Source of the DNA: Oceanotoga teriensis
Lineage (GTDB): Bacteria > Thermotogota > Thermotogae > Petrotogales > Petrotogaceae
Length of the DNA: 64,000 nucleotides
Direction of reading: 5' to 3'
NCBI RefSeq assembly: GCF_003148465.1
Contig: NZ_QGGI01000003.1
Span: forward strand, 1 to 64,000
Shown here piece by piece: positions 1 through 64,000 of this stretch. The notes under the pieces are model-generated. The model saw only the letters and a list, made by a program, of their open reading frames with translations, was not told the DNA's origin and did no database searches. The position numbers and the translations under genes are program-made. Positions within the stretch are counted from its first letter, which is position 1. Each line of letters starts with the position of its first letter.

Positions 1-8954: not shown

Positions 8955-9533
8955 ATGAACATAATATTTGATATAGGTAATGTGCTTTTAAAATTCAATC
9001 CAGAGAATATACTCGAAAATTATCCTGTAAATGATAGAAAAAAATTAAGATAAATTATATTTGAATCTAAAGAATGGAAAGAATTGGATAGAGGAACTAT
9101 AGAATCTGATTATGCATTTGAAAAATTTAGAAATGAAAATCCAAAATTGAAAAAAGAGATTACTGAAATAGAAAATATTTGGATAGATTATTTGATACCG
9201 ATTGAAAAAAATATAAAAATATTAGAAAAACTTGATGAAAAAAATGAATTATTATTATTATCAAATTTTCATAAAAAAGCTTTTGAAATAGTGGAAAAAA
9301 AGTATGAATTTTTTAAAGTATTTAAAAAACGTGCCATATCTTGTTATATAAACAAGTTAAAACCAGATTATGAAATATATGATTATATCATCAAAAATTT
9401 TGATTTAAATAAAGAAGAAACTGTATTTATAGATGATACATTAAAAAATGTTGAAGCAGCTCTTGAATATGGAATAAAATCTATTCATTATAAATATGAT
9501 ATGAACTTAGAAAAAGAGTTAGAAAATATATGA
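8955..9533 (+). pseudogene. HAD-IA phosphatase gene with in-frame stop
   Basis: The frame from ATG 8955 (ribosome site TGGAG) encodes FDIGNVLLKF, the nucleophile loop of HAD-IA (YihX-like) phosphatases, but hits TAA at 9051-9053 after 32 codons. The same frame continues without further stops to 9533 and carries the remaining motifs: SNFHKKAF (motif II), the Lys of NKLKPDY (motif III) and FIDDTLKN (motif IV). A TTG restart at 9084 would lack the catalytic Asp. So a single nonsense change (possibly CAA or GAA to TAA) appears to have broken the gene, or there is a sequencing error. The original substrate is unknown. The oxidoreductase gene follows 15 bases downstream. Confidence 0.85.
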
Positions 9534-9548
9534 AATGAAGGTGATTGA

Positions 9549-10970
9549 ATGTATGATATTTCCATAATTGGTGCAGGGGTAGTTGGTTGCAATATTGCAA
9601 GAGAATTATCAAAATATGATTTAAAAATAAGTTTGATAGAAAAAAGTTATGATGTTAGTAATGGTGCATCTAAAGCTAATTCGGGAATAGTACATGGCGG
9701 TTATGCTGCAAAACATGGTACACTCAAGAGTAAATTTAATGTTCTTGGAAATAAAATGTATGAAAAATTAAATCAAGAATTAAATTTTGGATATAGAAAA
9801 ACTGGTGGCTTAGTAATAGGTTTTGAAGAAGATGATTTGCAAAAAATAAAGGAACTTTATGAAAATGGTTTAAAAAACAATGTAGAAAATATTAAAATAA
9901 TAGAGCGAAAACAGATATTAAATATAGAACCCAATATAAATCCAAAAGTGAAATATGCATTGTATTCAGAAGATGTTGGAATAACTTCACCATATGAATT
10001 TACAATAGCTCTTGCAGAAAATGCTGTTGAAAATGGAGTCGAACTTTATTTAAATTCTCAAGTAAAAGATATAAAAAAAGAAAAACAGTATTTTGAAATA
10101 TATTTTAATGATGAAATGATAAGAACAAAATATATTATAAATGCTGCTGGAATAAATTCAGATAAAATAGCTAAAATGGTGAATGCAAATAATTTTAAAA
10201 TAATACCTAAAAAGGGTCAATATATAATATTTGAAAAGGGAACAGGTAAAAAGTTTAATAATGTTATATTTCAAGTTCCAACAAAAAAAGGAAAAGGTGT
10301 ACTTGTTACTTCAACATATCATGGAAATCTTATGATAGGACCGAATTCTGAAGAAACTGATGATAGAGAAGATATATCAACAGATATAGAAACATTAAAA
10401 AATATTATTAAAACTGCAAAAATGTCATATCCGGATTTAAATATGAAAAAAGCTATAAGAACCTATTCTGGATTGAGGGCGTCTTCTGATAAAAAGGATT
10501 TTATAATAGAAGAAAGTAGAATTAAGAACTTTATAAATGTTTCTGGAATAGAATCACCCGGATTGACATCATCTCCAGCAATAGCTATTGAAATAAAAAA
10601 TATATTATCAAAAATAGGATTAGATCTAATAAAAAAAGAAAAATTTAGTAAATATAGAAAACCTATAATAATACAAAAAGAGTTAAGCGATGAAGAAGTA
10701 AAAAAATTATTGAACGAAGAAGGACCAAAAAAGATAATTTGTAGATGCGAAAGAGTTTATCAAGAAGAAATAGTTGATGCGCTTACAAGAAATATAGAGG
10801 TAAAAACACTTGATTCTGTTAAAAGGCGTACAAGGGCAGGGATGGGTAAATGTCAAGGATCTTTCTGCTCTTCAAGAGTTTCTGAATTGATAAAAAAATA
10901 TAAAGGAGTAGATCCTGAAACTTATAAAAATCAATGGGAGTTATTGAAGAAATTAAAAAAATTAACATAG
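9549..10970 (+). CDS. GlpA-like FAD-dependent dehydrogenase with C-terminal BFD-type [2Fe-2S] domain
   Basis: A 473-residue flavoprotein. The N-terminal FAD-binding DAO fold has IIGAGVVGCNIARELS at about 5-20 and the glycerol-3-phosphate-dehydrogenase-like stretch GASKANSGIVHGGY near 40-53. The C-terminal domain has four Cys in CRCERVYQEE and GKCQGSFC, the pattern of the BFD-like [2Fe-2S] binding domain found in GlpA and related enzymes. The likely reaction is oxidation of glycerol-3-phosphate or a similar 2-hydroxy acid. In Thermotogota and Clostridia such genes are usually followed by a second oxidoreductase subunit (GlpB-like); here the next gene is a chemoreceptor, so the partner must be elsewhere. 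Substrate is inferred only from the family. Confidence 0.85.
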   Translation: MYDISIIGAGVVGCNIARELSKYDLKISLIEKSYDVSNGASKANSGIVHGGYAAKHGTLKSKFNVLGNKMYEKLNQELNFGYRKTGGLVIGFEEDDLQKIKELYENGLKNNVENIKIIERKQILNIEPNINPKVKYALYSEDVGITSPYEFTIALAENAVENGVELYLNSQVKDIKKEKQYFEIYFNDEMIRTKYIINAAGINSDKIAKMVNANNFKIIPKKGQYIIFEKGTGKKFNNVIFQVPTKKGKGVLVTSTYHGNLMIGPNSEETDDREDISTDIETLKNIIKTAKMSYPDLNMKKAIRTYSGLRASSDKKDFIIEESRIKNFINVSGIESPGLTSSPAIAIEIKNILSKIGLDLIKKEKFSKYRKPIIIQKELSDEEVKKLLNEEGPKKIICRCERVYQEEIVDALTRNIEVKTLDSVKRRTRAGMGKCQGSFCSSRVSELIKKYKGVDPETYKNQWELLKKLKKLT

Positions 10971-10976
10971 ATTCAC

Positions 10977-11005
10977 TTGAATTTAACTAAAATTAATAGT
11001 ATAAT
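10977..11005 (+). promoter_or_regulatory. Sigma-A-type promoter of the chemoreceptor gene
   Basis: TTGAAT (10977-10982), 17 bases, TATAAT (11000-11005), about 40 bases upstream of ATG 11047. No sigma-28 pattern is seen here, unlike the flagellin and fliD genes. Confidence 0.75.
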
Positions 11006-11046
11006 AATATTACAGTTGATTATTTAATATTTGAGGGGTTGATAAA

Positions 11047-12747
11047 ATGAAAAAATTGTCTATGAAGTTTTTAATTCCCACTGTTTTATCTATATTGATT
11101 TTTGGAATTATAATTTTAATACAGGGATACTATTCCAACTATAATTCTATTCTTCTCGAAAGAGAGAAACAAATAAGCGATATAGTTGACTATACTTATG
11201 GGTTTATGGAGAATACTTATAAAAATTATCAAAATGGTGAAATTTCCAAAGAAGAAGCTTTAGAACTCATAAGAGAAAGTATATACAATATGAAATTTTC
11301 AGAAGGTGGATATATTTTTGGTTATGATTATAATGCAAAAGTTATGATACCTTTTGCAGATAAAAAGGTTGGAGACGATCTTTCTAAGACTAAAGATGTA
11401 AAAGGTGCCTATATAGTTCAAGATATGGCAAATATAGCTAAAAATGAAGGAAAAGGTTTTTATAAATATTATTGGGAAAATTATGAAACCGAGACTATAG
11501 AACCAAAAATATCTTATGTTCGAGAATTTAATGATTTGGGTTTATGGTATGGAACTGGAGTATATATAGGATATATACAACAAAAAGCAATGGGTATACT
11601 TATACAACAAAGTCTTTTATTAATAGGTGGAATAGTTTTAATATTTATAATAATATATTTTATAGGTAGGAATATAAGCATAAGAGTAAAAAATCTTAAT
11701 GAAAGTATTGAACAATTTTCTAAAGGTGATTTGACTGTAAGTTTTGAATCGAATGGTAAAGATGAGATTTCTCATATAACAACAAATCTTGATAGAATGG
11801 CGAAAGCATTGAACAAAATAATAACAAATATAGACGGATCTTCTGAAGATGTTAATTCTTCTGCAGATTCTTTATCCGCCTCAGCTGAAGAATCCAGTGC
11901 AACTCTTGAAGAATTGAGTTCTCAAATGGGAATTATAAAAGAGGGAACACAAAATTCAGCTGAAAGTGTTGAACAAATCAGTTCTGGAGTACAAGAAGTG
12001 GCTTCAAGTTCTGTTTTAATATCAGAAACAGCGCAAGATCTTGCAAAGTCTGCTTCAGAAACGACACAAGCGGCACAAAAAGGCTCATATTCTATAAATG
12101 AAATGGGAAATACTATAAAAAAAGCCGTTGAAAAATCAACAAACACAGAAAAAATAGTAGAAAAATTATCTTCAAATGCAAAAAATATAGGAGAAATAGT
12201 TAGTTCTATAGAAAATATTACTGAACAGACAAATTTGCTTGCTTTAAACGCTGCAATAGAAGCAGCTCGTGCTGGAGAAGCAGGAAAAGGATTTGCTGTT
12301 GTAGCAGATGAAATCAGAAAACTTGCTGAAGAAAGTAAAAAAGCAACAGAAGAAATAGCTGATATACTTGAAAATGTTCAAAATGATACAAAAGATGTTA
12401 ATGACGCTACTTTGGAAACTGTAGATGTGATAAAAGATATAAATATTGAAATGAAAGATGTTTTGGAACAGTTTGGGATTATCTTATCTAAAGTTGAAAC
12501 TATGACAACTTCAACTGAAAATCTTTCTTCAAGTTCAGAGGAACAGAGTGCTGCGGCAGAACAAATGAGTGCGTCTATGGATAATATTACAAGAACTGTA
12601 AATGATATAAACAAACAAATAACTGAAATAGATACTGCTATAGAACAACAAGCACAGGTTGCTCAAGAAATAGGGGCAAGTTCAGAAGAACTTTCTGGTC
12701 TTTCTGCAAATTTAAAACAATTAATAAAAAAATTTAAATTGAATTAA
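11047..12747 (+). CDS. Methyl-accepting chemotaxis protein with single Cache sensor domain
   Basis: A 566-residue transmembrane chemoreceptor. Residues about 8-26 form the first membrane helix. A periplasmic sensor of about 150 residues resembling a single Cache domain ([31 protein letters not shown]) follows. A second helix at about 186-208 leads to HAMP and the cytoplasmic signalling coiled coil. The hairpin tip, which contacts CheA/CheW, reads [20 protein letters not shown] and is intact. The ligand is unknown; single-Cache receptors often bind small organic acids. The gene has its own promoter and terminator. Confidence 0.95.
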
Positions 12748-12754
12748 TGATAAA

Positions 12755-12787
12755 AGGGGGAAAGTTATTATTAACTTTCCTCTTTTT
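12755..12787 (+). terminator. Terminator of the Cache chemoreceptor gene
   Basis: A 9-bp stem (12759-12767 with 12772-12780), extended by weaker pairs, and a TCTTTTT tail. Confidence 0.85.
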
Positions 12788-12838
12788 CTATTTCAATGTA
12801 TAATATATTAAATATAAAAAAGAAGGTGAATATAAAAT

Positions 12839-13792
12839 ATGAATAATATAATAAAATATTTATATATAAATGGATGTGATATAAAAAAAGACGAACCTTT
12901 AAAAAATCATACATATTTTAGATTGGGTGGTAAAACTCCATATATGATATTTCCTAAGACTAAAGAAATTTTTATAAATACTTTAAAAGTATTAAAAGAA
13001 AATAATATTAATTTTAAAATTATTGGTGGAGGAGCAAATTTAATAATTAAAGATGAAAACTTAGATTTTTTGATCTTATCTACTAAATATTTAAACAAAA
13101 TCAATATAAAAAATGAAGATGTTTTAAATTATATACTTAAAGAAAGAAATAATGAAGAATATAAAAAGGTTGAAGTGTATGCTGAAACTGGTATATATTT
13201 AAGCAATTTAGTATATCAACTTGCAGAAAATAATTTATCTGGAATGGAATTTTCAAGTGGTATACCAGGTACACTTGGTGGAGCAATATTTATGAATGCC
13301 GGTGCATATGATGGTGAAATTAAACAAGTGATTTCTGAAGTTGAAATTATAGATTTAAATGATTTAAAAATAAAAAAAATTAACAATGAAAATATGAATT
13401 TTTCTTATAGAAGAAGCATATTACAAAATTCTAATAAAATAGCATTAAGTACAATATTAAAACTCGAAATCAAAGAAAAAGACTTTATAATAAATAAAAT
13501 AAAGCAATTATCTGAGAAAAGATGGGAAAGACAACCCCTTGAATATCCATCTGCTGGGAGTATTTTTAAAAGACCTAAAGAAGATTTTTATGTGGGTACT
13601 ACAATAGAAAAAATGGGTTTAAAAGGTTATAGAATTGGAGATGCTGAAATTTCAGAAAAACATGCTGGATTTATAATTAATAGAGGAAATGCAACTTTTA
13701 AAGATGTTATGAGTCTGATAGATTATATAAAAGAAAAAGTAAGAAAAGAATATAATATTATTTTAAATGTTGAGCCAGAAATTTGGAAATAA
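12839..13792 (+). CDS. murB: UDP-N-acetylenolpyruvoylglucosamine reductase MurB
   Basis: A 317-residue MurB, which reduces UDP-GlcNAc-enolpyruvate to UDP-MurNAc with FAD and NADPH (peptidoglycan precursor synthesis, cytoplasm). Seen are the FAD-binding GGGANLII, SGIPGTLGGAIFMNAGAYDGE, the catalytic-Ser region SAGSIFKRP, and the C-terminal HAGFIINRGNAT. The shorter C-terminal domain indicates the type II class. The ribosome site GAAGGTG supports ATG 12839. A TATAAT at about 12799 could serve as its -10 but the -35 is poor. The gene stands alone between two terminators. Confidence 0.96.
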   Translation: MNNIIKYLYINGCDIKKDEPLKNHTYFRLGGKTPYMIFPKTKEIFINTLKVLKENNINFKIIGGGANLIIKDENLDFLILSTKYLNKINIKNEDVLNYILKERNNEEYKKVEVYAETGIYLSNLVYQLAENNLSGMEFSSGIPGTLGGAIFMNAGAYDGEIKQVISEVEIIDLNDLKIKKINNENMNFSYRRSILQNSNKIALSTILKLEIKEKDFIINKIKQLSEKRWERQPLEYPSAGSIFKRPKEDFYVGTTIEKMGLKGYRIGDAEISEKHAGFIINRGNATFKDVMSLIDYIKEKVRKEYNIILNVEPEIWK

Positions 13793-13826
13793 AAAACTCC
13801 GGAATAATTTATTCCGGAGTTTTTCT
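13791..13826. terminator. Bidirectional terminator between murB and the exported barrel protein gene
   Basis: A 13-bp stem (13794-13806 with 13810-13822) with A run to the left and T run to the right. Confidence 0.92.
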
Positions 13827-13854
13827 AATATACATGTTACGAAAAGGGGTATGG

Positions 13855-14928
13855 TTAAAAGTTATAACCTATTGAAAATGATAATATGTTAACTTTATTT
13901 ATGAGCCCAAAATATCTTAAAGCTATGTATGAATTTCTTAAAAAGTTTATTGAAGTTCCAATATGAATACCAAGATCATTAAAATTAAAACCTTCTTGTA
14001 AAGCAGATGTATAAGTTCCAGTACCAAATTCTAAAGACAATGAAGGGTTAATATGATATATACCATATAATGAAAAAGAGATATCATTTGCATATTGTGA
14101 AACATCTTCAACGGTTCCAAGAGTATTTTTTTCTCTAAAGCTATATTTGTAAAAAAATCCATCTAATCCAATTCCAAACTGAGAATCAAGAATATTATTA
14201 ATATTCACAGCAACCTCAAATCCTTGTCCTTTTTCATAATTATAAGAATACTCTTCTTTGTTATTAAACCCAATCATAGAATATCCACCAAATATTGTTA
14301 ATGGGAATCTATAATTATTTATTTTTCTTTTAGTATCTTCATTTATGCTACTTGATACTGTTAGATTATTTCTCTTACCAGCTACAGTATAACTCAAATC
14401 AAAAATCATTGAATTTTGAGATAATTTTAGAGGCTCAAGTTTAAATTTAGCTTCAGTATCTTTTACAAAATTTCTATTGTTTATTAGAATATCTTTATTT
14501 AGAGATAGATCTGTTATTGGAACAAAAGGCATCTTAATCTTACCACCAGAAAAAATTACAGCTCTATCTTGAACTTCAAAAGGCGAAAAAGAAACAGGTC
14601 TAAAAGTTATAGGTCTTACTTGATTTCCAAAAGAATCTGTAAAAGTAGAACTATCCCAATCTATTTGAACAGTTTGCAAAGTTTTATTTATGATTTCTAT
14701 ATAATAATTATATACTTTTCCATCAGCTCCAAACCAATTTGTATATTGATCAAATCCATCAATTATTTCAAAATATACAGAAGAATTGCCAATCCAAGGA
14801 CCATCTGGTTTTTCTACATATAGTTGAACTATTAAATCTTCGTTTTCTTCAAACCCAATATAATATCTTTTTGAAAAAATTGAAATAGATAATATTAATA
14901 TAAAAATAAATATAAATATTTTTTTCAT
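13855..14928 (-). CDS. Predicted exported beta-barrel-like protein, unknown function
   Basis: A 357-residue protein with a clear signal peptide (MKKIFIFIFILILSISIFSK, cleavage near residue 20). The rest lacks long hydrophobic helices. The last 150 residues alternate polar and aromatic residues as in membrane beta strands (for example FGIGLDGFFYKYSF, LSLEFGTGTY) and the chain ends FSIGYNF, with the terminal Phe typical of proteins inserted by BamA. I infer an outer-membrane ('toga') location. The N-terminal 150 residues look like a separate soluble domain. No family is recognised. GGGAGGAATATC precedes the ATG. It is a single gene, converging on murB. Confidence 0.8.
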   Translation of the reverse strand: MKKIFIFIFILILSISIFSKRYYIGFEENEDLIVQLYVEKPDGPWIGNSSVYFEIIDGFDQYTNWFGADGKVYNYYIEIINKTLQTVQIDWDSSTFTDSFGNQVRPITFRPVSFSPFEVQDRAVIFSGGKIKMPFVPITDLSLNKDILINNRNFVKDTEAKFKLEPLKLSQNSMIFDLSYTVAGKRNNLTVSSSINEDTKRKINNYRFPLTIFGGYSMIGFNNKEEYSYNYEKGQGFEVAVNINNILDSQFGIGLDGFFYKYSFREKNTLGTVEDVSQYANDISFSLYGIYHINPSLSLEFGTGTYTSALQEGFNFNDLGIHIGTSINFLRNSYIALRYFGLINKVNILSFSIGYNF

Positions 14929-15151
14929 GATATTCCTCCCAAAATAAAATTATACTCAATTAATTATTCTATTAAAAAAAGTTAAATCCTCAAAATATTA
15001 GTATATTTGAAAAAAAATTCTGATGTATAAAACAATTATAATATAATTCAATAAAAAATCAAAAAATAAAAGAAATTTTTTTCACATGTATATACAGCAA
15101 ATGAAAGAAAATTCAAGAAAAATAAAGATTTTTGGCTTTAATTATGTTTAT

Positions 15152-15180
15152 TTGACAATAAAATCTGATTATATTATAAT
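15152..15180 (+). promoter_or_regulatory. Consensus promoter of the NSS transporter gene
   Basis: TTGACA (15152-15157), 17 bases, TATAAT (15175-15180): a full consensus sigma-A promoter ending 33 bases before GTG 15213. The rest of 14940-15150 shows only AT-rich spacer. Confidence 0.9.
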
Positions 15181-15212
15181 ATACCTAATTTAATTTAAAA
15201 GGAGGGATTTTT

Positions 15213-16760
15213 GTGAAAAGACAAAGATGGGGCTCTCGATGGGCTTTTATTCTTGCGGCTGTTGGATCTGCTGCTGGGCTTGGTAATGCGTGGAGATTTC
15301 CATATAAGGCTTATACAAATGGAGGTGGAGCATTTTATATACCTTATTTTATAGCTTTATTTGTAGCAGGAATACCTCTTTTAATGGCGGAATTTGCTGT
15401 TGGTCAAAGTTTGCAATCAAGTGCACCTAAAGCAATGGCAAAAATTAATAAAAAAGTTGAGTTTATAGGTTGGTGGGGAATAGTAACTTCTTCTCTTGTA
15501 ACATTTTATTATAGTGTTATTATGGGATGGATATTTAATTATCTTATTTTTTCATTTAATGTTTCATGGAAAGAAAACCCAGAAACATTCTTTCTTGAAT
15601 TTCTTCAAAGAAGTTCTGGACCTGGAGAAATAGGAAATATAGTTATACCTGTTGCTATAGGACTTGCAATAACTTGGTTATTTGTTTATATAGTATTAAG
15701 AAAGGGAACAGAAAGTGTTGGAAAAGTTGTTTTATGGACAGTTCCTTTGCCTATAATTCTTTTAATAATATTGGGAATAAGAGGATTCACATTAGAAGGG
15801 GCTTCAACAGGATTAGATTATCTCTTCAATCCATCTCTTGAAAAATTGAGTTCTCCCAGTGTTTGGGCTGAAGGGTTTGGACAAATTTTTTATTCTTTAA
15901 GTGTTGCTTTTGGAATAATGATAGCTTATGGCTCTTTTAATAAAAAGAAACAAGATATAGCTAATAATGCAATAATAACAGCTTTGGGTAATTCTGCAAC
16001 ATCTTTTTTAGCTGCAATAGCAGTTTTTTCGGTTCTTGGATATATGGCAAATGTTTTATCTGTAAAAGTTCCAGAAGTAGTTACAGGAGGGATAGGTCTT
16101 GCCTTTGTGACTTATCCACAAGCTATTGCTCTATTGCCTGGTGGAATAGTTGTTCAAGCAATATTTGGGTTTTTATTTTTTGTGATGCTTTTAACCCTTG
16201 GTATAGATTCTGTTTTTTCACTTGTTGAGGCTATTGAATCATCTTTTTCTGATAAATTTAATTTTAAAAAGAAAAAATTTTTAGGTATTTTCATGGGAAT
16301 AGGTTTTATAATGGGATTATTTTTTTCTACTCAGGGTGGAATATTCTGGCTTGATATTTTTGATCACTTTCTTGGAACTTATGCTCTTTTAATGGTAGGA
16401 ATATTTGAAACTATAATATTTGGATGGGTTATGGGTGCTGAAAATATTAGAGATTATATAAATGAAGTATCAGAAATAAAAATAGGAAAATGGTTTAATA
16501 TAGCTATAAAATATATAATTCCAATAGTATTAAGTATAATTTTTGTAAATGGACTTATAGATGAGATAAAAAATCCTTATGAAAATTATCCAACATGGTC
16601 TCTTATAATTGGATTTATGGCATTTGTTTTAACTCCTTTAATTGCACTTATATTCAGTATGTTAAAAGCCAAAAATCCAAAAGAGTTTTATAAAAAAGAA
16701 AAAATTGAAGAATCTCTAAAAGAAGATATAGAAAAAAACTTTGAATTGGAGGTTGATTAA
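15213..16760 (+). CDS. Sodium-dependent transporter, NSS (SNF) family
   Basis: A 515-residue membrane transporter of the neurotransmitter:sodium symporter family. The N-terminus has RWGSRWAFILAAVGSAAGLG and WRFPY, the unwound TM1 region that binds Na+ and substrate in LeuT. About 12 hydrophobic segments follow. Substrates of bacterial NSS proteins are mostly amino acids; which one here is unknown. The start is GTG 15213 behind AAAGGAGGG. A 37-residue MetS-like subunit gene follows after one base, a pairing known from MetPS of Corynebacterium, so a hydrophobic amino acid such as methionine is a reasonable guess. Confidence 0.93.
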   Translation: MKRQRWGSRWAFILAAVGSAAGLGNAWRFPYKAYTNGGGAFYIPYFIALFVAGIPLLMAEFAVGQSLQSSAPKAMAKINKKVEFIGWWGIVTSSLVTFYYSVIMGWIFNYLIFSFNVSWKENPETFFLEFLQRSSGPGEIGNIVIPVAIGLAITWLFVYIVLRKGTESVGKVVLWTVPLPIILLIILGIRGFTLEGASTGLDYLFNPSLEKLSSPSVWAEGFGQIFYSLSVAFGIMIAYGSFNKKKQDIANNAIITALGNSATSFLAAIAVFSVLGYMANVLSVKVPEVVTGGIGLAFVTYPQAIALLPGGIVVQAIFGFLFFVMLLTLGIDSVFSLVEAIESSFSDKFNFKKKKFLGIFMGIGFIMGLFFSTQGGIFWLDIFDHFLGTYALLMVGIFETIIFGWVMGAENIRDYINEVSEIKIGKWFNIAIKYIIPIVLSIIFVNGLIDEIKNPYENYPTWSLIIGFMAFVLTPLIALIFSMLKAKNPKEFYKKEKIEESLKEDIEKNFELEVD

Positions 16761-16761
16761 A

Positions 16762-16875
16762 ATGAGTTTAGGATCTATTCTTTTCATGCTTTTTGCTGGA
16801 ATTATATTATTTGGTGGCCTTGGAATATCTCTAAATATCGCATACAAAAATATAAAAAAAGAAAAAAAACAATAA
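16762..16875 (+). CDS. MetS-like small subunit of the NSS transporter
   Basis: ATG 16762 to TAA 16875 encodes 37 residues. A hydrophobic, Gly-rich stretch of about 22 residues (SILFMLFAGIILFGGLGISL) is followed by a Lys-rich tail (KNIKKEKKQ). This is the size, topology and position of MetS-type accessory subunits encoded directly after NSS transporters. GGAGG lies in the last codons of the transporter gene, so the two are translationally linked. Function is inferred from family and position. Confidence 0.82.
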   Translation: MSLGSILFMLFAGIILFGGLGISLNIAYKNIKKEKKQ

Positions 16876-16876
16876 T

Positions 16877-16918
16877 AAAAAAGATTCATATGATATATAT
16901 CATATGAATCTTTTTTTT
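16877..16918 (+). terminator. Terminator of the transporter operon
   Basis: A 14-bp perfect stem (16881-16894 with 16899-16912), four-base loop, and eight T. Confidence 0.93.
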
Positions 16919-16951
16919 AGGGTATAATATACTGGATAATGGAGGTAGATT

Positions 16952-17482
16952 ATGGATATTAGAGAACTTGAAATAAAAAATGTTTATCAAATAAAAAATA
17001 AATTATATGAAGATAAAAGGGGATATTTTTCAGAAATATATAGAAAAAATGATTATGAATTTTTGAAAACTAATTTTGTTCAAGAAAATTATTCTTTTTC
17101 AAATAAATATACTTTGAGAGGAATGCATTATCAAATAAAAAAACCGCAAGCAAAATTAATAAGATGTTTAAATGGTCAAATAATAGATGTTATATTAGAT
17201 CTCAGAAAAAATTCAGAAACTTATTTAAAAGCTTTATCTATAAAATTAGATAAAAATTATACATTATACATTCCAAAAGGAATAGCACATGGATTTTTAA
17301 CTCTTAAAGATGAAACTATTGTATATTATAAAACTGATGAATATTTTAATTCTAATGATGAAGATGGATTTATATGGAAAGATCCAAAAATATTTGAATA
17401 TTGGAATTTAAAAGAATTTAATATAAAAGAAGAACAATTGATATTGAGTCATAAAGATAAACATTGGGGATACTTAAGATGA
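16952..17482 (+). CDS. rfbC: dTDP-4-dehydrorhamnose 3,5-epimerase
   Basis: A 176-residue RmlC-type cupin that epimerises C3 and C5 of dTDP-4-keto-6-deoxyglucose. Typical motifs are GYFSEIYRKNDY, FVQENYSFS, TLRGMHYQ (the catalytic His region) and GIAHGFLTL. It is the first gene of a four-gene operon rfbC-rfbD-earP-efp. TATAAT at 16923-16928 is 24 bases before the ATG and may be its -10, though the -35 would fall in the preceding terminator. Its substrate must come from RfbA/RfbB, encoded at 32.2-34.2 kb. Confidence 0.96.
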   Translation: MDIRELEIKNVYQIKNKLYEDKRGYFSEIYRKNDYEFLKTNFVQENYSFSNKYTLRGMHYQIKKPQAKLIRCLNGQIIDVILDLRKNSETYLKALSIKLDKNYTLYIPKGIAHGFLTLKDETIVYYKTDEYFNSNDEDGFIWKDPKIFEYWNLKEFNIKEEQLILSHKDKHWGYLR

Positions 17483-18309
17483 AAATTCTTTTAACTGGAT
17501 CTGATGGGCAACTTGGAAAAGAATTTTCAAAAATTAAACTTATAAACTATAAAACAAATAAAAAAGATTTTGATATAACAAATTATTATCAAATGAAAGA
17601 ATTTATAGAAAAAAATAAAATCACACATATATTGAATACTGCGGCATATACAGATGTTGAAAATGCAGAAATAAAAAAACAATATACTTTAGAAGTTAAT
17701 AATCCAGAAAATTTGATTGAAATATGTAAAGAATATAATATAAAATTAATTCATTTTTCTACAGACTATGTTTTTAACGGTAAAAAAATAAATTATACTG
17801 AAAAAGATGAAACTAATCCAATAAATTATTATGGCTATAGTAAACTATTGGGAGAAAAAAACATACAAAGAAAATTAAAAAATTATCTAATATTGAGAAC
17901 TTCATGGTTATATGGAGAAAAAGAGAATAATTTTATAAAAAAAATAATAAAAAATACTGAAAATAATGAAATTATAAAAGGTACCATAGATGAGATATCA
18001 TCTCCGACTAATGTTAAAGACTTATTGATTCCAACTTTAAAACTTTTAGAAAAAGATAGTGTAGGTATATATCATATATCTGGAGATGGAATATGTTCAA
18101 GATATTTATGGATAAAATATATATTGAAATACTTACAAAGAAATAATAAATTAGAAAGAGTTTATCAAAAAGATTTCAAATTGATAGCTAAAAGGCCTAT
18201 TATATCAGTTCTTTCAAATGAAAAGATAAAAAATGAATTAAATATAAAAATAAATCATTGGAAATATTCTACTTTTGAATATATAAACTTTTTAAAAACA
18301 AATTCATAA
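17479..18309 (+). CDS. rfbD: dTDP-4-dehydrorhamnose reductase
   Basis: A 276-residue RmlD of the short-chain dehydrogenase family that makes dTDP-L-rhamnose with NAD(P)H. It shows the Rossmann start ILLTGSDGQLGKEF, NTAAYTDVENAE, STDYVFNG, and the catalytic YYGYSKLLGE (Tyr-x-x-x-Lys). I take ATG 17479, which overlaps the rfbC stop as ATGA, rather than the in-frame TTG at 17464. Translation of rfbC and rfbD is therefore probably coupled. The product feeds the EarP enzyme encoded next. Confidence 0.95.
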   Translation: MKILLTGSDGQLGKEFSKIKLINYKTNKKDFDITNYYQMKEFIEKNKITHILNTAAYTDVENAEIKKQYTLEVNNPENLIEICKEYNIKLIHFSTDYVFNGKKINYTEKDETNPINYYGYSKLLGEKNIQRKLKNYLILRTSWLYGEKENNFIKKIIKNTENNEIIKGTIDEISSPTNVKDLLIPTLKLLEKDSVGIYHISGDGICSRYLWIKYILKYLQRNNKLERVYQKDFKLIAKRPIISVLSNEKIKNELNIKINHWKYSTFEYINFLKTNS

Positions 18310-18349
18310 TAAATTAGAATAAAAATGATATATTATAATGGTGATAAAA

Positions 18350-19285
18350 ATGATAGATATATTCGTTACGGTAATAGACAATTATGGTGATGCTGGATAT
18401 ACTATAAGATTAGCTTCTGCACTTCAAAAAACATATCAACAAAAAGTAAGAGTAATAACGGATTATAAAAAAATATTTTATGATATAAACGATGAAATAG
18501 ACTTTGAAATTTTAGAAATTAAAGATATAACAAATTATAGAAGTTCAGAAAAAATAGTATTTATGTTTCAGTATTTCCCAAATGAAGATTATATAAAAAT
18601 AATAAATAAATATTCAAAAATATGTGTAACTATTGATTATTTTACTCCAGAGAAGTGGGCAATTAATTCAAATAACACGATGTCATATCATCATGGTTTG
18701 AACATAAAAAATACTTTTCTTGTTCCAGGTTTATACAAAGAAACTGCGGGTATATTAAACTATAGTTTCTTTACTTCAAAAATAAAAGGGTATCATAATG
18801 TTTATATGTATACCCCAGAAAAAGTCAATTTTTTAAATGATCCCATAACCCTTTGGGGGAAAAAAATAAAAAAAGAAAATATAAAAAATATGGATATATC
18901 TCCTCAAAGAATATTTGATAATTATATTTATGGTGCTAAATATAATTGGATAAGAGGAGAAGACTCTCTTCAACTTGCTTTGAATTCTGGAATACCATTT
19001 TTTTGGGAAGCTTATAAACAAAAAAATCAAATACATCATTTAAAAGTTGAAGCTTTTTTACACTTTATTAAAAGTTTTTTTGAAGAAGAATATCTTTATA
19101 ATTCTTATTCTTTAATGATAAAGTATTTAAATGATTATAAAATAAAACAAAGTATAATTCAAGAATATAAAAATATAGATAAAAATTACAATTCTTTACA
19201 AAAAACATTTAAGAAATTAAAAAATTATTTTCAAATAACATCAAGTCTTCAAGAAAATTTAATACAAAAACTTGAGATAATATAG
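18350..19285 (+). CDS. earP: EF-P arginine rhamnosyltransferase EarP
   Basis: A 311-residue GT-B-type protein matching the EarP family (formerly DUF2331), which transfers L-rhamnose from dTDP-L-rhamnose to Arg32 of EF-P. The N-terminus IDIFVTVIDNYGDAGYTIRLA gives the two conserved Asp residues (Asp10, Asp14) known to be needed in Pseudomonas EarP. The C-terminal signature YNWIRGEDSLQLAL followed by GIPFFW and the IHHLKVEAF helix also matches. It is somewhat shorter than proteobacterial EarP (about 370). It lies directly between rfbD and efp, which supports the role. The start is taken at ATG 18350 (MIDIF); an ATG at 18338 is in frame but has no ribosome site. TATAAT at 18334-18339 is probably incidental. 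Confidence 0.92.
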   Translation: MIDIFVTVIDNYGDAGYTIRLASALQKTYQQKVRVITDYKKIFYDINDEIDFEILEIKDITNYRSSEKIVFMFQYFPNEDYIKIINKYSKICVTIDYFTPEKWAINSNNTMSYHHGLNIKNTFLVPGLYKETAGILNYSFFTSKIKGYHNVYMYTPEKVNFLNDPITLWGKKIKKENIKNMDISPQRIFDNYIYGAKYNWIRGEDSLQLALNSGIPFFWEAYKQKNQIHHLKVEAFLHFIKSFFEEEYLYNSYSLMIKYLNDYKIKQSIIQEYKNIDKNYNSLQKTFKKLKNYFQITSSLQENLIQKLEII

Positions 19286-19325
19286 TAAAATAATCTTGAA
19301 AATATTAAGAAATGGAGTGATATAA

Positions 19326-19883
19326 GTGATTTTTGCATCAGAATTAAAACCAGGATATGTTATAAAATACAATGGACAGCTTCATACTATACAAAAGTAT
19401 AAATATAACTGGTCTGGAAGAAATGAAGCTACAGTTACATTAAAAATGAAAAATATTGAAAATGGTTCAACTGTAGACACATCCATGAAAGGTGGAGAAA
19501 AGTTAGAAGATGTAGTTTTAGACCAAAGAGAAATGAATTATATATATAAAAATGGAGATTATTATGCACTTATGGATAATGAAACATATGAACAAATAGA
19601 AGTTCATATAGATGATCTTGGAGATATAGTAAACTTTCTTGCAGAAGAAGGAACAGTTTTTGTATCTTTCTATGAAGAAAGACCTGTATCTTTTTCATTG
19701 CCTAAAAATGTTACACTGATTGTTGAATATACAGAACCAGGTGAAAAAGGTGATTCAACAGGAAATCCTTTAAAGCCTGCAAAATTGAATACAGGTGCAG
19801 AGGTTAATGTTCCATTGTTTGTTAACATAGGAGACAAAATAGTAATAGATACATCAAATGGTGAATATTTATCGAGGGCATAA
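19326..19883 (+). CDS. efp: Elongation factor P (rhamnosylated-type, Arg32)
   Basis: A 185-residue EF-P that relieves ribosome stalling at proline runs. The modification loop reads YNWSGRNEAT with Arg at position 32, exactly where the Pseudomonas/Neisseria type carries its rhamnosylated Arg; EF-Ps modified on lysine by EpmA have Lys here. The rest (KGGEKLEDVVLDQREMNYIY, PGEKGDSTGNPLKPA) is canonical. The start is GTG 19326 behind GGAGTGA. As the last gene after rfbC, rfbD and earP, enzyme, sugar donor pathway and target are made from one transcript, which ends at a strong terminator. Confidence 0.97.
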   Translation: MIFASELKPGYVIKYNGQLHTIQKYKYNWSGRNEATVTLKMKNIENGSTVDTSMKGGEKLEDVVLDQREMNYIYKNGDYYALMDNETYEQIEVHIDDLGDIVNFLAEEGTVFVSFYEERPVSFSLPKNVTLIVEYTEPGEKGDSTGNPLKPAKLNTGAEVNVPLFVNIGDKIVIDTSNGEYLSRA

Positions 19884-19901
19884 AAGTATAACTCAAAATT
19901 A

Positions 19902-19943
19902 TTTTTGCTGTACTTCAACATCTTTGAAGTGCAGCTTTTTTAA
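19902..19943 (+). terminator. Terminator of the rfbC-rfbD-earP-efp operon
   Basis: A 12-bp stem with one U-G pair (19907-19918 with 19924-19935) followed by six T. Confidence 0.9.
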
Positions 19944-19999
19944 TTTAAAATTAAAAAAAATAAATTATAATATAATAAAATACATAGAGGGGGTAAAAA

Positions 20000-21415
20000 A
20001 TGAATTTTTTAAAAGTAAAATCAGAACCCATACAATTAAAAATAAAAAGATTAAAAGATGGAAATTTAAACGAAACTTTATGTGATGAAAAATCAAAAAA
20101 AAATCCAGGTATTGGTGAATTAGAAATAATAAGACAAAAAATACTTGGAACATTAAAATCAATATTTTATACAACTCAAGTTTTAAGTGTTAACTCATCT
20201 AAAATACAAAGAATAACTGATAAAATAATACAATTGACAGAAAAATTAGATGATTTTATAAATGAAACACAAAATAAAATAGATGATACAGTTTCTTCAA
20301 CAGAAGAAGTAAATGCTGGTTCAGAAGAAATAGCAGTGTCTTCACAAGATATTGCAAATTCGTCTGAAAAAATAAGAGAAAGTTCTGACAATCTTTTAGA
20401 TAAATCAAAAATTGGAAAACAAAAAATAGAAAATATAACTAAAATATCAAAAGATTCATCAAATCAATCTGAAAATACTTTTAAAATAATGAGTGAATTA
20501 ACTGAGAATATATCAGATGTTTCAAGAATATTAGATACAATAAATTCGATAACTGAACAAACAAATCTTTTAGCTTTAAATGCTGCAATAGAAGCTGCTC
20601 GTGCGGGAGAAGCAGGAAAAGGATTTGCCGTAGTTGCTGATGAAATAAGAAAATTAGCAGATGATAGTAAAAAGGCAACGCAAGAAATAGCTCAAATAAT
20701 ACAAAAAGTTCAAAACACAAGCAATGAAGCTGAAAAGTCTGTAAAAAAGACAGTTAATAATATAAATGATACTTATAAATATTCTTTTGAGATTTCAAAA
20801 ATGTTTGATGAAATAACACAAGATGTATCTCAAGTGCATAAAATGATAGAATCGTTGACTTCATCTTCAGAAGAACAAAGTGCTACAACCGAAGAAATGT
20901 CTTCGGCAATGAATAATATAAGAAACATAATAGAAGATATATCTTCCGAAATGCAAAATATATCATTTTTGTCAAAAGATGAAAAAGAACTTACCAATAC
21001 TTTGGAACAAGTATTGCCAGAACTTACAGAAACAAAACAAAAACTTTTAGATGTTTTTAAAGAATATAATATAGCTGAAAAAAATTTTGTTCAAGAACAA
21101 ACTGAAATAGCTATACAAGCACATCAAAAATGGGTTCAAAATTTAAATTTAGCAATAGAAAATAAAAATTTTATGAATATTGAAAATGATTCTAAAAAAT
21201 GTAAATTTGGTATATTTTTGCAAATAATTGAAAAAAATATAGAAGATCAAAATTGGAAAGAGATTATAGAATTACATGAAAAACTTCATGATGCATCTAA
21301 AAAGGCTGAAAATAACATAAAAAATAAAGATTTTGAAAAGGCAAATGAAAATTATGAACAAGCCGAATTGATAAGTGAAAAATTAATTAAAAAACTTCAA
21401 AAAACTAAAGAATAA
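20000..21415 (+). CDS. Soluble chemoreceptor with C-terminal CZB zinc-binding domain
   Basis: A 471-residue methyl-accepting protein with no membrane segment, so cytoplasmic. A short N-terminal part and coiled coil lead to the standard signalling tip [20 protein letters not shown] near residue 190. The last 110 residues match the chemoreceptor zinc-binding (CZB) domain: [13 protein letters not shown] and LHEKLHDA provide the His/Cys/His/His ligands. CZB receptors respond to zinc or to oxidants such as hypochlorous acid through the zinc-bound Cys. The ribosome site GAGGGGG supports ATG 20000. It is monocistronic and has no sigma-28-like promoter that I can see. Confidence 0.92.
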
Positions 21416-21529
21416 AAAATTAACATTTTTTTAAACAAAATTATATATAATAATTATGACAGGGGAAGCATATATAGATTATAAAAAACGGTTAATCCGT
21501 TCAAATACAACAATAAGGGGGATCTATGT

Positions 21530-21844
21530 ATGAAAAAAATCCAAAACAGAATATCTTATCAAAGGTTTACTCAAAAAAAACCAGAAGGTTTTGTGATGGT
21601 GTTCAAGAATGATGAAAAAGAAATCGAGGTACATGATTTTAATTGTAAACACGTAGATTTAGGTTTTTTTGAAAAAAATTCAGAAGATCTCGAAAAAGGC
21701 AAAAAAGAATTTTATTTTACTACAAGGCTTCAAAAAAATGTAAGGTCAAATAAAGGATCATATAAAATTAAATTTTGTCCAGAATGTATAGAAAATAAAA
21801 CATCCATGATGACAAGAATGAATAAAGTTATGAGTGAATTATAA
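21530..21844 (+). CDS. Unknown protein with possible zinc site, 104 residues
   Basis: A 104-residue protein behind a strong ribosome site (AAGGGGGATC). It has His and Cys in HDFNCKH and a later CPEC, four to six potential metal ligands that could form a zinc ribbon. The remaining sequence is highly charged with many Lys. No membrane segment or known family is recognised. A short hairpin (AACGG-TTAAT-CCGTT) lies in the leader at about 21489-21502. The gene is a separate unit with its own terminator. Confidence 0.7.
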   Translation: MKKIQNRISYQRFTQKKPEGFVMVFKNDEKEIEVHDFNCKHVDLGFFEKNSEDLEKGKKEFYFTTRLQKNVRSNKGSYKIKFCPECIENKTSMMTRMNKVMSEL

Positions 21845-21848
21845 ATAT

Positions 21849-21880
21849 ATAGCTCCTGTATAAAACACAGGAGCTATTTT
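21849..21880 (+). terminator. Terminator after the 104-residue gene
   Basis: A 10-bp stem (21850-21859 with 21867-21876), seven-base loop, TTTT tail. Confidence 0.85.
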
Positions 21881-21922
21881 CATATAAAATTATAATTTGA
21901 TAAAATTTATTATAAATCAATG

Positions 21923-21951
21923 TTTCAATTATTTCTATAATTAGATGATTA
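21923..21951. repeat. 29-bp dispersed repeat, copy A
   Basis: Begins TTTCAATTATTTCTATA and ends GATTA. It matches copy B at 24225-24253 at 27 of 29 positions. The two copies, in the same orientation, bracket a 2.3-kb patch of unknown and degraded genes. A degenerate CRISPR repeat is possible from the general form, but there is no array. Confidence 0.6.
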
Positions 21952-22041
21952 TATAATGTATTAATTTGGTGACTTTAAAAATAATGTAAAAAAACAAGCG
22001 AGTAATGAAACAAAAAATTAAACAAAAGAGGGTGATAAGGA

Positions 22042-22125
22042 TTAGATTTTTATCAAGAACTAAAAACGTTTGCAAAAACATCATTTAATAGGTACAAAAA
22101 GGAAGTTAAAAAATTATTTGAATAA
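22042..22125 (+). pseudogene. Possible small gene that lost its start codon
   Basis: A frame of 27 codons (LDFYQELKTFAKTSFN...) ends at TAA 22123-22125. A good ribosome site (AGAGGGTGATAAGG) sits where a start should be, but the codon in frame is TTA, not a start. The amphipathic, charged sequence looks protein-like. It may be a broken small gene or chance; it lies 18 bases before the next small gene. Confidence 0.3.
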
Positions 22126-22143
22126 TCCAAAAGGGTGATGTAT

Positions 22144-22392
22144 ATGAGAAAATTTGTACTTATAATTAGCTTTTTAATAATAATAATTTTGACATTTTTA
22201 ATGTTTTTTTTAGGTAAAAATATTATTTTTGGTATTATTGGGTCAATAGTTGGAATATTTATTGGTTTTTTTGTAGGAAAAGGCATTGGTATAGCTGGAA
22301 TAATTAGTAAAGGTGGTTTTGGAAAAAATGGCAGTATAATTTTTGCGATTATTGGTGCTATAATAGGTGCTCTAATTGGTTTAAATTTTTAA
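22144..22392 (+). CDS. Small glycine-zipper membrane protein, unknown function
   Basis: ATG 22144 (ribosome site AAAGGG) starts an 82-residue protein. It has a hydrophobic helix at about 3-22, then alternating Gly-Ile/Gly-Phe stretches (GIIGSIVGIFIGFFVGKGIG and AIIGAIIGALIGLNF), a glycine-zipper pattern seen in small membrane and secretion-related proteins. Two or three membrane segments are likely. Upstream in-frame starts at 22135 and 22138 are possible but too close to the ribosome site. No function can be given. Confidence 0.6.
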   Translation: MRKFVLIISFLIIIILTFLMFFLGKNIIFGIIGSIVGIFIGFFVGKGIGIAGIISKGGFGKNGSIIFAIIGAIIGALIGLNF

Positions 22393-22500
22393 ATGATATT
22401 GAAATTTAAAAATTATCAAAAAATATACAGCTAATATTTATAAATAAAGTATTATAAGAAATGGTTTTTTCTGAAAATTTGAAAAATATAGAAAAAATAA

Positions 22501-22528
22501 AAAACGATGATTTTAAAATCATCGTTTT
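22501..22528. terminator. Bidirectional terminator
   Basis: A perfect 28-base palindrome (AAAACGATGATTTT and its complement) followed by T on the plus strand and by A on the left, so usable in both directions. Confidence 0.8.
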
Positions 22529-22644
22529 TCTTTGTCAATTAAATCAAAAAACTGATAAAAATTAGTATATGAATTTAATTTAGAAAGATTAGATTTATTA
22601 TCAAAAGAACTGTAATTTTTTAATAACTTTTTTCTTTTAGCCAT
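22519..22644 (-). CDS. 41-residue frame downstream of the ATPase remnant
   Basis: ATG 22642-22644 lies inside the last codons of the ATPase remnant and opens 41 codons (MAKRKKLLKN... ending KEKR), stopping within the terminator palindrome. The overlapping start is the layout of a second gene in a two-gene unit. The basic start then polar sequence has no family I recognise. It may be the shortened beginning of a former partner gene, or a genuine small protein. Confidence 0.4.
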   Translation of the reverse strand: MAKRKKLLKNYSSFDNKSNLSKLNSYTNFYQFFDLIDKEKR

Positions 22645-23131
22645 CAACATCAACTCTGTCTAAAATATCATTAATATAAGGTATAGCCCCATATCTTCCA
22701 GATAAGTATTCATTTTCAAAGTTACCAGATCTTCTAACATTCTTGATTTCTAATAATGAAAAAAGCTCTGACGCTCCATATTTATTTTTTGTAGCGAACC
22801 ATATATTATCTTTGTTCAAAGTTTGATTTTTTAAAATTCTTGTGTTATGAGTAGAAAAAATTAATTGAGCATTTTTTTTATTATATTCTGAATTAAAAAG
22901 ATCTATAATTTTATCTAATAATAAAGGATGAATACTTGTATCTAACTCATCTATTAATAAAACCCCACCTCTTTTTAATGTAGCCAAAAAAGGGCCAATA
23001 AGTGAAAAAAACTTTTTAGTACCTTCAGATTCTTCTTTTTCAAAATCTAAAACTACACTCGATTTTTCATTATAAAATTCTCTGAATTTTTTGCGGAATT
23101 CAGAGAAGAAAACAATAAAAGAGAAAACATA
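22637..23131 (-). pseudogene. Truncated AAA ATPase (AAA_15/AAA_21 type), 5' part missing
   Basis: The frame from 23131 down to 22637 has no start codon. It encodes only the C-terminal half of an SMC-like AAA ATPase: signature SEGTKKFFSLIG, Walker B GVLLIDELDTSIHPLL, and switch FSTHNTRIL. The Walker A half (about 200 residues or more) is absent, with a stop codon just upstream at 23132-23134. Such ATPases are common in phage-defence gene pairs. A protein starting at TTG 22985-22987 would lack nucleotide-binding elements, so I call it a remnant. Confidence 0.82.
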
Positions 23132-23373
23132 TTAGTTGAAATTTAAAATCAGAATAAAAAAATAAAGGAATATATCTTGGAATATCAAGTTGAGATAAAA
23201 TGATAATATTTTGAAAAAGAAGTTTTTTTCTCTTAAAACTTTCAAAAATATATAGAAAGCTATTTATTACAATGATAATTTTATATTAATACGAGAATGA
23301 ATACCACTGCATTTTTTTAATATTGAATGATATAATTGAAATGTATTATTTTATTATTAAAGGGAGAGTTAAA

Positions 23374-24180
23374 ATGAATAATGATATTATTATATATAAT
23401 AAGTCTACAGATGAAAGAGTTAAATATAATAACAATTCAAATGTTAAAAATGAAATAAGAAGAAATTTAAAATCTATTGATTATCAAAATGCTTCTAAGA
23501 AAATATTATTCTCCGAATTAAAAACAAATGATCTGACTTTTTTTGACGTAGAAAATATTTTGATTTATAACATAGGAACTAGTTACTTTAAAAATTTAGC
23601 TAGAGATGGTTTGGTATTTTATCATAATGAATCATCAATTGACGATAGAAATTATAATTATACATATAAATTGGTTTCAAAAGCTGATACTGATTGCTTA
23701 TTTGAAAGAAATAGATTAATTAATTTTGATATATCGTTAGATAAATTAACTACTAAAACACATCCTTTGGAATTTATGAAAAAAACAAAAATACATCCAG
23801 AGGATAATTATAATAGTGAATCAATATCAAAAATTGGAATAGATTTGGTTTTAAAGTTTAAAAAAGAAAATAATAAAAACTTAACTTCATATATTAAGAA
23901 AATTATAGATGGTATAACTCTATCTTTACATTGTTTTGGGGACATAAGTGAAGATTTATTAAGAAGTATGAGAAATAAATACAATGATATTTGTCGAGAA
24001 GATTTTAAATTTGAAAAGTATAAAATATTTGGTTGTAAAGAGAACTTAATATTTCTTTATAGGAATAGTATAAAAGTAAACCCTGATGACAATAAAGTTA
24101 AATTATTTAGAATAACAAGAAAAATAGATAATAAAATAAACTCAGAAGTTAAAATTAAAGGCTCAATATACAAACTTTAA
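23374..24180 (+). CDS. Protein of unknown function, 268 residues
   Basis: ATG 23374 follows a strong ribosome site (AAAGGGAGAG) and gives 268 residues; an upstream in-frame start at 23323 lacks one. The protein is soluble, very rich in Asn, Lys and Ile, without signal peptide or membrane helix. I recognise no domain. It lies in the patch between the two 29-bp repeats, next to a defence-type ATPase remnant, and may be accessory DNA. No terminator is evident after it. Confidence 0.6.
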   Translation: MNNDIIIYNKSTDERVKYNNNSNVKNEIRRNLKSIDYQNASKKILFSELKTNDLTFFDVENILIYNIGTSYFKNLARDGLVFYHNESSIDDRNYNYTYKLVSKADTDCLFERNRLINFDISLDKLTTKTHPLEFMKKTKIHPEDNYNSESISKIGIDLVLKFKKENNKNLTSYIKKIIDGITLSLHCFGDISEDLLRSMRNKYNDICREDFKFEKYKIFGCKENLIFLYRNSIKVNPDDNKVKLFRITRKIDNKINSEVKIKGSIYKL

Positions 24181-24224
24181 TAAAATTTAAATAATAGAAA
24201 ACTAATAATAAATATAATGACGTT

Positions 24225-24253
24225 TTTCAATTATTTCTATATTTAGACGATTA
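24225..24253. repeat. 29-bp dispersed repeat, copy B
   Basis: Same orientation as copy A at 21923-21951, differing at positions 18 and 24 of the 29. It lies 37 bases before the first gene of the sugar cluster. Confidence 0.6.
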
Positions 24254-24290
24254 ATATTATGAAAATAAATTATTGTGGAGGTAAAATTTT

Positions 24291-25736
24291 ATGTATGAAA
24301 ATATTATAGAAATGATAGAAAACGCTCAATATAAAGATGCTTTAACCGAAATAGAGAAGATAAATAATTCAAAGTGGGAGAAGTATAATTTAAAGGGTAT
24401 AATTCTCTTCCAAACTGAAAATATAGAGCTTGCAATTCGTTTTTTTAAAAAAGCATTATCTATAGAAAAAAATAATGATATTTATTATAATTTAGCTCTC
24501 TGTTATTATAAAAAAAGTATGTTTAAAATATCATGGAATATTTTAATGAACTTAAATAATAAGGATGAAAAAATTTTTTATCTACTTTCTTATATTGAAT
24601 TTGAACAAAGAGATTTTACACAATTAAAAAAGATAGATTATTATTCAAGTGCTAAATTTAAAATCAATGATTTAAATAAAAAGGTTAAATACTTACATTT
24701 TATGATTGATAGCCCTATTTCAAAAAAATATATTGAATTTATAAATGAGAATTTTACAAAGGAAGATCATAAATTTATTATTATTAGTAATGATGTTTTT
24801 ACTGATGATTATTATGTCATTAATAATATTGAATCTATAAGATTATTAGCGACAAACTATGAAAAAATACTTCTACATGGAATTTTTAATTATGAAGTTA
24901 TGTATTATTTATTTTTAAATGAAGAAAAAATTGATTTTAAAAAAGTATATTGGTTTATTTGGGGTGGTGATTTATATTATTATAAATTTAGAAAAAATAA
25001 TTTTAATTCTGATTTATTTGAATTTGTTAGAAAAAAAATTCTAAAAAAAATTGTTAATATTATTACTGTAACCTCTGAGTATGACTTTGAATTAGCAAAA
25101 AAATGGTATAAAATTAATGCAAAAAAATATTTATTATTATATCCTAATTTAATAGATTATAAATTCCTTAAACGATTAAAAAATAAAAAAAGATCATCTT
25201 GTAACCTTAGAATACAATTAGGGAATTCGGGTGATCCAAGTAACAAACATATAGAAATGTTGAATATTTTATCAAAATTCAAAAATGAAAATATTGAAAT
25301 AATAACGCCACTATCTTATGGAGGAAGTAAAAATTATATTGAAAAAGTAATTGAAACCGGAAAAGATATTTTTGGTAAAAAATTTAATTACTTAAAGAAT
25401 TTTTTACCCCCTCAAGAATATGGTAAGTTTTTAAGTTCAGTAGATTTAGCTATTTTTAATCACGACAGGCAACAAGCTTTTGGGAATATTTTATATTTAT
25501 TATTTCTTGGTAAAAAAGTTTTCTTAAAAAATGATACTACTTCTTGGAAAACTCTAAAAGAAAAAAATTTAATAGTTTGGAATACTTATGATATTTATCA
25601 AATGACATATAATGATTTAATAGAAATTAATGAAAGCGATAAAAATATTAATAGTGCTATTATTGAAGAAGAATATTCTTTTGAAACAAGATTTAAGTTA
25701 TGGAAAGATTTTTTTGATAACAAAAATAATTATTGA
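24291..25736 (+). CDS. TPR protein fused to a WecF-like (GT56) glycosyltransferase domain
   Basis: A 481-residue protein. The first 110 residues form TPR-like helices (LAIRFFKKALSIEKNNDIYYNLALCYYKKS). From about 125 it matches the WecF (Fuc4NAc transferase, GT56) family: HGIFNYEVMYYL, YWFIWGGDLYYY, and the strong signature QLGNSGDPSNKHIEML, then SSVDLAIFNHDRQQAFG. WecF transfers a dTDP-activated 4-amino-fucose derivative to a lipid-linked glycan, so a dTDP-amino-sugar donor is a fair prediction, fitting the pathway encoded downstream. TPR fusion is unusual for this family. It is the first gene of the sugar cluster; ribosome site TGGAGG. Confidence 0.83.
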   Translation: MYENIIEMIENAQYKDALTEIEKINNSKWEKYNLKGIILFQTENIELAIRFFKKALSIEKNNDIYYNLALCYYKKSMFKISWNILMNLNNKDEKIFYLLSYIEFEQRDFTQLKKIDYYSSAKFKINDLNKKVKYLHFMIDSPISKKYIEFINENFTKEDHKFIIISNDVFTDDYYVINNIESIRLLATNYEKILLHGIFNYEVMYYLFLNEEKIDFKKVYWFIWGGDLYYYKFRKNNFNSDLFEFVRKKILKKIVNIITVTSEYDFELAKKWYKINAKKYLLLYPNLIDYKFLKRLKNKKRSSCNLRIQLGNSGDPSNKHIEMLNILSKFKNENIEIITPLSYGGSKNYIEKVIETGKDIFGKKFNYLKNFLPPQEYGKFLSSVDLAIFNHDRQQAFGNILYLLFLGKKVFLKNDTTSWKTLKEKNLIVWNTYDIYQMTYNDLIEINESDKNINSAIIEEEYSFETRFKLWKDFFDNKNNY

Positions 25737-25753
25737 TAGAAAGGAAGTTAGAA

Positions 25754-27073
25754 ATGAGAATATTGATAATAGGCCAAACAACTTTACACTGGGGAAGAAT
25801 GGAATTTGGAAATATAGGTAATTATTACATCATAGAACCATTCATTAGAGAGCTTCATAAAACTTTTGAGAATTCTGAAATAAAAACAACACTACAAATG
25901 TCAAAAAGATTTTGTAAAGATGAGAAAGTTGAAAGTTTACCGATAGATCTATATTATGGCTTTAACAAAAGTAATAATTTAGAATTAGCAAAATATGAAT
26001 TAACTTTGGTAGAGGATTATTTAAAGAATGGAAAATTTCAAGAAATAACACCATACATAAAAGAAGTTTTAGAATCTGACATAGTCATAGATTTTAGTGG
26101 CGATATTTGGGGAGATAACGCCAATTTTTTGGGAAAAGATAGATTTGAAGTCGGTTTATATAAGGATTTAATAGCTCAAAAATTAAAGCCTACTTATATG
26201 ATAGCTGGTTCTCCTGGTCCATTTAAGGATATCAAAACTAAAGATTTAGCAAAAAAAGTATATGAAGGATTTGACTTAGTAACAAATAGAGAACCTATAA
26301 GTTCAGATATAATTAAAAGAGAAGGTTTTAATACTAATAATACAAGTGATTTAGCTTGTCCAGCATTTTTATTTGAACCAATAAATATAGAAAAAGCTAA
26401 AGAAAAAGAAGAAGTAAAAAACATATTTGATAAATCAAAATTAAATATAGGTTTTGTAATTTGTGGCTGGAATTTTGAACAAGGACCTTTTGACAAATGG
26501 CCAAGAGATGATAAAGATTATATAACATTTGCTAAATCAATTGAACATATAGCTAATAAATATGATGTAAATATAATTTTGATGTCACATTCTAATGGAT
26601 TTCCTATTCCACCTAAAAAATTTAAATTACAGCATGGAAGAGATTATCCTATTATAAAACAATTAGAAAAAATACTTAAAGATAGAGGCACAGCTAAAAA
26701 TATTCAAACTATTGATGGAGTATATGATGCTTGGACAACTAAGGGAATTATTGGTAATTTAGATTTAATGATAAGTGGAAGAGTACATGCTGCAGTTGCA
26801 GCTTTATCACAAAAAATACCAACAGTTATAATAGATTATGGGCATGAACCAAAAGCCCATAAATTAAAAGGTTTCGCTAAAGTGTGTGAAATGGAAAACT
26901 ATGTAGCTGATCCAAGCAAAGAAAATGATTTGATACAAAAAATTGAAAAGCTATTAGATAATAAAGATAAAATAAATCAACATCTTAATTTTAAGATAGA
27001 AGAAGTTAAACAAATGGCGAAAAACAATTTTTATGAAATAAAAGAACATTTAAAAAGAATTGGAGTTTTATAA
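25754..27073 (+). CDS. Polysaccharide pyruvyl transferase family protein
   Basis: A 439-residue protein of the polysaccharide pyruvyl transferase (CsaB/WcaK-like) family. Typical features are the N-terminal FGNIGNYYI, VIDFSGDIWGDN, the central SDLACPAFLF, and the C-terminal ISGRVHAAVAALS with IDYGHEPKAHKLKGF. Family members add pyruvate ketals from PEP to glycan sugars, or in some branches act as glycosyltransferases. I choose ATG 25754 behind GAAAGGAAG; a TTG at 25733 overlapping the previous stop is in frame but less likely. It is followed without gap by the WbqC-like gene. Confidence 0.85.
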   Translation: MRILIIGQTTLHWGRMEFGNIGNYYIIEPFIRELHKTFENSEIKTTLQMSKRFCKDEKVESLPIDLYYGFNKSNNLELAKYELTLVEDYLKNGKFQEITPYIKEVLESDIVIDFSGDIWGDNANFLGKDRFEVGLYKDLIAQKLKPTYMIAGSPGPFKDIKTKDLAKKVYEGFDLVTNREPISSDIIKREGFNTNNTSDLACPAFLFEPINIEKAKEKEEVKNIFDKSKLNIGFVICGWNFEQGPFDKWPRDDKDYITFAKSIEHIANKYDVNIILMSHSNGFPIPPKKFKLQHGRDYPIIKQLEKILKDRGTAKNIQTIDGVYDAWTTKGIIGNLDLMISGRVHAAVAALSQKIPTVIIDYGHEPKAHKLKGFAKVCEMENYVADPSKENDLIQKIEKLLDNKDKINQHLNFKIEEVKQMAKNNFYEIKEHLKRIGVL

Positions 27074-27775
27074 ATGAAGATAGGAATTATGCAACCATAT
27101 TTTTTACCATATATTGGATATTGGCAATTAATGAATAAAGTAGATAGGTTTGTTGTATATGACAATATTCAATATACTAAAAGAGGCTGGATAAGAAGAA
27201 ATAGAATATTGATGAACAATACAGATAAAATGATAACCCTACCCATAAAAAAAGATTCTGATTTTTTAGATATAAAAGAAAGATTCTTATCTGAGAGATA
27301 TGAAAATGAAAAAAGTAAAATTAAAAATCAGGTAAAAGAAGCATATAAAAAAGCTCCTTATTATAAAAAAATAGAACCATTATTAATTAAAATACTTGAT
27401 TTTGAAGATAAAAATTTATTTAATTATTTATTAAATTCATTACGTATTATCAAAGAATATCTAGGGATAAAAACAGAAATAATAATCTCTTCTGAAATAG
27501 AAATGAACCATAATTTAAAAGCTGAAGAGAGAGTTATTGAAACATGTAAAAAAATGGAAGCTGATCATTATATAAACCCTATAGGTGGAACAGAACTATA
27601 TAATAAAGAAGATTTTAAAAAAGAAGAGATAAAATTAAATTTTATAAAAACAAATGATATAAAGTATAAACAATTCAACAATGAATTTATTCCAAATCTA
27701 TCTATAATAGATGTAATGATGTTTAATTCAAAAGAGGAAATAAAAGATATGCTAGAAAAATATACTTTAGAATAG
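27074..27775 (+). CDS. WbqC-like family protein
   Basis: A 233-residue WbqC-like protein, recognised from MKIGIMQPYFLPYIGYWQLM and YDNIQYTKRGWIRRNRI at the start and the C-terminal HYINPIGG...LSIIDVMMFNS region. Genes of this family occur in O-antigen and sugar-modification clusters; the biochemical role is unknown, though acyl transfer has been suggested from context. It begins at the base after the preceding stop codon, so it is in an operon. Confidence 0.9.
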   Translation: MKIGIMQPYFLPYIGYWQLMNKVDRFVVYDNIQYTKRGWIRRNRILMNNTDKMITLPIKKDSDFLDIKERFLSERYENEKSKIKNQVKEAYKKAPYYKKIEPLLIKILDFEDKNLFNYLLNSLRIIKEYLGIKTEIIISSEIEMNHNLKAEERVIETCKKMEADHYINPIGGTELYNKEDFKKEEIKLNFIKTNDIKYKQFNNEFIPNLSIIDVMMFNSKEEIKDMLEKYTLE

Positions 27776-27791
27776 AAATGGGGACTATATT

Positions 27792-28436
27792 ATGAATTAT
27801 TGTTTTTATGTTTCTGGCAAGGCTAGTAGGCTTTATAAAATAATTAAATACGCAAATAAAAATTTTATAAAAAAAATAAAATTTGTTTACTCTGATAGTA
27901 AAGATAATAGATATTTAAAAGAAATCTTAGAAGATAAGAGTATTTTATATATTTTAAAAGACTTTTATGAATTAGAAAAACCAGACAGAAACTTAAAAAA
28001 TTCTGATAATTTACTCAGGCTGATGAAAAAAAATAAAATAGATTATTGTTTTTCTTTCGGAGATCACATATTAAAAGGAAAAATTTTAAAAGAGTATAAA
28101 AATAAAATAATAAATTTTCATCCTTCTATTTTGCCAAATTATCCTGGAAGAAACGCCATTGATAAAGCTATAAATGATAATGCTTCTATTTTAGGAAATA
28201 CTGCTCATTTTATAGATGAAGGAATTGATACAGGGCCTATCATTTTGCAAAGTGTTATTTCGTCAGAAGCTTTTTATAAAAATGGTTATGATTTTATTTT
28301 AGATTTACAAATAGAGATGTTATTTAATCTTGATAAATTATTGGAAAATAAAAAGATAAAAGTAGAAGGGAATAAAGTGAAAATAATAAATGCTGATATT
28401 ACAAAATATTTTATTTTGCCAGATATTAAGGACTGA
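27792..28436 (+). CDS. Sugar N-formyltransferase
   Basis: A 214-residue member of the formyltransferase (GART/Fmt) fold. The catalytic triad is visible: Asn and His in INFHPSILPNYPG and Asp in HFIDEGIDTGPII. It is shorter than Fmt or ArnA-type enzymes and lacks their C-terminal OB domain. In a deoxysugar cluster such enzymes use N10-formyl-tetrahydrofolate to formylate the amino group of a dTDP- or GDP-amino sugar. The substrate is inferred to be the product of the aminotransferase at 31130-32230. Confidence 0.86.
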   Translation: MNYCFYVSGKASRLYKIIKYANKNFIKKIKFVYSDSKDNRYLKEILEDKSILYILKDFYELEKPDRNLKNSDNLLRLMKKNKIDYCFSFGDHILKGKILKEYKNKIINFHPSILPNYPGRNAIDKAINDNASILGNTAHFIDEGIDTGPIILQSVISSEAFYKNGYDFILDLQIEMLFNLDKLLENKKIKVEGNKVKIINADITKYFILPDIKD

Positions 28437-28440
28437 TTAA

Positions 28441-28569
28441 ATGAATAAAAAAATATTAGTTACAAAATCATCTATGCCCAATTTAGATGAATATGTAGAA
28501 GAAATAAAAGATTTATGGGATACTCATTGGTTAACCAATATGGAAATTAAACATGATTATTTAGAATAA
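28441..28569 (+). pseudogene. N-terminal remnant of a DegT-type aminotransferase
   Basis: ATG 28441 starts a 42-codon frame ending TAA 28567-28569. Its sequence parallels the start of the complete aminotransferase at 31130 (EEIKDLWDTHWLT against NEIKDLWDTRYLT). The remaining 300 residues are gone. The next 150 bases hold only short open pieces, one of 24 codons at 28643-28717, which I read as debris from one or more lost genes. Confidence 0.8.
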
Positions 28570-28723
28570 TTTATAAAAAGATTTAGTTGAATTAAGTAAA
28601 TTAATGAAATTTCACAAAAAATTAGAGTTATGAAGTTATTTGATGATTAACATATATTCTTATGATGACGAGGGTAATAAAGTTTATATAAAAGTTCAAT
28701 TAAATAAGGATGATTAAAAGACT

Positions 28724-30097
28724 ATGATTACTTTAAATGATTATATTAAATCTTTAAATACAGCGAAAACTTATAATAAAACCAAATATTTGTTAAAATG
28801 GATTAATGAAAAAAACAAAACTACTTATGTTGATATCAAAGAAATTAAACTTGAGGATAGTAACTATTGGTTTTATGATAAGAAAGAAGGAGCTATAAGA
28901 AATAAAAATAATAGTTTTTTTTCTATTAAAGGTATAGAAAAATACAAATTAGGTAAACTATTAGAATCTCATCCTATTATCATACAGGATGAAATAGGTT
29001 ATTTAGGTATAATTACTTCAAAAATAAATGGAGTTTTACATTTTTTAATGCAGGCAAAAATTGAACCTGGCAATATTAATAAAGTTCAAATTTCTCCAAC
29101 TATTCAAGCCACAAAAAGTAATTTTTTGCAAAAACATGGGGGTAAAAAACCAGCCTTTTTAGAATATTTTATAAACTCTGAAAAATATGAAATCATAGTA
29201 GACCAAATACAATCGGAACAATCATCGAGATTTTATAAAAAAAGAAACAGAAATGTAATATTATACATAAAAGATCATATAAAGGAATCTGAAAACTTTC
29301 GATGGTTTACATTAGGCCAAATTAAAAAGCTAATGAAATATGATAATTTAGTTAATATGGATACAAGGACAGTGCTTTCTTGTATACCTTATTCTACGTT
29401 AAAAAGAGAAAAATTTACAGAAGATATAAATAATAGTATTTTTTTAAATCAATTAAATCTAAAAATAAATCATGAAAAAATAAAAAAAATATATTATAGT
29501 TTAAACAACAAAAAAATGTTTAATAATTATAGTATAAGATTAACAGATCTTTATTCTTTAAATAACTGGAAAATGGAACATGGAAAATTTCAAGATATTG
29601 AAAATAAATATCCGTTTGAAGTTATTTTTGCAGATATAACAATACAAGGTAGAGAAGTTTATAATTGGACGCAACCACTTTTTAAAGCTAAAGGGAAAGC
29701 TACTTTTGGTTTGGTTTTTTTTGAAGAAGACGGAGTTATTCATTTTATTATAAAAGAAAAACCAGAAATTGGTTGTTTTGATTATGTTGAGTTAGGACCA
29801 ACAATACAAAAAGAATTTAATGATAATTTTGAAGATAATATTGAAAAATTATTTGAACAAAATTTAATTCGAAATTCTGGAATAATAGCAAAAGTATTAC
29901 TTTCAGAAGAAGGTGGAAGGTTTTATCAAGAACAAAATTTAAACATTATAATGAAAATAGACAAAAATGAATTAAATAAAATTTATCTTCCAAAAGAATA
30001 TCATATAATTGATTTTATTACTTTAAATAAAATGATACAAACTAATAATTTGATCAATATTCAATTAAGGAATCTCATATCTTTATTGGAGGGTTAA
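28724..30097 (+). CDS. NDP-hexose 2,3-dehydratase
   Basis: A 457-residue NDP-hexose 2,3-dehydratase (SpnO/EvaA-like). The family's internal duplication is visible: LMQAKIEPGN...VQISPTIQATKSN with SRFYKKRN in the first half, and EIGCFDYVELGPTIQ with GRFYQEQN in the second. The enzyme removes the C2 hydroxyl of dTDP-4-keto-6-deoxyglucose, the committed step to 2,6-dideoxysugars. These enzymes are best known from actinobacterial antibiotic pathways. The adjacent ketoreductase gene starts two bases after the stop, as expected since the product is unstable and needs immediate reduction. Confidence 0.9.
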   Translation: MITLNDYIKSLNTAKTYNKTKYLLKWINEKNKTTYVDIKEIKLEDSNYWFYDKKEGAIRNKNNSFFSIKGIEKYKLGKLLESHPIIIQDEIGYLGIITSKINGVLHFLMQAKIEPGNINKVQISPTIQATKSNFLQKHGGKKPAFLEYFINSEKYEIIVDQIQSEQSSRFYKKRNRNVILYIKDHIKESENFRWFTLGQIKKLMKYDNLVNMDTRTVLSCIPYSTLKREKFTEDINNSIFLNQLNLKINHEKIKKIYYSLNNKKMFNNYSIRLTDLYSLNNWKMEHGKFQDIENKYPFEVIFADITIQGREVYNWTQPLFKAKGKATFGLVFFEEDGVIHFIIKEKPEIGCFDYVELGPTIQKEFNDNFEDNIEKLFEQNLIRNSGIIAKVLLSEEGGRFYQEQNLNIIMKIDKNELNKIYLPKEYHIIDFITLNKMIQTNNLINIQLRNLISLLEG

Positions 30098-30099
30098 GT

Positions 30100-31140
30100 A
30101 TGAAAAAACTAAAAATGGGAATATTATCAACATCAAATATAAATCGAAGAAAGTTTTTGCCAGCTTTGAAAAAAAATAATTTTTTTGAATTTATAGGAAT
30201 AGCTGTAGCCAACGAAAAAGAGAGAAATGTTTTACTTAAAGATGTTAATTTAAACGAAAACATAAAAAAATCTTTAGAAACAGCTAAAGAAATAGTTGAT
30301 GAGTATGGAGGTAATATTTATAATAGTTTTGAAAAAATAATTAATTCGAAAAAAATAGAAGCAATATATGTTCCTTTACCGCCTGCTTTACATTATTATT
30401 GGGCAAAGAAAATATTAGAAAAAAATAAACATGTTTTTTTAGAAAAACCTTCAACTATAAATTATAAAGATACTTTAAATTTAATAGATTTAGCTTTAGA
30501 AAAAAATCTATCTATACATGAAAACTATGCTTTTGTTTATCATAAGCAATTATTTATAATTAAGTCATTAATAAAAGAAAATACCATAGGAGATATAAGA
30601 AAAATAACTACAAATTTTGCGTTTCCATTTAGAGGTAAAAATGATTTTAGGTATAAAAGAGTATTAGGTGGTGGAGCTTTATTAGATTGTGGTGGATATC
30701 CTATAAAAGTATCTTCAGAAATATTAGGAGAGGATGTTGAAATTGTTTCTTCTGTTTTAAATAAAAAAGATTTTGAAGTAGATTTATTTGGAAATGTCTT
30801 ATTAAAGAACAAAAATAATATTGTTTCTAGCATTTCTTTTGGAATGGATAACTCTTATAAATGTGAGTTGGAAATTTGGGGAAGTGAAGGAACTATTTAT
30901 ACTGATAGAATTTTTACTGCTCCAGAAAATTATAATCCAAAAATTTATATAAAAAATAATAAACAAAATAAAACAATAACAGTGGAAGAAGAAGATCAAT
31001 TTTCAAATTCAATAGATTTTTTTTATAATACAATCATTAATAAAAGTATAAGAGAAGAAAATTTTAAAAAAATAATAATTCAAAGTAAATTAATTGAACA
31101 AGCATTTGATAAAAACAAGGGAGATATATATGAAAGATAA
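30100..31140 (+). CDS. Gfo/Idh/MocA oxidoreductase, probable NDP-hexose 3-ketoreductase
   Basis: A 346-residue NAD(P)-dependent oxidoreductase. It has an N-terminal Rossmann fold beginning KMGILSTSNINRRKFLPAL, the EKP motif (HVFLEKPST, about 110), and the C-terminal Gfo/Idh domain with GGGALLDCGGYPI. Next to a 2,3-dehydratase, the close relatives are 3-ketoreductases (SpnN/TylC1/KijD10 type) giving dTDP-4-keto-2,6-dideoxyglucose. The role is inferred from family plus position. The following aminotransferase start overlaps its last 11 bases. Confidence 0.88.
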   Translation: MKKLKMGILSTSNINRRKFLPALKKNNFFEFIGIAVANEKERNVLLKDVNLNENIKKSLETAKEIVDEYGGNIYNSFEKIINSKKIEAIYVPLPPALHYYWAKKILEKNKHVFLEKPSTINYKDTLNLIDLALEKNLSIHENYAFVYHKQLFIIKSLIKENTIGDIRKITTNFAFPFRGKNDFRYKRVLGGGALLDCGGYPIKVSSEILGEDVEIVSSVLNKKDFEVDLFGNVLLKNKNNIVSSISFGMDNSYKCELEIWGSEGTIYTDRIFTAPENYNPKIYIKNNKQNKTITVEEEDQFSNSIDFFYNTIINKSIREENFKKIIIQSKLIEQAFDKNKGDIYER

Positions 31141-32230
31141 AATAATACCATTAGTAAAACCTTCTATGCCTCCATATAGTGAATATATAAATGAAATAAA
31201 AGATTTATGGGATACTAGATATTTAACTCATACAGGTCCCAAGCATAATCGGTTAGAAAAAGCATTAAGCAATTATTTGAACGTTGATAAAATTGCTCTT
31301 TTTACAAACGGGCATTTAGCCTTAGAACTTTCAATTTTAGCTCTTGAAGTAAAAGGAGAAGTTATAACTACTCCTTTTACTTTTATTTCTACAACCCATG
31401 CTATTGTAAGAAATGGATTGGATCCTGTTTTTTGTGATATAAAAAAAGATGATTATACAATAGATGCTTCTAAAATTGAAGAGCTAGTAACAGAGAAAAC
31501 CTCTGCAATTCTTCCTGTTCATGTATATGGGAATATTTGTGATTATAAGGAAATAGAAAGAATAGCAAAAAAATATAATTTAAAAGTAATATATGATGCA
31601 GCACATGCATTTGGAGAAACGGTAGATGGAATAAATGTATCTAATCTTGGAGACGCTTCTATGTTTAGTTTTCATGCCACAAAAGTGTTTCATACAGTTG
31701 AAGGTGGTGGAGTTACTTTTAAAGATGATAACCTTTATAACAAATTTGGAAGTTTAAGACAATTTGGGATGAATCAAAAACATGAAATTATTGATATAGG
31801 AACAAATGCAAAAATGACCGAAATTCATGCTGCTATGGGATTATGCAATATGAAACATATTGACGATGAAATTAAAAAAAGAAAAAAAGTAGTAGAAAGA
31901 TATAGAGAAAGGCTTTCAGATATTAAAGGAATAAAATTAAATGAAGAAAAAGAAAATATAAAAAATAATTATGCCTATTTCCCAGTTTTATTTGATGGAT
32001 ACAAGGCAAATAGAGATGAAGTTTTTGAAGAATTAAAGAAAAGCAACATTATGGCAAGAAAATATTTTTTTCCGTTGACAAATAATATAGAATGTTATAA
32101 GGACAGATTTGATGTAAATAAAACACCTATTGCAAAATATGTGGCAGATAGAATATTGACTTTGCCATTATATGCTGATTTAGAATTATCAGACGTAGAT
32201 AGAATATGTGATATTATAATAAATATTTAA
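31130..32230 (+). CDS. DegT/DnrJ/EryC1 sugar aminotransferase
   Basis: A 366-residue PLP-dependent aminotransferase. The PLP lysine lies in SMFSFHATKVFHTVEGGG, and other motifs are TTPFTFISTTHAIVRNG, YDAAHAFGE and GTNAKMTEIHAAMGLCN. I start at ATG 31130 (ribosome site AAGGGAGAT), overlapping the previous gene by 11 bases; an upstream in-frame start at 31094 would add 12 residues with no support. After 2,3-dehydration and C3 reduction the remaining ketone is at C4, so C4 amination is the simplest prediction; C3 amination cannot be excluded. It probably makes the substrate for the formyltransferase. Confidence 0.9.
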   Translation: MKDKIIPLVKPSMPPYSEYINEIKDLWDTRYLTHTGPKHNRLEKALSNYLNVDKIALFTNGHLALELSILALEVKGEVITTPFTFISTTHAIVRNGLDPVFCDIKKDDYTIDASKIEELVTEKTSAILPVHVYGNICDYKEIERIAKKYNLKVIYDAAHAFGETVDGINVSNLGDASMFSFHATKVFHTVEGGGVTFKDDNLYNKFGSLRQFGMNQKHEIIDIGTNAKMTEIHAAMGLCNMKHIDDEIKKRKKVVERYRERLSDIKGIKLNEEKENIKNNYAYFPVLFDGYKANRDEVFEELKKSNIMARKYFFPLTNNIECYKDRFDVNKTPIAKYVADRILTLPLYADLELSDVDRICDIIINI

Positions 32231-32243
32231 ATGAGGTGATAAT

Positions 32244-33116
32244 GTGAAAGGTATTATCTTAGCAGGGGGAAGTGGAACGCGACTATATCCAATTACAAAA
32301 GGAATAAGTAAGCAATTATTGCCAATATACGATAAACCTATGATATATTATCCTTTATCAGTATTGATGTTATCAGGAATAAAAGAAGTTTTAATAATTT
32401 CAAATCCAGAATATATTGATTTATATAAAAATTTATTTGAAAAAGGATCTAAATTAGGAATGAAAATAGAGTATAAAATACAGAAAAATCCAAGAGGGCT
32501 TGCAGATGCATTTATTGTAGGTGAAGATTTTATAGGAAATGATGATGTCGCTTTAATATTGGGAGACAATATTTTCTATGGTCAAGATTTTGTACCAAAA
32601 TTAAAAAAAGCTGCTGACTTTGAAAAAGGTGCTACAATTTTTGGTTATTATGTTAATAATCCTAAATCATTTGGAGTAGTTGAATTTGATGAAAATAATA
32701 AAGCGATTAGTTTAGAAGAAAAACCTGAAAAACCAAAATCAAAATATGCAATACCAGGTTTATATTATTATGATAATTCTGTTGTAGAAAAAGCAAAAAA
32801 TCTTAAACCCTCAGATAGAGGAGAGTTAGAAATAACAGATTTGAATAGAATATATTTAGAAGAAAATGAATTGAATGTAGAGGTTTTGGGAAGAGGAGTT
32901 GCTTGGTTAGACACCGGAACATATGATGGCCTTGCTAATGCATCAGAATTTGTTAGAACAATACAAAAAAGAACAGGGTTATATATTTCTTGTCTTGAAG
33001 AAATTGCATATAGAAATAAATGGGTAAGCAAAGAGCAATTGATTGAAATTGGAAAAGAATATGAAAAAACAGAATATGGTAAATATATCTTAGATATAGC
33101 AGGTGATATAAAATGA
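32244..33116 (+). CDS. rfbA: Glucose-1-phosphate thymidylyltransferase
   Basis: A 290-residue RmlA making dTDP-glucose from glucose-1-phosphate and dTTP. Seen are the nucleotidyl loop [19 protein letters not shown], then [22 protein letters not shown], and AWLDTGTYD. The length fits RmlA. The start is GTG 32244 after GAGGTGATAAT. It overlaps rfbB by four bases. Glucose-1-phosphate would come from the phosphoglucomutase at 41710-43395. Confidence 0.96.
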
Positions 33117-34153
33117 CACTATTAGTAACAGGGGTAGCAGGATTCATAGGAAGCAACTTTGTATACTATTACCTAAGAAAACATATAGATAGAAAAATAA
33201 TCGGATTAGATAGTCTAACATATGCAGGAAACATAGACAATCTATCTAAACTTACAGAAGAAGAAAAAAGTAGATTTAGCTTTATAAAAGGCGATATTAC
33301 TGATCAAAAAACAGTACAAAAAATATATGAAGATTATGAAATAGATGGAATAATAAATTTTGCAGCAGAATCTCATGTAGATAGATCTATACATGATCCT
33401 CAAATATTTTTAAAAACAAATATATTGGGAACACAAAATTTATTAGATATATTTAAGAAAAATTATAAAGAAGGAAATAAATATTTACAAGTATCAACAG
33501 ATGAGGTATATGGTGCCCTTGGTTCAACAGGATTTTTTACAGAAAAAACACCTTTAGATCCACATAGTCCATATTCAGCAAGTAAAACGAGTGCAGATCT
33601 TATAGTAAAAGCATATCATGATACCTATGGAATAAATGTAAATATAACGAGATGTTCAAATAATTACGGACCATATCAATTTCCCGAAAAATTAATACCA
33701 TTAATAATAAATAATGCTTTAAATCATAAAGAATTACCGATATACGGCGATGGCAAGCAGATAAGAGATTGGTTATATGTAGAAGATCATTGTCAAGCAA
33801 TAGATATGGTATATGATAAGGGTAAAAAAGGCGAAGTATATAATATAGGCGGACATAATGAAAAAGAAAATATAGAAATAGTAAAGACTATAATAAATTA
33901 TCTTCAAGAAAAAACAGGAGATAAAAAAATAAATGAAGATTTAATAAAATATGTAAAAGATAGACTTGGACATGATAGAAGATATGGAATAGATCCAACT
34001 AAAATAAAAGAAGAGCTTAATTGGGAACCAACTATTATGTTTGAACAAGGAATAAAAATGACTATAGATTGGTATTTGAATAATAAAGAGTGGATGGAAT
34101 CTGTTATAAGTGGCGAGTATTTAGATTTTTATGAGAAAAATTATATTGATTAG
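33113..34153 (+). CDS. rfbB: dTDP-glucose 4,6-dehydratase
   Basis: A 346-residue RmlB of the extended SDR family. It has the NAD-binding [11 protein letters not shown], catalytic [10 protein letters not shown] (Thr-Asp-Glu) and [10 protein letters not shown] (Tyr-x-x-x-Lys), and [15 protein letters not shown]. It converts dTDP-glucose to dTDP-4-keto-6-deoxyglucose, the branch point both for the 2,3-dehydratase route here and for RfbC/RfbD at 17 kb. It starts as ATGA over the rfbA stop and is the last gene of the sugar operon. No clear terminator follows; 34154-34379 contains only AT-rich sequence without features I can name. Confidence 0.96.
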
Positions 34154-34379
34154 AGGGATATTATGGATTAAAAAAATTCTATTAAAGGTATTTGAATCTA
34201 ATTTTATTGCTTTTATTGGTGGGGATAATCAAATATTTTTTTCAACGTTTTTATACCTCTCATAAATAATATCTTGTATGAAGTTAAGAATTAAAGTAAA
34301 TAATCAATATTGAAGGTATTAAGAATTTTTTACATTAATGTTCTGAAGTCTTTAAAATTTTAGAACTTAGAGGGTTTGG

Positions 34380-35488
34380 ATGAGGTCAATGTATGTATCT
34401 GATGTTGGTGATGGTTTGTGTATGGCTATAGACACATTTTTTGGGAAAACAATTCAAATTGACTGTGGTAGTAAACAAGGCAGTGAAGTTGCATTAAGAG
34501 GTCTTATGAATCTTTACAATCGTTTTTATAACCCTGATGTTTTTATGCTTTTTCACTTTCATAAGGATCATTACAATGGTCTTATGTTTGCTTCTTCCAA
34601 AAGTTCTTTTTCTTATACGTGGGGAATAAAGGAAGTCTATTATCCCAAAATTCCTAATTTTCCAAAAAAAGATAAATTTATGACCTGTTTATTTACAATG
34701 AACCTTAGACTCTTTGGGAACGAAACAGGTATTATGGAATATGATTTTTTGAAAGCGATATCAAGAATAAACAGAGGAAGACCTTTTAAATACAAGCCTT
34801 TCTCTAAAGGGGATGTAATAAATATAGATGAAACATCATTTGAGGTTTTATGGCCACCAATGGAAATTGATGGAAAAGAAACGAAGGCTGAAGGGATGTA
34901 ATAAATGATTTTAATAAAGCAATGGAAATGGAAGAGGATAAAAAACTAAAAGAACTATATGAACGTGTAAAATCAGAAGGCCTATTTAGGAAATATTTTG
35001 AAGAAAGCCAACGAAAATTTACAGAAGAAAGAGACCATTCTAAAAATGTCAATGAACTAGTAAAAAAAGAATATGAAAAGAAAAAATTACCAGACATTTT
35101 CAAGAGAGCAAATGATTCTCTTAAGAAAGTAGCAAATCATTTAAGTCTTACTTTATTAGGTGATGGTGGGTTATTGTTTTTAGGAGATCTGGAGCACCAA
35201 GAAATAAAAAAAGTAATAGGTGATTTGATAGCAGCAGGTAAAAAGAAGTTTTATACGTTGATAATCCCACATCATGGTACACATTGGGATAATAGTTTAA
35301 AAGATATTAAATGTATTTATTCCATAACTTCTAACGGCAGAAGATTATGTTTTTATATAAAGCCAGGATTTAAGAGTATATCGAAAAAGTCTTTTGCAAT
35401 TCATGTTGATGGTGATATAGCAATTCCTCAATTTCTGCCTAAAAAAATTAATAGATTTTATCCAAGGTGGTTTTATGATGAATATTGA
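34380..35488 (+). pseudogene. Metallo-beta-lactamase-fold hydrolase gene with frameshift
   Basis: Two frames together make one MBL-fold protein of about 370 residues related to the ComEC/Rec2 metal-dependent hydrolase domain. The first (34380-34901) has SDVGDGLCMAIDT, IDCGS and the metal motif HFHKDHYNG. The second (open from 34892 to 35488) has LLGDGGLLFLGDLE and the metal ligand region IIPHHGTHWDNS. The frames meet at GGG 34893-34895, where loss of one base explains the break. Genes of this kind often sit in defence or competence contexts. It could be a pseudogene, a sequencing error or, less likely, programmed frameshifting. Confidence 0.8.
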
Positions 35489-35575
35489 TGTTTTTTGCTT
35501 AACTATGGATTAACAGCGTACTTAGTTTTCCAGACTATCTTTATTAGAATTAAATAATTTTATTCATGAAAAATC

Positions 35576-35602
35576 TAAAGTAAATAATAAAAAGAACGAT
35601 AA
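35576..35602 (+). promoter_or_regulatory. Sigma-28 (FliA/SigD) promoter of the flagellin operon
   Basis: TAAA (35576-35579), 15 bases, AACGATAA (35595-35602) matches the sigma-28 form TAAA-N15-GCCGATAA. It is about 77 bases before the first flagellin start. The fliD promoter has the same layout. Confidence 0.85.
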
Positions 35603-35639
35603 TACTATGAAGTTCTCTGGCCGGAGATAAAAAATATTA

Positions 35640-35674
35640 GCCCATGGAAGGGCATAAAAAAAACATGGAGGTGG
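35640..35674 (+). promoter_or_regulatory. Candidate CsrA-binding leader of flagellin 1
   Basis: A hairpin GCCC-ATGGAA-GGGC (35640-35653) presents GGA in its loop. A second ATGGA (35665-35669) overlaps the ribosome site GGAGGTGG. Two ANGGA sites, one in a loop and one over the Shine-Dalgarno, is the layout by which CsrA represses hag in Bacillus. Confidence 0.6.
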
Positions 35675-35678
35675 AATT

Positions 35679-36494
35679 ATGAGAATAAATCATAATTTAA
35701 ATGCATTAAACGCATGGAGAAACTTAGGAAATGCAAATTCAGGAATGGGAAAATCATTAGAAAAATTGAGTTCAGGATTAAGAATTAACAGAGCTGGAGA
35801 CGATGCTGCAGGATTGGCTATATCAGAAAAGATGAGAGCACAGATAAAAGGATATGATATGGCAACAAAGAATGCACAAGATGGAATATCATTGATACAG
35901 ACAGCAGAAGGAGCGTTAACAGAGGTACATTCAATGCTTCAAAGAATGAGAGAAATATCAGTACAGGCTGCAAATGATACAAACAACACAGAAGATAGAA
36001 GTGCATTGGCAAAAGAAATAGCTCAATTACAAAAAGAAATAAACAGAATAGGATCAACAACTAAATTTAATGGTAGTTCATTATTTGCTGCAAATAAATC
36101 ATTCAATTTACAGATAGGTCCAGATAAATCATCAGACCTCGTTTTAAATGTAAAATCTCAAGCTGTTACAACAGCTACTCTTACAATAAGTGCTATTTCA
36201 ATAACTTCTAATACAGCTGCACAAAATGCTATAGCAAGTATAGAAAATGCAATAAAAGTTGTTTCAAGTTTAAGAGCACAATTTGGAGCATATCAGAACA
36301 GATTGGAACATACAGTAAATAACTTAAGTGTAGCAAGTGAAAACTTAACAGCAGCAGAATCAAGAATTAGAGATGTTGATATGGCGAAAGAAATGATGAG
36401 TTTCACAAGAGAACAGATATTATTACAATCATCAAATGCTATGTTGGCACAATCAAATCAATTACCACAAAATGTATTATCATTGTTGAGATAA
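35679..36494 (+). CDS. fliC: Flagellin (first copy)
   Basis: A 271-residue flagellin. Conserved D0/D1 N-terminus [17 protein letters not shown] and [20 protein letters not shown], and C-terminus [20 protein letters not shown]...[10 protein letters not shown], with only a short variable middle (about 155-194). The small size means D2/D3 are nearly absent. It is secreted by the flagellar type III system and polymerises into the filament. A sigma-28 promoter and a structured leader precede it. The second copy follows 58 bases after its stop. Ser/Thr residues in the exposed middle are possible sites for glycosylation by the nearby enzymes, which is inference. Confidence 0.97.
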
Positions 36495-36505
36495 AAAATA
36501 TAGCT

Positions 36506-36547
36506 GACCCAAGGAAGGGTTAAATAATAATTAATTACATGGAGGTG
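36506..36547 (+). promoter_or_regulatory. Candidate CsrA-binding leader of flagellin 2
   Basis: A hairpin of the stem GACCC with GGGTT (36506-36521) and loop AAGGAA, then ATGGA overlapping GGAGGTGG before ATG 36553. It has the same architecture as the first leader but different stem bases, so pairing is kept while sequence changed. No promoter is seen between the two genes. Confidence 0.6.
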
Positions 36548-36552
36548 GAATT

Positions 36553-37368
36553 ATGAGAATAAATCATAATTTAAATGCATTAAACGCATGGAGAAATTTA
36601 GGAAATGCAAATTCAGGAATGGGAAAATCATTAGAAAAATTGAGTTCAGGATTAAGAATTAACAGAGCTGGAGACGATGCTGCAGGATTAGCTATATCAG
36701 AAAAAATGAGAGCACAGATAAAAGGATATGATATGGCAACAAAGAATGCACAAGATGGAATATCATTGATACAGACAGCAGAAGGAGCATTAACAGAGGT
36801 ACATTCAATGCTTCAAAGAATGAGAGAAATATCAGTACAGGCTGCAAATGATACAAACAACACAGAAGATAGAAGTGCATTGGCAAAAGAAATAACTCAA
36901 TTACAAAAAGAAATAGATAGAATAGGATCAACAACTAAATTCAATGGTAGTTCATTATTTGCTGCAAATAAATCATTTAGTTTACAGATAGGACCGGATA
37001 AATCATCAAATCTTGTTTTAAATGTAAAATCTCAAGCTGTTTCTTCCACTGTTTTAACTATAAATGGTTTAGATATATCTTCAAATGCAAATGCACAAAC
37101 GTCTATTTCAAAGATAGATGGTGCTATAAAAGCAGTTTCAAGTTTAAGAGCACAGTTTGGAGCATATCAGAACAGATTGGAACATACAGTAAATAACTTA
37201 AGTGTAGCAAGTGAAAACTTAACAGCAGCAGAATCAAGAATTAGAGATGTTGATATGGCGAAAGAAATGATGAGTTTCACAAGAGAACAGATATTATTAC
37301 AATCATCAAATGCTATGTTGGCACAATCAAATCAATTACCACAAAATGTATTATCATTATTGAGATAA
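36553..37368 (+). CDS. fliC: Flagellin (second copy)
   Basis: A 271-residue flagellin almost identical to the first. Residues 1-114 and 195-271 are the same; single changes occur at 115, 122, 143 and 153; the block 164-194 differs strongly. It has its own ribosome site (GGAGGTGG) and leader hairpin but no visible promoter, so it is likely transcribed with the first copy and ends at a strong terminator. Identity at the ends with divergence in the exposed middle suggests gene conversion plus diversification of the surface loop. Confidence 0.97.
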   Translation: MRINHNLNALNAWRNLGNANSGMGKSLEKLSSGLRINRAGDDAAGLAISEKMRAQIKGYDMATKNAQDGISLIQTAEGALTEVHSMLQRMREISVQAANDTNNTEDRSALAKEITQLQKEIDRIGSTTKFNGSSLFAANKSFSLQIGPDKSSNLVLNVKSQAVSSTVLTINGLDISSNANAQTSISKIDGAIKAVSSLRAQFGAYQNRLEHTVNNLSVASENLTAAESRIRDVDMAKEMMSFTREQILLQSSNAMLAQSNQLPQNVLSLLR

Positions 37369-37383
37369 TTATTAAAATATATT

Positions 37384-37411
37384 GGCAGGCTTTTTGCCTG
37401 CCTTTATTTTA
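37384..37411 (+). terminator. Terminator of the flagellin operon
   Basis: A 7-bp GC-rich stem (GGCAGGC 37384-37390 with GCCTGCC 37396-37402), five-T loop, then TTTATTTT. Confidence 0.88.
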
Positions 37412-37451
37412 TAAAATTAATTTTATTGTATAAAATAAGGGGAGGAATAAA

Positions 37452-39974
37452 ATGCCAAAAATTTCCGCGTGTTTAATTGTTAGAGATGAAGAAAGTAACA
37501 TTCAGAGATGTCTTGATTCAATAGTTGAACAAGTAGATGAAATAATAATTGTAGATACTGGATCAATTGATAATACTGTTGAACTTTGTAAAAAATATAC
37601 AGATAAAATATATTTCAAAAAGTGGAATAATAATTTTTCTGAAGCAAGAAATTATTCGATAGAAAAATCAACGGGTGATTGGGTATTTTTGATAGATGCA
37701 GATGAAGAATTATTTATAAAAAATATCGATAAAGATTTAAAATTCATAGTAAAAAAGGCAGAACAAAATAATTGCAAAGTGATAATTCCTATAAATAGAA
37801 ATTATATGAGTTTTGATTATCAAACATATGATGAATTTAATCTTCCAAGATTGTTTACAAAAGGAAATATAAAATATGTAAATTCGGTACATAATCAGCC
37901 GATTTATAATGGTAAAGAATTTCATACATCAGATATAAAAATATATCATTATGGATATTTATGGACAGAAAGCCTAAAATTGAAAAAATTAAATAGATCA
38001 TATCCACTAATACTAAATGAGATAGAAAATTTTAAAGAAAAAAATCATGATTCACAATATTATTATATAGGACAAAAACTAAAATTGGACTTAATATCAG
38101 AAAATGATTATATTTTTTTAAGAGATTTTAAAAAATATAAGAAAGAAATATTAGAAAAGTCTAAAGAAGAAGCCATGTCTATAGAAAATGTTAAAGATTA
38201 TATATATACAATAGAAAAATATGGAATGGTTTCAGAGGCTAAAGATATAACAGAAGTTTTTTATTTAAACAATAAATTAAATCCAGATATTTCTTTGATA
38301 ATGGCTAATTTCTATTATAAAGAAAATGATTATAAAAACAGTATTAAATACTTTGAAGTTTTTTTGAATGCTTTGTACAATTATTATAATAATATTTCGA
38401 AGATAAGTTTTTCTGTTATTTATAATTCGATACTATTTAAAACATTAAAAATGATGTTTCTTTGTTTTTCAAGAGAAAATATTGAATTAAAATTTGAAAA
38501 TGTTTCAGAAGAAAAACTTATATATATATATAATAACAATGATTTTAATTATATGTCGGAGTTATATTTTTATTTTTTATTAAAAGACTTAAATATAAAT
38601 GTAAAAAAACCATTATTATTACAAGAAAATTTTAAAAATGAAGTTCTCGAAAGAAATATAGGAAGATATTTAATTAAAATAGATAAAGAAAAAAAAGATT
38701 TAATATATTTTTTGATATTATCTTATTCATTATATTTTGAAAATTTGGATTATATGTACTCTAATATATTTGAAGTTTTTAATGAAAATTTAAATGGTAA
38801 AAACTTGGCAATAGTCCTTATATTTGCAGAAGAACTCTTTGATATTTTAGGTAATAATATATTTTATAAATTAACTCTAAAAGCTTTAGGAGAAAATTCG
38901 GATCTTTGGAAATATTTTGAAGCTGTTTTTTATTTTAAAAATAAAGATAAAATAAAAGGAATGGCTTTTTTCAATAAAAATAAATCAATTCATAAAAAAA
39001 GTATGACAGAAGATATAATGTACAGATATATTAAAGATATAGAAATAACTAATTATTCATTGATAAAAAGACCATATATATTATCTGTTTTGGACAGTAA
39101 TATAAATTTATATGAGAATGAGAAAATATTTCATAGTTCTATTTGTAAAATTTTTGAAAATGATAATATATCTCAAGAATTTATTACATTTATGAATATA
39201 TCAGATTTAAATAATATCAATAAAAGTTTAGTTGAAGATTATTTGTGCTTATATGAAAAAAATAGAGATTTAAATGTAATGGAATGTTTAAAAAATTATA
39301 TAATCAAAAAAATAGAAGATAAATCTGAAAAAAATCTAAAAAGTGTAATTAAAGATATAGAAAAAATATTAGAAAGTTTTCAAAATCCTTATATACCAAC
39401 ACCAAAATGGGCAATATCTGTCTTAGAAGATAAAAATTCTAAAAAAAGTTGTTTTTTTGATTTGAAAGATAAAATAATTTATTTATCTATACCTGCTTTT
39501 AATTATAATTTAGATATGGAAATAACTTTTTTAAATATTTGGAAAGAAAAAAGAAATTTTTATTATAAAGAAAAAATTTTAGATAAGAAAGATAATTCAA
39601 ATATAATAAAATATTTTGAAGAAGATATAAATATAATTAATTCTTATTTAGATAATTATATAGATATTGAGGAAAATATGCTTTTGATAAATTTTAACAA
39701 AAAGTATGGAATTATTGGCGAAAATGATGAATTTGATTTTAAATTATTTGATGAATCAGCTATATTTTTACCAGAACTATTAGATGAAAAAAACTTTAAA
39801 ATATTTTTGGAAGAAGATTTTTTTAATTCTAAATTGATAATAACTTTTTCAGATCCTGAAAGTGCATTTAAAAATCCATATTCAAACTTCTATTTAAAAG
39901 ATAAGATTTTTTTGAAGAATGATTATCATATCATTTTAAATGATGGTAAATATAAATATTATATAAAAAAATAG
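37452..39974 (+). CDS. Large GT2-family glycosyltransferase with helical-repeat region
   Basis: An 840-residue protein. Residues 1-230 are a GT2 glycosyltransferase of the SunS/TPR-associated type: ISACLIVRDEESNIQRCLDS at the start, IIIVDTGSIDNT, and the DXD-type motif IDADEEL (Asp82-Ala-Asp84), plus ARNYSIEKSTGDWV. The remaining 600 residues are mostly helical and may contain TPR-like repeats, with no recognised domain at the end. Position between the flagellins and fliD suggests flagellin glycosylation, as with large GT2-TPR proteins in flagellar regions of other bacteria. This is inference. Ribosome site GGGGAGG. Confidence 0.83.
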   Translation: MPKISACLIVRDEESNIQRCLDSIVEQVDEIIIVDTGSIDNTVELCKKYTDKIYFKKWNNNFSEARNYSIEKSTGDWVFLIDADEELFIKNIDKDLKFIVKKAEQNNCKVIIPINRNYMSFDYQTYDEFNLPRLFTKGNIKYVNSVHNQPIYNGKEFHTSDIKIYHYGYLWTESLKLKKLNRSYPLILNEIENFKEKNHDSQYYYIGQKLKLDLISENDYIFLRDFKKYKKEILEKSKEEAMSIENVKDYIYTIEKYGMVSEAKDITEVFYLNNKLNPDISLIMANFYYKENDYKNSIKYFEVFLNALYNYYNNISKISFSVIYNSILFKTLKMMFLCFSRENIELKFENVSEEKLIYIYNNNDFNYMSELYFYFLLKDLNINVKKPLLLQENFKNEVLERNIGRYLIKIDKEKKDLIYFLILSYSLYFENLDYMYSNIFEVFNENLNGKNLAIVLIFAEELFDILGNNIFYKLTLKALGENSDLWKYFEAVFYFKNKDKIKGMAFFNKNKSIHKKSMTEDIMYRYIKDIEITNYSLIKRPYILSVLDSNINLYENEKIFHSSICKIFENDNISQEFITFMNISDLNNINKSLVEDYLCLYEKNRDLNVMECLKNYIIKKIEDKSEKNLKSVIKDIEKILESFQNPYIPTPKWAISVLEDKNSKKSCFFDLKDKIIYLSIPAFNYNLDMEITFLNIWKEKRNFYYKEKILDKKDNSNIIKYFEEDINIINSYLDNYIDIEENMLLINFNKKYGIIGENDEFDFKLFDESAIFLPELLDEKNFKIFLEEDFFNSKLIITFSDPESAFKNPYSNFYLKDKIFLKNDYHIILNDGKYKYYIKK

Positions 39975-40002
39975 CTACGATTAAAATCGTAGCTATTTTT
40001 TT
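39965..40002. terminator. Bidirectional terminator between GT2 gene and fliD
   Basis: An 11-bp stem (39971-39981 with 39986-39996), A run on the left, T run on the right. Confidence 0.92.
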
Positions 40003-41572
40003 ATCCCATTTTACTCAATAAATAATTACCTTGTGATTGCATTTTGCTTATAGCTTGTTCCATTGCAGAAAATTGTCTTACATACATGGCTTCTTTCATA
40101 TTTATTTTTCTTGTTAAATTGAGCATACGTTTTGAAAGGCCTTTCATTTCTTTACTCAAAGAACCTTCGAGGCCATTTATTTCATCAATAAAGCCTTTAT
40201 ACTTTGTAGTATCCCAAACATAATCTTTTATTTGATTTGCAATACCACTTTTTTTGGAATCATCATTTATTATGTTGAATAAATCAAAAACAGCATCAGA
40301 ATTAGTTCTTAAAGCTTCTTTAAGTTTTGTTTCATCTATTGAAATTAATCCTTTACGGGCATTTTCAAGGTTTGATTCAACTAAAGAACTTGATATACCT
40401 GAAGAAATACCTACACTTGCAAATGAATTATAAGCTAATGAACTATCTTCTATAGTTCCAAATCTCAAAGATTTTAATTTTTCAAATACGGTTCTTAAAT
40501 TTGAATTTCCTTTTAAAACTCCTTTAGCTTTTTCTTCATCTGTCATCTTGTCTTCTTCTTTTCCTTGCACTTCAGTTTCTGTATACAATTTATCATAAAG
40601 AAATTTCATAACTTCATTGTATTTATCTGTGAATTCTTTTATATTGTCATAAGTGGCATTCACATCATCTTCAACTGAAATCTTTGTCCAATCAGTAGCT
40701 TCAGATTCTTTTTGAATATTCAAAGTCATACCATTAAATGAAACAGCATTTGAAGAAGAGTTCAAGGTTAATTCTTCTGTTCCATCTCCATTTAAATCTA
40801 TAGCGATTTCTGCATCTTTACCTAAAATACCTTTATAATTAGCTGTAGAGGAAGTTGTATCTATTGTATCATTTGCATTTAAAGATGTTCCATTGTTTAA
40901 TATGCTACCTAAGAATTTTCCACCATCAGCATCAACAGCAGTTAAAGTAAAGTTTTCTTCACCTGTATTTTTATTCATTACAAATGCTTTAAAATTAGAT
41001 CCTGATGAATCTTTTTCAAAGATTATATTTGCATCCGGCATCTTTGAACTCATATTTTTTAACACAGAATCTATTGTTGCATCTGCATCATATTTTGATA
41101 AATCAAATTCTATGGCTTCTTTTGCCGAACCATCAGGATTTAAACCAGACATTTGAATTTTAAATTTTCCAGAAGTTAAACCGAGATCGGCTAAAGTTTT
41201 AGATTTATCATCTATATTTGACTGTCCTTCAATATATCCAGCTGTTGCAGCTTGTTTAATATTGACATAAAAAGTGGAATTTCCTGCATTTCCATTCGAT
41301 GAAACTTTCATTATATCTTCATTTGAACTCATGGCATTTTTCTTCAAAAAACTTGATTTTAATTTGAAATTGTTTAAATAATTATAAAATTCTTCTAATT
41401 TATCATCTATTATATCCCAAGCCTTCTGAGTATTTTGAAGTACTTTATATTCATCTTGAGCTTTTTCTAAAGGCATAGATTCTATTTTCATCAACTGTTG
41501 TATTACTGTATTTGTATCAAATGAACCCGAAAGTCCTCCCAATTGAAAAGAACCTAATAAATCATTAGACAT
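40001..41572 (-). CDS. fliD: Flagellar filament cap protein FliD
   Basis: A 523-residue FliD (hook-associated protein 2). The N-terminal SGSFDTNTVIQQLMKIESMPLEKAQ is the FliD_N pattern and the C-terminal half has NTRTDAVFDLFN-like LRTNSDAVFDLFN and the coiled-coil end RKINMKEAMYVRQFSAMEQAISKMQSQ (shown in part). It caps the growing filament and folds incoming flagellin. It is expressed from its own sigma-28 promoter on the minus strand, with GGAGGTG before the ATG. No fliS or other flagellar gene is adjacent. Confidence 0.95.
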   Translation of the reverse strand: MSNDLLGSFQLGGLSGSFDTNTVIQQLMKIESMPLEKAQDEYKVLQNTQKAWDIIDDKLEEFYNYLNNFKLKSSFLKKNAMSSNEDIMKVSSNGNAGNSTFYVNIKQAATAGYIEGQSNIDDKSKTLADLGLTSGKFKIQMSGLNPDGSAKEAIEFDLSKYDADATIDSVLKNMSSKMPDANIIFEKDSSGSNFKAFVMNKNTGEENFTLTAVDADGGKFLGSILNNGTSLNANDTIDTTSSTANYKGILGKDAEIAIDLNGDGTEELTLNSSSNAVSFNGMTLNIQKESEATDWTKISVEDDVNATYDNIKEFTDKYNEVMKFLYDKLYTETEVQGKEEDKMTDEEKAKGVLKGNSNLRTVFEKLKSLRFGTIEDSSLAYNSFASVGISSGISSSLVESNLENARKGLISIDETKLKEALRTNSDAVFDLFNIINDDSKKSGIANQIKDYVWDTTKYKGFIDEINGLEGSLSKEMKGLSKRMLNLTRKINMKEAMYVRQFSAMEQAISKMQSQGNYLLSKMG

Positions 41573-41608
41573 ATTAACACCTCCATACGAGTATTTTCTT
41601 TCAATATA

Positions 41609-41635
41609 ATATCGGTTATTGTATAAAATACTTTA
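41609..41635 (-). promoter_or_regulatory. Sigma-28 promoter of fliD
   Basis: On the minus strand TAAA (complement of 41632-41635), 15 bases, ACCGATAT (complement of 41609-41616). Close to the FliA/SigD consensus and with the same spacing as the flagellin promoter. It ends 36 bases before the fliD start. Confidence 0.88.
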
Positions 41636-41664
41636 TAAAAAATATAATTCTTGAAATTTTTGTA

Positions 41665-41673
41665 TGGTATAAT
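41665..41673 (+). promoter_or_regulatory. Extended -10 promoter of the phosphoglucomutase gene
   Basis: TGG-TATAAT (extended -10) 37 bases before ATG 41710. There is no good -35. It is back to back with the fliD promoter. Confidence 0.6.
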
Positions 41674-41709
41674 TTAAATGTTAAATTGATTCCGGGAGGG
41701 CGAGATATT

Positions 41710-43395
41710 ATGAAAGATTTAAAAGTTATTTCATATGAAAAATTAAATGAATGGATTGAAAAAACAGAAAAAGATGTTAAGGATGAATTAGAAAAAATAA
41801 AAACTAATGAAGATGAGATATTGGATAGATTTTATAAAGATCTTGAATTTGGAACTGGAGGAATGAGAGGTAAAATGGGTGCTGGAAGTAACAGAATGAA
41901 TATTTATACAGTTGCAAGAGCTACACAAGGATTTGCAAACTATATAAAATCAAAAAAAGACTTTCCTTCTGTTGTTATTGCATATGATAATAGAAATATG
42001 TCACCTGAATTTTCTAAAATAGCTGCTCAAGTTTTTGCTGGAAATGGTATTAGAGTTTATTTATTTCCTGAATTGACAGCTACTCCCATATTATCTTATG
42101 CTGTAAGACATTTATCAGCTGATGGGGGAATTGTTATAACTGCAAGTCATAATCCTCCAGAATATAATGGATATAAAGTTTATACATCTGATGGTACACA
42201 GGCAGTTCCAAAATATGCTAAAATGATAATAGAAGAAGTTAACAAATTAGATTATTTTAATGATATAAAAATTATGAATTATGATGAAGCAGTTGAACAA
42301 GAAAAAATAAAAATCTTAGATGATGAACTTTTTAATGATTATATAGATGAAATAGAAGGATATATAAGATCTATAGATCCTTCTATAAAAAGAAATCTTG
42401 ATATAACTTATACTCCTTTGCATGGAACAGGATTAAAGCCTGTTGAAGAAATTTTGAGTAAACTTGGTTTTAATGTTAATATAGTAAAGGAACAAGCTAT
42501 TCATGATGGAAATTTTCCAACTGTAAAATCTCCAAATCCAGAAGAAAAAAAAGCATTTGATATGGCTTTAAAACTTGCAAAAGAAACTAATTCAGAATTA
42601 GTTCTTGCAACAGATCCGGATGCGGATAGAATAGGTGTCTTTGAAAAAAATGGAAATGATTATGTCACATTTAATGGTAATGAAATGGGAATAATGTTGA
42701 GTCACTTTTTGCTAACAAATATGAAAGAACATGCCATATTACCTAAAAATGGTGTTATAATAAAGACAATAGTTTCAACAGAGATGATAAAACCTATGGC
42801 TAAAGAATTTGGAATTGAAGTTGAAGAAACACTTACAGGATTTAAATTCATAGGAGAAAAAATGGAATATTATGATCAAACAAAAACTAAAAAGTTTTTG
42901 TTTGGATTTGAAGAAAGTTATGGATGTTTAGCTAACAATCATGCTAGAGATAAGGATGCTGTTATAGCTTCAGCGTTGATAGCTACATTAAAATCAAAAT
43001 TAAAACAAGAAAAAAAGACTTTAAAGGAATATTTACAAGAATTGAATGAAAAATATGGTTTTTACAAAGAAAAATTATTATCTTATACATTTGAAGGCAT
43101 TCAAGGAAATCAAAAGATATCCAAACTCATGAAAATTATAAAAGAGGAACCACCTGCAAAATTAAATAATGCAGAATTATTTGAAACTGTTGATTATAAT
43201 TCTGGAATAAATGGATTACCAAAGTCCAATGTTATTGAATTAAGATATGAAAATATCAAAATAATTGCAAGGCCTTCTGGAACAGAACCTAAAATTAAAT
43301 TTTATCTTATGGCAAAAGGAAGTAGTTTTGAAGAAGCTATGAGCAAGATTGACTTTGCCGAAAAAGCTGTTTCAGAAATAGTTAACAAGATTTAA
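41710..43395 (+). CDS. Phosphoglucomutase/phosphomannomutase
   Basis: A 561-residue alpha-D-phosphohexomutase. The catalytic phosphoserine loop TASHNPPEYNGYK has Ser136. The metal loop ATDPDADRIG, sugar-binding GFEESYGCL, and phosphate-binding RPSGTEPKIKFY are all present. It interconverts glucose-6-P and glucose-1-P (or the mannose pair), which would feed RfbA. The length fits the PgcA-type enzymes of Firmicutes and Thermotogota. The start is ATG 41710 behind GGGAGG; a TTG at 41686 upstream is in frame but the ribosome site lies between them. Confidence 0.93.
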   Translation: MKDLKVISYEKLNEWIEKTEKDVKDELEKIKTNEDEILDRFYKDLEFGTGGMRGKMGAGSNRMNIYTVARATQGFANYIKSKKDFPSVVIAYDNRNMSPEFSKIAAQVFAGNGIRVYLFPELTATPILSYAVRHLSADGGIVITASHNPPEYNGYKVYTSDGTQAVPKYAKMIIEEVNKLDYFNDIKIMNYDEAVEQEKIKILDDELFNDYIDEIEGYIRSIDPSIKRNLDITYTPLHGTGLKPVEEILSKLGFNVNIVKEQAIHDGNFPTVKSPNPEEKKAFDMALKLAKETNSELVLATDPDADRIGVFEKNGNDYVTFNGNEMGIMLSHFLLTNMKEHAILPKNGVIIKTIVSTEMIKPMAKEFGIEVEETLTGFKFIGEKMEYYDQTKTKKFLFGFEESYGCLANNHARDKDAVIASALIATLKSKLKQEKKTLKEYLQELNEKYGFYKEKLLSYTFEGIQGNQKISKLMKIIKEEPPAKLNNAELFETVDYNSGINGLPKSNVIELRYENIKIIARPSGTEPKIKFYLMAKGSSFEEAMSKIDFAEKAVSEIVNKI

Positions 43396-43409
43396 TTAGG
43401 AGGAAAATT

Positions 43410-43985
43410 ATGAATTTTTCATCTATTATATTCGACACTGAAGGAAATTATCATAATGTTAAGAGATTTTTATATAAAAGTTTTGATACTTTGATATTAA
43501 CAGAAATAAATCCAGAAGATTACTTTGCCAATATTTCTTCTGGTCTTATTGGATATTTTTTAGTAGAAGAAGGTAATCAACTTTCAGGAATGAGAAGATA
43601 TTTAAAACCCGATCTTAGAATGAAAAAATCTTTAAAAACATTATATGTCGATTATATATCAGATGAAATAAGAGATATATATGGAGATTATATAGAATTG
43701 ATATCGGATAATATTGGTTTGAGAAAGGTTATGAGTTCTTTTAATGATTTAATAGAATCAAAAGAGATTATAGCAAATTATGATAATTGGATAGATGGAA
43801 TATCTAAGGAAATAAATTCTAAAAATAGAGAATTGATAGCACAAAAAATAACCAAATTTGCAAATATATATCTCATAAGAGTATATGAAAGACTTTATGG
43901 GAAGAATATAGATCTTTTAAAACAACATGAATCTGAAATTGCATATAAAATACTCGAAACATCTTTGATGCAGAAAACATTTTGA
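43410..43985 (+). CDS. Protein of unknown function, 191 residues
   Basis: A 191-residue soluble, mostly helical protein ([12 protein letters not shown]..., ...LMQKTF) with no signal peptide or membrane segment. The FDTEG start superficially recalls a HAD nucleophile loop, but the other HAD motifs are missing, so I do not assign that fold. It has AGGAGG at correct spacing, lies 14 bases after the phosphoglucomutase gene and 22 before truA, and is probably in that operon. Confidence 0.8.
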
Positions 43986-44007
43986 TTTTAATTACGGAGG
44001 AATTTTT

Positions 44008-44745
44008 ATGAGAATGGTTGCAGCAACGGTTGCATATGATGGTACAGATTTTTATGGCTATCAGGGTCAAAGGACTTTTAGAACTGTACAGGGAGATTTT
44101 GAAAATGCCCTTGAAAAAATCTTCAAGGAAAAAGTTATATGTCATGGTTCGGGAAGAACAGATACCGGTGTTCATGCTTATGGACAAGTTATAGCTTTCA
44201 AAGTTCCAAATGATAGAATGACTGTTCAAAATGTTAAAGATGCTTTAAATTCTGTGCTTCCAAATGATATATATATAAGAGAGTTAAAAGAGGTATCTCT
44301 TAAATTTAACCCAAGATTTATGGCAAAAAAAAGAATTTATCATTATTATATATATACTGGAAAACAACCCAATATTTTTATGAGAAATAGAGTATGGTGG
44401 TTTCCATATGATTTGGATATAGAAAAAATGAGAGAAGCTGCAAAACATTTTGAAGGTGAAAAAGATTTCTCAAGTTTTAAGACAGGAAATGATGAGAGAA
44501 ATCCAATTAGAGAAATAAAAAGGGTTAGAATAATAAGAACTTCAAAAGATATGATATTGATAAGAGTTGAAGGAACTTCATTCTTAAAAAGAATGGTAAG
44601 AAATATAGTAGGGTCACTTGCAAAGGTGGGAACTAATACATGGGAACCTCAGAGAATAAAAGAAATAATAGAAGCAAAAGACAGATCAAAAGCACCAGCT
44701 TCAGCACCACCAGAAGGATTATACTTTTATCGTGTTATGTTTTAA
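44008..44745 (+). CDS. truA: tRNA pseudouridine(38-40) synthase TruA
   Basis: A 245-residue TruA that modifies uridines 38-40 in tRNA anticodon stems. The catalytic Asp52 is in [14 protein letters not shown]. Other motifs are [12 protein letters not shown] at the start, [13 protein letters not shown], and the C-terminal [13 protein letters not shown] and [12 protein letters not shown]. The ribosome site ACGGAGGA supports the ATG. A hairpin about 30 bases after the stop may end the transcript. Confidence 0.96.
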
Positions 44746-44773
44746 TAAATATAATATATTTTTCAGTTGACTA

Positions 44774-44802
44774 TATCGGTCTCATCTATGATGGACCGAT
44801 TT
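44774..44802 (+). terminator. Possible terminator after truA
   Basis: ATCGGTC and GACCGAT arms with a bulge form an 11-bp hairpin, but the following T tract is weak (TTCATACTTT). Moderate support only. Confidence 0.45.
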
Positions 44803-44852
44803 CATACTTTAGCGATATATTGTATAATGTTTATAAATATACAGATATAATA

Positions 44853-45851
44853 ATGCCTCCAAACGGAGATTCTAAAATACTTAAAATAAAATATGAAAAC
44901 GATGATTTCATATTGAAATTTGAAGATAAAATTATAAATTCAAATTATGAAGAACTTGATGAAAATCTTGCCAAATTAATAAAAAAAATTCCAAGAAGTA
45001 TTTTTTTAATAAGTGATAATAGCTATATAATAACAGATAATGCAACTTTAACTTCAGATTTTTTTATATGGAATAAAAGTATAGACATAAAACTCTTAAA
45101 AGATGAAATATTGTATGATTATTCTTATACTCCTGTTATGGGAGAAAGAATAAGTCATATTCCAAATAAGTTTATAAAATTAAATATAGAAGGTGGAGAT
45201 GAAAGAGTTAGTATTAATGGAGTTGAAATTAAAACTCCAAAAACATTAGAAGTTCCGCCATCTATTATAAATATAACTAATGGCTTGGAAGAGTTTAGTC
45301 TTGATTTAAAAAACTATAAAAATGATGTATATGATTTAAACCTTAAAAGATCTAATCTTATAAAAAAAATTAATACAAAAATATCAAAAGTTTTTGAAAT
45401 TGAAAGCGGAATATTTTTACAGGGAAATCCATATTCAATATGGATAAACAAATATAATATATTTGAAGAAAAATCAAGATTTTTTTGTGATTATGGAAAT
45501 GTGGAAGATAAAAATTTAAAAGGTGATATAGTATATGTTACAGAAAGAGATGGTTCTGTATATATTATAAGTAGTTATGGACAACTTTTGACAATGGGGA
45601 GAAAAAGCATATTTACAGATTTTGGAAGAGCTCCAATGTCAATTATTGAAAATCAAGATTATCTTTTAATAAAAACCTTTAAATTGGAAAATTATAGAAT
45701 AAATTTTAATGGTGGAGTGTTTAAAGAAGGAAATGCTTATTCTGTTAATATGGATATAAAGAATTTTGATTTGAAAAAAGATTATTCTTTTGAAAATTAC
45801 GAAATAGAGATAATAAAAGATGTGGTATACATATATTCAAAAGAAAATTAA
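44853..45851 (+). CDS. Protein of unknown function, start uncertain
   Basis: The frame is open from inside truA (44640) to 45851. I place the start at ATG 44853, which gives 332 residues; it has no clear ribosome site. TATAAT at 44823-44828 lies 25 bases upstream and might start a transcript with a very short leader. TTG 44820 is another option. The sequence is rich in beta-strand-like stretches (LEVPPSIINITNGLEEFSLDLKN in part; PEGA-like GGDERVSINGVEIKTP), resembling domains of surface proteins, but the chosen start leaves no signal peptide. Function unknown. The next gene is an exported protein, also unknown. Confidence 0.55.
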   Translation: MPPNGDSKILKIKYENDDFILKFEDKIINSNYEELDENLAKLIKKIPRSIFLISDNSYIITDNATLTSDFFIWNKSIDIKLLKDEILYDYSYTPVMGERISHIPNKFIKLNIEGGDERVSINGVEIKTPKTLEVPPSIINITNGLEEFSLDLKNYKNDVYDLNLKRSNLIKKINTKISKVFEIESGIFLQGNPYSIWINKYNIFEEKSRFFCDYGNVEDKNLKGDIVYVTERDGSVYIISSYGQLLTMGRKSIFTDFGRAPMSIIENQDYLLIKTFKLENYRINFNGGVFKEGNAYSVNMDIKNFDLKKDYSFENYEIEIIKDVVYIYSKEN

Positions 45852-45922
45852 ATTATTTTTTAAGGTTAAGTTTAAAAAAATATGTATAATATTAATGTAT
45901 AATTGAATTTGAGGTGCATTTG

Positions 45923-47161
45923 ATGAAAGCAAAAATTTCAATTTTATTTTTGATTTTGAGTTTAATAATAGGTTATTCTGAATCAGAAATAAAGATAAAA
46001 AACATAAAAAATGTATATGATAATCTTATAAATGAAATACCTCTTTTGAGATTCATTAATTCAAAAGAGGGGCTTGGTTATTCTAATGTACTCAATCTTA
46101 TAACTGGAGATATTACTTCAGATGCTACGTCATTGGACAATATTCTCAATACTGGAATAATATTTAAAACTAATAAAGATTATACTTATGAAGATTTTTT
46201 GAATCCTGATTATATAAATTTTTTAAATGATTTGATAATAAATTCAAAATCCATAGCTTTTTATAATGGAGATTTCGATACTTTTAAAGAAATAGTAAAA
46301 GGATTATATGAATATGAAATCACACAAGATGGAATAATAATAAATGATAACAAATATCCAATATATAGATCAGAAAATTTTATAGGAATAAATACACTTT
46401 ACTATGAACCAAATTTTGGTATAAATATTATAGAAGGTACTACAAGAAACTTTCTCAAAAAAAATAATTCATGGGATTTCTATATAAACAATGAAAATAA
46501 AAGTTTAAATGCTAAATTTTATTCTGATACATATCAAGATTTAAACTTGAAATTTGATATAAAAACTGTTGAAAACTATAAATTTTTTGGTGATATACTT
46601 TATTTTCACAAAATGCAAAAAAATCAATTTATCTCTTATATTCAAGAGTTTTTTGTGCCTTATGAAAAAGAAGATTTAATATTTTTTGATTTAATTGAAT
46701 CTATGATCAGTTCTGAAGAATTTTTAGCTGTTGATTCTAAATCCATGATAAATAATTATGATTCATCTATTTTTGTCGTATCGGATATAAATACAAAATC
46801 AATAGAAGATTATATGGGATTTAGAAATATAGAGCCAAAAAGATTAGGAACTTATGATTTTGCACTCATAACAAATCAAAATAATGGAGATAAAATATAT
46901 ATTTATTATTCAAAAGATGATATGATAATAACAACTTTATCTCCAGAAACGATGAAAGTAAACTTAGGAGAAGTTCAAAGATTCAAATATACAAAGAAGT
47001 TTAAGGCATTAAAAAAACATGAAAATTTAAACAGGGCAATTTTAATAGATTTTGAAAGATATCTAAATAAAAAATTTTATGGGAATTTATACTCTTATTT
47101 AGTATCTGAATTTTATTATGATGAAAATGGAAGTTATAACATAGATGTGGCCCTGAAATGA
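45923..47161 (+). CDS. Exported protein of unknown function, 412 residues
   Basis: ATG 45923 behind GAGGTG encodes 412 residues. The N-terminus KAKISILFLILSLIIGYSES is a signal peptide, cleaved near residue 20. The mature part is soluble, rich in Asn, Asp and aromatic residues, with no recognised domain. It probably lies in the periplasm. It ends 13 bases before secA, within the same likely transcript, but link to secretion is not implied. A tail region with FKYTKKFKALKKHENL is the only strongly basic patch. Confidence 0.75.
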   Translation: MKAKISILFLILSLIIGYSESEIKIKNIKNVYDNLINEIPLLRFINSKEGLGYSNVLNLITGDITSDATSLDNILNTGIIFKTNKDYTYEDFLNPDYINFLNDLIINSKSIAFYNGDFDTFKEIVKGLYEYEITQDGIIINDNKYPIYRSENFIGINTLYYEPNFGINIIEGTTRNFLKKNNSWDFYINNENKSLNAKFYSDTYQDLNLKFDIKTVENYKFFGDILYFHKMQKNQFISYIQEFFVPYEKEDLIFFDLIESMISSEEFLAVDSKSMINNYDSSIFVVSDINTKSIEDYMGFRNIEPKRLGTYDFALITNQNNGDKIYIYYSKDDMIITTLSPETMKVNLGEVQRFKYTKKFKALKKHENLNRAILIDFERYLNKKFYGNLYSYLVSEFYYDENGSYNIDVALK

Positions 47162-47174
47162 GGAGATAAATAGT

Positions 47175-49652
47175 ATGAAATTATTTGGATTATTTGATAA
47201 AAACAAAAAATTATTAAAACAATACTCTAAAAGAGTTGAAAAAATAAATGAATTAGAATCTCAAATGACAGAATTAAAGGATGAAGAATTAAAACAAAAA
47301 ACAGAAGATTTTAAAAATAGACTTAAAAATGGTGAAACCGTTGAAGATATATTAGAAGAGGCTTTTGCTGTTGTCAGAGAAACATCTAAGAGAATACTTG
47401 GAATGAGACATTTTGATGTTCAATTAATAGGTGGTATATCCTTACATGATGGTAAAGTAGCTGAAATGAAAACTGGAGAAGGTAAAACGCTTGTTGCTAC
47501 ATTACCGTTATATTTAAATGCTTTAACAGGTAAAAATTGTCAACTTGCTACACATAATGATTATCTTGCACAAAGAGATGCTAATTGGATGAGACCAATA
47601 TACGAATTTTTAGGTTTGAGTGTAGGGTTTATTTATTCAGGAATGAGCAAAGAAGAAAGAAAAAATGCTTATGAATGTGATATAACTTATGGTACAGCTA
47701 ATGAATTTGGATTTGATTATTTGAGAGATAACCTTGTTTATTCTTTAGAAGATAAATCTCAAAGAGATCATTACTTCACAATAGTTGATGAAGCCGACTC
47801 TATTTTAATAGATGAAGCAAGAACACCTTTGATAATATCAGGACCTTCTGATACTCCTTCAGAACTCTATAGAAGGTTTGCAATGTTTTCTAGAAAATTT
47901 GAAAATGAAAAAGATTATACAATAGATGAAAAACAAAAAACAGTAGCTTTGACAGAAGAGGGAATTGAAAAAGCTGAAAAAATGTTAAATATAGAAAACC
48001 TATATGATCCTCAAAATATAAAATATCTATTCCATCTTTTGAATGCACTTAAAGCGAATTTGTTTTTTAAAAAGGATAAAGACTATATAATTCAAGATGG
48101 AGAAGTTGTAATAGTCGATGAATTTACAGGTAGACTTCTCGATGGAAGAAGATATTCTGAAGGTCTTCATCAATCAATAGAAGCAAAAGAAGGAGTTAAA
48201 GTAAATCAAGAAAGTCTTACATATGCTACTATAACATTTCAGAATTATTTTAGAATGTATGATAAATTAGCTGGAATGACAGGTACTGCCAAAACTGAAG
48301 AAGAAGAATTTCAACAAATATATAATTGTGATGTAATAGTTATACCAACTAATAAACCCGTTGTTAGAATGGATAAAAATGATCTCATTTTTAAAACTGA
48401 AAAAGAAAAATATAATGCACTTATAGATGAAATAGAAGAAAGAAATAAAAAAGGTCAACCTATGCTTGTAGGTACAACTTCTATAGAAAATAGTGAATTA
48501 ATAAGTAAACTATTAAAAAAGAGAGGCGTAAAACATGAAGTTTTGAATGCAAAGCAACATGAAAGAGAAGCCGAAATAGTTATGAATGCTGGAAATAAAA
48601 ATTCTGTTACAATAGCTACAAATATGGCTGGTAGAGGTACAGATATTAAAATAAATGATGAAGTAAAAGAATTGGGTGGACTTTATGTAATTGGTACTGA
48701 AAGACATGAAAGTAGGAGAATAGATAATCAACTTGTAGGTAGATCTGGTAGACAAGGGGATCCAGGAGAGTCAAGATTTTTCTTATCTTTTGAAGATGAA
48801 ATGTTGAGGCTTTTTGGTGGAGAAAAATTAAAGAATATAATGAACACATTAAAAATAGAAGAAGGACAACCAATTGAACATAAGCTTTTATCTAACATAA
48901 TAAGAGATGCACAAAAAAAGGTTGAAGGAATTCACTTTTCAATAAGAAAAAGATTGTATGAACTAGATTCTGTTATGGATCAGCAAAGAAATTCTATATA
49001 CAATCATAGAAATTGGATACTTGAACAAAGTAATCATGATGAACATATAAAAGAAATATTTGAAGATGTTACAGAAAGAATATCTGAAAGTGCTTGGGAT
49101 GAAAAAGAAGAAAAGTTAGATAAAGAGTTAGTTAAAAATAAATTAAATTCATTTTTGATAAATAAAGAGATAAAATCTCAAGATATGCAAGAATTAAGAA
49201 ATGAAATTTTTGATCTTGTTTGGAATAGATATGAACAACAAAAAGAAGATTTCGGAGAAGAATTTTCAAAAGTCTCAAAATATGTTATGTTGAGAATAAT
49301 AGATGAAAAATGGAGAAATCATCTCGATGCTATAGAAGCTTTAAAAGAAGCAGTTGGATTGAGGGCCTATGGACAAAAAAATCCAACGATAGAATTTAAA
49401 AAAGAAGCTTATTATATGTTTACTCAACTCGTAGATGGAATATACGATGATATAGTTAATTATTTACTTAGAATAGTAAAAGTAGATTCTCAAAGAGAAG
49501 AAAAGGAAACAAAAAAAGTAACGGATAGTTTGAATTATATGCATGGAGAATATTCGGCACTGAATAGAGATGGAAGAAGAAAAGAAAAACAGACTACTTA
49601 CTCTGAAAAAATGGGTAAGATTAGAAGAGGAAAGATAAAAGTAAAAAAATAA
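47175..49652 (+). CDS. secA: Preprotein translocase ATPase SecA
   Basis: An 825-residue SecA, the motor of the SecYEG translocon. Walker A MKTGEGKTLVA is at 98-108, with HDYLAQRDANWM, VDEADSILIDEARTPLIIS, the second RecA domain GTTSIENSELIS and NMAGRGTDIKI, and QLVGRSGRQGDPG. The zinc-binding C-terminal tail of many SecA proteins is absent; the chain ends in a Lys/Arg-rich stretch. The length is in the range of Thermotogota and Gram-positive SecA. The ribosome site AGGAGAT precedes ATG 47175. Confidence 0.97.
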   Translation: MKLFGLFDKNKKLLKQYSKRVEKINELESQMTELKDEELKQKTEDFKNRLKNGETVEDILEEAFAVVRETSKRILGMRHFDVQLIGGISLHDGKVAEMKTGEGKTLVATLPLYLNALTGKNCQLATHNDYLAQRDANWMRPIYEFLGLSVGFIYSGMSKEERKNAYECDITYGTANEFGFDYLRDNLVYSLEDKSQRDHYFTIVDEADSILIDEARTPLIISGPSDTPSELYRRFAMFSRKFENEKDYTIDEKQKTVALTEEGIEKAEKMLNIENLYDPQNIKYLFHLLNALKANLFFKKDKDYIIQDGEVVIVDEFTGRLLDGRRYSEGLHQSIEAKEGVKVNQESLTYATITFQNYFRMYDKLAGMTGTAKTEEEEFQQIYNCDVIVIPTNKPVVRMDKNDLIFKTEKEKYNALIDEIEERNKKGQPMLVGTTSIENSELISKLLKKRGVKHEVLNAKQHEREAEIVMNAGNKNSVTIATNMAGRGTDIKINDEVKELGGLYVIGTERHESRRIDNQLVGRSGRQGDPGESRFFLSFEDEMLRLFGGEKLKNIMNTLKIEEGQPIEHKLLSNIIRDAQKKVEGIHFSIRKRLYELDSVMDQQRNSIYNHRNWILEQSNHDEHIKEIFEDVTERISESAWDEKEEKLDKELVKNKLNSFLINKEIKSQDMQELRNEIFDLVWNRYEQQKEDFGEEFSKVSKYVMLRIIDEKWRNHLDAIEALKEAVGLRAYGQKNPTIEFKKEAYYMFTQLVDGIYDDIVNYLLRIVKVDSQREEKETKKVTDSLNYMHGEYSALNRDGRRKEKQTTYSEKMGKIRRGKIKVKK

Positions 49653-49658
49653 AAATTG

Positions 49659-49676
49659 GGCACACGAAAGTGTGCC
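49659..49676. terminator. Hairpin with GAAA tetraloop between secA and prfB
   Basis: GGCACAC-GAAA-GTGTGCC, a stable 7-bp stem with GNRA loop, six bases after the secA stop. The T tract after it is poor on the plus strand, so it may be a weak terminator or mRNA end stabiliser. Confidence 0.55.
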
Positions 49677-49705
49677 ATTGTTATGCTAATTTTGGGAGGT
49701 AAAAA

Positions 49706-50815
49706 ATGATAGAATATGAGTTAAAGGTAAAAATAGAAAATCTTAAAAATAAGTTTGAAGATTTAAAAAAACTTTTTGATCTTGAAAGAGCAAAAGATAG
49801 AGTTGATGAACTTCAAGAAAAAATGATATCTCCAGATTTTTGGAGCGATCCATCAAATGCTGAAAAAATTTCAAGAGAAAATCAACATTTAAAAGACCAG
49901 ATAAATGATTTTAATAAATTACAAGGATTATTTGAAGATATAGATGTTGCCATAGAATTTTCTGATGAAGATCCTACCATGATAAATCAAATAATGACAT
50001 CTTTAAAAGAAGCAGAAAGGATGACTAAAAACTTTGAATTAAATCTTTTATTATCTGGAAAATTTGATGATTCAGATGCTTTCGTTACTATACATCCAGG
50101 AGCTGGAGGAACTGAATCACAAGATTGGGCTTCCATACTTTTGAGGATGTATAAGAGATGGGCTGAAAATAATAAGTTCAAACTTGAAACTATAGATTTT
50201 CAAGATGGTGATGAAGCAGGTATAAAAAGTGCTACATTAAAAATATCAGGTCCTTTTGTATATGGAAAATTAAAATATGAAACAGGTGTTCATAGACTCG
50301 TTAGAATATCACCTTTTGATTCAAATGGAAGACGTCATACATCATTTTCATCTATAAATGTAACTCCTGTTATAGATGATGAAATTGAAGTTGAAATAAA
50401 AGATGATGATTTAAAAATAGATACATATAGAGCAGGTGGTGCAGGTGGGCAGCATGTAAATAAGACAGACTCAGCTGTTAGAATAACTCATTTGCCTACA
50501 GGTATAGTTGTAGCTTGTCAGAATGAGAGATCTCAGCATCAAAATAAAGCAACAGCAATGCAAATATTAAAAGCAAGATTATATGATCTTGAGATGAGAA
50601 AAAAAATAGAAGAAAAAATGAATTTAATGGGAGATGTTAAAGATATATCTTGGGGAAATCAAATAAGATCTTATGTATTATACCCATATCAAATGATAAA
50701 AGATCATAGAACTGAATGTGAAACTTCTGACTCTGAAGGTGTTTTGGATGGAGAAATAGATAAATTTATAGAAGCAGAATTATTATATTTTGCAGATCTA
50801 AATAATGCAGATTAA
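49706..50815 (+). CDS. prfB: Peptide chain release factor 2
   Basis: A 369-residue RF2 that ends translation at UGA and UAA. The GGQ loop is in YRAGGAGGQHVNKTDSAVR and the stop-codon-reading region includes the SPF tripeptide in RISPFDSNGRR. The reading frame is continuous: at the usual frameshift position near codon 25 the gene reads CTT TTT GAT (LFDLER), so the autoregulatory in-frame UGA found in most bacterial prfB genes is absent. The ribosome site GGGAGG fits ATG 49706. Confidence 0.96.
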   Translation: MIEYELKVKIENLKNKFEDLKKLFDLERAKDRVDELQEKMISPDFWSDPSNAEKISRENQHLKDQINDFNKLQGLFEDIDVAIEFSDEDPTMINQIMTSLKEAERMTKNFELNLLLSGKFDDSDAFVTIHPGAGGTESQDWASILLRMYKRWAENNKFKLETIDFQDGDEAGIKSATLKISGPFVYGKLKYETGVHRLVRISPFDSNGRRHTSFSSINVTPVIDDEIEVEIKDDDLKIDTYRAGGAGGQHVNKTDSAVRITHLPTGIVVACQNERSQHQNKATAMQILKARLYDLEMRKKIEEKMNLMGDVKDISWGNQIRSYVLYPYQMIKDHRTECETSDSEGVLDGEIDKFIEAELLYFADLNNAD

Positions 50816-50830
50816 TGATTTTGGCTTAAT

Positions 50831-50859
50831 TTGACAAAAAGGTTAAGGTGGTGTATAAT
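50831..50859 (+). promoter_or_regulatory. Consensus promoter overlapping the rsmH start
   Basis: TTGACA (50831-50836), 17 bases, TATAAT (50854-50859): perfect consensus. The rsmH start codon TTG is at 50862, only two bases after the -10, and the ribosome site AAGGTGGTG lies in the spacer. A transcript from here would begin inside the coding sequence. Confidence 0.8.
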
Positions 50860-50861
50860 TA

Positions 50862-51752
50862 TTGAGACAATACCATGATTATCATAGAAGTATTATGGTT
50901 GATGAAATATTAAATCAAATGATAACTAAAAAAGATGGAATTTATGTTGATTGTACTGCTGGAGAAGGAGGACACTCCAAAGCTATATTTGAGTATTGTG
51001 AAGGAAATGCAAAAGTAATTGCTGTGGATGTAGATTATGAAGTACTTGAAATAGCGGAAAAAAGATTAAAAGAACTATCAGAAAACATAGAATTTTTTAA
51101 AGCCCCTTATCAAGATATTGATTTAGTAATAAAAGGTCTCGGTTTAAAAAAAGTTGACGGTTTCTTGATGGATTTAGGAGTATCTACTTTTCAGTTAAAA
51201 GGTGTTGGAAGAGGCTTTACTTTTATGAATGATGAACCGCTTGATATGAGAATGGATACTCAATCGACTTTAACGGCAGCAAAAGTAGTCAATGAATATT
51301 CAGAAAAAGAGCTTGCAGATATAATATTTGAATATGGACAAGAATTCAGATTTGCAAGAAGAATAGCTGATTCTATAGTTTATAGAAGGCCTATAAATAC
51401 AACTTTTGAGCTTGTTGAAGCGATAAGAAAAGCACTTCCTTACAAGGAAATAAATAGAAGAAAAAGGCATTTTGCCACTCAAACATTTCAAGCTATAAGA
51501 ATAGAAGTTAATAAAGAATTTGATAATATAAAGACTGCACTTGATAAGTTTGAAAGATTTTTAAATGTTGGGGGAAGAGTTGCAATACTAACATTCCATT
51601 CATTAGAAGATAAAATAGTAAAGCATTATTTTAAAAATAATGAACATTATAAACTATTGACCAAAAAACCACTTTATCCCACTGAAAAAGAGATTGAAGA
51701 AAATCCAAGATCTAGAAGTACCAAATTAAGAGTTGCCGAATACATAGGCTGA
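50862..51752 (+). CDS. rsmH: 16S rRNA (cytosine(1402)-N(4))-methyltransferase RsmH
   Basis: A 296-residue RsmH (MraW) that methylates C1402 of 16S rRNA with SAM. It shows VDCTAGEGGHSKAI (SAM loop), DLGVSTFQL, GFTFMNDEPLDMRM, and FHSLEDKIVKHYF. The family N-terminus (His before the S-I-M-V-D-E helix) requires the start at TTG 50862, as a TAA precedes it in frame. An internal ATG at 50895 would drop 11 residues. It opens a short division cluster with the ftsL-like and ftsI genes, the usual mraW-ftsL-ftsI order. Confidence 0.94.
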   Translation: MRQYHDYHRSIMVDEILNQMITKKDGIYVDCTAGEGGHSKAIFEYCEGNAKVIAVDVDYEVLEIAEKRLKELSENIEFFKAPYQDIDLVIKGLGLKKVDGFLMDLGVSTFQLKGVGRGFTFMNDEPLDMRMDTQSTLTAAKVVNEYSEKELADIIFEYGQEFRFARRIADSIVYRRPINTTFELVEAIRKALPYKEINRRKRHFATQTFQAIRIEVNKEFDNIKTALDKFERFLNVGGRVAILTFHSLEDKIVKHYFKNNEHYKLLTKKPLYPTEKEIEENPRSRSTKLRVAEYIG

Positions 51753-51780
51753 GCCTTTCACAAAAAGGGAGGCGAAAAGT

Positions 51781-52059
51781 ATGCCTGATAAAATTTATGA
51801 TAAAACTCAAGCTATTCAAGATGTAAAAACGTCGAGTAGAACTGTTGATATAATATTGATTATTTCTTTTGTTATGGCTATACTAACATTTAGTATATGG
51901 ATGTCATTATTTTTGACTTTTGGAAAAAACATAGAAGTTTATAAAGATTCTATAAAAGTTGAAAAAGAAAACTTAAAAAATAAAAAAGAAGAAATAGCTA
52001 TAATGGATGAAAAGATAAATAAATATGTACAAATATTATCGGTGCTTGAGAAAAAATAG
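51781..52059 (+). CDS. FtsL-like small division protein
   Basis: A 92-residue protein with a short cytoplasmic N-terminus, one membrane helix (about 24-48, IILIISFVMAILTFSIWMSLF) and a C-terminal Lys/Glu coiled coil. This is the topology and size of FtsL/DivIC, bitopic proteins of the divisome. Sequence similarity is too low to be sure, but the position between rsmH and ftsI is where ftsL belongs. GGGAGGCG precedes the ATG. It overlaps the possible GTG starts of the next gene. Confidence 0.75.
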   Translation: MPDKIYDKTQAIQDVKTSSRTVDIILIISFVMAILTFSIWMSLFLTFGKNIEVYKDSIKVEKENLKNKKEEIAIMDEKINKYVQILSVLEKK

Positions 52060-52070
52060 TGGTGAAAAAT

Positions 52071-53762
52071 ATGAAATTAAAATTTCTTTTAATAAGAGCT
52101 ATGCTTGCATCTTTATATATAGTTCTAATTTTTGTTGGTGTGTTTTTTAATTACAATTTAAAACCTTCTGTACCAGAAGAATACAGTGAAGATATTAATA
52201 AAAAATTAGCGACCCTTGTAGATAGCAAGGGTCATTTTCTTGTTTACAATAGAAAAAAATATGAAGCATGGGTTGATTTAGATTTTATGAAGAGAAGAAA
52301 TAAATATAGAGATTTAAAGTATGTTTTAAATCAAAGATTTTCAGATAAAGAATTAGAAGAAAAAAAATATATAAAATGGGGATTTTATGATACGTATAAA
52401 GAAGCAGTTGATGATCTTGGTTATTTGAAGAGATTTTCTAATATACATACAATAAATGATAGAATTTATAATGATTTATTTTCTTATTCACAATTAATAG
52501 GAAAAATTGATAAAACTGAGTATGGAATAGAACCTTATTTGTATGAAAACAATATATTACAAGGTAAAGAAAAAATTAAACTTTCATTGGATACAAATCT
52601 TCAAAAATTTTTATATGATTCCTTAAATGAAGTTGTTAAAGAAAGACAAGCAGATGGAGCTGTTGCGATAATAATGGAAACAAAAACTGGAAAAATAAAA
52701 GCATCTGTTTCATTATATCCATGGAATATGGGATATATGGGATATATAGAACCTGGTTCTACATTGAAACCTATGCTTTATGCGATAGCCTTAGATGAAC
52801 AGATAATTAGAATAGATGATGTATATACTTCAGATTATGCGTACTATCCCGTTCCAGGAATAAATTTTAAGGTTACAGAATCAGTTCATTATGGTTATGG
52901 AGATTTAACTATAAAAGAAGCTCTTATAAGATCTTCCAATGTAATAATAGCAAAAGTTATAAATGAATCTTTAAAAGAATTTTCAAATGAATGGTTGTAC
53001 AATGAAATATTGAAAATGGGATTTGGAGAGAAAACTGGGATAGAATTTAAAGGAGAAATAAATGGAATCTTCCAATCACCTTATGATTGGTATCCAATAA
53101 CTCCATATCAAATTGCAATGGGACAAGGGTTGGGAACAACACCTATACAACTTGTAACTGCTTTTAATGCAATTGTAAATGATGGATACATAGTAAAACC
53201 ATCATTTTTACAAGATAAAGAAATAGAAAAAAGATTAATATTTACACCTCAAAGTTCTAAGATATTAAAAGAATGGATGAGTTATATAACTATATCGGGT
53301 ACGGCAAGACTTGCGTATAAAGAAGGATTAATAATTGGAGGTAAAACTGGAACGGCACAAAAAGCTATAAAAGGCGAAGGTTATACTGATGAAGATTACT
53401 ACTCTTTGTTTGCAGGATTTTATCCTGTATCAAATCCAAAATATACGATAGCTTTAATAGTAGATTCTCCAAAAGATGAGTATTATGGAGGAGAAGTTGC
53501 AGCACCAATAGTAACTAAGATATTTTATGAGTATGAAAAATCTCTTGGCGAAAATTTTGAATATACTGATACACTTTATAAAAATATAATACCAGAATTT
53601 AAAAATTATAGATTAGAAGAAGCTTATAATATACTTATGAATTTTGGGTATAAAGAAAATAAGATAATAATACATGGTAATGGAGAAAAAATTATTAAAC
53701 AATTTCCAAATTCTGGTAAAACTATAAACACTGAAGAATATATAGAATTATTTACGGAGTGA
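52071..53762 (+). CDS. ftsI: Division transpeptidase FtsI / penicillin-binding protein with PASTA domain
   Basis: A 563-residue class B PBP. It has an N-terminal membrane anchor (about 6-27), a short dimerisation region, and a transpeptidase domain with Ser230-x-x-Lys233 (EPGSTLKP), the SSN motif (IRSSNVIIAK), and GGKTGTAQ. A C-terminal PASTA-like domain (about 500-563) ends the protein, common in Gram-positive-type division PBPs. It cross-links septal peptidoglycan. The start could be GTG 52059, GTG 52062 or ATG 52071; I take ATG 52071. Confidence 0.92.
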   Translation: MKLKFLLIRAMLASLYIVLIFVGVFFNYNLKPSVPEEYSEDINKKLATLVDSKGHFLVYNRKKYEAWVDLDFMKRRNKYRDLKYVLNQRFSDKELEEKKYIKWGFYDTYKEAVDDLGYLKRFSNIHTINDRIYNDLFSYSQLIGKIDKTEYGIEPYLYENNILQGKEKIKLSLDTNLQKFLYDSLNEVVKERQADGAVAIIMETKTGKIKASVSLYPWNMGYMGYIEPGSTLKPMLYAIALDEQIIRIDDVYTSDYAYYPVPGINFKVTESVHYGYGDLTIKEALIRSSNVIIAKVINESLKEFSNEWLYNEILKMGFGEKTGIEFKGEINGIFQSPYDWYPITPYQIAMGQGLGTTPIQLVTAFNAIVNDGYIVKPSFLQDKEIEKRLIFTPQSSKILKEWMSYITISGTARLAYKEGLIIGGKTGTAQKAIKGEGYTDEDYYSLFAGFYPVSNPKYTIALIVDSPKDEYYGGEVAAPIVTKIFYEYEKSLGENFEYTDTLYKNIIPEFKNYRLEEAYNILMNFGYKENKIIIHGNGEKIIKQFPNSGKTINTEEYIELFTE

Positions 53763-53766
53763 TTAT

Positions 53767-54741
53767 ATGGAAAAGATATATATAAAAGGTGATTCGGAGA
53801 TTTTAAAGAAAATGAAATTTGAAGAGATAATAAAAAATAAAAAAAATCCCTTAGAAGTAATCATACCTGAAGATTTCGATGAAAGTAATGTTTATAAACT
53901 TTTCACAATGATGGGAATGTTTGCAACTGAGAAGACATGTTTGATAAAAAATTTTGAGAAATTAAAAGATGATCAAAAAAAATTGATAAAAAAGCTTTTA
54001 TCAATAGAAGATTCTACTGTTAGTACTTTAATAATAACTTCAAGGGGAAAAACTGGATTGAGCAAATCCATTAAATTTGATCATATATTCGAATATAAAC
54101 TTCCAAACCCATGGGAAGAAGATAAATGGGTAAAAATAATAGAAGATATAGCTAAAAAATTTGATAAAAATATAGATAAAAATGCTGCTATAAGGTTAAT
54201 AGAACTTGCTGGAAAAAATGATGAATATTTATATCAAGAAATAAAGAAATTATCTATATATTCTTCAGAAACTATAAGTTTTAATGATGTAAATGAGATA
54301 AGTAGTAGTTTCTCTAATCCAGAATATGAAGATATTTGTTATGCTATTTCATCTAAAAGTTTTCAGATAGCTTTAAAAAAAATAGATGAATTAATGGAAG
54401 ATCCAACATTTTATCCTTTAACTTTTTTATATTATTTATTTAACTATTTTTTAGATATGATAAAAGTTGTGTATAATGGAGAAGGAAAATTAAAATATAC
54501 ATGGAATCAAGTAGAAAAAATAAGTAACAATTCTGGAGTAAAAAAAGGTAGAACAAAAAATTTCTTAGGAGTTAATTTTAAAAATGATTATATAAGAAGA
54601 ATAAATCATGAGAGAATATATGATATTCAATCAATAGAAGAAATATTGATTGAAATAGAAAAATTAGATAGAAGAATAAAATATGGGGAAAATTTTAAAA
54701 TAATTATTACTGATTTAATAAACTATATAAAAGAAAAATAA
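53767..54741 (+). CDS. holA: DNA polymerase III delta subunit HolA
   Basis: A 324-residue clamp-loader delta subunit. The N-terminal part reads as the degenerate AAA fold without Walker A (MEKIYIKGDSEILKK, LITSRGKTG), then a helical lid and collar (AIRLIELAGKNDEYLYQEIKKL, FYPLTFLYYLFNYF). HolA opens the beta clamp during loading. Overall similarity is low, as usual for delta, but the pattern is clear. It starts four bases after ftsI with GGAGTGA inside the ftsI end. Confidence 0.85.
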   Translation: MEKIYIKGDSEILKKMKFEEIIKNKKNPLEVIIPEDFDESNVYKLFTMMGMFATEKTCLIKNFEKLKDDQKKLIKKLLSIEDSTVSTLIITSRGKTGLSKSIKFDHIFEYKLPNPWEEDKWVKIIEDIAKKFDKNIDKNAAIRLIELAGKNDEYLYQEIKKLSIYSSETISFNDVNEISSSFSNPEYEDICYAISSKSFQIALKKIDELMEDPTFYPLTFLYYLFNYFLDMIKVVYNGEGKLKYTWNQVEKISNNSGVKKGRTKNFLGVNFKNDYIRRINHERIYDIQSIEEILIEIEKLDRRIKYGENFKIIITDLINYIKEK

Positions 54742-54765
54742 AGACTACTGAATTTTCAGTAGTCT
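54742..54765. terminator. Bidirectional terminator between holA and the histidine kinase
   Basis: An 11-bp stem (54742-54752 with 54755-54765). The minus-strand transcript continues into a good T tract (complement of AAAAATAAA), the plus strand into a weaker one. Confidence 0.8.
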
Positions 54766-54766
54766 A

Positions 54767-56002
54767 TCAATTATTTTTAGGTGGATTTATTTTTAAAGGT
54801 AATTTGATTAAAGTTTTTGTACCATAGCCCATTTCAGAAGTCATATCTATAGATCCTTTTAAGGATTTGATAGTTTTTTTAACTATTGCAAGACCAAGAC
54901 CGCTACCAGGCTTATCTTTTGATAATCTATAAAAAGGCTTAAAAATATCTTTTAATTTATTTTCAGGAATTCCAGGTCCAGAATCATCAACTTCGATTGA
55001 AAACAATTTTGTACCTTCATTATATGAAATATTTATATCTACATACCCATAATCTGTATATTTTACAGAATTTCCTATAATATTTACAAGTATTTGTCTG
55101 AGTTTAGTTCCATCAGTTATTATATTTTCAGGAATTTCAGTCTTATAATTTATATTGAGTTCAACATCAGGAGAAGTCATTGGTTCAACGATGGAAATAG
55201 ATTCAAATAAAATTTGTTTAAATTTGATTTGTTCAATTTTCATTTTAGTTTGTCTATTCAATTTATTGAAAGTAGAAATATCATCTATTAAAGAATTTAA
55301 ATGTTTTGCAGAAGCATAGACTTTTCTCATGAATCTACGCATATCTTGAGGTTCTATGTCATCATCAGATAAAACAGTTTCTGAAAAACCAATGATTGAG
55401 GTCAATGGAGTTCTTAACTCATGAGTTATAAAACTCAAGTATACACTATTCAATTCATTGGCTTCTTTTTCTTTATCTCTTAAATTTCTTAAAGACAAAA
55501 AAGTAGATGCAAGGTTTGAAAAAACTTTTAACATTTTTTTAGAGTTATCAGAAAATTTTTCTAATTTAAAATTATCTATGTATAAATGTCCAACTATTTT
55601 ATTTTTAATTCTTAAAGGAGAAATTATTGTTACTATTTCTTTATGCTCGCTATGAAGCTTAGAACTTAGTTCAAAAACATTTTTTCTTTTATTATAATTT
55701 GATATATTATGAACTTCATGAACTTCTTCATCCATATGATTTTTTATATAGGATTCTTCAAAAGGAATTTCCATGTTATTTAAAAGTTCTTCATCATATA
55801 AATAACCTGCAACTGCTTTATATAGAGTTCCTTCTATTTTCCATATAGAACCGCTTTCAGCTTCAGGAATACTTTTTATTGCTACATCAAGTAATTTGTT
55901 CATAAAGTCTTTTTCTGTTTCTTCTCCTGTTATCTTTTGAAACAATTCAGACATATCTTCAAACCCTTGCATATAATTTTTAATTTCTTGATTTGAATCC
56001 AT
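54767..56002 (-). CDS. GAF-domain sensor histidine kinase
   Basis: A 411-residue soluble kinase. A GAF domain (about 20-175) precedes HisKA with the phospho-His in FITHELRTPLTS (about 204), and HATPase_c with the N box IIGNSVKYTDYG, VDDSGPGIPENKL and GSGLGLAIVKK. There is no membrane helix, so it senses a cytoplasmic signal or acts with a partner. No response regulator is adjacent, so it is an orphan. I start at the ATG 56000-56002 (MDSNQE), after GGGGGG; an in-frame TTG 18 bases upstream is covered by the ribosome site. Confidence 0.92.
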   Translation of the reverse strand: MDSNQEIKNYMQGFEDMSELFQKITGEETEKDFMNKLLDVAIKSIPEAESGSIWKIEGTLYKAVAGYLYDEELLNNMEIPFEESYIKNHMDEEVHEVHNISNYNKRKNVFELSSKLHSEHKEIVTIISPLRIKNKIVGHLYIDNFKLEKFSDNSKKMLKVFSNLASTFLSLRNLRDKEKEANELNSVYLSFITHELRTPLTSIIGFSETVLSDDDIEPQDMRRFMRKVYASAKHLNSLIDDISTFNKLNRQTKMKIEQIKFKQILFESISIVEPMTSPDVELNINYKTEIPENIITDGTKLRQILVNIIGNSVKYTDYGYVDINISYNEGTKLFSIEVDDSGPGIPENKLKDIFKPFYRLSKDKPGSGLGLAIVKKTIKSLKGSIDMTSEMGYGTKTLIKLPLKINPPKNN

Positions 56003-56068
56003 TTCAGTATTTCCCCCCAAAAATTAGAATTCTTTTTGCTTGTACAAAAAATTGTACTATTAATATAT

Positions 56069-56077
56069 ATTATACCA
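56069..56077 (-). promoter_or_regulatory. Extended -10 promoter of the histidine kinase gene
   Basis: On the minus strand TGG-TATAAT (complement of 56069-56077). The leader after it contains the inverted repeat GTACAA/TTGTAC, which could bind a regulator or fold as a small hairpin. Confidence 0.55.
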
Positions 56078-56098
56078 CTCTTTGCTTAAAAATTAAAA

Positions 56099-57841
56099 TT
56101 ATTTTTTTCTTTTATTAACATTTTTCGTCTTTTTTTTATTAAAATCATTATTTGTATATACATCTTTAAATTTAACACGAGTTTTTTCATCTTTTTCTAT
56201 GTAAATTTTTTTTCCTTCAAGATTAAGATTTGTATAATACATAGTTGTTGAATTAGTTGAAGGAGTAGGCGTAAAAATTTGAACATCATTTGGTACAAAG
56301 CCGAAAGAATTTTTTATTCTATTTTTAGAATTTTCTTCCATTTCTTTATTAGAGCCGGGATGAGCGGCAATTAAATAAGCAGAAAATTTTGTATTTAAAT
56401 TTAATTTTTTCCCTTCATTTCTTAGATCGTTTATGAATTTTTCTGTTAAATCAAAAGATGGTTTGTTCATAAGTTTTAAAACTTCATCATCTGCATGTTC
56501 AGGGGCTATTTTAAATCTTCCAGGAATATGTTTTTTTATCAAATTTTTTAAAAACTTCATTCCATATTTTTTATCTTTATATATCAAATCAACTCTTATG
56601 CCAGAAGATATAAAAACTTTTTTAACGCCTTTAACTTTCTCAACAGAATTTAGTAATTCGATATATTTTGAATGATCTGGAGATAAAGAATTACAGAATT
56701 CATAACCAATACAAGATTTTTCTTTACAAGCACCTAATTCTATCTTTTTTTTGCAATCATATCCATACATATTGGCTGTTGGACCACCAACATCGCTTAT
56801 TATTCCATTAAAATTTTTTTGAGAAGAAATTATTTCAGCTTCTTTTATTATTGATTCTGGACTACGACTTTGTATAGTTCTTCCTTGATGTAAAGTTAAA
56901 GCACAAAAATTACATTCGCCATAACATCCTCTATGAGAAGTTATTGAATTTTTAACTGTATCAAAAGATTTAACATAACCTTTTTTTAATTCAGAGGGAG
57001 CAACTTGTCTTGTATATTTTAATGAATATACTTCATCCATTTCTTGAGTTGTTAAACAATATTGAGGAGGATTTTGAATAACATATCTATTAAAGTGTTT
57101 TTGGATAATACCTTTTGCATTTAAAGGGTCTGTTTCTTTTTGAAAAGTTTTAAAAGCTAAAAAATATTTTTGTTTATCTTTTTTAACTTCTTCGAGTGAA
57201 GGAATATTTATGAAATCATAATTATTTGGCATTTCAGATTTCCAATAAACTATACCCCTCAAAGATTTACAATCTTCAATTGTTCCACCATTTTTAAATA
57301 TATTACCGATTTCTATTATAGTTTTTTCTCCCATTCCATAAACAATTAAATCTGCCTTTGAGTCAAGTAATATAGAATTTTTTACTTTATTCTGCCACCA
57401 ATCATAATGAGCCATTCTCCTTAAAGAGGCTTCTATTCCGCCCAAAATTATAGGTTTGTTAAAATATTGTTTTATGAGATTAGAATAGACAATACTTGCT
57501 CTATCAGGTCTTTTACCGAATTCGGTATTTGGAGAATAAAAGTCTGTTTTTCTTTTCTTTCTTGATGCAGTATAATTAGAAACCATTGAATCAAGGTTTC
57601 CTCCAGAAACACCAAAAAAATACTTAGGTTCGCCAAGTTTTTTAATATCTTTTTCACTTTTCCAATCTGGTTGTGAAATAACCCCAACTTTTAAACCACA
57701 AATATCTTTTAATACCCTTGCTATTATGGCTACGCCAAAAGATGGGTGATCAACAAAAGAATCACCAGATATAAGTATTACATCTAATTGTTTTATTCCT
57801 AAACTATTCATTTCTTCTTTCGTTGTTGGAATATCAAACAT
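56099..57841 (-). CDS. YgiQ family radical SAM protein
   Basis: A 580-residue radical SAM protein of the YgiQ family (N-terminal UPF0313-type region, B12-binding-like). The radical SAM cluster motif is HRGCYGECNFCAL (Cys-x3-Cys-x2-Cys, near 312-320). Further hallmarks are DVGGPTANMYGYDC, IAPEHADDEVLKLMNKP and QIFTPTPSTNSTTMYYT. The function of YgiQ is not established. The tail is Lys/Asn-rich and disordered. The ribosome site GGAG lies before the ATG at 57841. Confidence 0.93.
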   Translation of the reverse strand: MFDIPTTKEEMNSLGIKQLDVILISGDSFVDHPSFGVAIIARVLKDICGLKVGVISQPDWKSEKDIKKLGEPKYFFGVSGGNLDSMVSNYTASRKKRKTDFYSPNTEFGKRPDRASIVYSNLIKQYFNKPIILGGIEASLRRMAHYDWWQNKVKNSILLDSKADLIVYGMGEKTIIEIGNIFKNGGTIEDCKSLRGIVYWKSEMPNNYDFINIPSLEEVKKDKQKYFLAFKTFQKETDPLNAKGIIQKHFNRYVIQNPPQYCLTTQEMDEVYSLKYTRQVAPSELKKGYVKSFDTVKNSITSHRGCYGECNFCALTLHQGRTIQSRSPESIIKEAEIISSQKNFNGIISDVGGPTANMYGYDCKKKIELGACKEKSCIGYEFCNSLSPDHSKYIELLNSVEKVKGVKKVFISSGIRVDLIYKDKKYGMKFLKNLIKKHIPGRFKIAPEHADDEVLKLMNKPSFDLTEKFINDLRNEGKKLNLNTKFSAYLIAAHPGSNKEMEENSKNRIKNSFGFVPNDVQIFTPTPSTNSTTMYYTNLNLEGKKIYIEKDEKTRVKFKDVYTNNDFNKKKTKNVNKRKK

Positions 57842-57881
57842 TTAATCAACTCCAAAATTATATATGTATTATATCAAAGAA

Positions 57882-57908
57882 AAGACCTTCTCAAAATGAG
57901 AAGGTCTT
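57882..57908 (-). terminator. Terminator of tRNA-Asp
   Basis: A 12-bp perfect stem (57882-57893 with 57897-57908) with three-base loop directly after the encoded CCA, then a T-rich tail on the minus strand. Confidence 0.88.
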
Positions 57909-57909
57909 A

Positions 57910-57986
57910 TGGCGGGGACGACGAGATTCGAACTCGCGGCCACCGGTGTGACAGACCGGCATGATAACCAACTTCACCACGTCCCC
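57910..57986 (-). tRNA. tRNA-Asp (GTC)
   Basis: The minus strand folds into a cloverleaf of 77 nt with encoded CCA (57910-57912), discriminator G, acceptor stem GGGGACG/CGTCCCC and anticodon loop CTGTCAC, giving GTC. It has its own promoter (58016-58044) and terminator. Confidence 0.96.
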
Positions 57987-58015
57987 AACACGTAATTGGT
58001 TCAATTCCGTAGATT

Positions 58016-58044
58016 ATTTTATCAGAAAAAAGTGTTTTTGTAAA
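58016..58044 (-). promoter_or_regulatory. Promoter of tRNA-Asp
   Basis: On the minus strand TTTACA (complement of 58039-58044), 17 bases, TAAAAT (complement of 58016-58021), ending about 30 bases before the mature tRNA. Confidence 0.75.
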
Positions 58045-58187
58045 GGGGTTAATGTATCTAAAAGGTAACAAAAATATTTTCTATAGTTAATTTTAAAACA
58101 TATTAAAAAAGATATTTAATAATAAAATAAAATGAAGTAAATTTTTAAGTCAAAAAAAGTATTATAAATATTTGTATGAAATAAGTA

Positions 58188-58196
58188 TGCTATAAT
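58188..58196 (+). promoter_or_regulatory. Extended -10 promoter of the metallophosphoesterase gene
   Basis: TGC-TATAAT (extended -10), 37 bases before ATG 58233. The rest of 58045-58187 is AT-rich with nothing I can name. Confidence 0.6.
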
Positions 58197-58232
58197 AAAA
58201 AATGGACATATTTTTAAATTTGGGGGAAGAAT

Positions 58233-59399
58233 ATGAAAGTATATATAAGTGATCTTCATATTGGTGATGGTGAATCTAAAGATGATTTCATATATGATTC
58301 GAAATTGATAAAATTATTAAATGAAATAAATCATCAAAACAATGAACTTTATATAGTTGGTGATTTTATTGAATTGATGGATGCAAAAAATAAAAAATAT
58401 TTATTGGATACAGTAGATCAATATATTAAAGAATATGATTATTCACTATTAGATGAAATATATTTAAGTCATAAAAAACTTTTTGATAAGTTTAAAGAAA
58501 TCAGCAAAAATGTAAAAGTAAGATATATAGTTGGAAATCATGATTATTATTTATTATTTGATCCTAAATTAAGAGAAAAGGTTTGTCAAATATGTGGGAA
58601 TATGGAAATAATTCCTTATTATTATGATGAACTACTTGAAATATTTATTATACATGGAAATCAATTTGATGTTATAAATAGATTAAAATATGATGAAAAA
58701 AACAGAATAATACCTTCTTTTGGGGAGTATATGGTCAAATATATGAGTAATAATTTTGATAATTCTCTTGAAGGAATTTTACCAGATGATTTAATATCGG
58801 ATTATGATAATATATCTCCTCAGCTAGATGTTTTCCAATGGCTTGAATATGTGAATGAAAAATATAAAATAGGTTATGATTTAAAATCAAAATGGGTTGA
58901 ATCATTTATAGACTTAATAAGAACAAAACAAGTAAAAAAATGGCTTAAAATAAATTTTCCAGCTTGGCATGTATTCACAAACCTTTTTGTGAATAAAATA
59001 GGTGGAATGGAATTTGGAGAAGCAATTGTTAGAAGTATAATGTTTTTTCGTGGAACTAAAAAATCAGATCATTACTTGAAAGTGGCAAAAAAACTAATAA
59101 AAGAAAATTTTATAATTCAAAAAGAAAATCTTATAGGGTATAGTTCAAAAGATATAATAATACCAAAAAATAATATAAAAGGACTTATAATGGGACATAA
59201 TCATAAACCAAGTTTTAATGTCTTTACTGGGAATCCTATGAAATTCTATGCTAATACTGGAGCTTGGAAACATACTGTAACTAAAAATTATGGTATTGAT
59301 TCTTCAGAATTTATAAGGAAAAATTTAATATCTTATCTTACAATTATAGAAAAAAAGAAAAAATTAGATATAAAATTAAATACGGAACAAATATTTTAA
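58233..59399 (+). CDS. Calcineurin-like metallophosphoesterase (LpxH-like)
   Basis: A 388-residue metallophosphoesterase. The metal ligands are in ISDLHIGDG, VGDFIELMD, VGNHDYYL, IIHGNQFD and GHNHKPSF, in the normal order. The general pattern recalls UDP-2,3-diacylglucosamine diphosphatase (LpxH/LpxI-like) and related phosphatases, but with about 150 extra residues between the NHD and GHNH motifs, so lipid A synthesis should not be assumed. No lipid A genes are in the window. Ribosome site GGGGGAAG. Confidence 0.85.
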   Translation: MKVYISDLHIGDGESKDDFIYDSKLIKLLNEINHQNNELYIVGDFIELMDAKNKKYLLDTVDQYIKEYDYSLLDEIYLSHKKLFDKFKEISKNVKVRYIVGNHDYYLLFDPKLREKVCQICGNMEIIPYYYDELLEIFIIHGNQFDVINRLKYDEKNRIIPSFGEYMVKYMSNNFDNSLEGILPDDLISDYDNISPQLDVFQWLEYVNEKYKIGYDLKSKWVESFIDLIRTKQVKKWLKINFPAWHVFTNLFVNKIGGMEFGEAIVRSIMFFRGTKKSDHYLKVAKKLIKENFIIQKENLIGYSSKDIIIPKNNIKGLIMGHNHKPSFNVFTGNPMKFYANTGAWKHTVTKNYGIDSSEFIRKNLISYLTIIEKKKKLDIKLNTEQIF

Positions 59400-59415
59400 A
59401 TGGGGAGGAAATATA

Positions 59416-60300
59416 ATGAAAAAGATATTTTTAATGTTTTTTATGATTATAAGTTTATTGGGAATGGCTTTTAATTTTTATAATCCACTTGGGCCAACAC
59501 TTCTTCCGGCTGCGGGAATATATAATACAGACATAGAAAATCTTGAAAAAGGCTATTGGAAAAATATAGATGAAGCACAAACATTACTTTTAAAAGGTCA
59601 AGCAGATTTTATAGTTTTACCTGTTGCACTCGGTGCTCAAATAATAGATAAAGGGGCAAATTATAAACTCGCTGGGGTATCTTTATGGAAAACATTTTCT
59701 CTTGTTGGAAAAACAGATATAAAAAGTATAAAAGAACTTGAAAATAAAGAAATACTCACAATACACGGACCTGGTCAGACTGGAGATCTTGTTTTAAAAA
59801 TATTGAAAGAAGAAAAAGATATGAATTTTAATATTGTTTATGTGAAAAATGGTGCTGATATAATTCAAATGCTTGCTTCTGGAAAATATTCATATGCTGT
59901 TTTACCAGAACCATTTGTATCACTTGCTGAAGTTAAAACATCTGGAAAGATAAAACCTATATTGGATATAGAAAATTTATATGCAAATTTAACTGGTCAA
60001 TTTGCAAGAATCCCTGTTGCAGGATTGTTTGTAAAAAATGGAATAGATCAAGAATATGCTGATAAAATCATAAAAGAATACGAAAAATCTTCAAACGAAT
60101 ATTTCAAAAATAATCAAGATAAAGCAATAGAATTTGTTTTTGAAGTTATGAATGGAAAGATGCCAAAGGCTGTTTTAAAAAAAGCAGCTAATAGATCTTA
60201 TATAAAATATATAGAAGATGAAGATTCTGTTATGAAATATTTTGAAGTGTTAAAAAAATATGGAATACTTGAAAACTACTCAGAAAGAATCTTTTTTTAA
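59416..60300 (+). CDS. ABC transporter substrate-binding protein (NitT/TauT-like)
   Basis: A 294-residue periplasmic binding protein. It has a signal peptide (MKKIFLMFFMIISLLGMAF) and then the NMT1/SsuA-like pattern: PLGPTLLPAAGIY, a segment GQADFIVLPVALGAQ, then IHGPGQTGDLVLKI, and a helix ASGKYSYAVLPEPFVSL. The family binds nitrate, sulfonates, thiamine precursors or other small organics, and the ligand cannot be told. No permease or ATPase gene is adjacent, although operon-mates usually follow. The phosphoesterase ends 16 bases upstream. Confidence 0.85.
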   Translation: MKKIFLMFFMIISLLGMAFNFYNPLGPTLLPAAGIYNTDIENLEKGYWKNIDEAQTLLLKGQADFIVLPVALGAQIIDKGANYKLAGVSLWKTFSLVGKTDIKSIKELENKEILTIHGPGQTGDLVLKILKEEKDMNFNIVYVKNGADIIQMLASGKYSYAVLPEPFVSLAEVKTSGKIKPILDIENLYANLTGQFARIPVAGLFVKNGIDQEYADKIIKEYEKSSNEYFKNNQDKAIEFVFEVMNGKMPKAVLKKAANRSYIKYIEDEDSVMKYFEVLKKYGILENYSERIFF

Positions 60301-60467
60301 TTAATAATTTTAAAACAACGTTTTATTATTTATGTTTTCAATTTAACACAATTCAGATATAATTGAATTGCTCAGTATGGGTGTTTTAATTAACTTTAAT
60401 ATTACTTTTAATATATATTTCTCATGCATGTATATATTTGCAAACCTAAGAATTGGGAGGGAAAAAG

Positions 60468-63128
60468 ATGGCTAAGAAGTACGTTTATTCCTGGGGCGAC
60501 GGTAAAGCCGAAGGAAGCGGAAAGTTAAAAGATTTACTCGGAGGTAAGGGTGCTAACCTCGCAGAAATGTCAAGATTAGGAGTACCAGTTCCTCCAGGTT
60601 TCACGATAACAACAGAGATGTGTAGATTTTACTGGGAAAATGGTCAAAAACTTCCTGAAATATTAAAAGAAGAAGCTGGAATAGCTTTAAAAAATTTAGA
60701 AAAATTGTCAGGTAAAAAATTTGGAGATGCAAATAATCCATTATTAGTATCAGTTAGATCAGGTGCCGCAATATCTATGCCTGGTATGATGGACACAATT
60801 TTAAACCTTGGTTTAAATGATGAAGTTGCAGATGGATTGGCTAAATTGACAAATAATCCAAGATTTGCATGGGATTCATATAGAAGATTTATGCAAATGT
60901 TGGGAGATGTTGCACTTGGAATTGAACATGAAAAATTTGAAGAAAAATTAAACGAAATAAAAGCTAAAAAGGGTGTAAAGAATGATCTCGATTTAGATTC
61001 TGATGATCTTCATGAAGTAGTTAAGTTATATAAAGAAGTTTACAGATCAGAAGGTAAAGAATTTCCACAAGAACCTGTAGAACAATTATGGGTTGCAGTA
61101 GAAGCTGTATTTGCTTCATGGAATAATAAAAGAGCAATTAAATATAGAGAGATAAATGGAATGGATAAAATGGGCCTTTTGGGAACAGCAGTAAATGTTC
61201 AAATGATGGCTTTTGGTAATATGGGTGAATCATCTGGTACAGGAGTTGCTTTCACAAGAAATCCTAATACTGGTGAAGATAAAACTTATGGAGAATTCTT
61301 ATTGAATGCACAAGGAGAAGACGTTGTTGCTGGTATAAGAACACCTCAACCTTTAGATCAGTTAAAAGAAATAAATCCAGAAGTACATAAAGAATTAATA
61401 GATACAATGAATAGACTTGAAACAGTTTTCAAAGATATGCAAGATATAGAATTTACAATTGAAAATGGAAAACTTTATTTCTTACAAACAAGAAATGGTA
61501 AGAGAACAGCAGCTGCAGCAGTTAAAATAGCTGTTGATATGGTAAATGAAGGATTAATAACAAAAGGAACAGCAGTTACAAGAGTAAAACCTGCTGATAT
61601 CGAAAAGTTATTACATCCAACATTTGATATTGAAGAATTAAATAAAGCAGAATATTTTGGAAAAGGTCTTCCAGCATCTCCAGGAGCAGCAACAGGTATG
61701 GCTGTTTTCAATGCTGATGATGCAGAAGCTAAAGCTAAAGAAGGTCTTCCTGTTATATTAATAAGACCAGAAACATCTCCAGAAGATATTGGGGGTATGG
61801 ATGCAGCTGAAGCTATATTAACATCAACTGGTGGAATGACATCACATGCTGCTGTTGTTGCCAGAGGAATGGGTAAAACAGCTGTTGTTGGTGCAGAAAA
61901 CATAGTTATAAATGATAAAGCAAAAACAGCTATTTCAAATGGTATAACTATAAAAGAAGGCGATTGGTTATCAATCGAAGGTACTGAAGGTAAAGTATTT
62001 GCTGGAAAAATTAAAACAATAAAACCAACAGGACTTGAAGGCGACATAAAAACATTATTAGATTTTGCAGATGAAGTTTCTGATCTTGGAGTAAGAGCTA
62101 ATGCCGATATACCAAGAGATGCAAAAATAGCAAGAGAATTTGGTGCAAGAGGAATAGGTCTATGTAGAACAGAACATATGTTCTTCGAAGGCGATAGAAT
62201 AAAGAAAATGAGAAGAATGATCGTATCTAAAACAAAAGAACAGAGAGAAGCAGCATTAGCAGAATTATTACCTGTTCAAAAAGAAGATTTCAAGGGATTG
62301 TTCGAATCAATGGAAGGTTATGCAGTAACAATCAGACTTCTTGACCCACCATTACATGAATTTGTTCCTCATGAAGATGCAGCAATTAAAGATGTTGCGG
62401 AAAGTGTTGGAATAACTGAAGAAGAATTGAGAAAAGTTATAGATGATTTAGAAGAATTCAACCCAATGATGGGACATAGAGGAGTTAGACTTGCTGTAAC
62501 TTATCCAGAAATTGCAGAAATGCAGATAAAAGCTATAATGCTTGCGGCAATTGAAATGGTTAAAGAAGGCAAAAAAGTAAAACCAGAAATAATGATTCCT
62601 CTTGTTGGAAATGTAAAAGAATTTACATTATTGAGAAATTCAGCAGAAGAAATAATAAAAAATCTATTAAAAGAACATCAAGTAGATGTTGAATATAAAA
62701 TAGGTACAATGATTGAAGTTCCAAGAGCTACAGTTACTGCAGATCAAATTGGAGAAAATGCAGATTTCTTTAGCTTTGGTACAAATGATTTAACACAGCT
62801 AAGTTTAGGATTCTCAAGAGATGACTATGGAAAATACATAGGAGATTATCTTGAAAAGGGAATATATGATTCCGATCCATTCCAACATATAGATAGAAAT
62901 GGAGTTGGAAGATTGATAAAAACAGCTGTAGATTTAGGTAGAGGTGCAAATCCACATATTAAATTAGGTGTTTGTGGTGAACATGGTGGAGATCCAGAAT
63001 CAGTAGAATTTTGTCATCTTGTTGGCCTCGATTATGTAAGTTGTTCTCCATATAGAGTTCCAGTAGCAAGACTTGCTGCTGCACAAGCTGCTGTTGAATT
63101 CAGAAGAGGAAAAAAGGTTAATTACTAA
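60468..63128 (+). CDS. ppdK: Pyruvate, phosphate dikinase
   Basis: An 886-residue PPDK interconverting pyruvate, ATP and phosphate with PEP, AMP and pyrophosphate. It has an N-terminal ATP-grasp domain (GGKGANLAEMSRLGVPVPPGF), the phospho-His loop in GGMTSHAAVVARGMG, and a C-terminal PEP-binding barrel with IGLCRTEHMFF and the catalytic Cys in GVCGEHGGDP. It works in glycolysis or gluconeogenesis of anaerobes and Thermotogota. I start at ATG 60468 (MAKKYVYSW) after GGGAGGG; an earlier in-frame start at 60453 is upstream of that site. GC content is slightly higher and codons more regular than in neighbours, as expected for a highly expressed gene. Confidence 0.97.
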   Translation: MAKKYVYSWGDGKAEGSGKLKDLLGGKGANLAEMSRLGVPVPPGFTITTEMCRFYWENGQKLPEILKEEAGIALKNLEKLSGKKFGDANNPLLVSVRSGAAISMPGMMDTILNLGLNDEVADGLAKLTNNPRFAWDSYRRFMQMLGDVALGIEHEKFEEKLNEIKAKKGVKNDLDLDSDDLHEVVKLYKEVYRSEGKEFPQEPVEQLWVAVEAVFASWNNKRAIKYREINGMDKMGLLGTAVNVQMMAFGNMGESSGTGVAFTRNPNTGEDKTYGEFLLNAQGEDVVAGIRTPQPLDQLKEINPEVHKELIDTMNRLETVFKDMQDIEFTIENGKLYFLQTRNGKRTAAAAVKIAVDMVNEGLITKGTAVTRVKPADIEKLLHPTFDIEELNKAEYFGKGLPASPGAATGMAVFNADDAEAKAKEGLPVILIRPETSPEDIGGMDAAEAILTSTGGMTSHAAVVARGMGKTAVVGAENIVINDKAKTAISNGITIKEGDWLSIEGTEGKVFAGKIKTIKPTGLEGDIKTLLDFADEVSDLGVRANADIPRDAKIAREFGARGIGLCRTEHMFFEGDRIKKMRRMIVSKTKEQREAALAELLPVQKEDFKGLFESMEGYAVTIRLLDPPLHEFVPHEDAAIKDVAESVGITEEELRKVIDDLEEFNPMMGHRGVRLAVTYPEIAEMQIKAIMLAAIEMVKEGKKVKPEIMIPLVGNVKEFTLLRNSAEEIIKNLLKEHQVDVEYKIGTMIEVPRATVTADQIGENADFFSFGTNDLTQLSLGFSRDDYGKYIGDYLEKGIYDSDPFQHIDRNGVGRLIKTAVDLGRGANPHIKLGVCGEHGGDPESVEFCHLVGLDYVSCSPYRVPVARLAAAQAAVEFRRGKKVNY

Positions 63129-63139
63129 TATAGAATAAT

Positions 63140-63166
63140 GCGGGGAAATTATCCCCGCTTTTTCTT
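63140..63166 (+). terminator. Terminator of ppdK
   Basis: A GC-rich 7-bp stem (GCGGGGA 63140-63146 with TCCCCGC 63152-63158), five-base loop, then TTTTTCTTT. Confidence 0.92.
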
Positions 63167-63208
63167 TAATAACTGCTAATAAGTAAGAAATAAATAACTC
63201 AACAAAGG

Positions 63209-63237
63209 TTGAAAAATTTTTCATATAGTTTTATAAT
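63209..63237 (+). promoter_or_regulatory. Sigma-A-type promoter of oadB
   Basis: TTGAAA (63209-63214), 17 bases, TATAAT (63232-63237), 45 bases before ATG 63283. Confidence 0.75.
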
Positions 63238-63282
63238 AGTCTTGAAAATACTTTTTATTTATATATTTTGGGAGGTAAAACG

Positions 63283-64000
63283 ATGGAGCTACAGGAAGGA
63301 CTAAATTTACTGAGTTTTTTTTCTAACAGTGGATTTGCATTTTTAACTTGGCAACATATTTTGATGATATGTCTTGGTTCACTTATAATATATGTTGCTA
63401 TAGTAAAACATGCAGAACCACTTTTGTTGATCCCTCTTGGATTTGGGATGATAATGGCAAATATCCCTCCAGAAGTTACAGGAATACTTTCTGCTCCAGA
63501 AAATGGACAGGTAGGCGGATTATTATGGTATATAAAACAAGGAATGGATTTGGGTATATATCCACCTTTAATTTTCTTGGGAATAGGAGCAATAACTGAC
63601 TTTTCATATCTCATAGCAAATCCAAAATTGGTTCTTTTAGGTGCTGCGGCACAAGTTGGAATCTTTATATCTTTTATACTCGCAAAGACTATGGGATTTA
63701 GTCTTGCAGGGGCTGCATCAATTTCTATAATTGGTGGAGCAGATGGACCGACATCTATATATTTATCAACTAAGTTTGCACCAGAACTCTTATCCGTAAT
63801 AGCTGTTGCGGCTTATTCTTATATAGCTTTAATTCCTATACTTCAACCAGTAGTTTCAAAACTCTTGACAACTAAAGAAGAAAGATTGATAAGGATGAAA
63901 AGATTAAGAACTGTAAGTAAAAAAGAGAAGATAATATTCCCTATAATTACTACATTAGTTGTAACTCTAATAGTTCCACAAGCTTTACCTCTTCTTGGAA
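63283..64000 (+). CDS. Sodium ion-translocating decarboxylase, beta subunit (partial at window edge)
   Basis: ATG 63283 behind GGGAGG opens a frame that runs past the right edge; 239 residues are visible. It is the OadB/MmdB/GcdB membrane subunit: after an N-terminal helix come HILMICLGSLIIYVAIV, EPLLLIPLGFGMI, then PPLIFLGIGAITDFSYLI and the conserved GGADGPTSIYLS with the Asp needed for Na+ transport. These subunits couple decarboxylation of oxaloacetate, methylmalonyl-CoA or glutaconyl-CoA to Na+ export. Which one cannot be told without the alpha subunit. It has its own promoter and is likely the first gene of its operon. Confidence 0.93.
   Translation, partial: MELQEGLNLLSFFSNSGFAFLTWQHILMICLGSLIIYVAIVKHAEPLLLIPLGFGMIMANIPPEVTGILSAPENGQVGGLLWYIKQGMDLGIYPPLIFLGIGAITDFSYLIANPKLVLLGAAAQVGIFISFILAKTMGFSLAGAASISIIGGADGPTSIYLSTKFAPELLSVIAVAAYSYIALIPILQPVVSKLLTTKEERLIRMKRLRTVSKKEKIIFPIITTLVVTLIVPQALPLLG

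Follow-up and report, generated by a model that had tools for sequence, protein, structure and literature searches.

A compact EarP and its putative EF-P target encoded together with rmlC and rmlD in a member of the Petrotogaceae

In the arginine rhamnosylation systems of Pseudomonas, Shewanella and Neisseria, earP lies directly upstream of efp and the elongation factor carries Arg32 within an SGRN loop. The transferase, a GT104 enzyme (PF10093; PDB 5NV8, 5WXK, 6J7M), combines a GT-B fold with an Asp pair and an RGEDS motif, and the residues whose change kills or cripples the P. putida enzyme have been mapped (PMC5615199). The window analysed here, the first 64,000 nucleotides of contig NZ_QGGI01000003.1 from the Oceanotoga teriensis genome (Petrotogaceae, Thermotogota), holds an earP-efp pair of the same layout and with the same Arg32 context, but here rmlC and rmlD join the gene cluster, giving four genes placed head to tail on the forward strand at 16952-19883 (Table 1). 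The rml enzymes are those of the rmlABCD (rfb) operons of surface polysaccharides; in contrast to those operons, the set is split in the window, with A and B in one cluster and C and D accompanying earP-efp. No report on EarP or EF-P rhamnosylation in connection with Petrotoga or Thermotogae was found in the literature, and as far as the literature searched shows, the mechanism is known while its occurrence in this phylum and the way the genes are arranged are new. The case would extend EF-P arginine rhamnosylation to another phylum.

Table 1. Coordinates and supporting evidence of the features discussed in the window.
Feature	Position	Strand	Description	Evidence
rmlC	16952..17482	+	dTDP-4-dehydrorhamnose 3,5-epimerase, 176 aa	PF00908 179 bits; TIGR01221 167 > 155.75; PDB RmlC matches 2e-36
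rmlD	17479..18309	+	dTDP-4-dehydrorhamnose reductase, 276 aa	PF04321 232 bits; TIGR01214 229 > 224; PDB RmlD matches 3e-42
earP	18350..19285	+	predicted compact EF-P arginine rhamnosyltransferase, 311 aa, ATG start	PF10093 134 bits > 25; TIGR03837 125 bits < 347; AF2 model and Foldseek
efp	19326..19883	+	elongation factor P, GTG start, 185 aa	TIGR00038 214 > 186; PF01132/PF08207/PF09285
Upstream terminator-like hairpin	16877..16916	predicted on -	perfect 18-bp inverted repeat	T run on + strand too, A run before
Intrinsic terminator after efp	19907..19935	+	12-bp stem, 5-nt loop, T6 tail	fold z = -4.6
rmlA	32244..33116	+	glucose-1-phosphate thymidylyltransferase, first donor step, outside the operon	TIGR01207 465.7 > 360.65
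rmlB	33113..34153	+	dTDP-glucose 4,6-dehydratase, second donor step, outside the operon	TIGR01181 476.6 > 365.1
holA-histidine kinase junction	54742..54766 (within 53767-54767)		earP-efp missing, 25-nt hairpin alone	synteny with L013, L014

The open reading frames and the family assignments agree on four contiguous RmlC, RmlD, EarP and EF-P genes, as a sequence-only reading of this DNA had proposed. RmlC and RmlD both exceed their NCBI equivalog cut-offs narrowly and EF-P does so clearly. The start codon of rmlD overlaps the rmlC stop as ATGA at 17479-17482 (a gap of -4 nt), and 40 nt separate rmlD from earP and again earP from efp. The strong terminator noticed earlier downstream of efp was recovered, and a second hairpin was found upstream of rmlC, which on its sequence is a predicted terminator between the operon and the upstream SNF-type transporter gene. 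Given the shared strand, the overlap, the 40-nt gaps and the terminators on both flanks, rmlC-rmlD-earP-efp likely forms a single transcription unit. A chance arrangement is excluded by the homology scores together with the occurrence of earP in four further genomes of the family, which represent three other genera. The assembly is a draft of 45 contigs, so that contamination or misassembly could have placed foreign genes in a Thermotogota contig, but such an explanation is hardly credible in view of those further genomes, of the secA-prfB-rsmH-pbp-holA block common to relatives on the same contig, and of the operon composition, which is AT-rich like the window.

The identity of the transferase follows from several lines of evidence. 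The protein exceeds the gathering score of the Pfam EarP profile and falls below the cut-off of the NCBI TIGR03837 equivalog, which is a naming threshold and not a biochemical feature; three other Petrotogaceae EarPs tested against TIGR03837 also fall below it, at 121-141 bits. Since the fold, the active site and the partner are those of EarP, the shortfall of the Petrotogaceae proteins is read as divergence and shortness. The AlphaFold (AF2) model of the window protein (pLDDT 90.3, pTM 0.90) displays a predicted EarP fold, GT-B with both domains, and in a Foldseek search against the PDB its top 13 matches are all EarP (E-values 1e-21 to 1e-15, best 1.4e-21), with the best TM-score of 0.85 to 5WXK_A. 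The sequence-only reading had raised the possibility of a grouping with another GT-B family, and the fold search rules this out, as the first GT-B enzyme other than EarP appears only at an E-value of 8e-6. At the residue level, D13, D17, R271 and E273 of P. putida EarP (PMC5615199) align with D10, D14, R202 and E204, so that the catalytic D13, D17 and E273 and the phosphate-binding R271 are all kept, and Y193, Q255, D274, S275 and Y291 align with Y154, Q186, D205, S206 and Y222. The Asp10, Asp14 and RGEDS motif (Arg202-Gly-Glu204-Asp-Ser) pointed out earlier are thus present. Three of the residues studied in P. putida are altered, F191 to Tyr, F252 to Ile and R278 to Leu, and the aromatic base cage of F191, F252 and F258 becomes Y152, I183 and F189, two of the three being aromatic. 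With 16-19% identity to the Pseudomonas, Shewanella and Neisseria enzymes in structural alignments and about 60 residues fewer, the window transferase, judged by sequence and model, is a genuine, divergent and compact EarP, which would transfer rhamnose from dTDP-L-rhamnose onto Arg32 of EF-P and which offers itself for structural work.

The operon had been described as self-contained, which does not hold, since a flagellin-linked sugar island 12.4 kb further downstream carries rmlA and rmlB. Genome searches found one rmlC and one rmlD above cut-off, both in the operon, and a second rmlA, of the long type, on another contig. The operon therefore appears to encode the rhamnose-specific half of the donor pathway. 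The shared half would be supplied by the island, with the long-type RmlA as another possible source of the first step. The island (24291-39974) includes genes for a GT56-like protein, a pyruvyltransferase, WbqC, a formyltransferase, an NDP-hexose 2,3-dehydratase, a Gfo/Idh oxidoreductase, a DesI-like aminotransferase, RmlA and RmlB, followed after rmlB by two flagellin genes and an 840-aa GT2-containing protein, with the formyltransferase upstream of the cluster that runs from the 2,3-dehydratase to rmlB. Its content suggests an island for flagellin glycosylation, with a formylated amino deoxysugar as the product.

The proximity of RmlA and RmlB to enzymes that make another dTDP sugar counts against the rhamnosylation reading and invites two alternatives. 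First, the compact EarP might place a different dTDP-deoxysugar on Arg32, for instance the island amino sugar. RmlA and RmlB are shared with that amino-sugar route, F191Y and F252I alter the nucleotide cage and are accompanied by R278L, and in the published EarP the contacts are to the TDP moiety, with none to the rhamnose (PMC5615199), which makes specificity hard to infer from sequence. The conserved catalytic residues, the direct linkage of the rhamnose-specific rmlC and rmlD here and that of rmlC in the sister genus nevertheless make this very unlikely. Second, EarP might rhamnosylate EF-P while the linkage to rmlC-rmlD is incidental and dTDP-rhamnose serves mainly surface or flagellar glycans. 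Such a role would suit the position of RmlA and RmlB in a sugar island beside two flagellins and a GT2 protein, and most other earP loci are without linked rml genes; the island, however, encodes a 2,3-dehydratase/aminotransferase route of its own and lacks rmlC and rmlD, and the sole copies of these two genes in the genome are located in the EF-P operon. The relatives likewise speak against it, since rmlC and rmlD of the EarP-bearing ones are orphan genes off any glycan cluster, whereas EarP-less relatives have rmlA, B, C and D clustered. An incidental linkage is thus rather unlikely, though the more serious of the two alternatives.

Under the favoured reading, in which rhamnose is the sugar, RmlA and RmlB from the flagellin-linked island and then RmlC and RmlD from the operon would yield dTDP-L-rhamnose. 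EarP, which presumably shares its transcript with EF-P, would then modify Arg32, located at the tip of EF-P domain I, with L-rhamnose. The rhamnosylated EF-P would in turn rescue ribosomes stalled at polyproline. Taken together with the displacement of the native efp and the move from holA to the rml genes described below, this explanation is considered highly probable as a whole.

Of 103 Thermotogota genomes, 5 encode an EarP; all five are Petrotogaceae and they represent four genera. In the four further genomes (G038, G052, G053 and G054), which share the EarP and EF-P clade with the window and differ in the partner genes, earP adjoins efp in the three whose contigs extend far enough; in G054 the contig ends inside earP and no efp match was obtained. 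RmlD above cut-off occurs in all five EarP-bearing genomes and in 4 of the 16 without EarP, an association across 21 related genomes that is suggestive and not independent of descent. The rml genes of EarP-less relatives, where present, lie together in glycan-type clusters, and in the other EarP-bearing relatives rmlC and rmlD are found among unrelated genes, with the exception of rmlC in G038. In this genome of a sister genus the order is rmlC, an rmlB-like gene, earP and efp, with rmlD and rmlA elsewhere. The rmlB-like gene (L015 7732-8691) is divergent, scoring 279 bits against the RmlB cut-off of 365, and its product is 38% identical to the window RmlB. The earlier proposal of a single operon uniting donor genes, transferase and target in the lineage is thus only partly borne out. 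The source genome is the only EarP-bearing one with the rmlC-rmlD-earP-efp order; in G038 only rmlC and the rmlB-like gene are linked, and in two other genera (G052 and G053) no rml genes accompany the pair. A short-type rmlA in G052 (L229, about 2200-2974) is disrupted in its first half by frame changes, in-frame stops and a missing segment, with the adjacent rmlB intact; this counts against the rhamnosylation reading, although the window genome has a long-type RmlA and G052 a similar match.

Outside the Petrotogaceae, rmlA, rmlC and rmlD were absent near earP in 78 loci (48 of them with at least 4 kb on both sides) and in two Fusobacteria, and three RmlB-like matches at 24-25% identity seem to be sugar epimerases or dehydratases of other kinds, which rules out rml genes as a general neighbor of earP. 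The efp gene, by contrast, adjoins earP in 69 of the 78 loci and in both Fusobacteria. The fusobacterial pairs, on plasmid pILYOP01 of Ilyobacter polytropus and in Fusobacterium vincentii, resemble that of the window, and the Ilyobacter EF-P is, with 51.6% identity, the closest to the window EF-P outside the family among those compared; the fusobacterial EarPs are 24-28% identical to the window EarP and no rml gene lies within 8 kb of them. The source genome, with its sole rmlC and rmlD beside earP-efp, lets one test whether a nucleotide-sugar pathway is kept for one translation factor.

The EF-P itself fits an EarP partner. It is encoded by the only EF-P gene in the source genome, a whole-genome search finding no second one, and its loop reads NWSGR32NEA, an SGRN-like context for Arg32 with Ser and not Pro at position -2, in agreement with the earlier claim of Arg32 inside SGRN. 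All 73 EarP-linked EF-Ps in the first set of sequences used for a tree have Arg32, and the EarP-bearing Petrotogaceae with a readable efp share the loop KYNWSGRN. In 12 of those 73 sequences, all adjoining earP and probably from Succinivibrionaceae loci, KGGRG replaces SGRN as a variant acceptor loop. The native Thermotogota EF-P has the same fold and likewise Arg at position 32, but occurs in genomes without EarP, forms a separate clade and lacks SGRN; in the 16 EarP-less genomes of the family the loop is [NQ]KHF[MT]GRGSG. Because the native protein of EarP-less relatives has Arg there too, Arg32 by itself is not diagnostic of EarP dependence.

Of the family genomes with a match, none has more than one EF-P gene, and the EarP-type and native forms are mutually exclusive when the EarP-bearing genomes with a readable efp are compared with the 16 lacking EarP. 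In the EF-P tree, with ordinary EF-Ps as the outgroup, the Petrotogaceae EarP-linked proteins (100/99) join all other EarP-linked EF-Ps (100/100), whereas the native Thermotogota EF-P forms one separate 100/100 clade across the families sampled. Forcing both Thermotogota groups into one clade costs 28.6 log-likelihood units, with a borderline AU p of 0.050. A vertically inherited Thermotogota EF-P in the window is disfavored by the tree and the loop. The EarP tree, called for in the sequence-only reading to tell an old clade from a recent transfer, yields one Petrotogaceae clade (100/100) on a long branch, in which the window sequence stands next to that of G038 (84/75). The RpoB tree pairs the same two genomes (97/96), and a single RpoB clade of all EarP-bearing genomes is neither supported nor rejected (AU p = 0.37); the RmlC tree gave no resolution on a shared origin of the two rmlC genes. 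With a single supported clade confined to one family, the Petrotogaceae EarP is an old acquisition of that family and not a phylum-wide trait.

One might instead suppose that earP and efp date back to the ancestor of Thermotogota and that every other family lost or replaced them. This alternative draws on the position of Petrotogaceae as the deepest branch among EarP-type EF-Ps, but it is very unlikely given the restriction of EarP to that single family and the unity of the native EF-P clade. As EarP-bearing genomes carry the EarP-type EF-P and their EarP-less relatives the native one, most likely the two genes arrived together: an earP-efp pair from outside Thermotogota would have displaced the native efp in an ancestor inside the Petrotogaceae. 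It would stand as a clear example of a core translation factor being exchanged along with the enzyme that modifies it. Sequence, structure and phylogeny all lend good support to the presence of EarP/EF-P arginine rhamnosylation genes in a Thermotogota.

A site that may mark the former location is seen elsewhere in the window. The block at 47175-57841 has the order secA-prfB-rsmH-pbp-holA, followed by a histidine kinase gene and YgiQ; prfB and the penicillin-binding protein gene are named from Pfam matches, and holA, rsmH, secA and YgiQ are what we take these genes to be from their sequences. In G052 and G053, earP-efp is located between holA and the histidine kinase gene, and in G054 earP also follows holA. 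The corresponding site in the window is vacant and lies about 35 kb from earP-efp. As two separate EarP-bearing lineages have the holA position, the simplest history would place the pair behind holA at first; later, on the branch leading to the window and its sister genus, it would have moved and become joined to rmlC, giving rmlC-rmlD-earP-efp in the window after a shift of about 35 kb.

The distribution of EarP also bears on where the system arose, for which a betaproteobacterial origin has been presumed (cited in PMC5615199, PMC6544042). In the EF-P tree a mainly proteobacterial clade (100/99) emerges only after the EarP-type proteins of Petrotogaceae, Ilyobacter, Margulisbacteria, UBP11, Fusobacterium and a Spirochaetales MAG have split off, and grouping the non-proteobacterial sequences as one clade is rejected (p = 0.016). 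The branching would argue against the presumed origin, subject to the caveats of long branches and thin sampling. We suggest, with considerable reservation, that rmlC and rmlD are kept mainly for EF-P and that the Arg-type EF-P and EarP arose outside Proteobacteria, in anaerobic groups like the Petrotogaceae, Fusobacteria and Margulisbacteria, with Proteobacteria acquiring them later. Four EarPs from MAGs titled Bacillota, Verrucomicrobia and Planctomyces (L118, L075, L112 and L085) fall inside proteobacterial clades, and represent either mis-binned contigs or recent transfers. Two EF-P-encoding records filed as plasmids, 2.1 and 2.9 Mb in size (L205, NZ_CP084075.1, and L211, NZ_CP030101.1), look like mislabelled chromosomes. 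In the window itself, an Rfam match to the antisense RNA HPnc0260 at 5778-5932, barely above threshold, overlaps one of two tandem tRNA-Met genes and is probably spurious.
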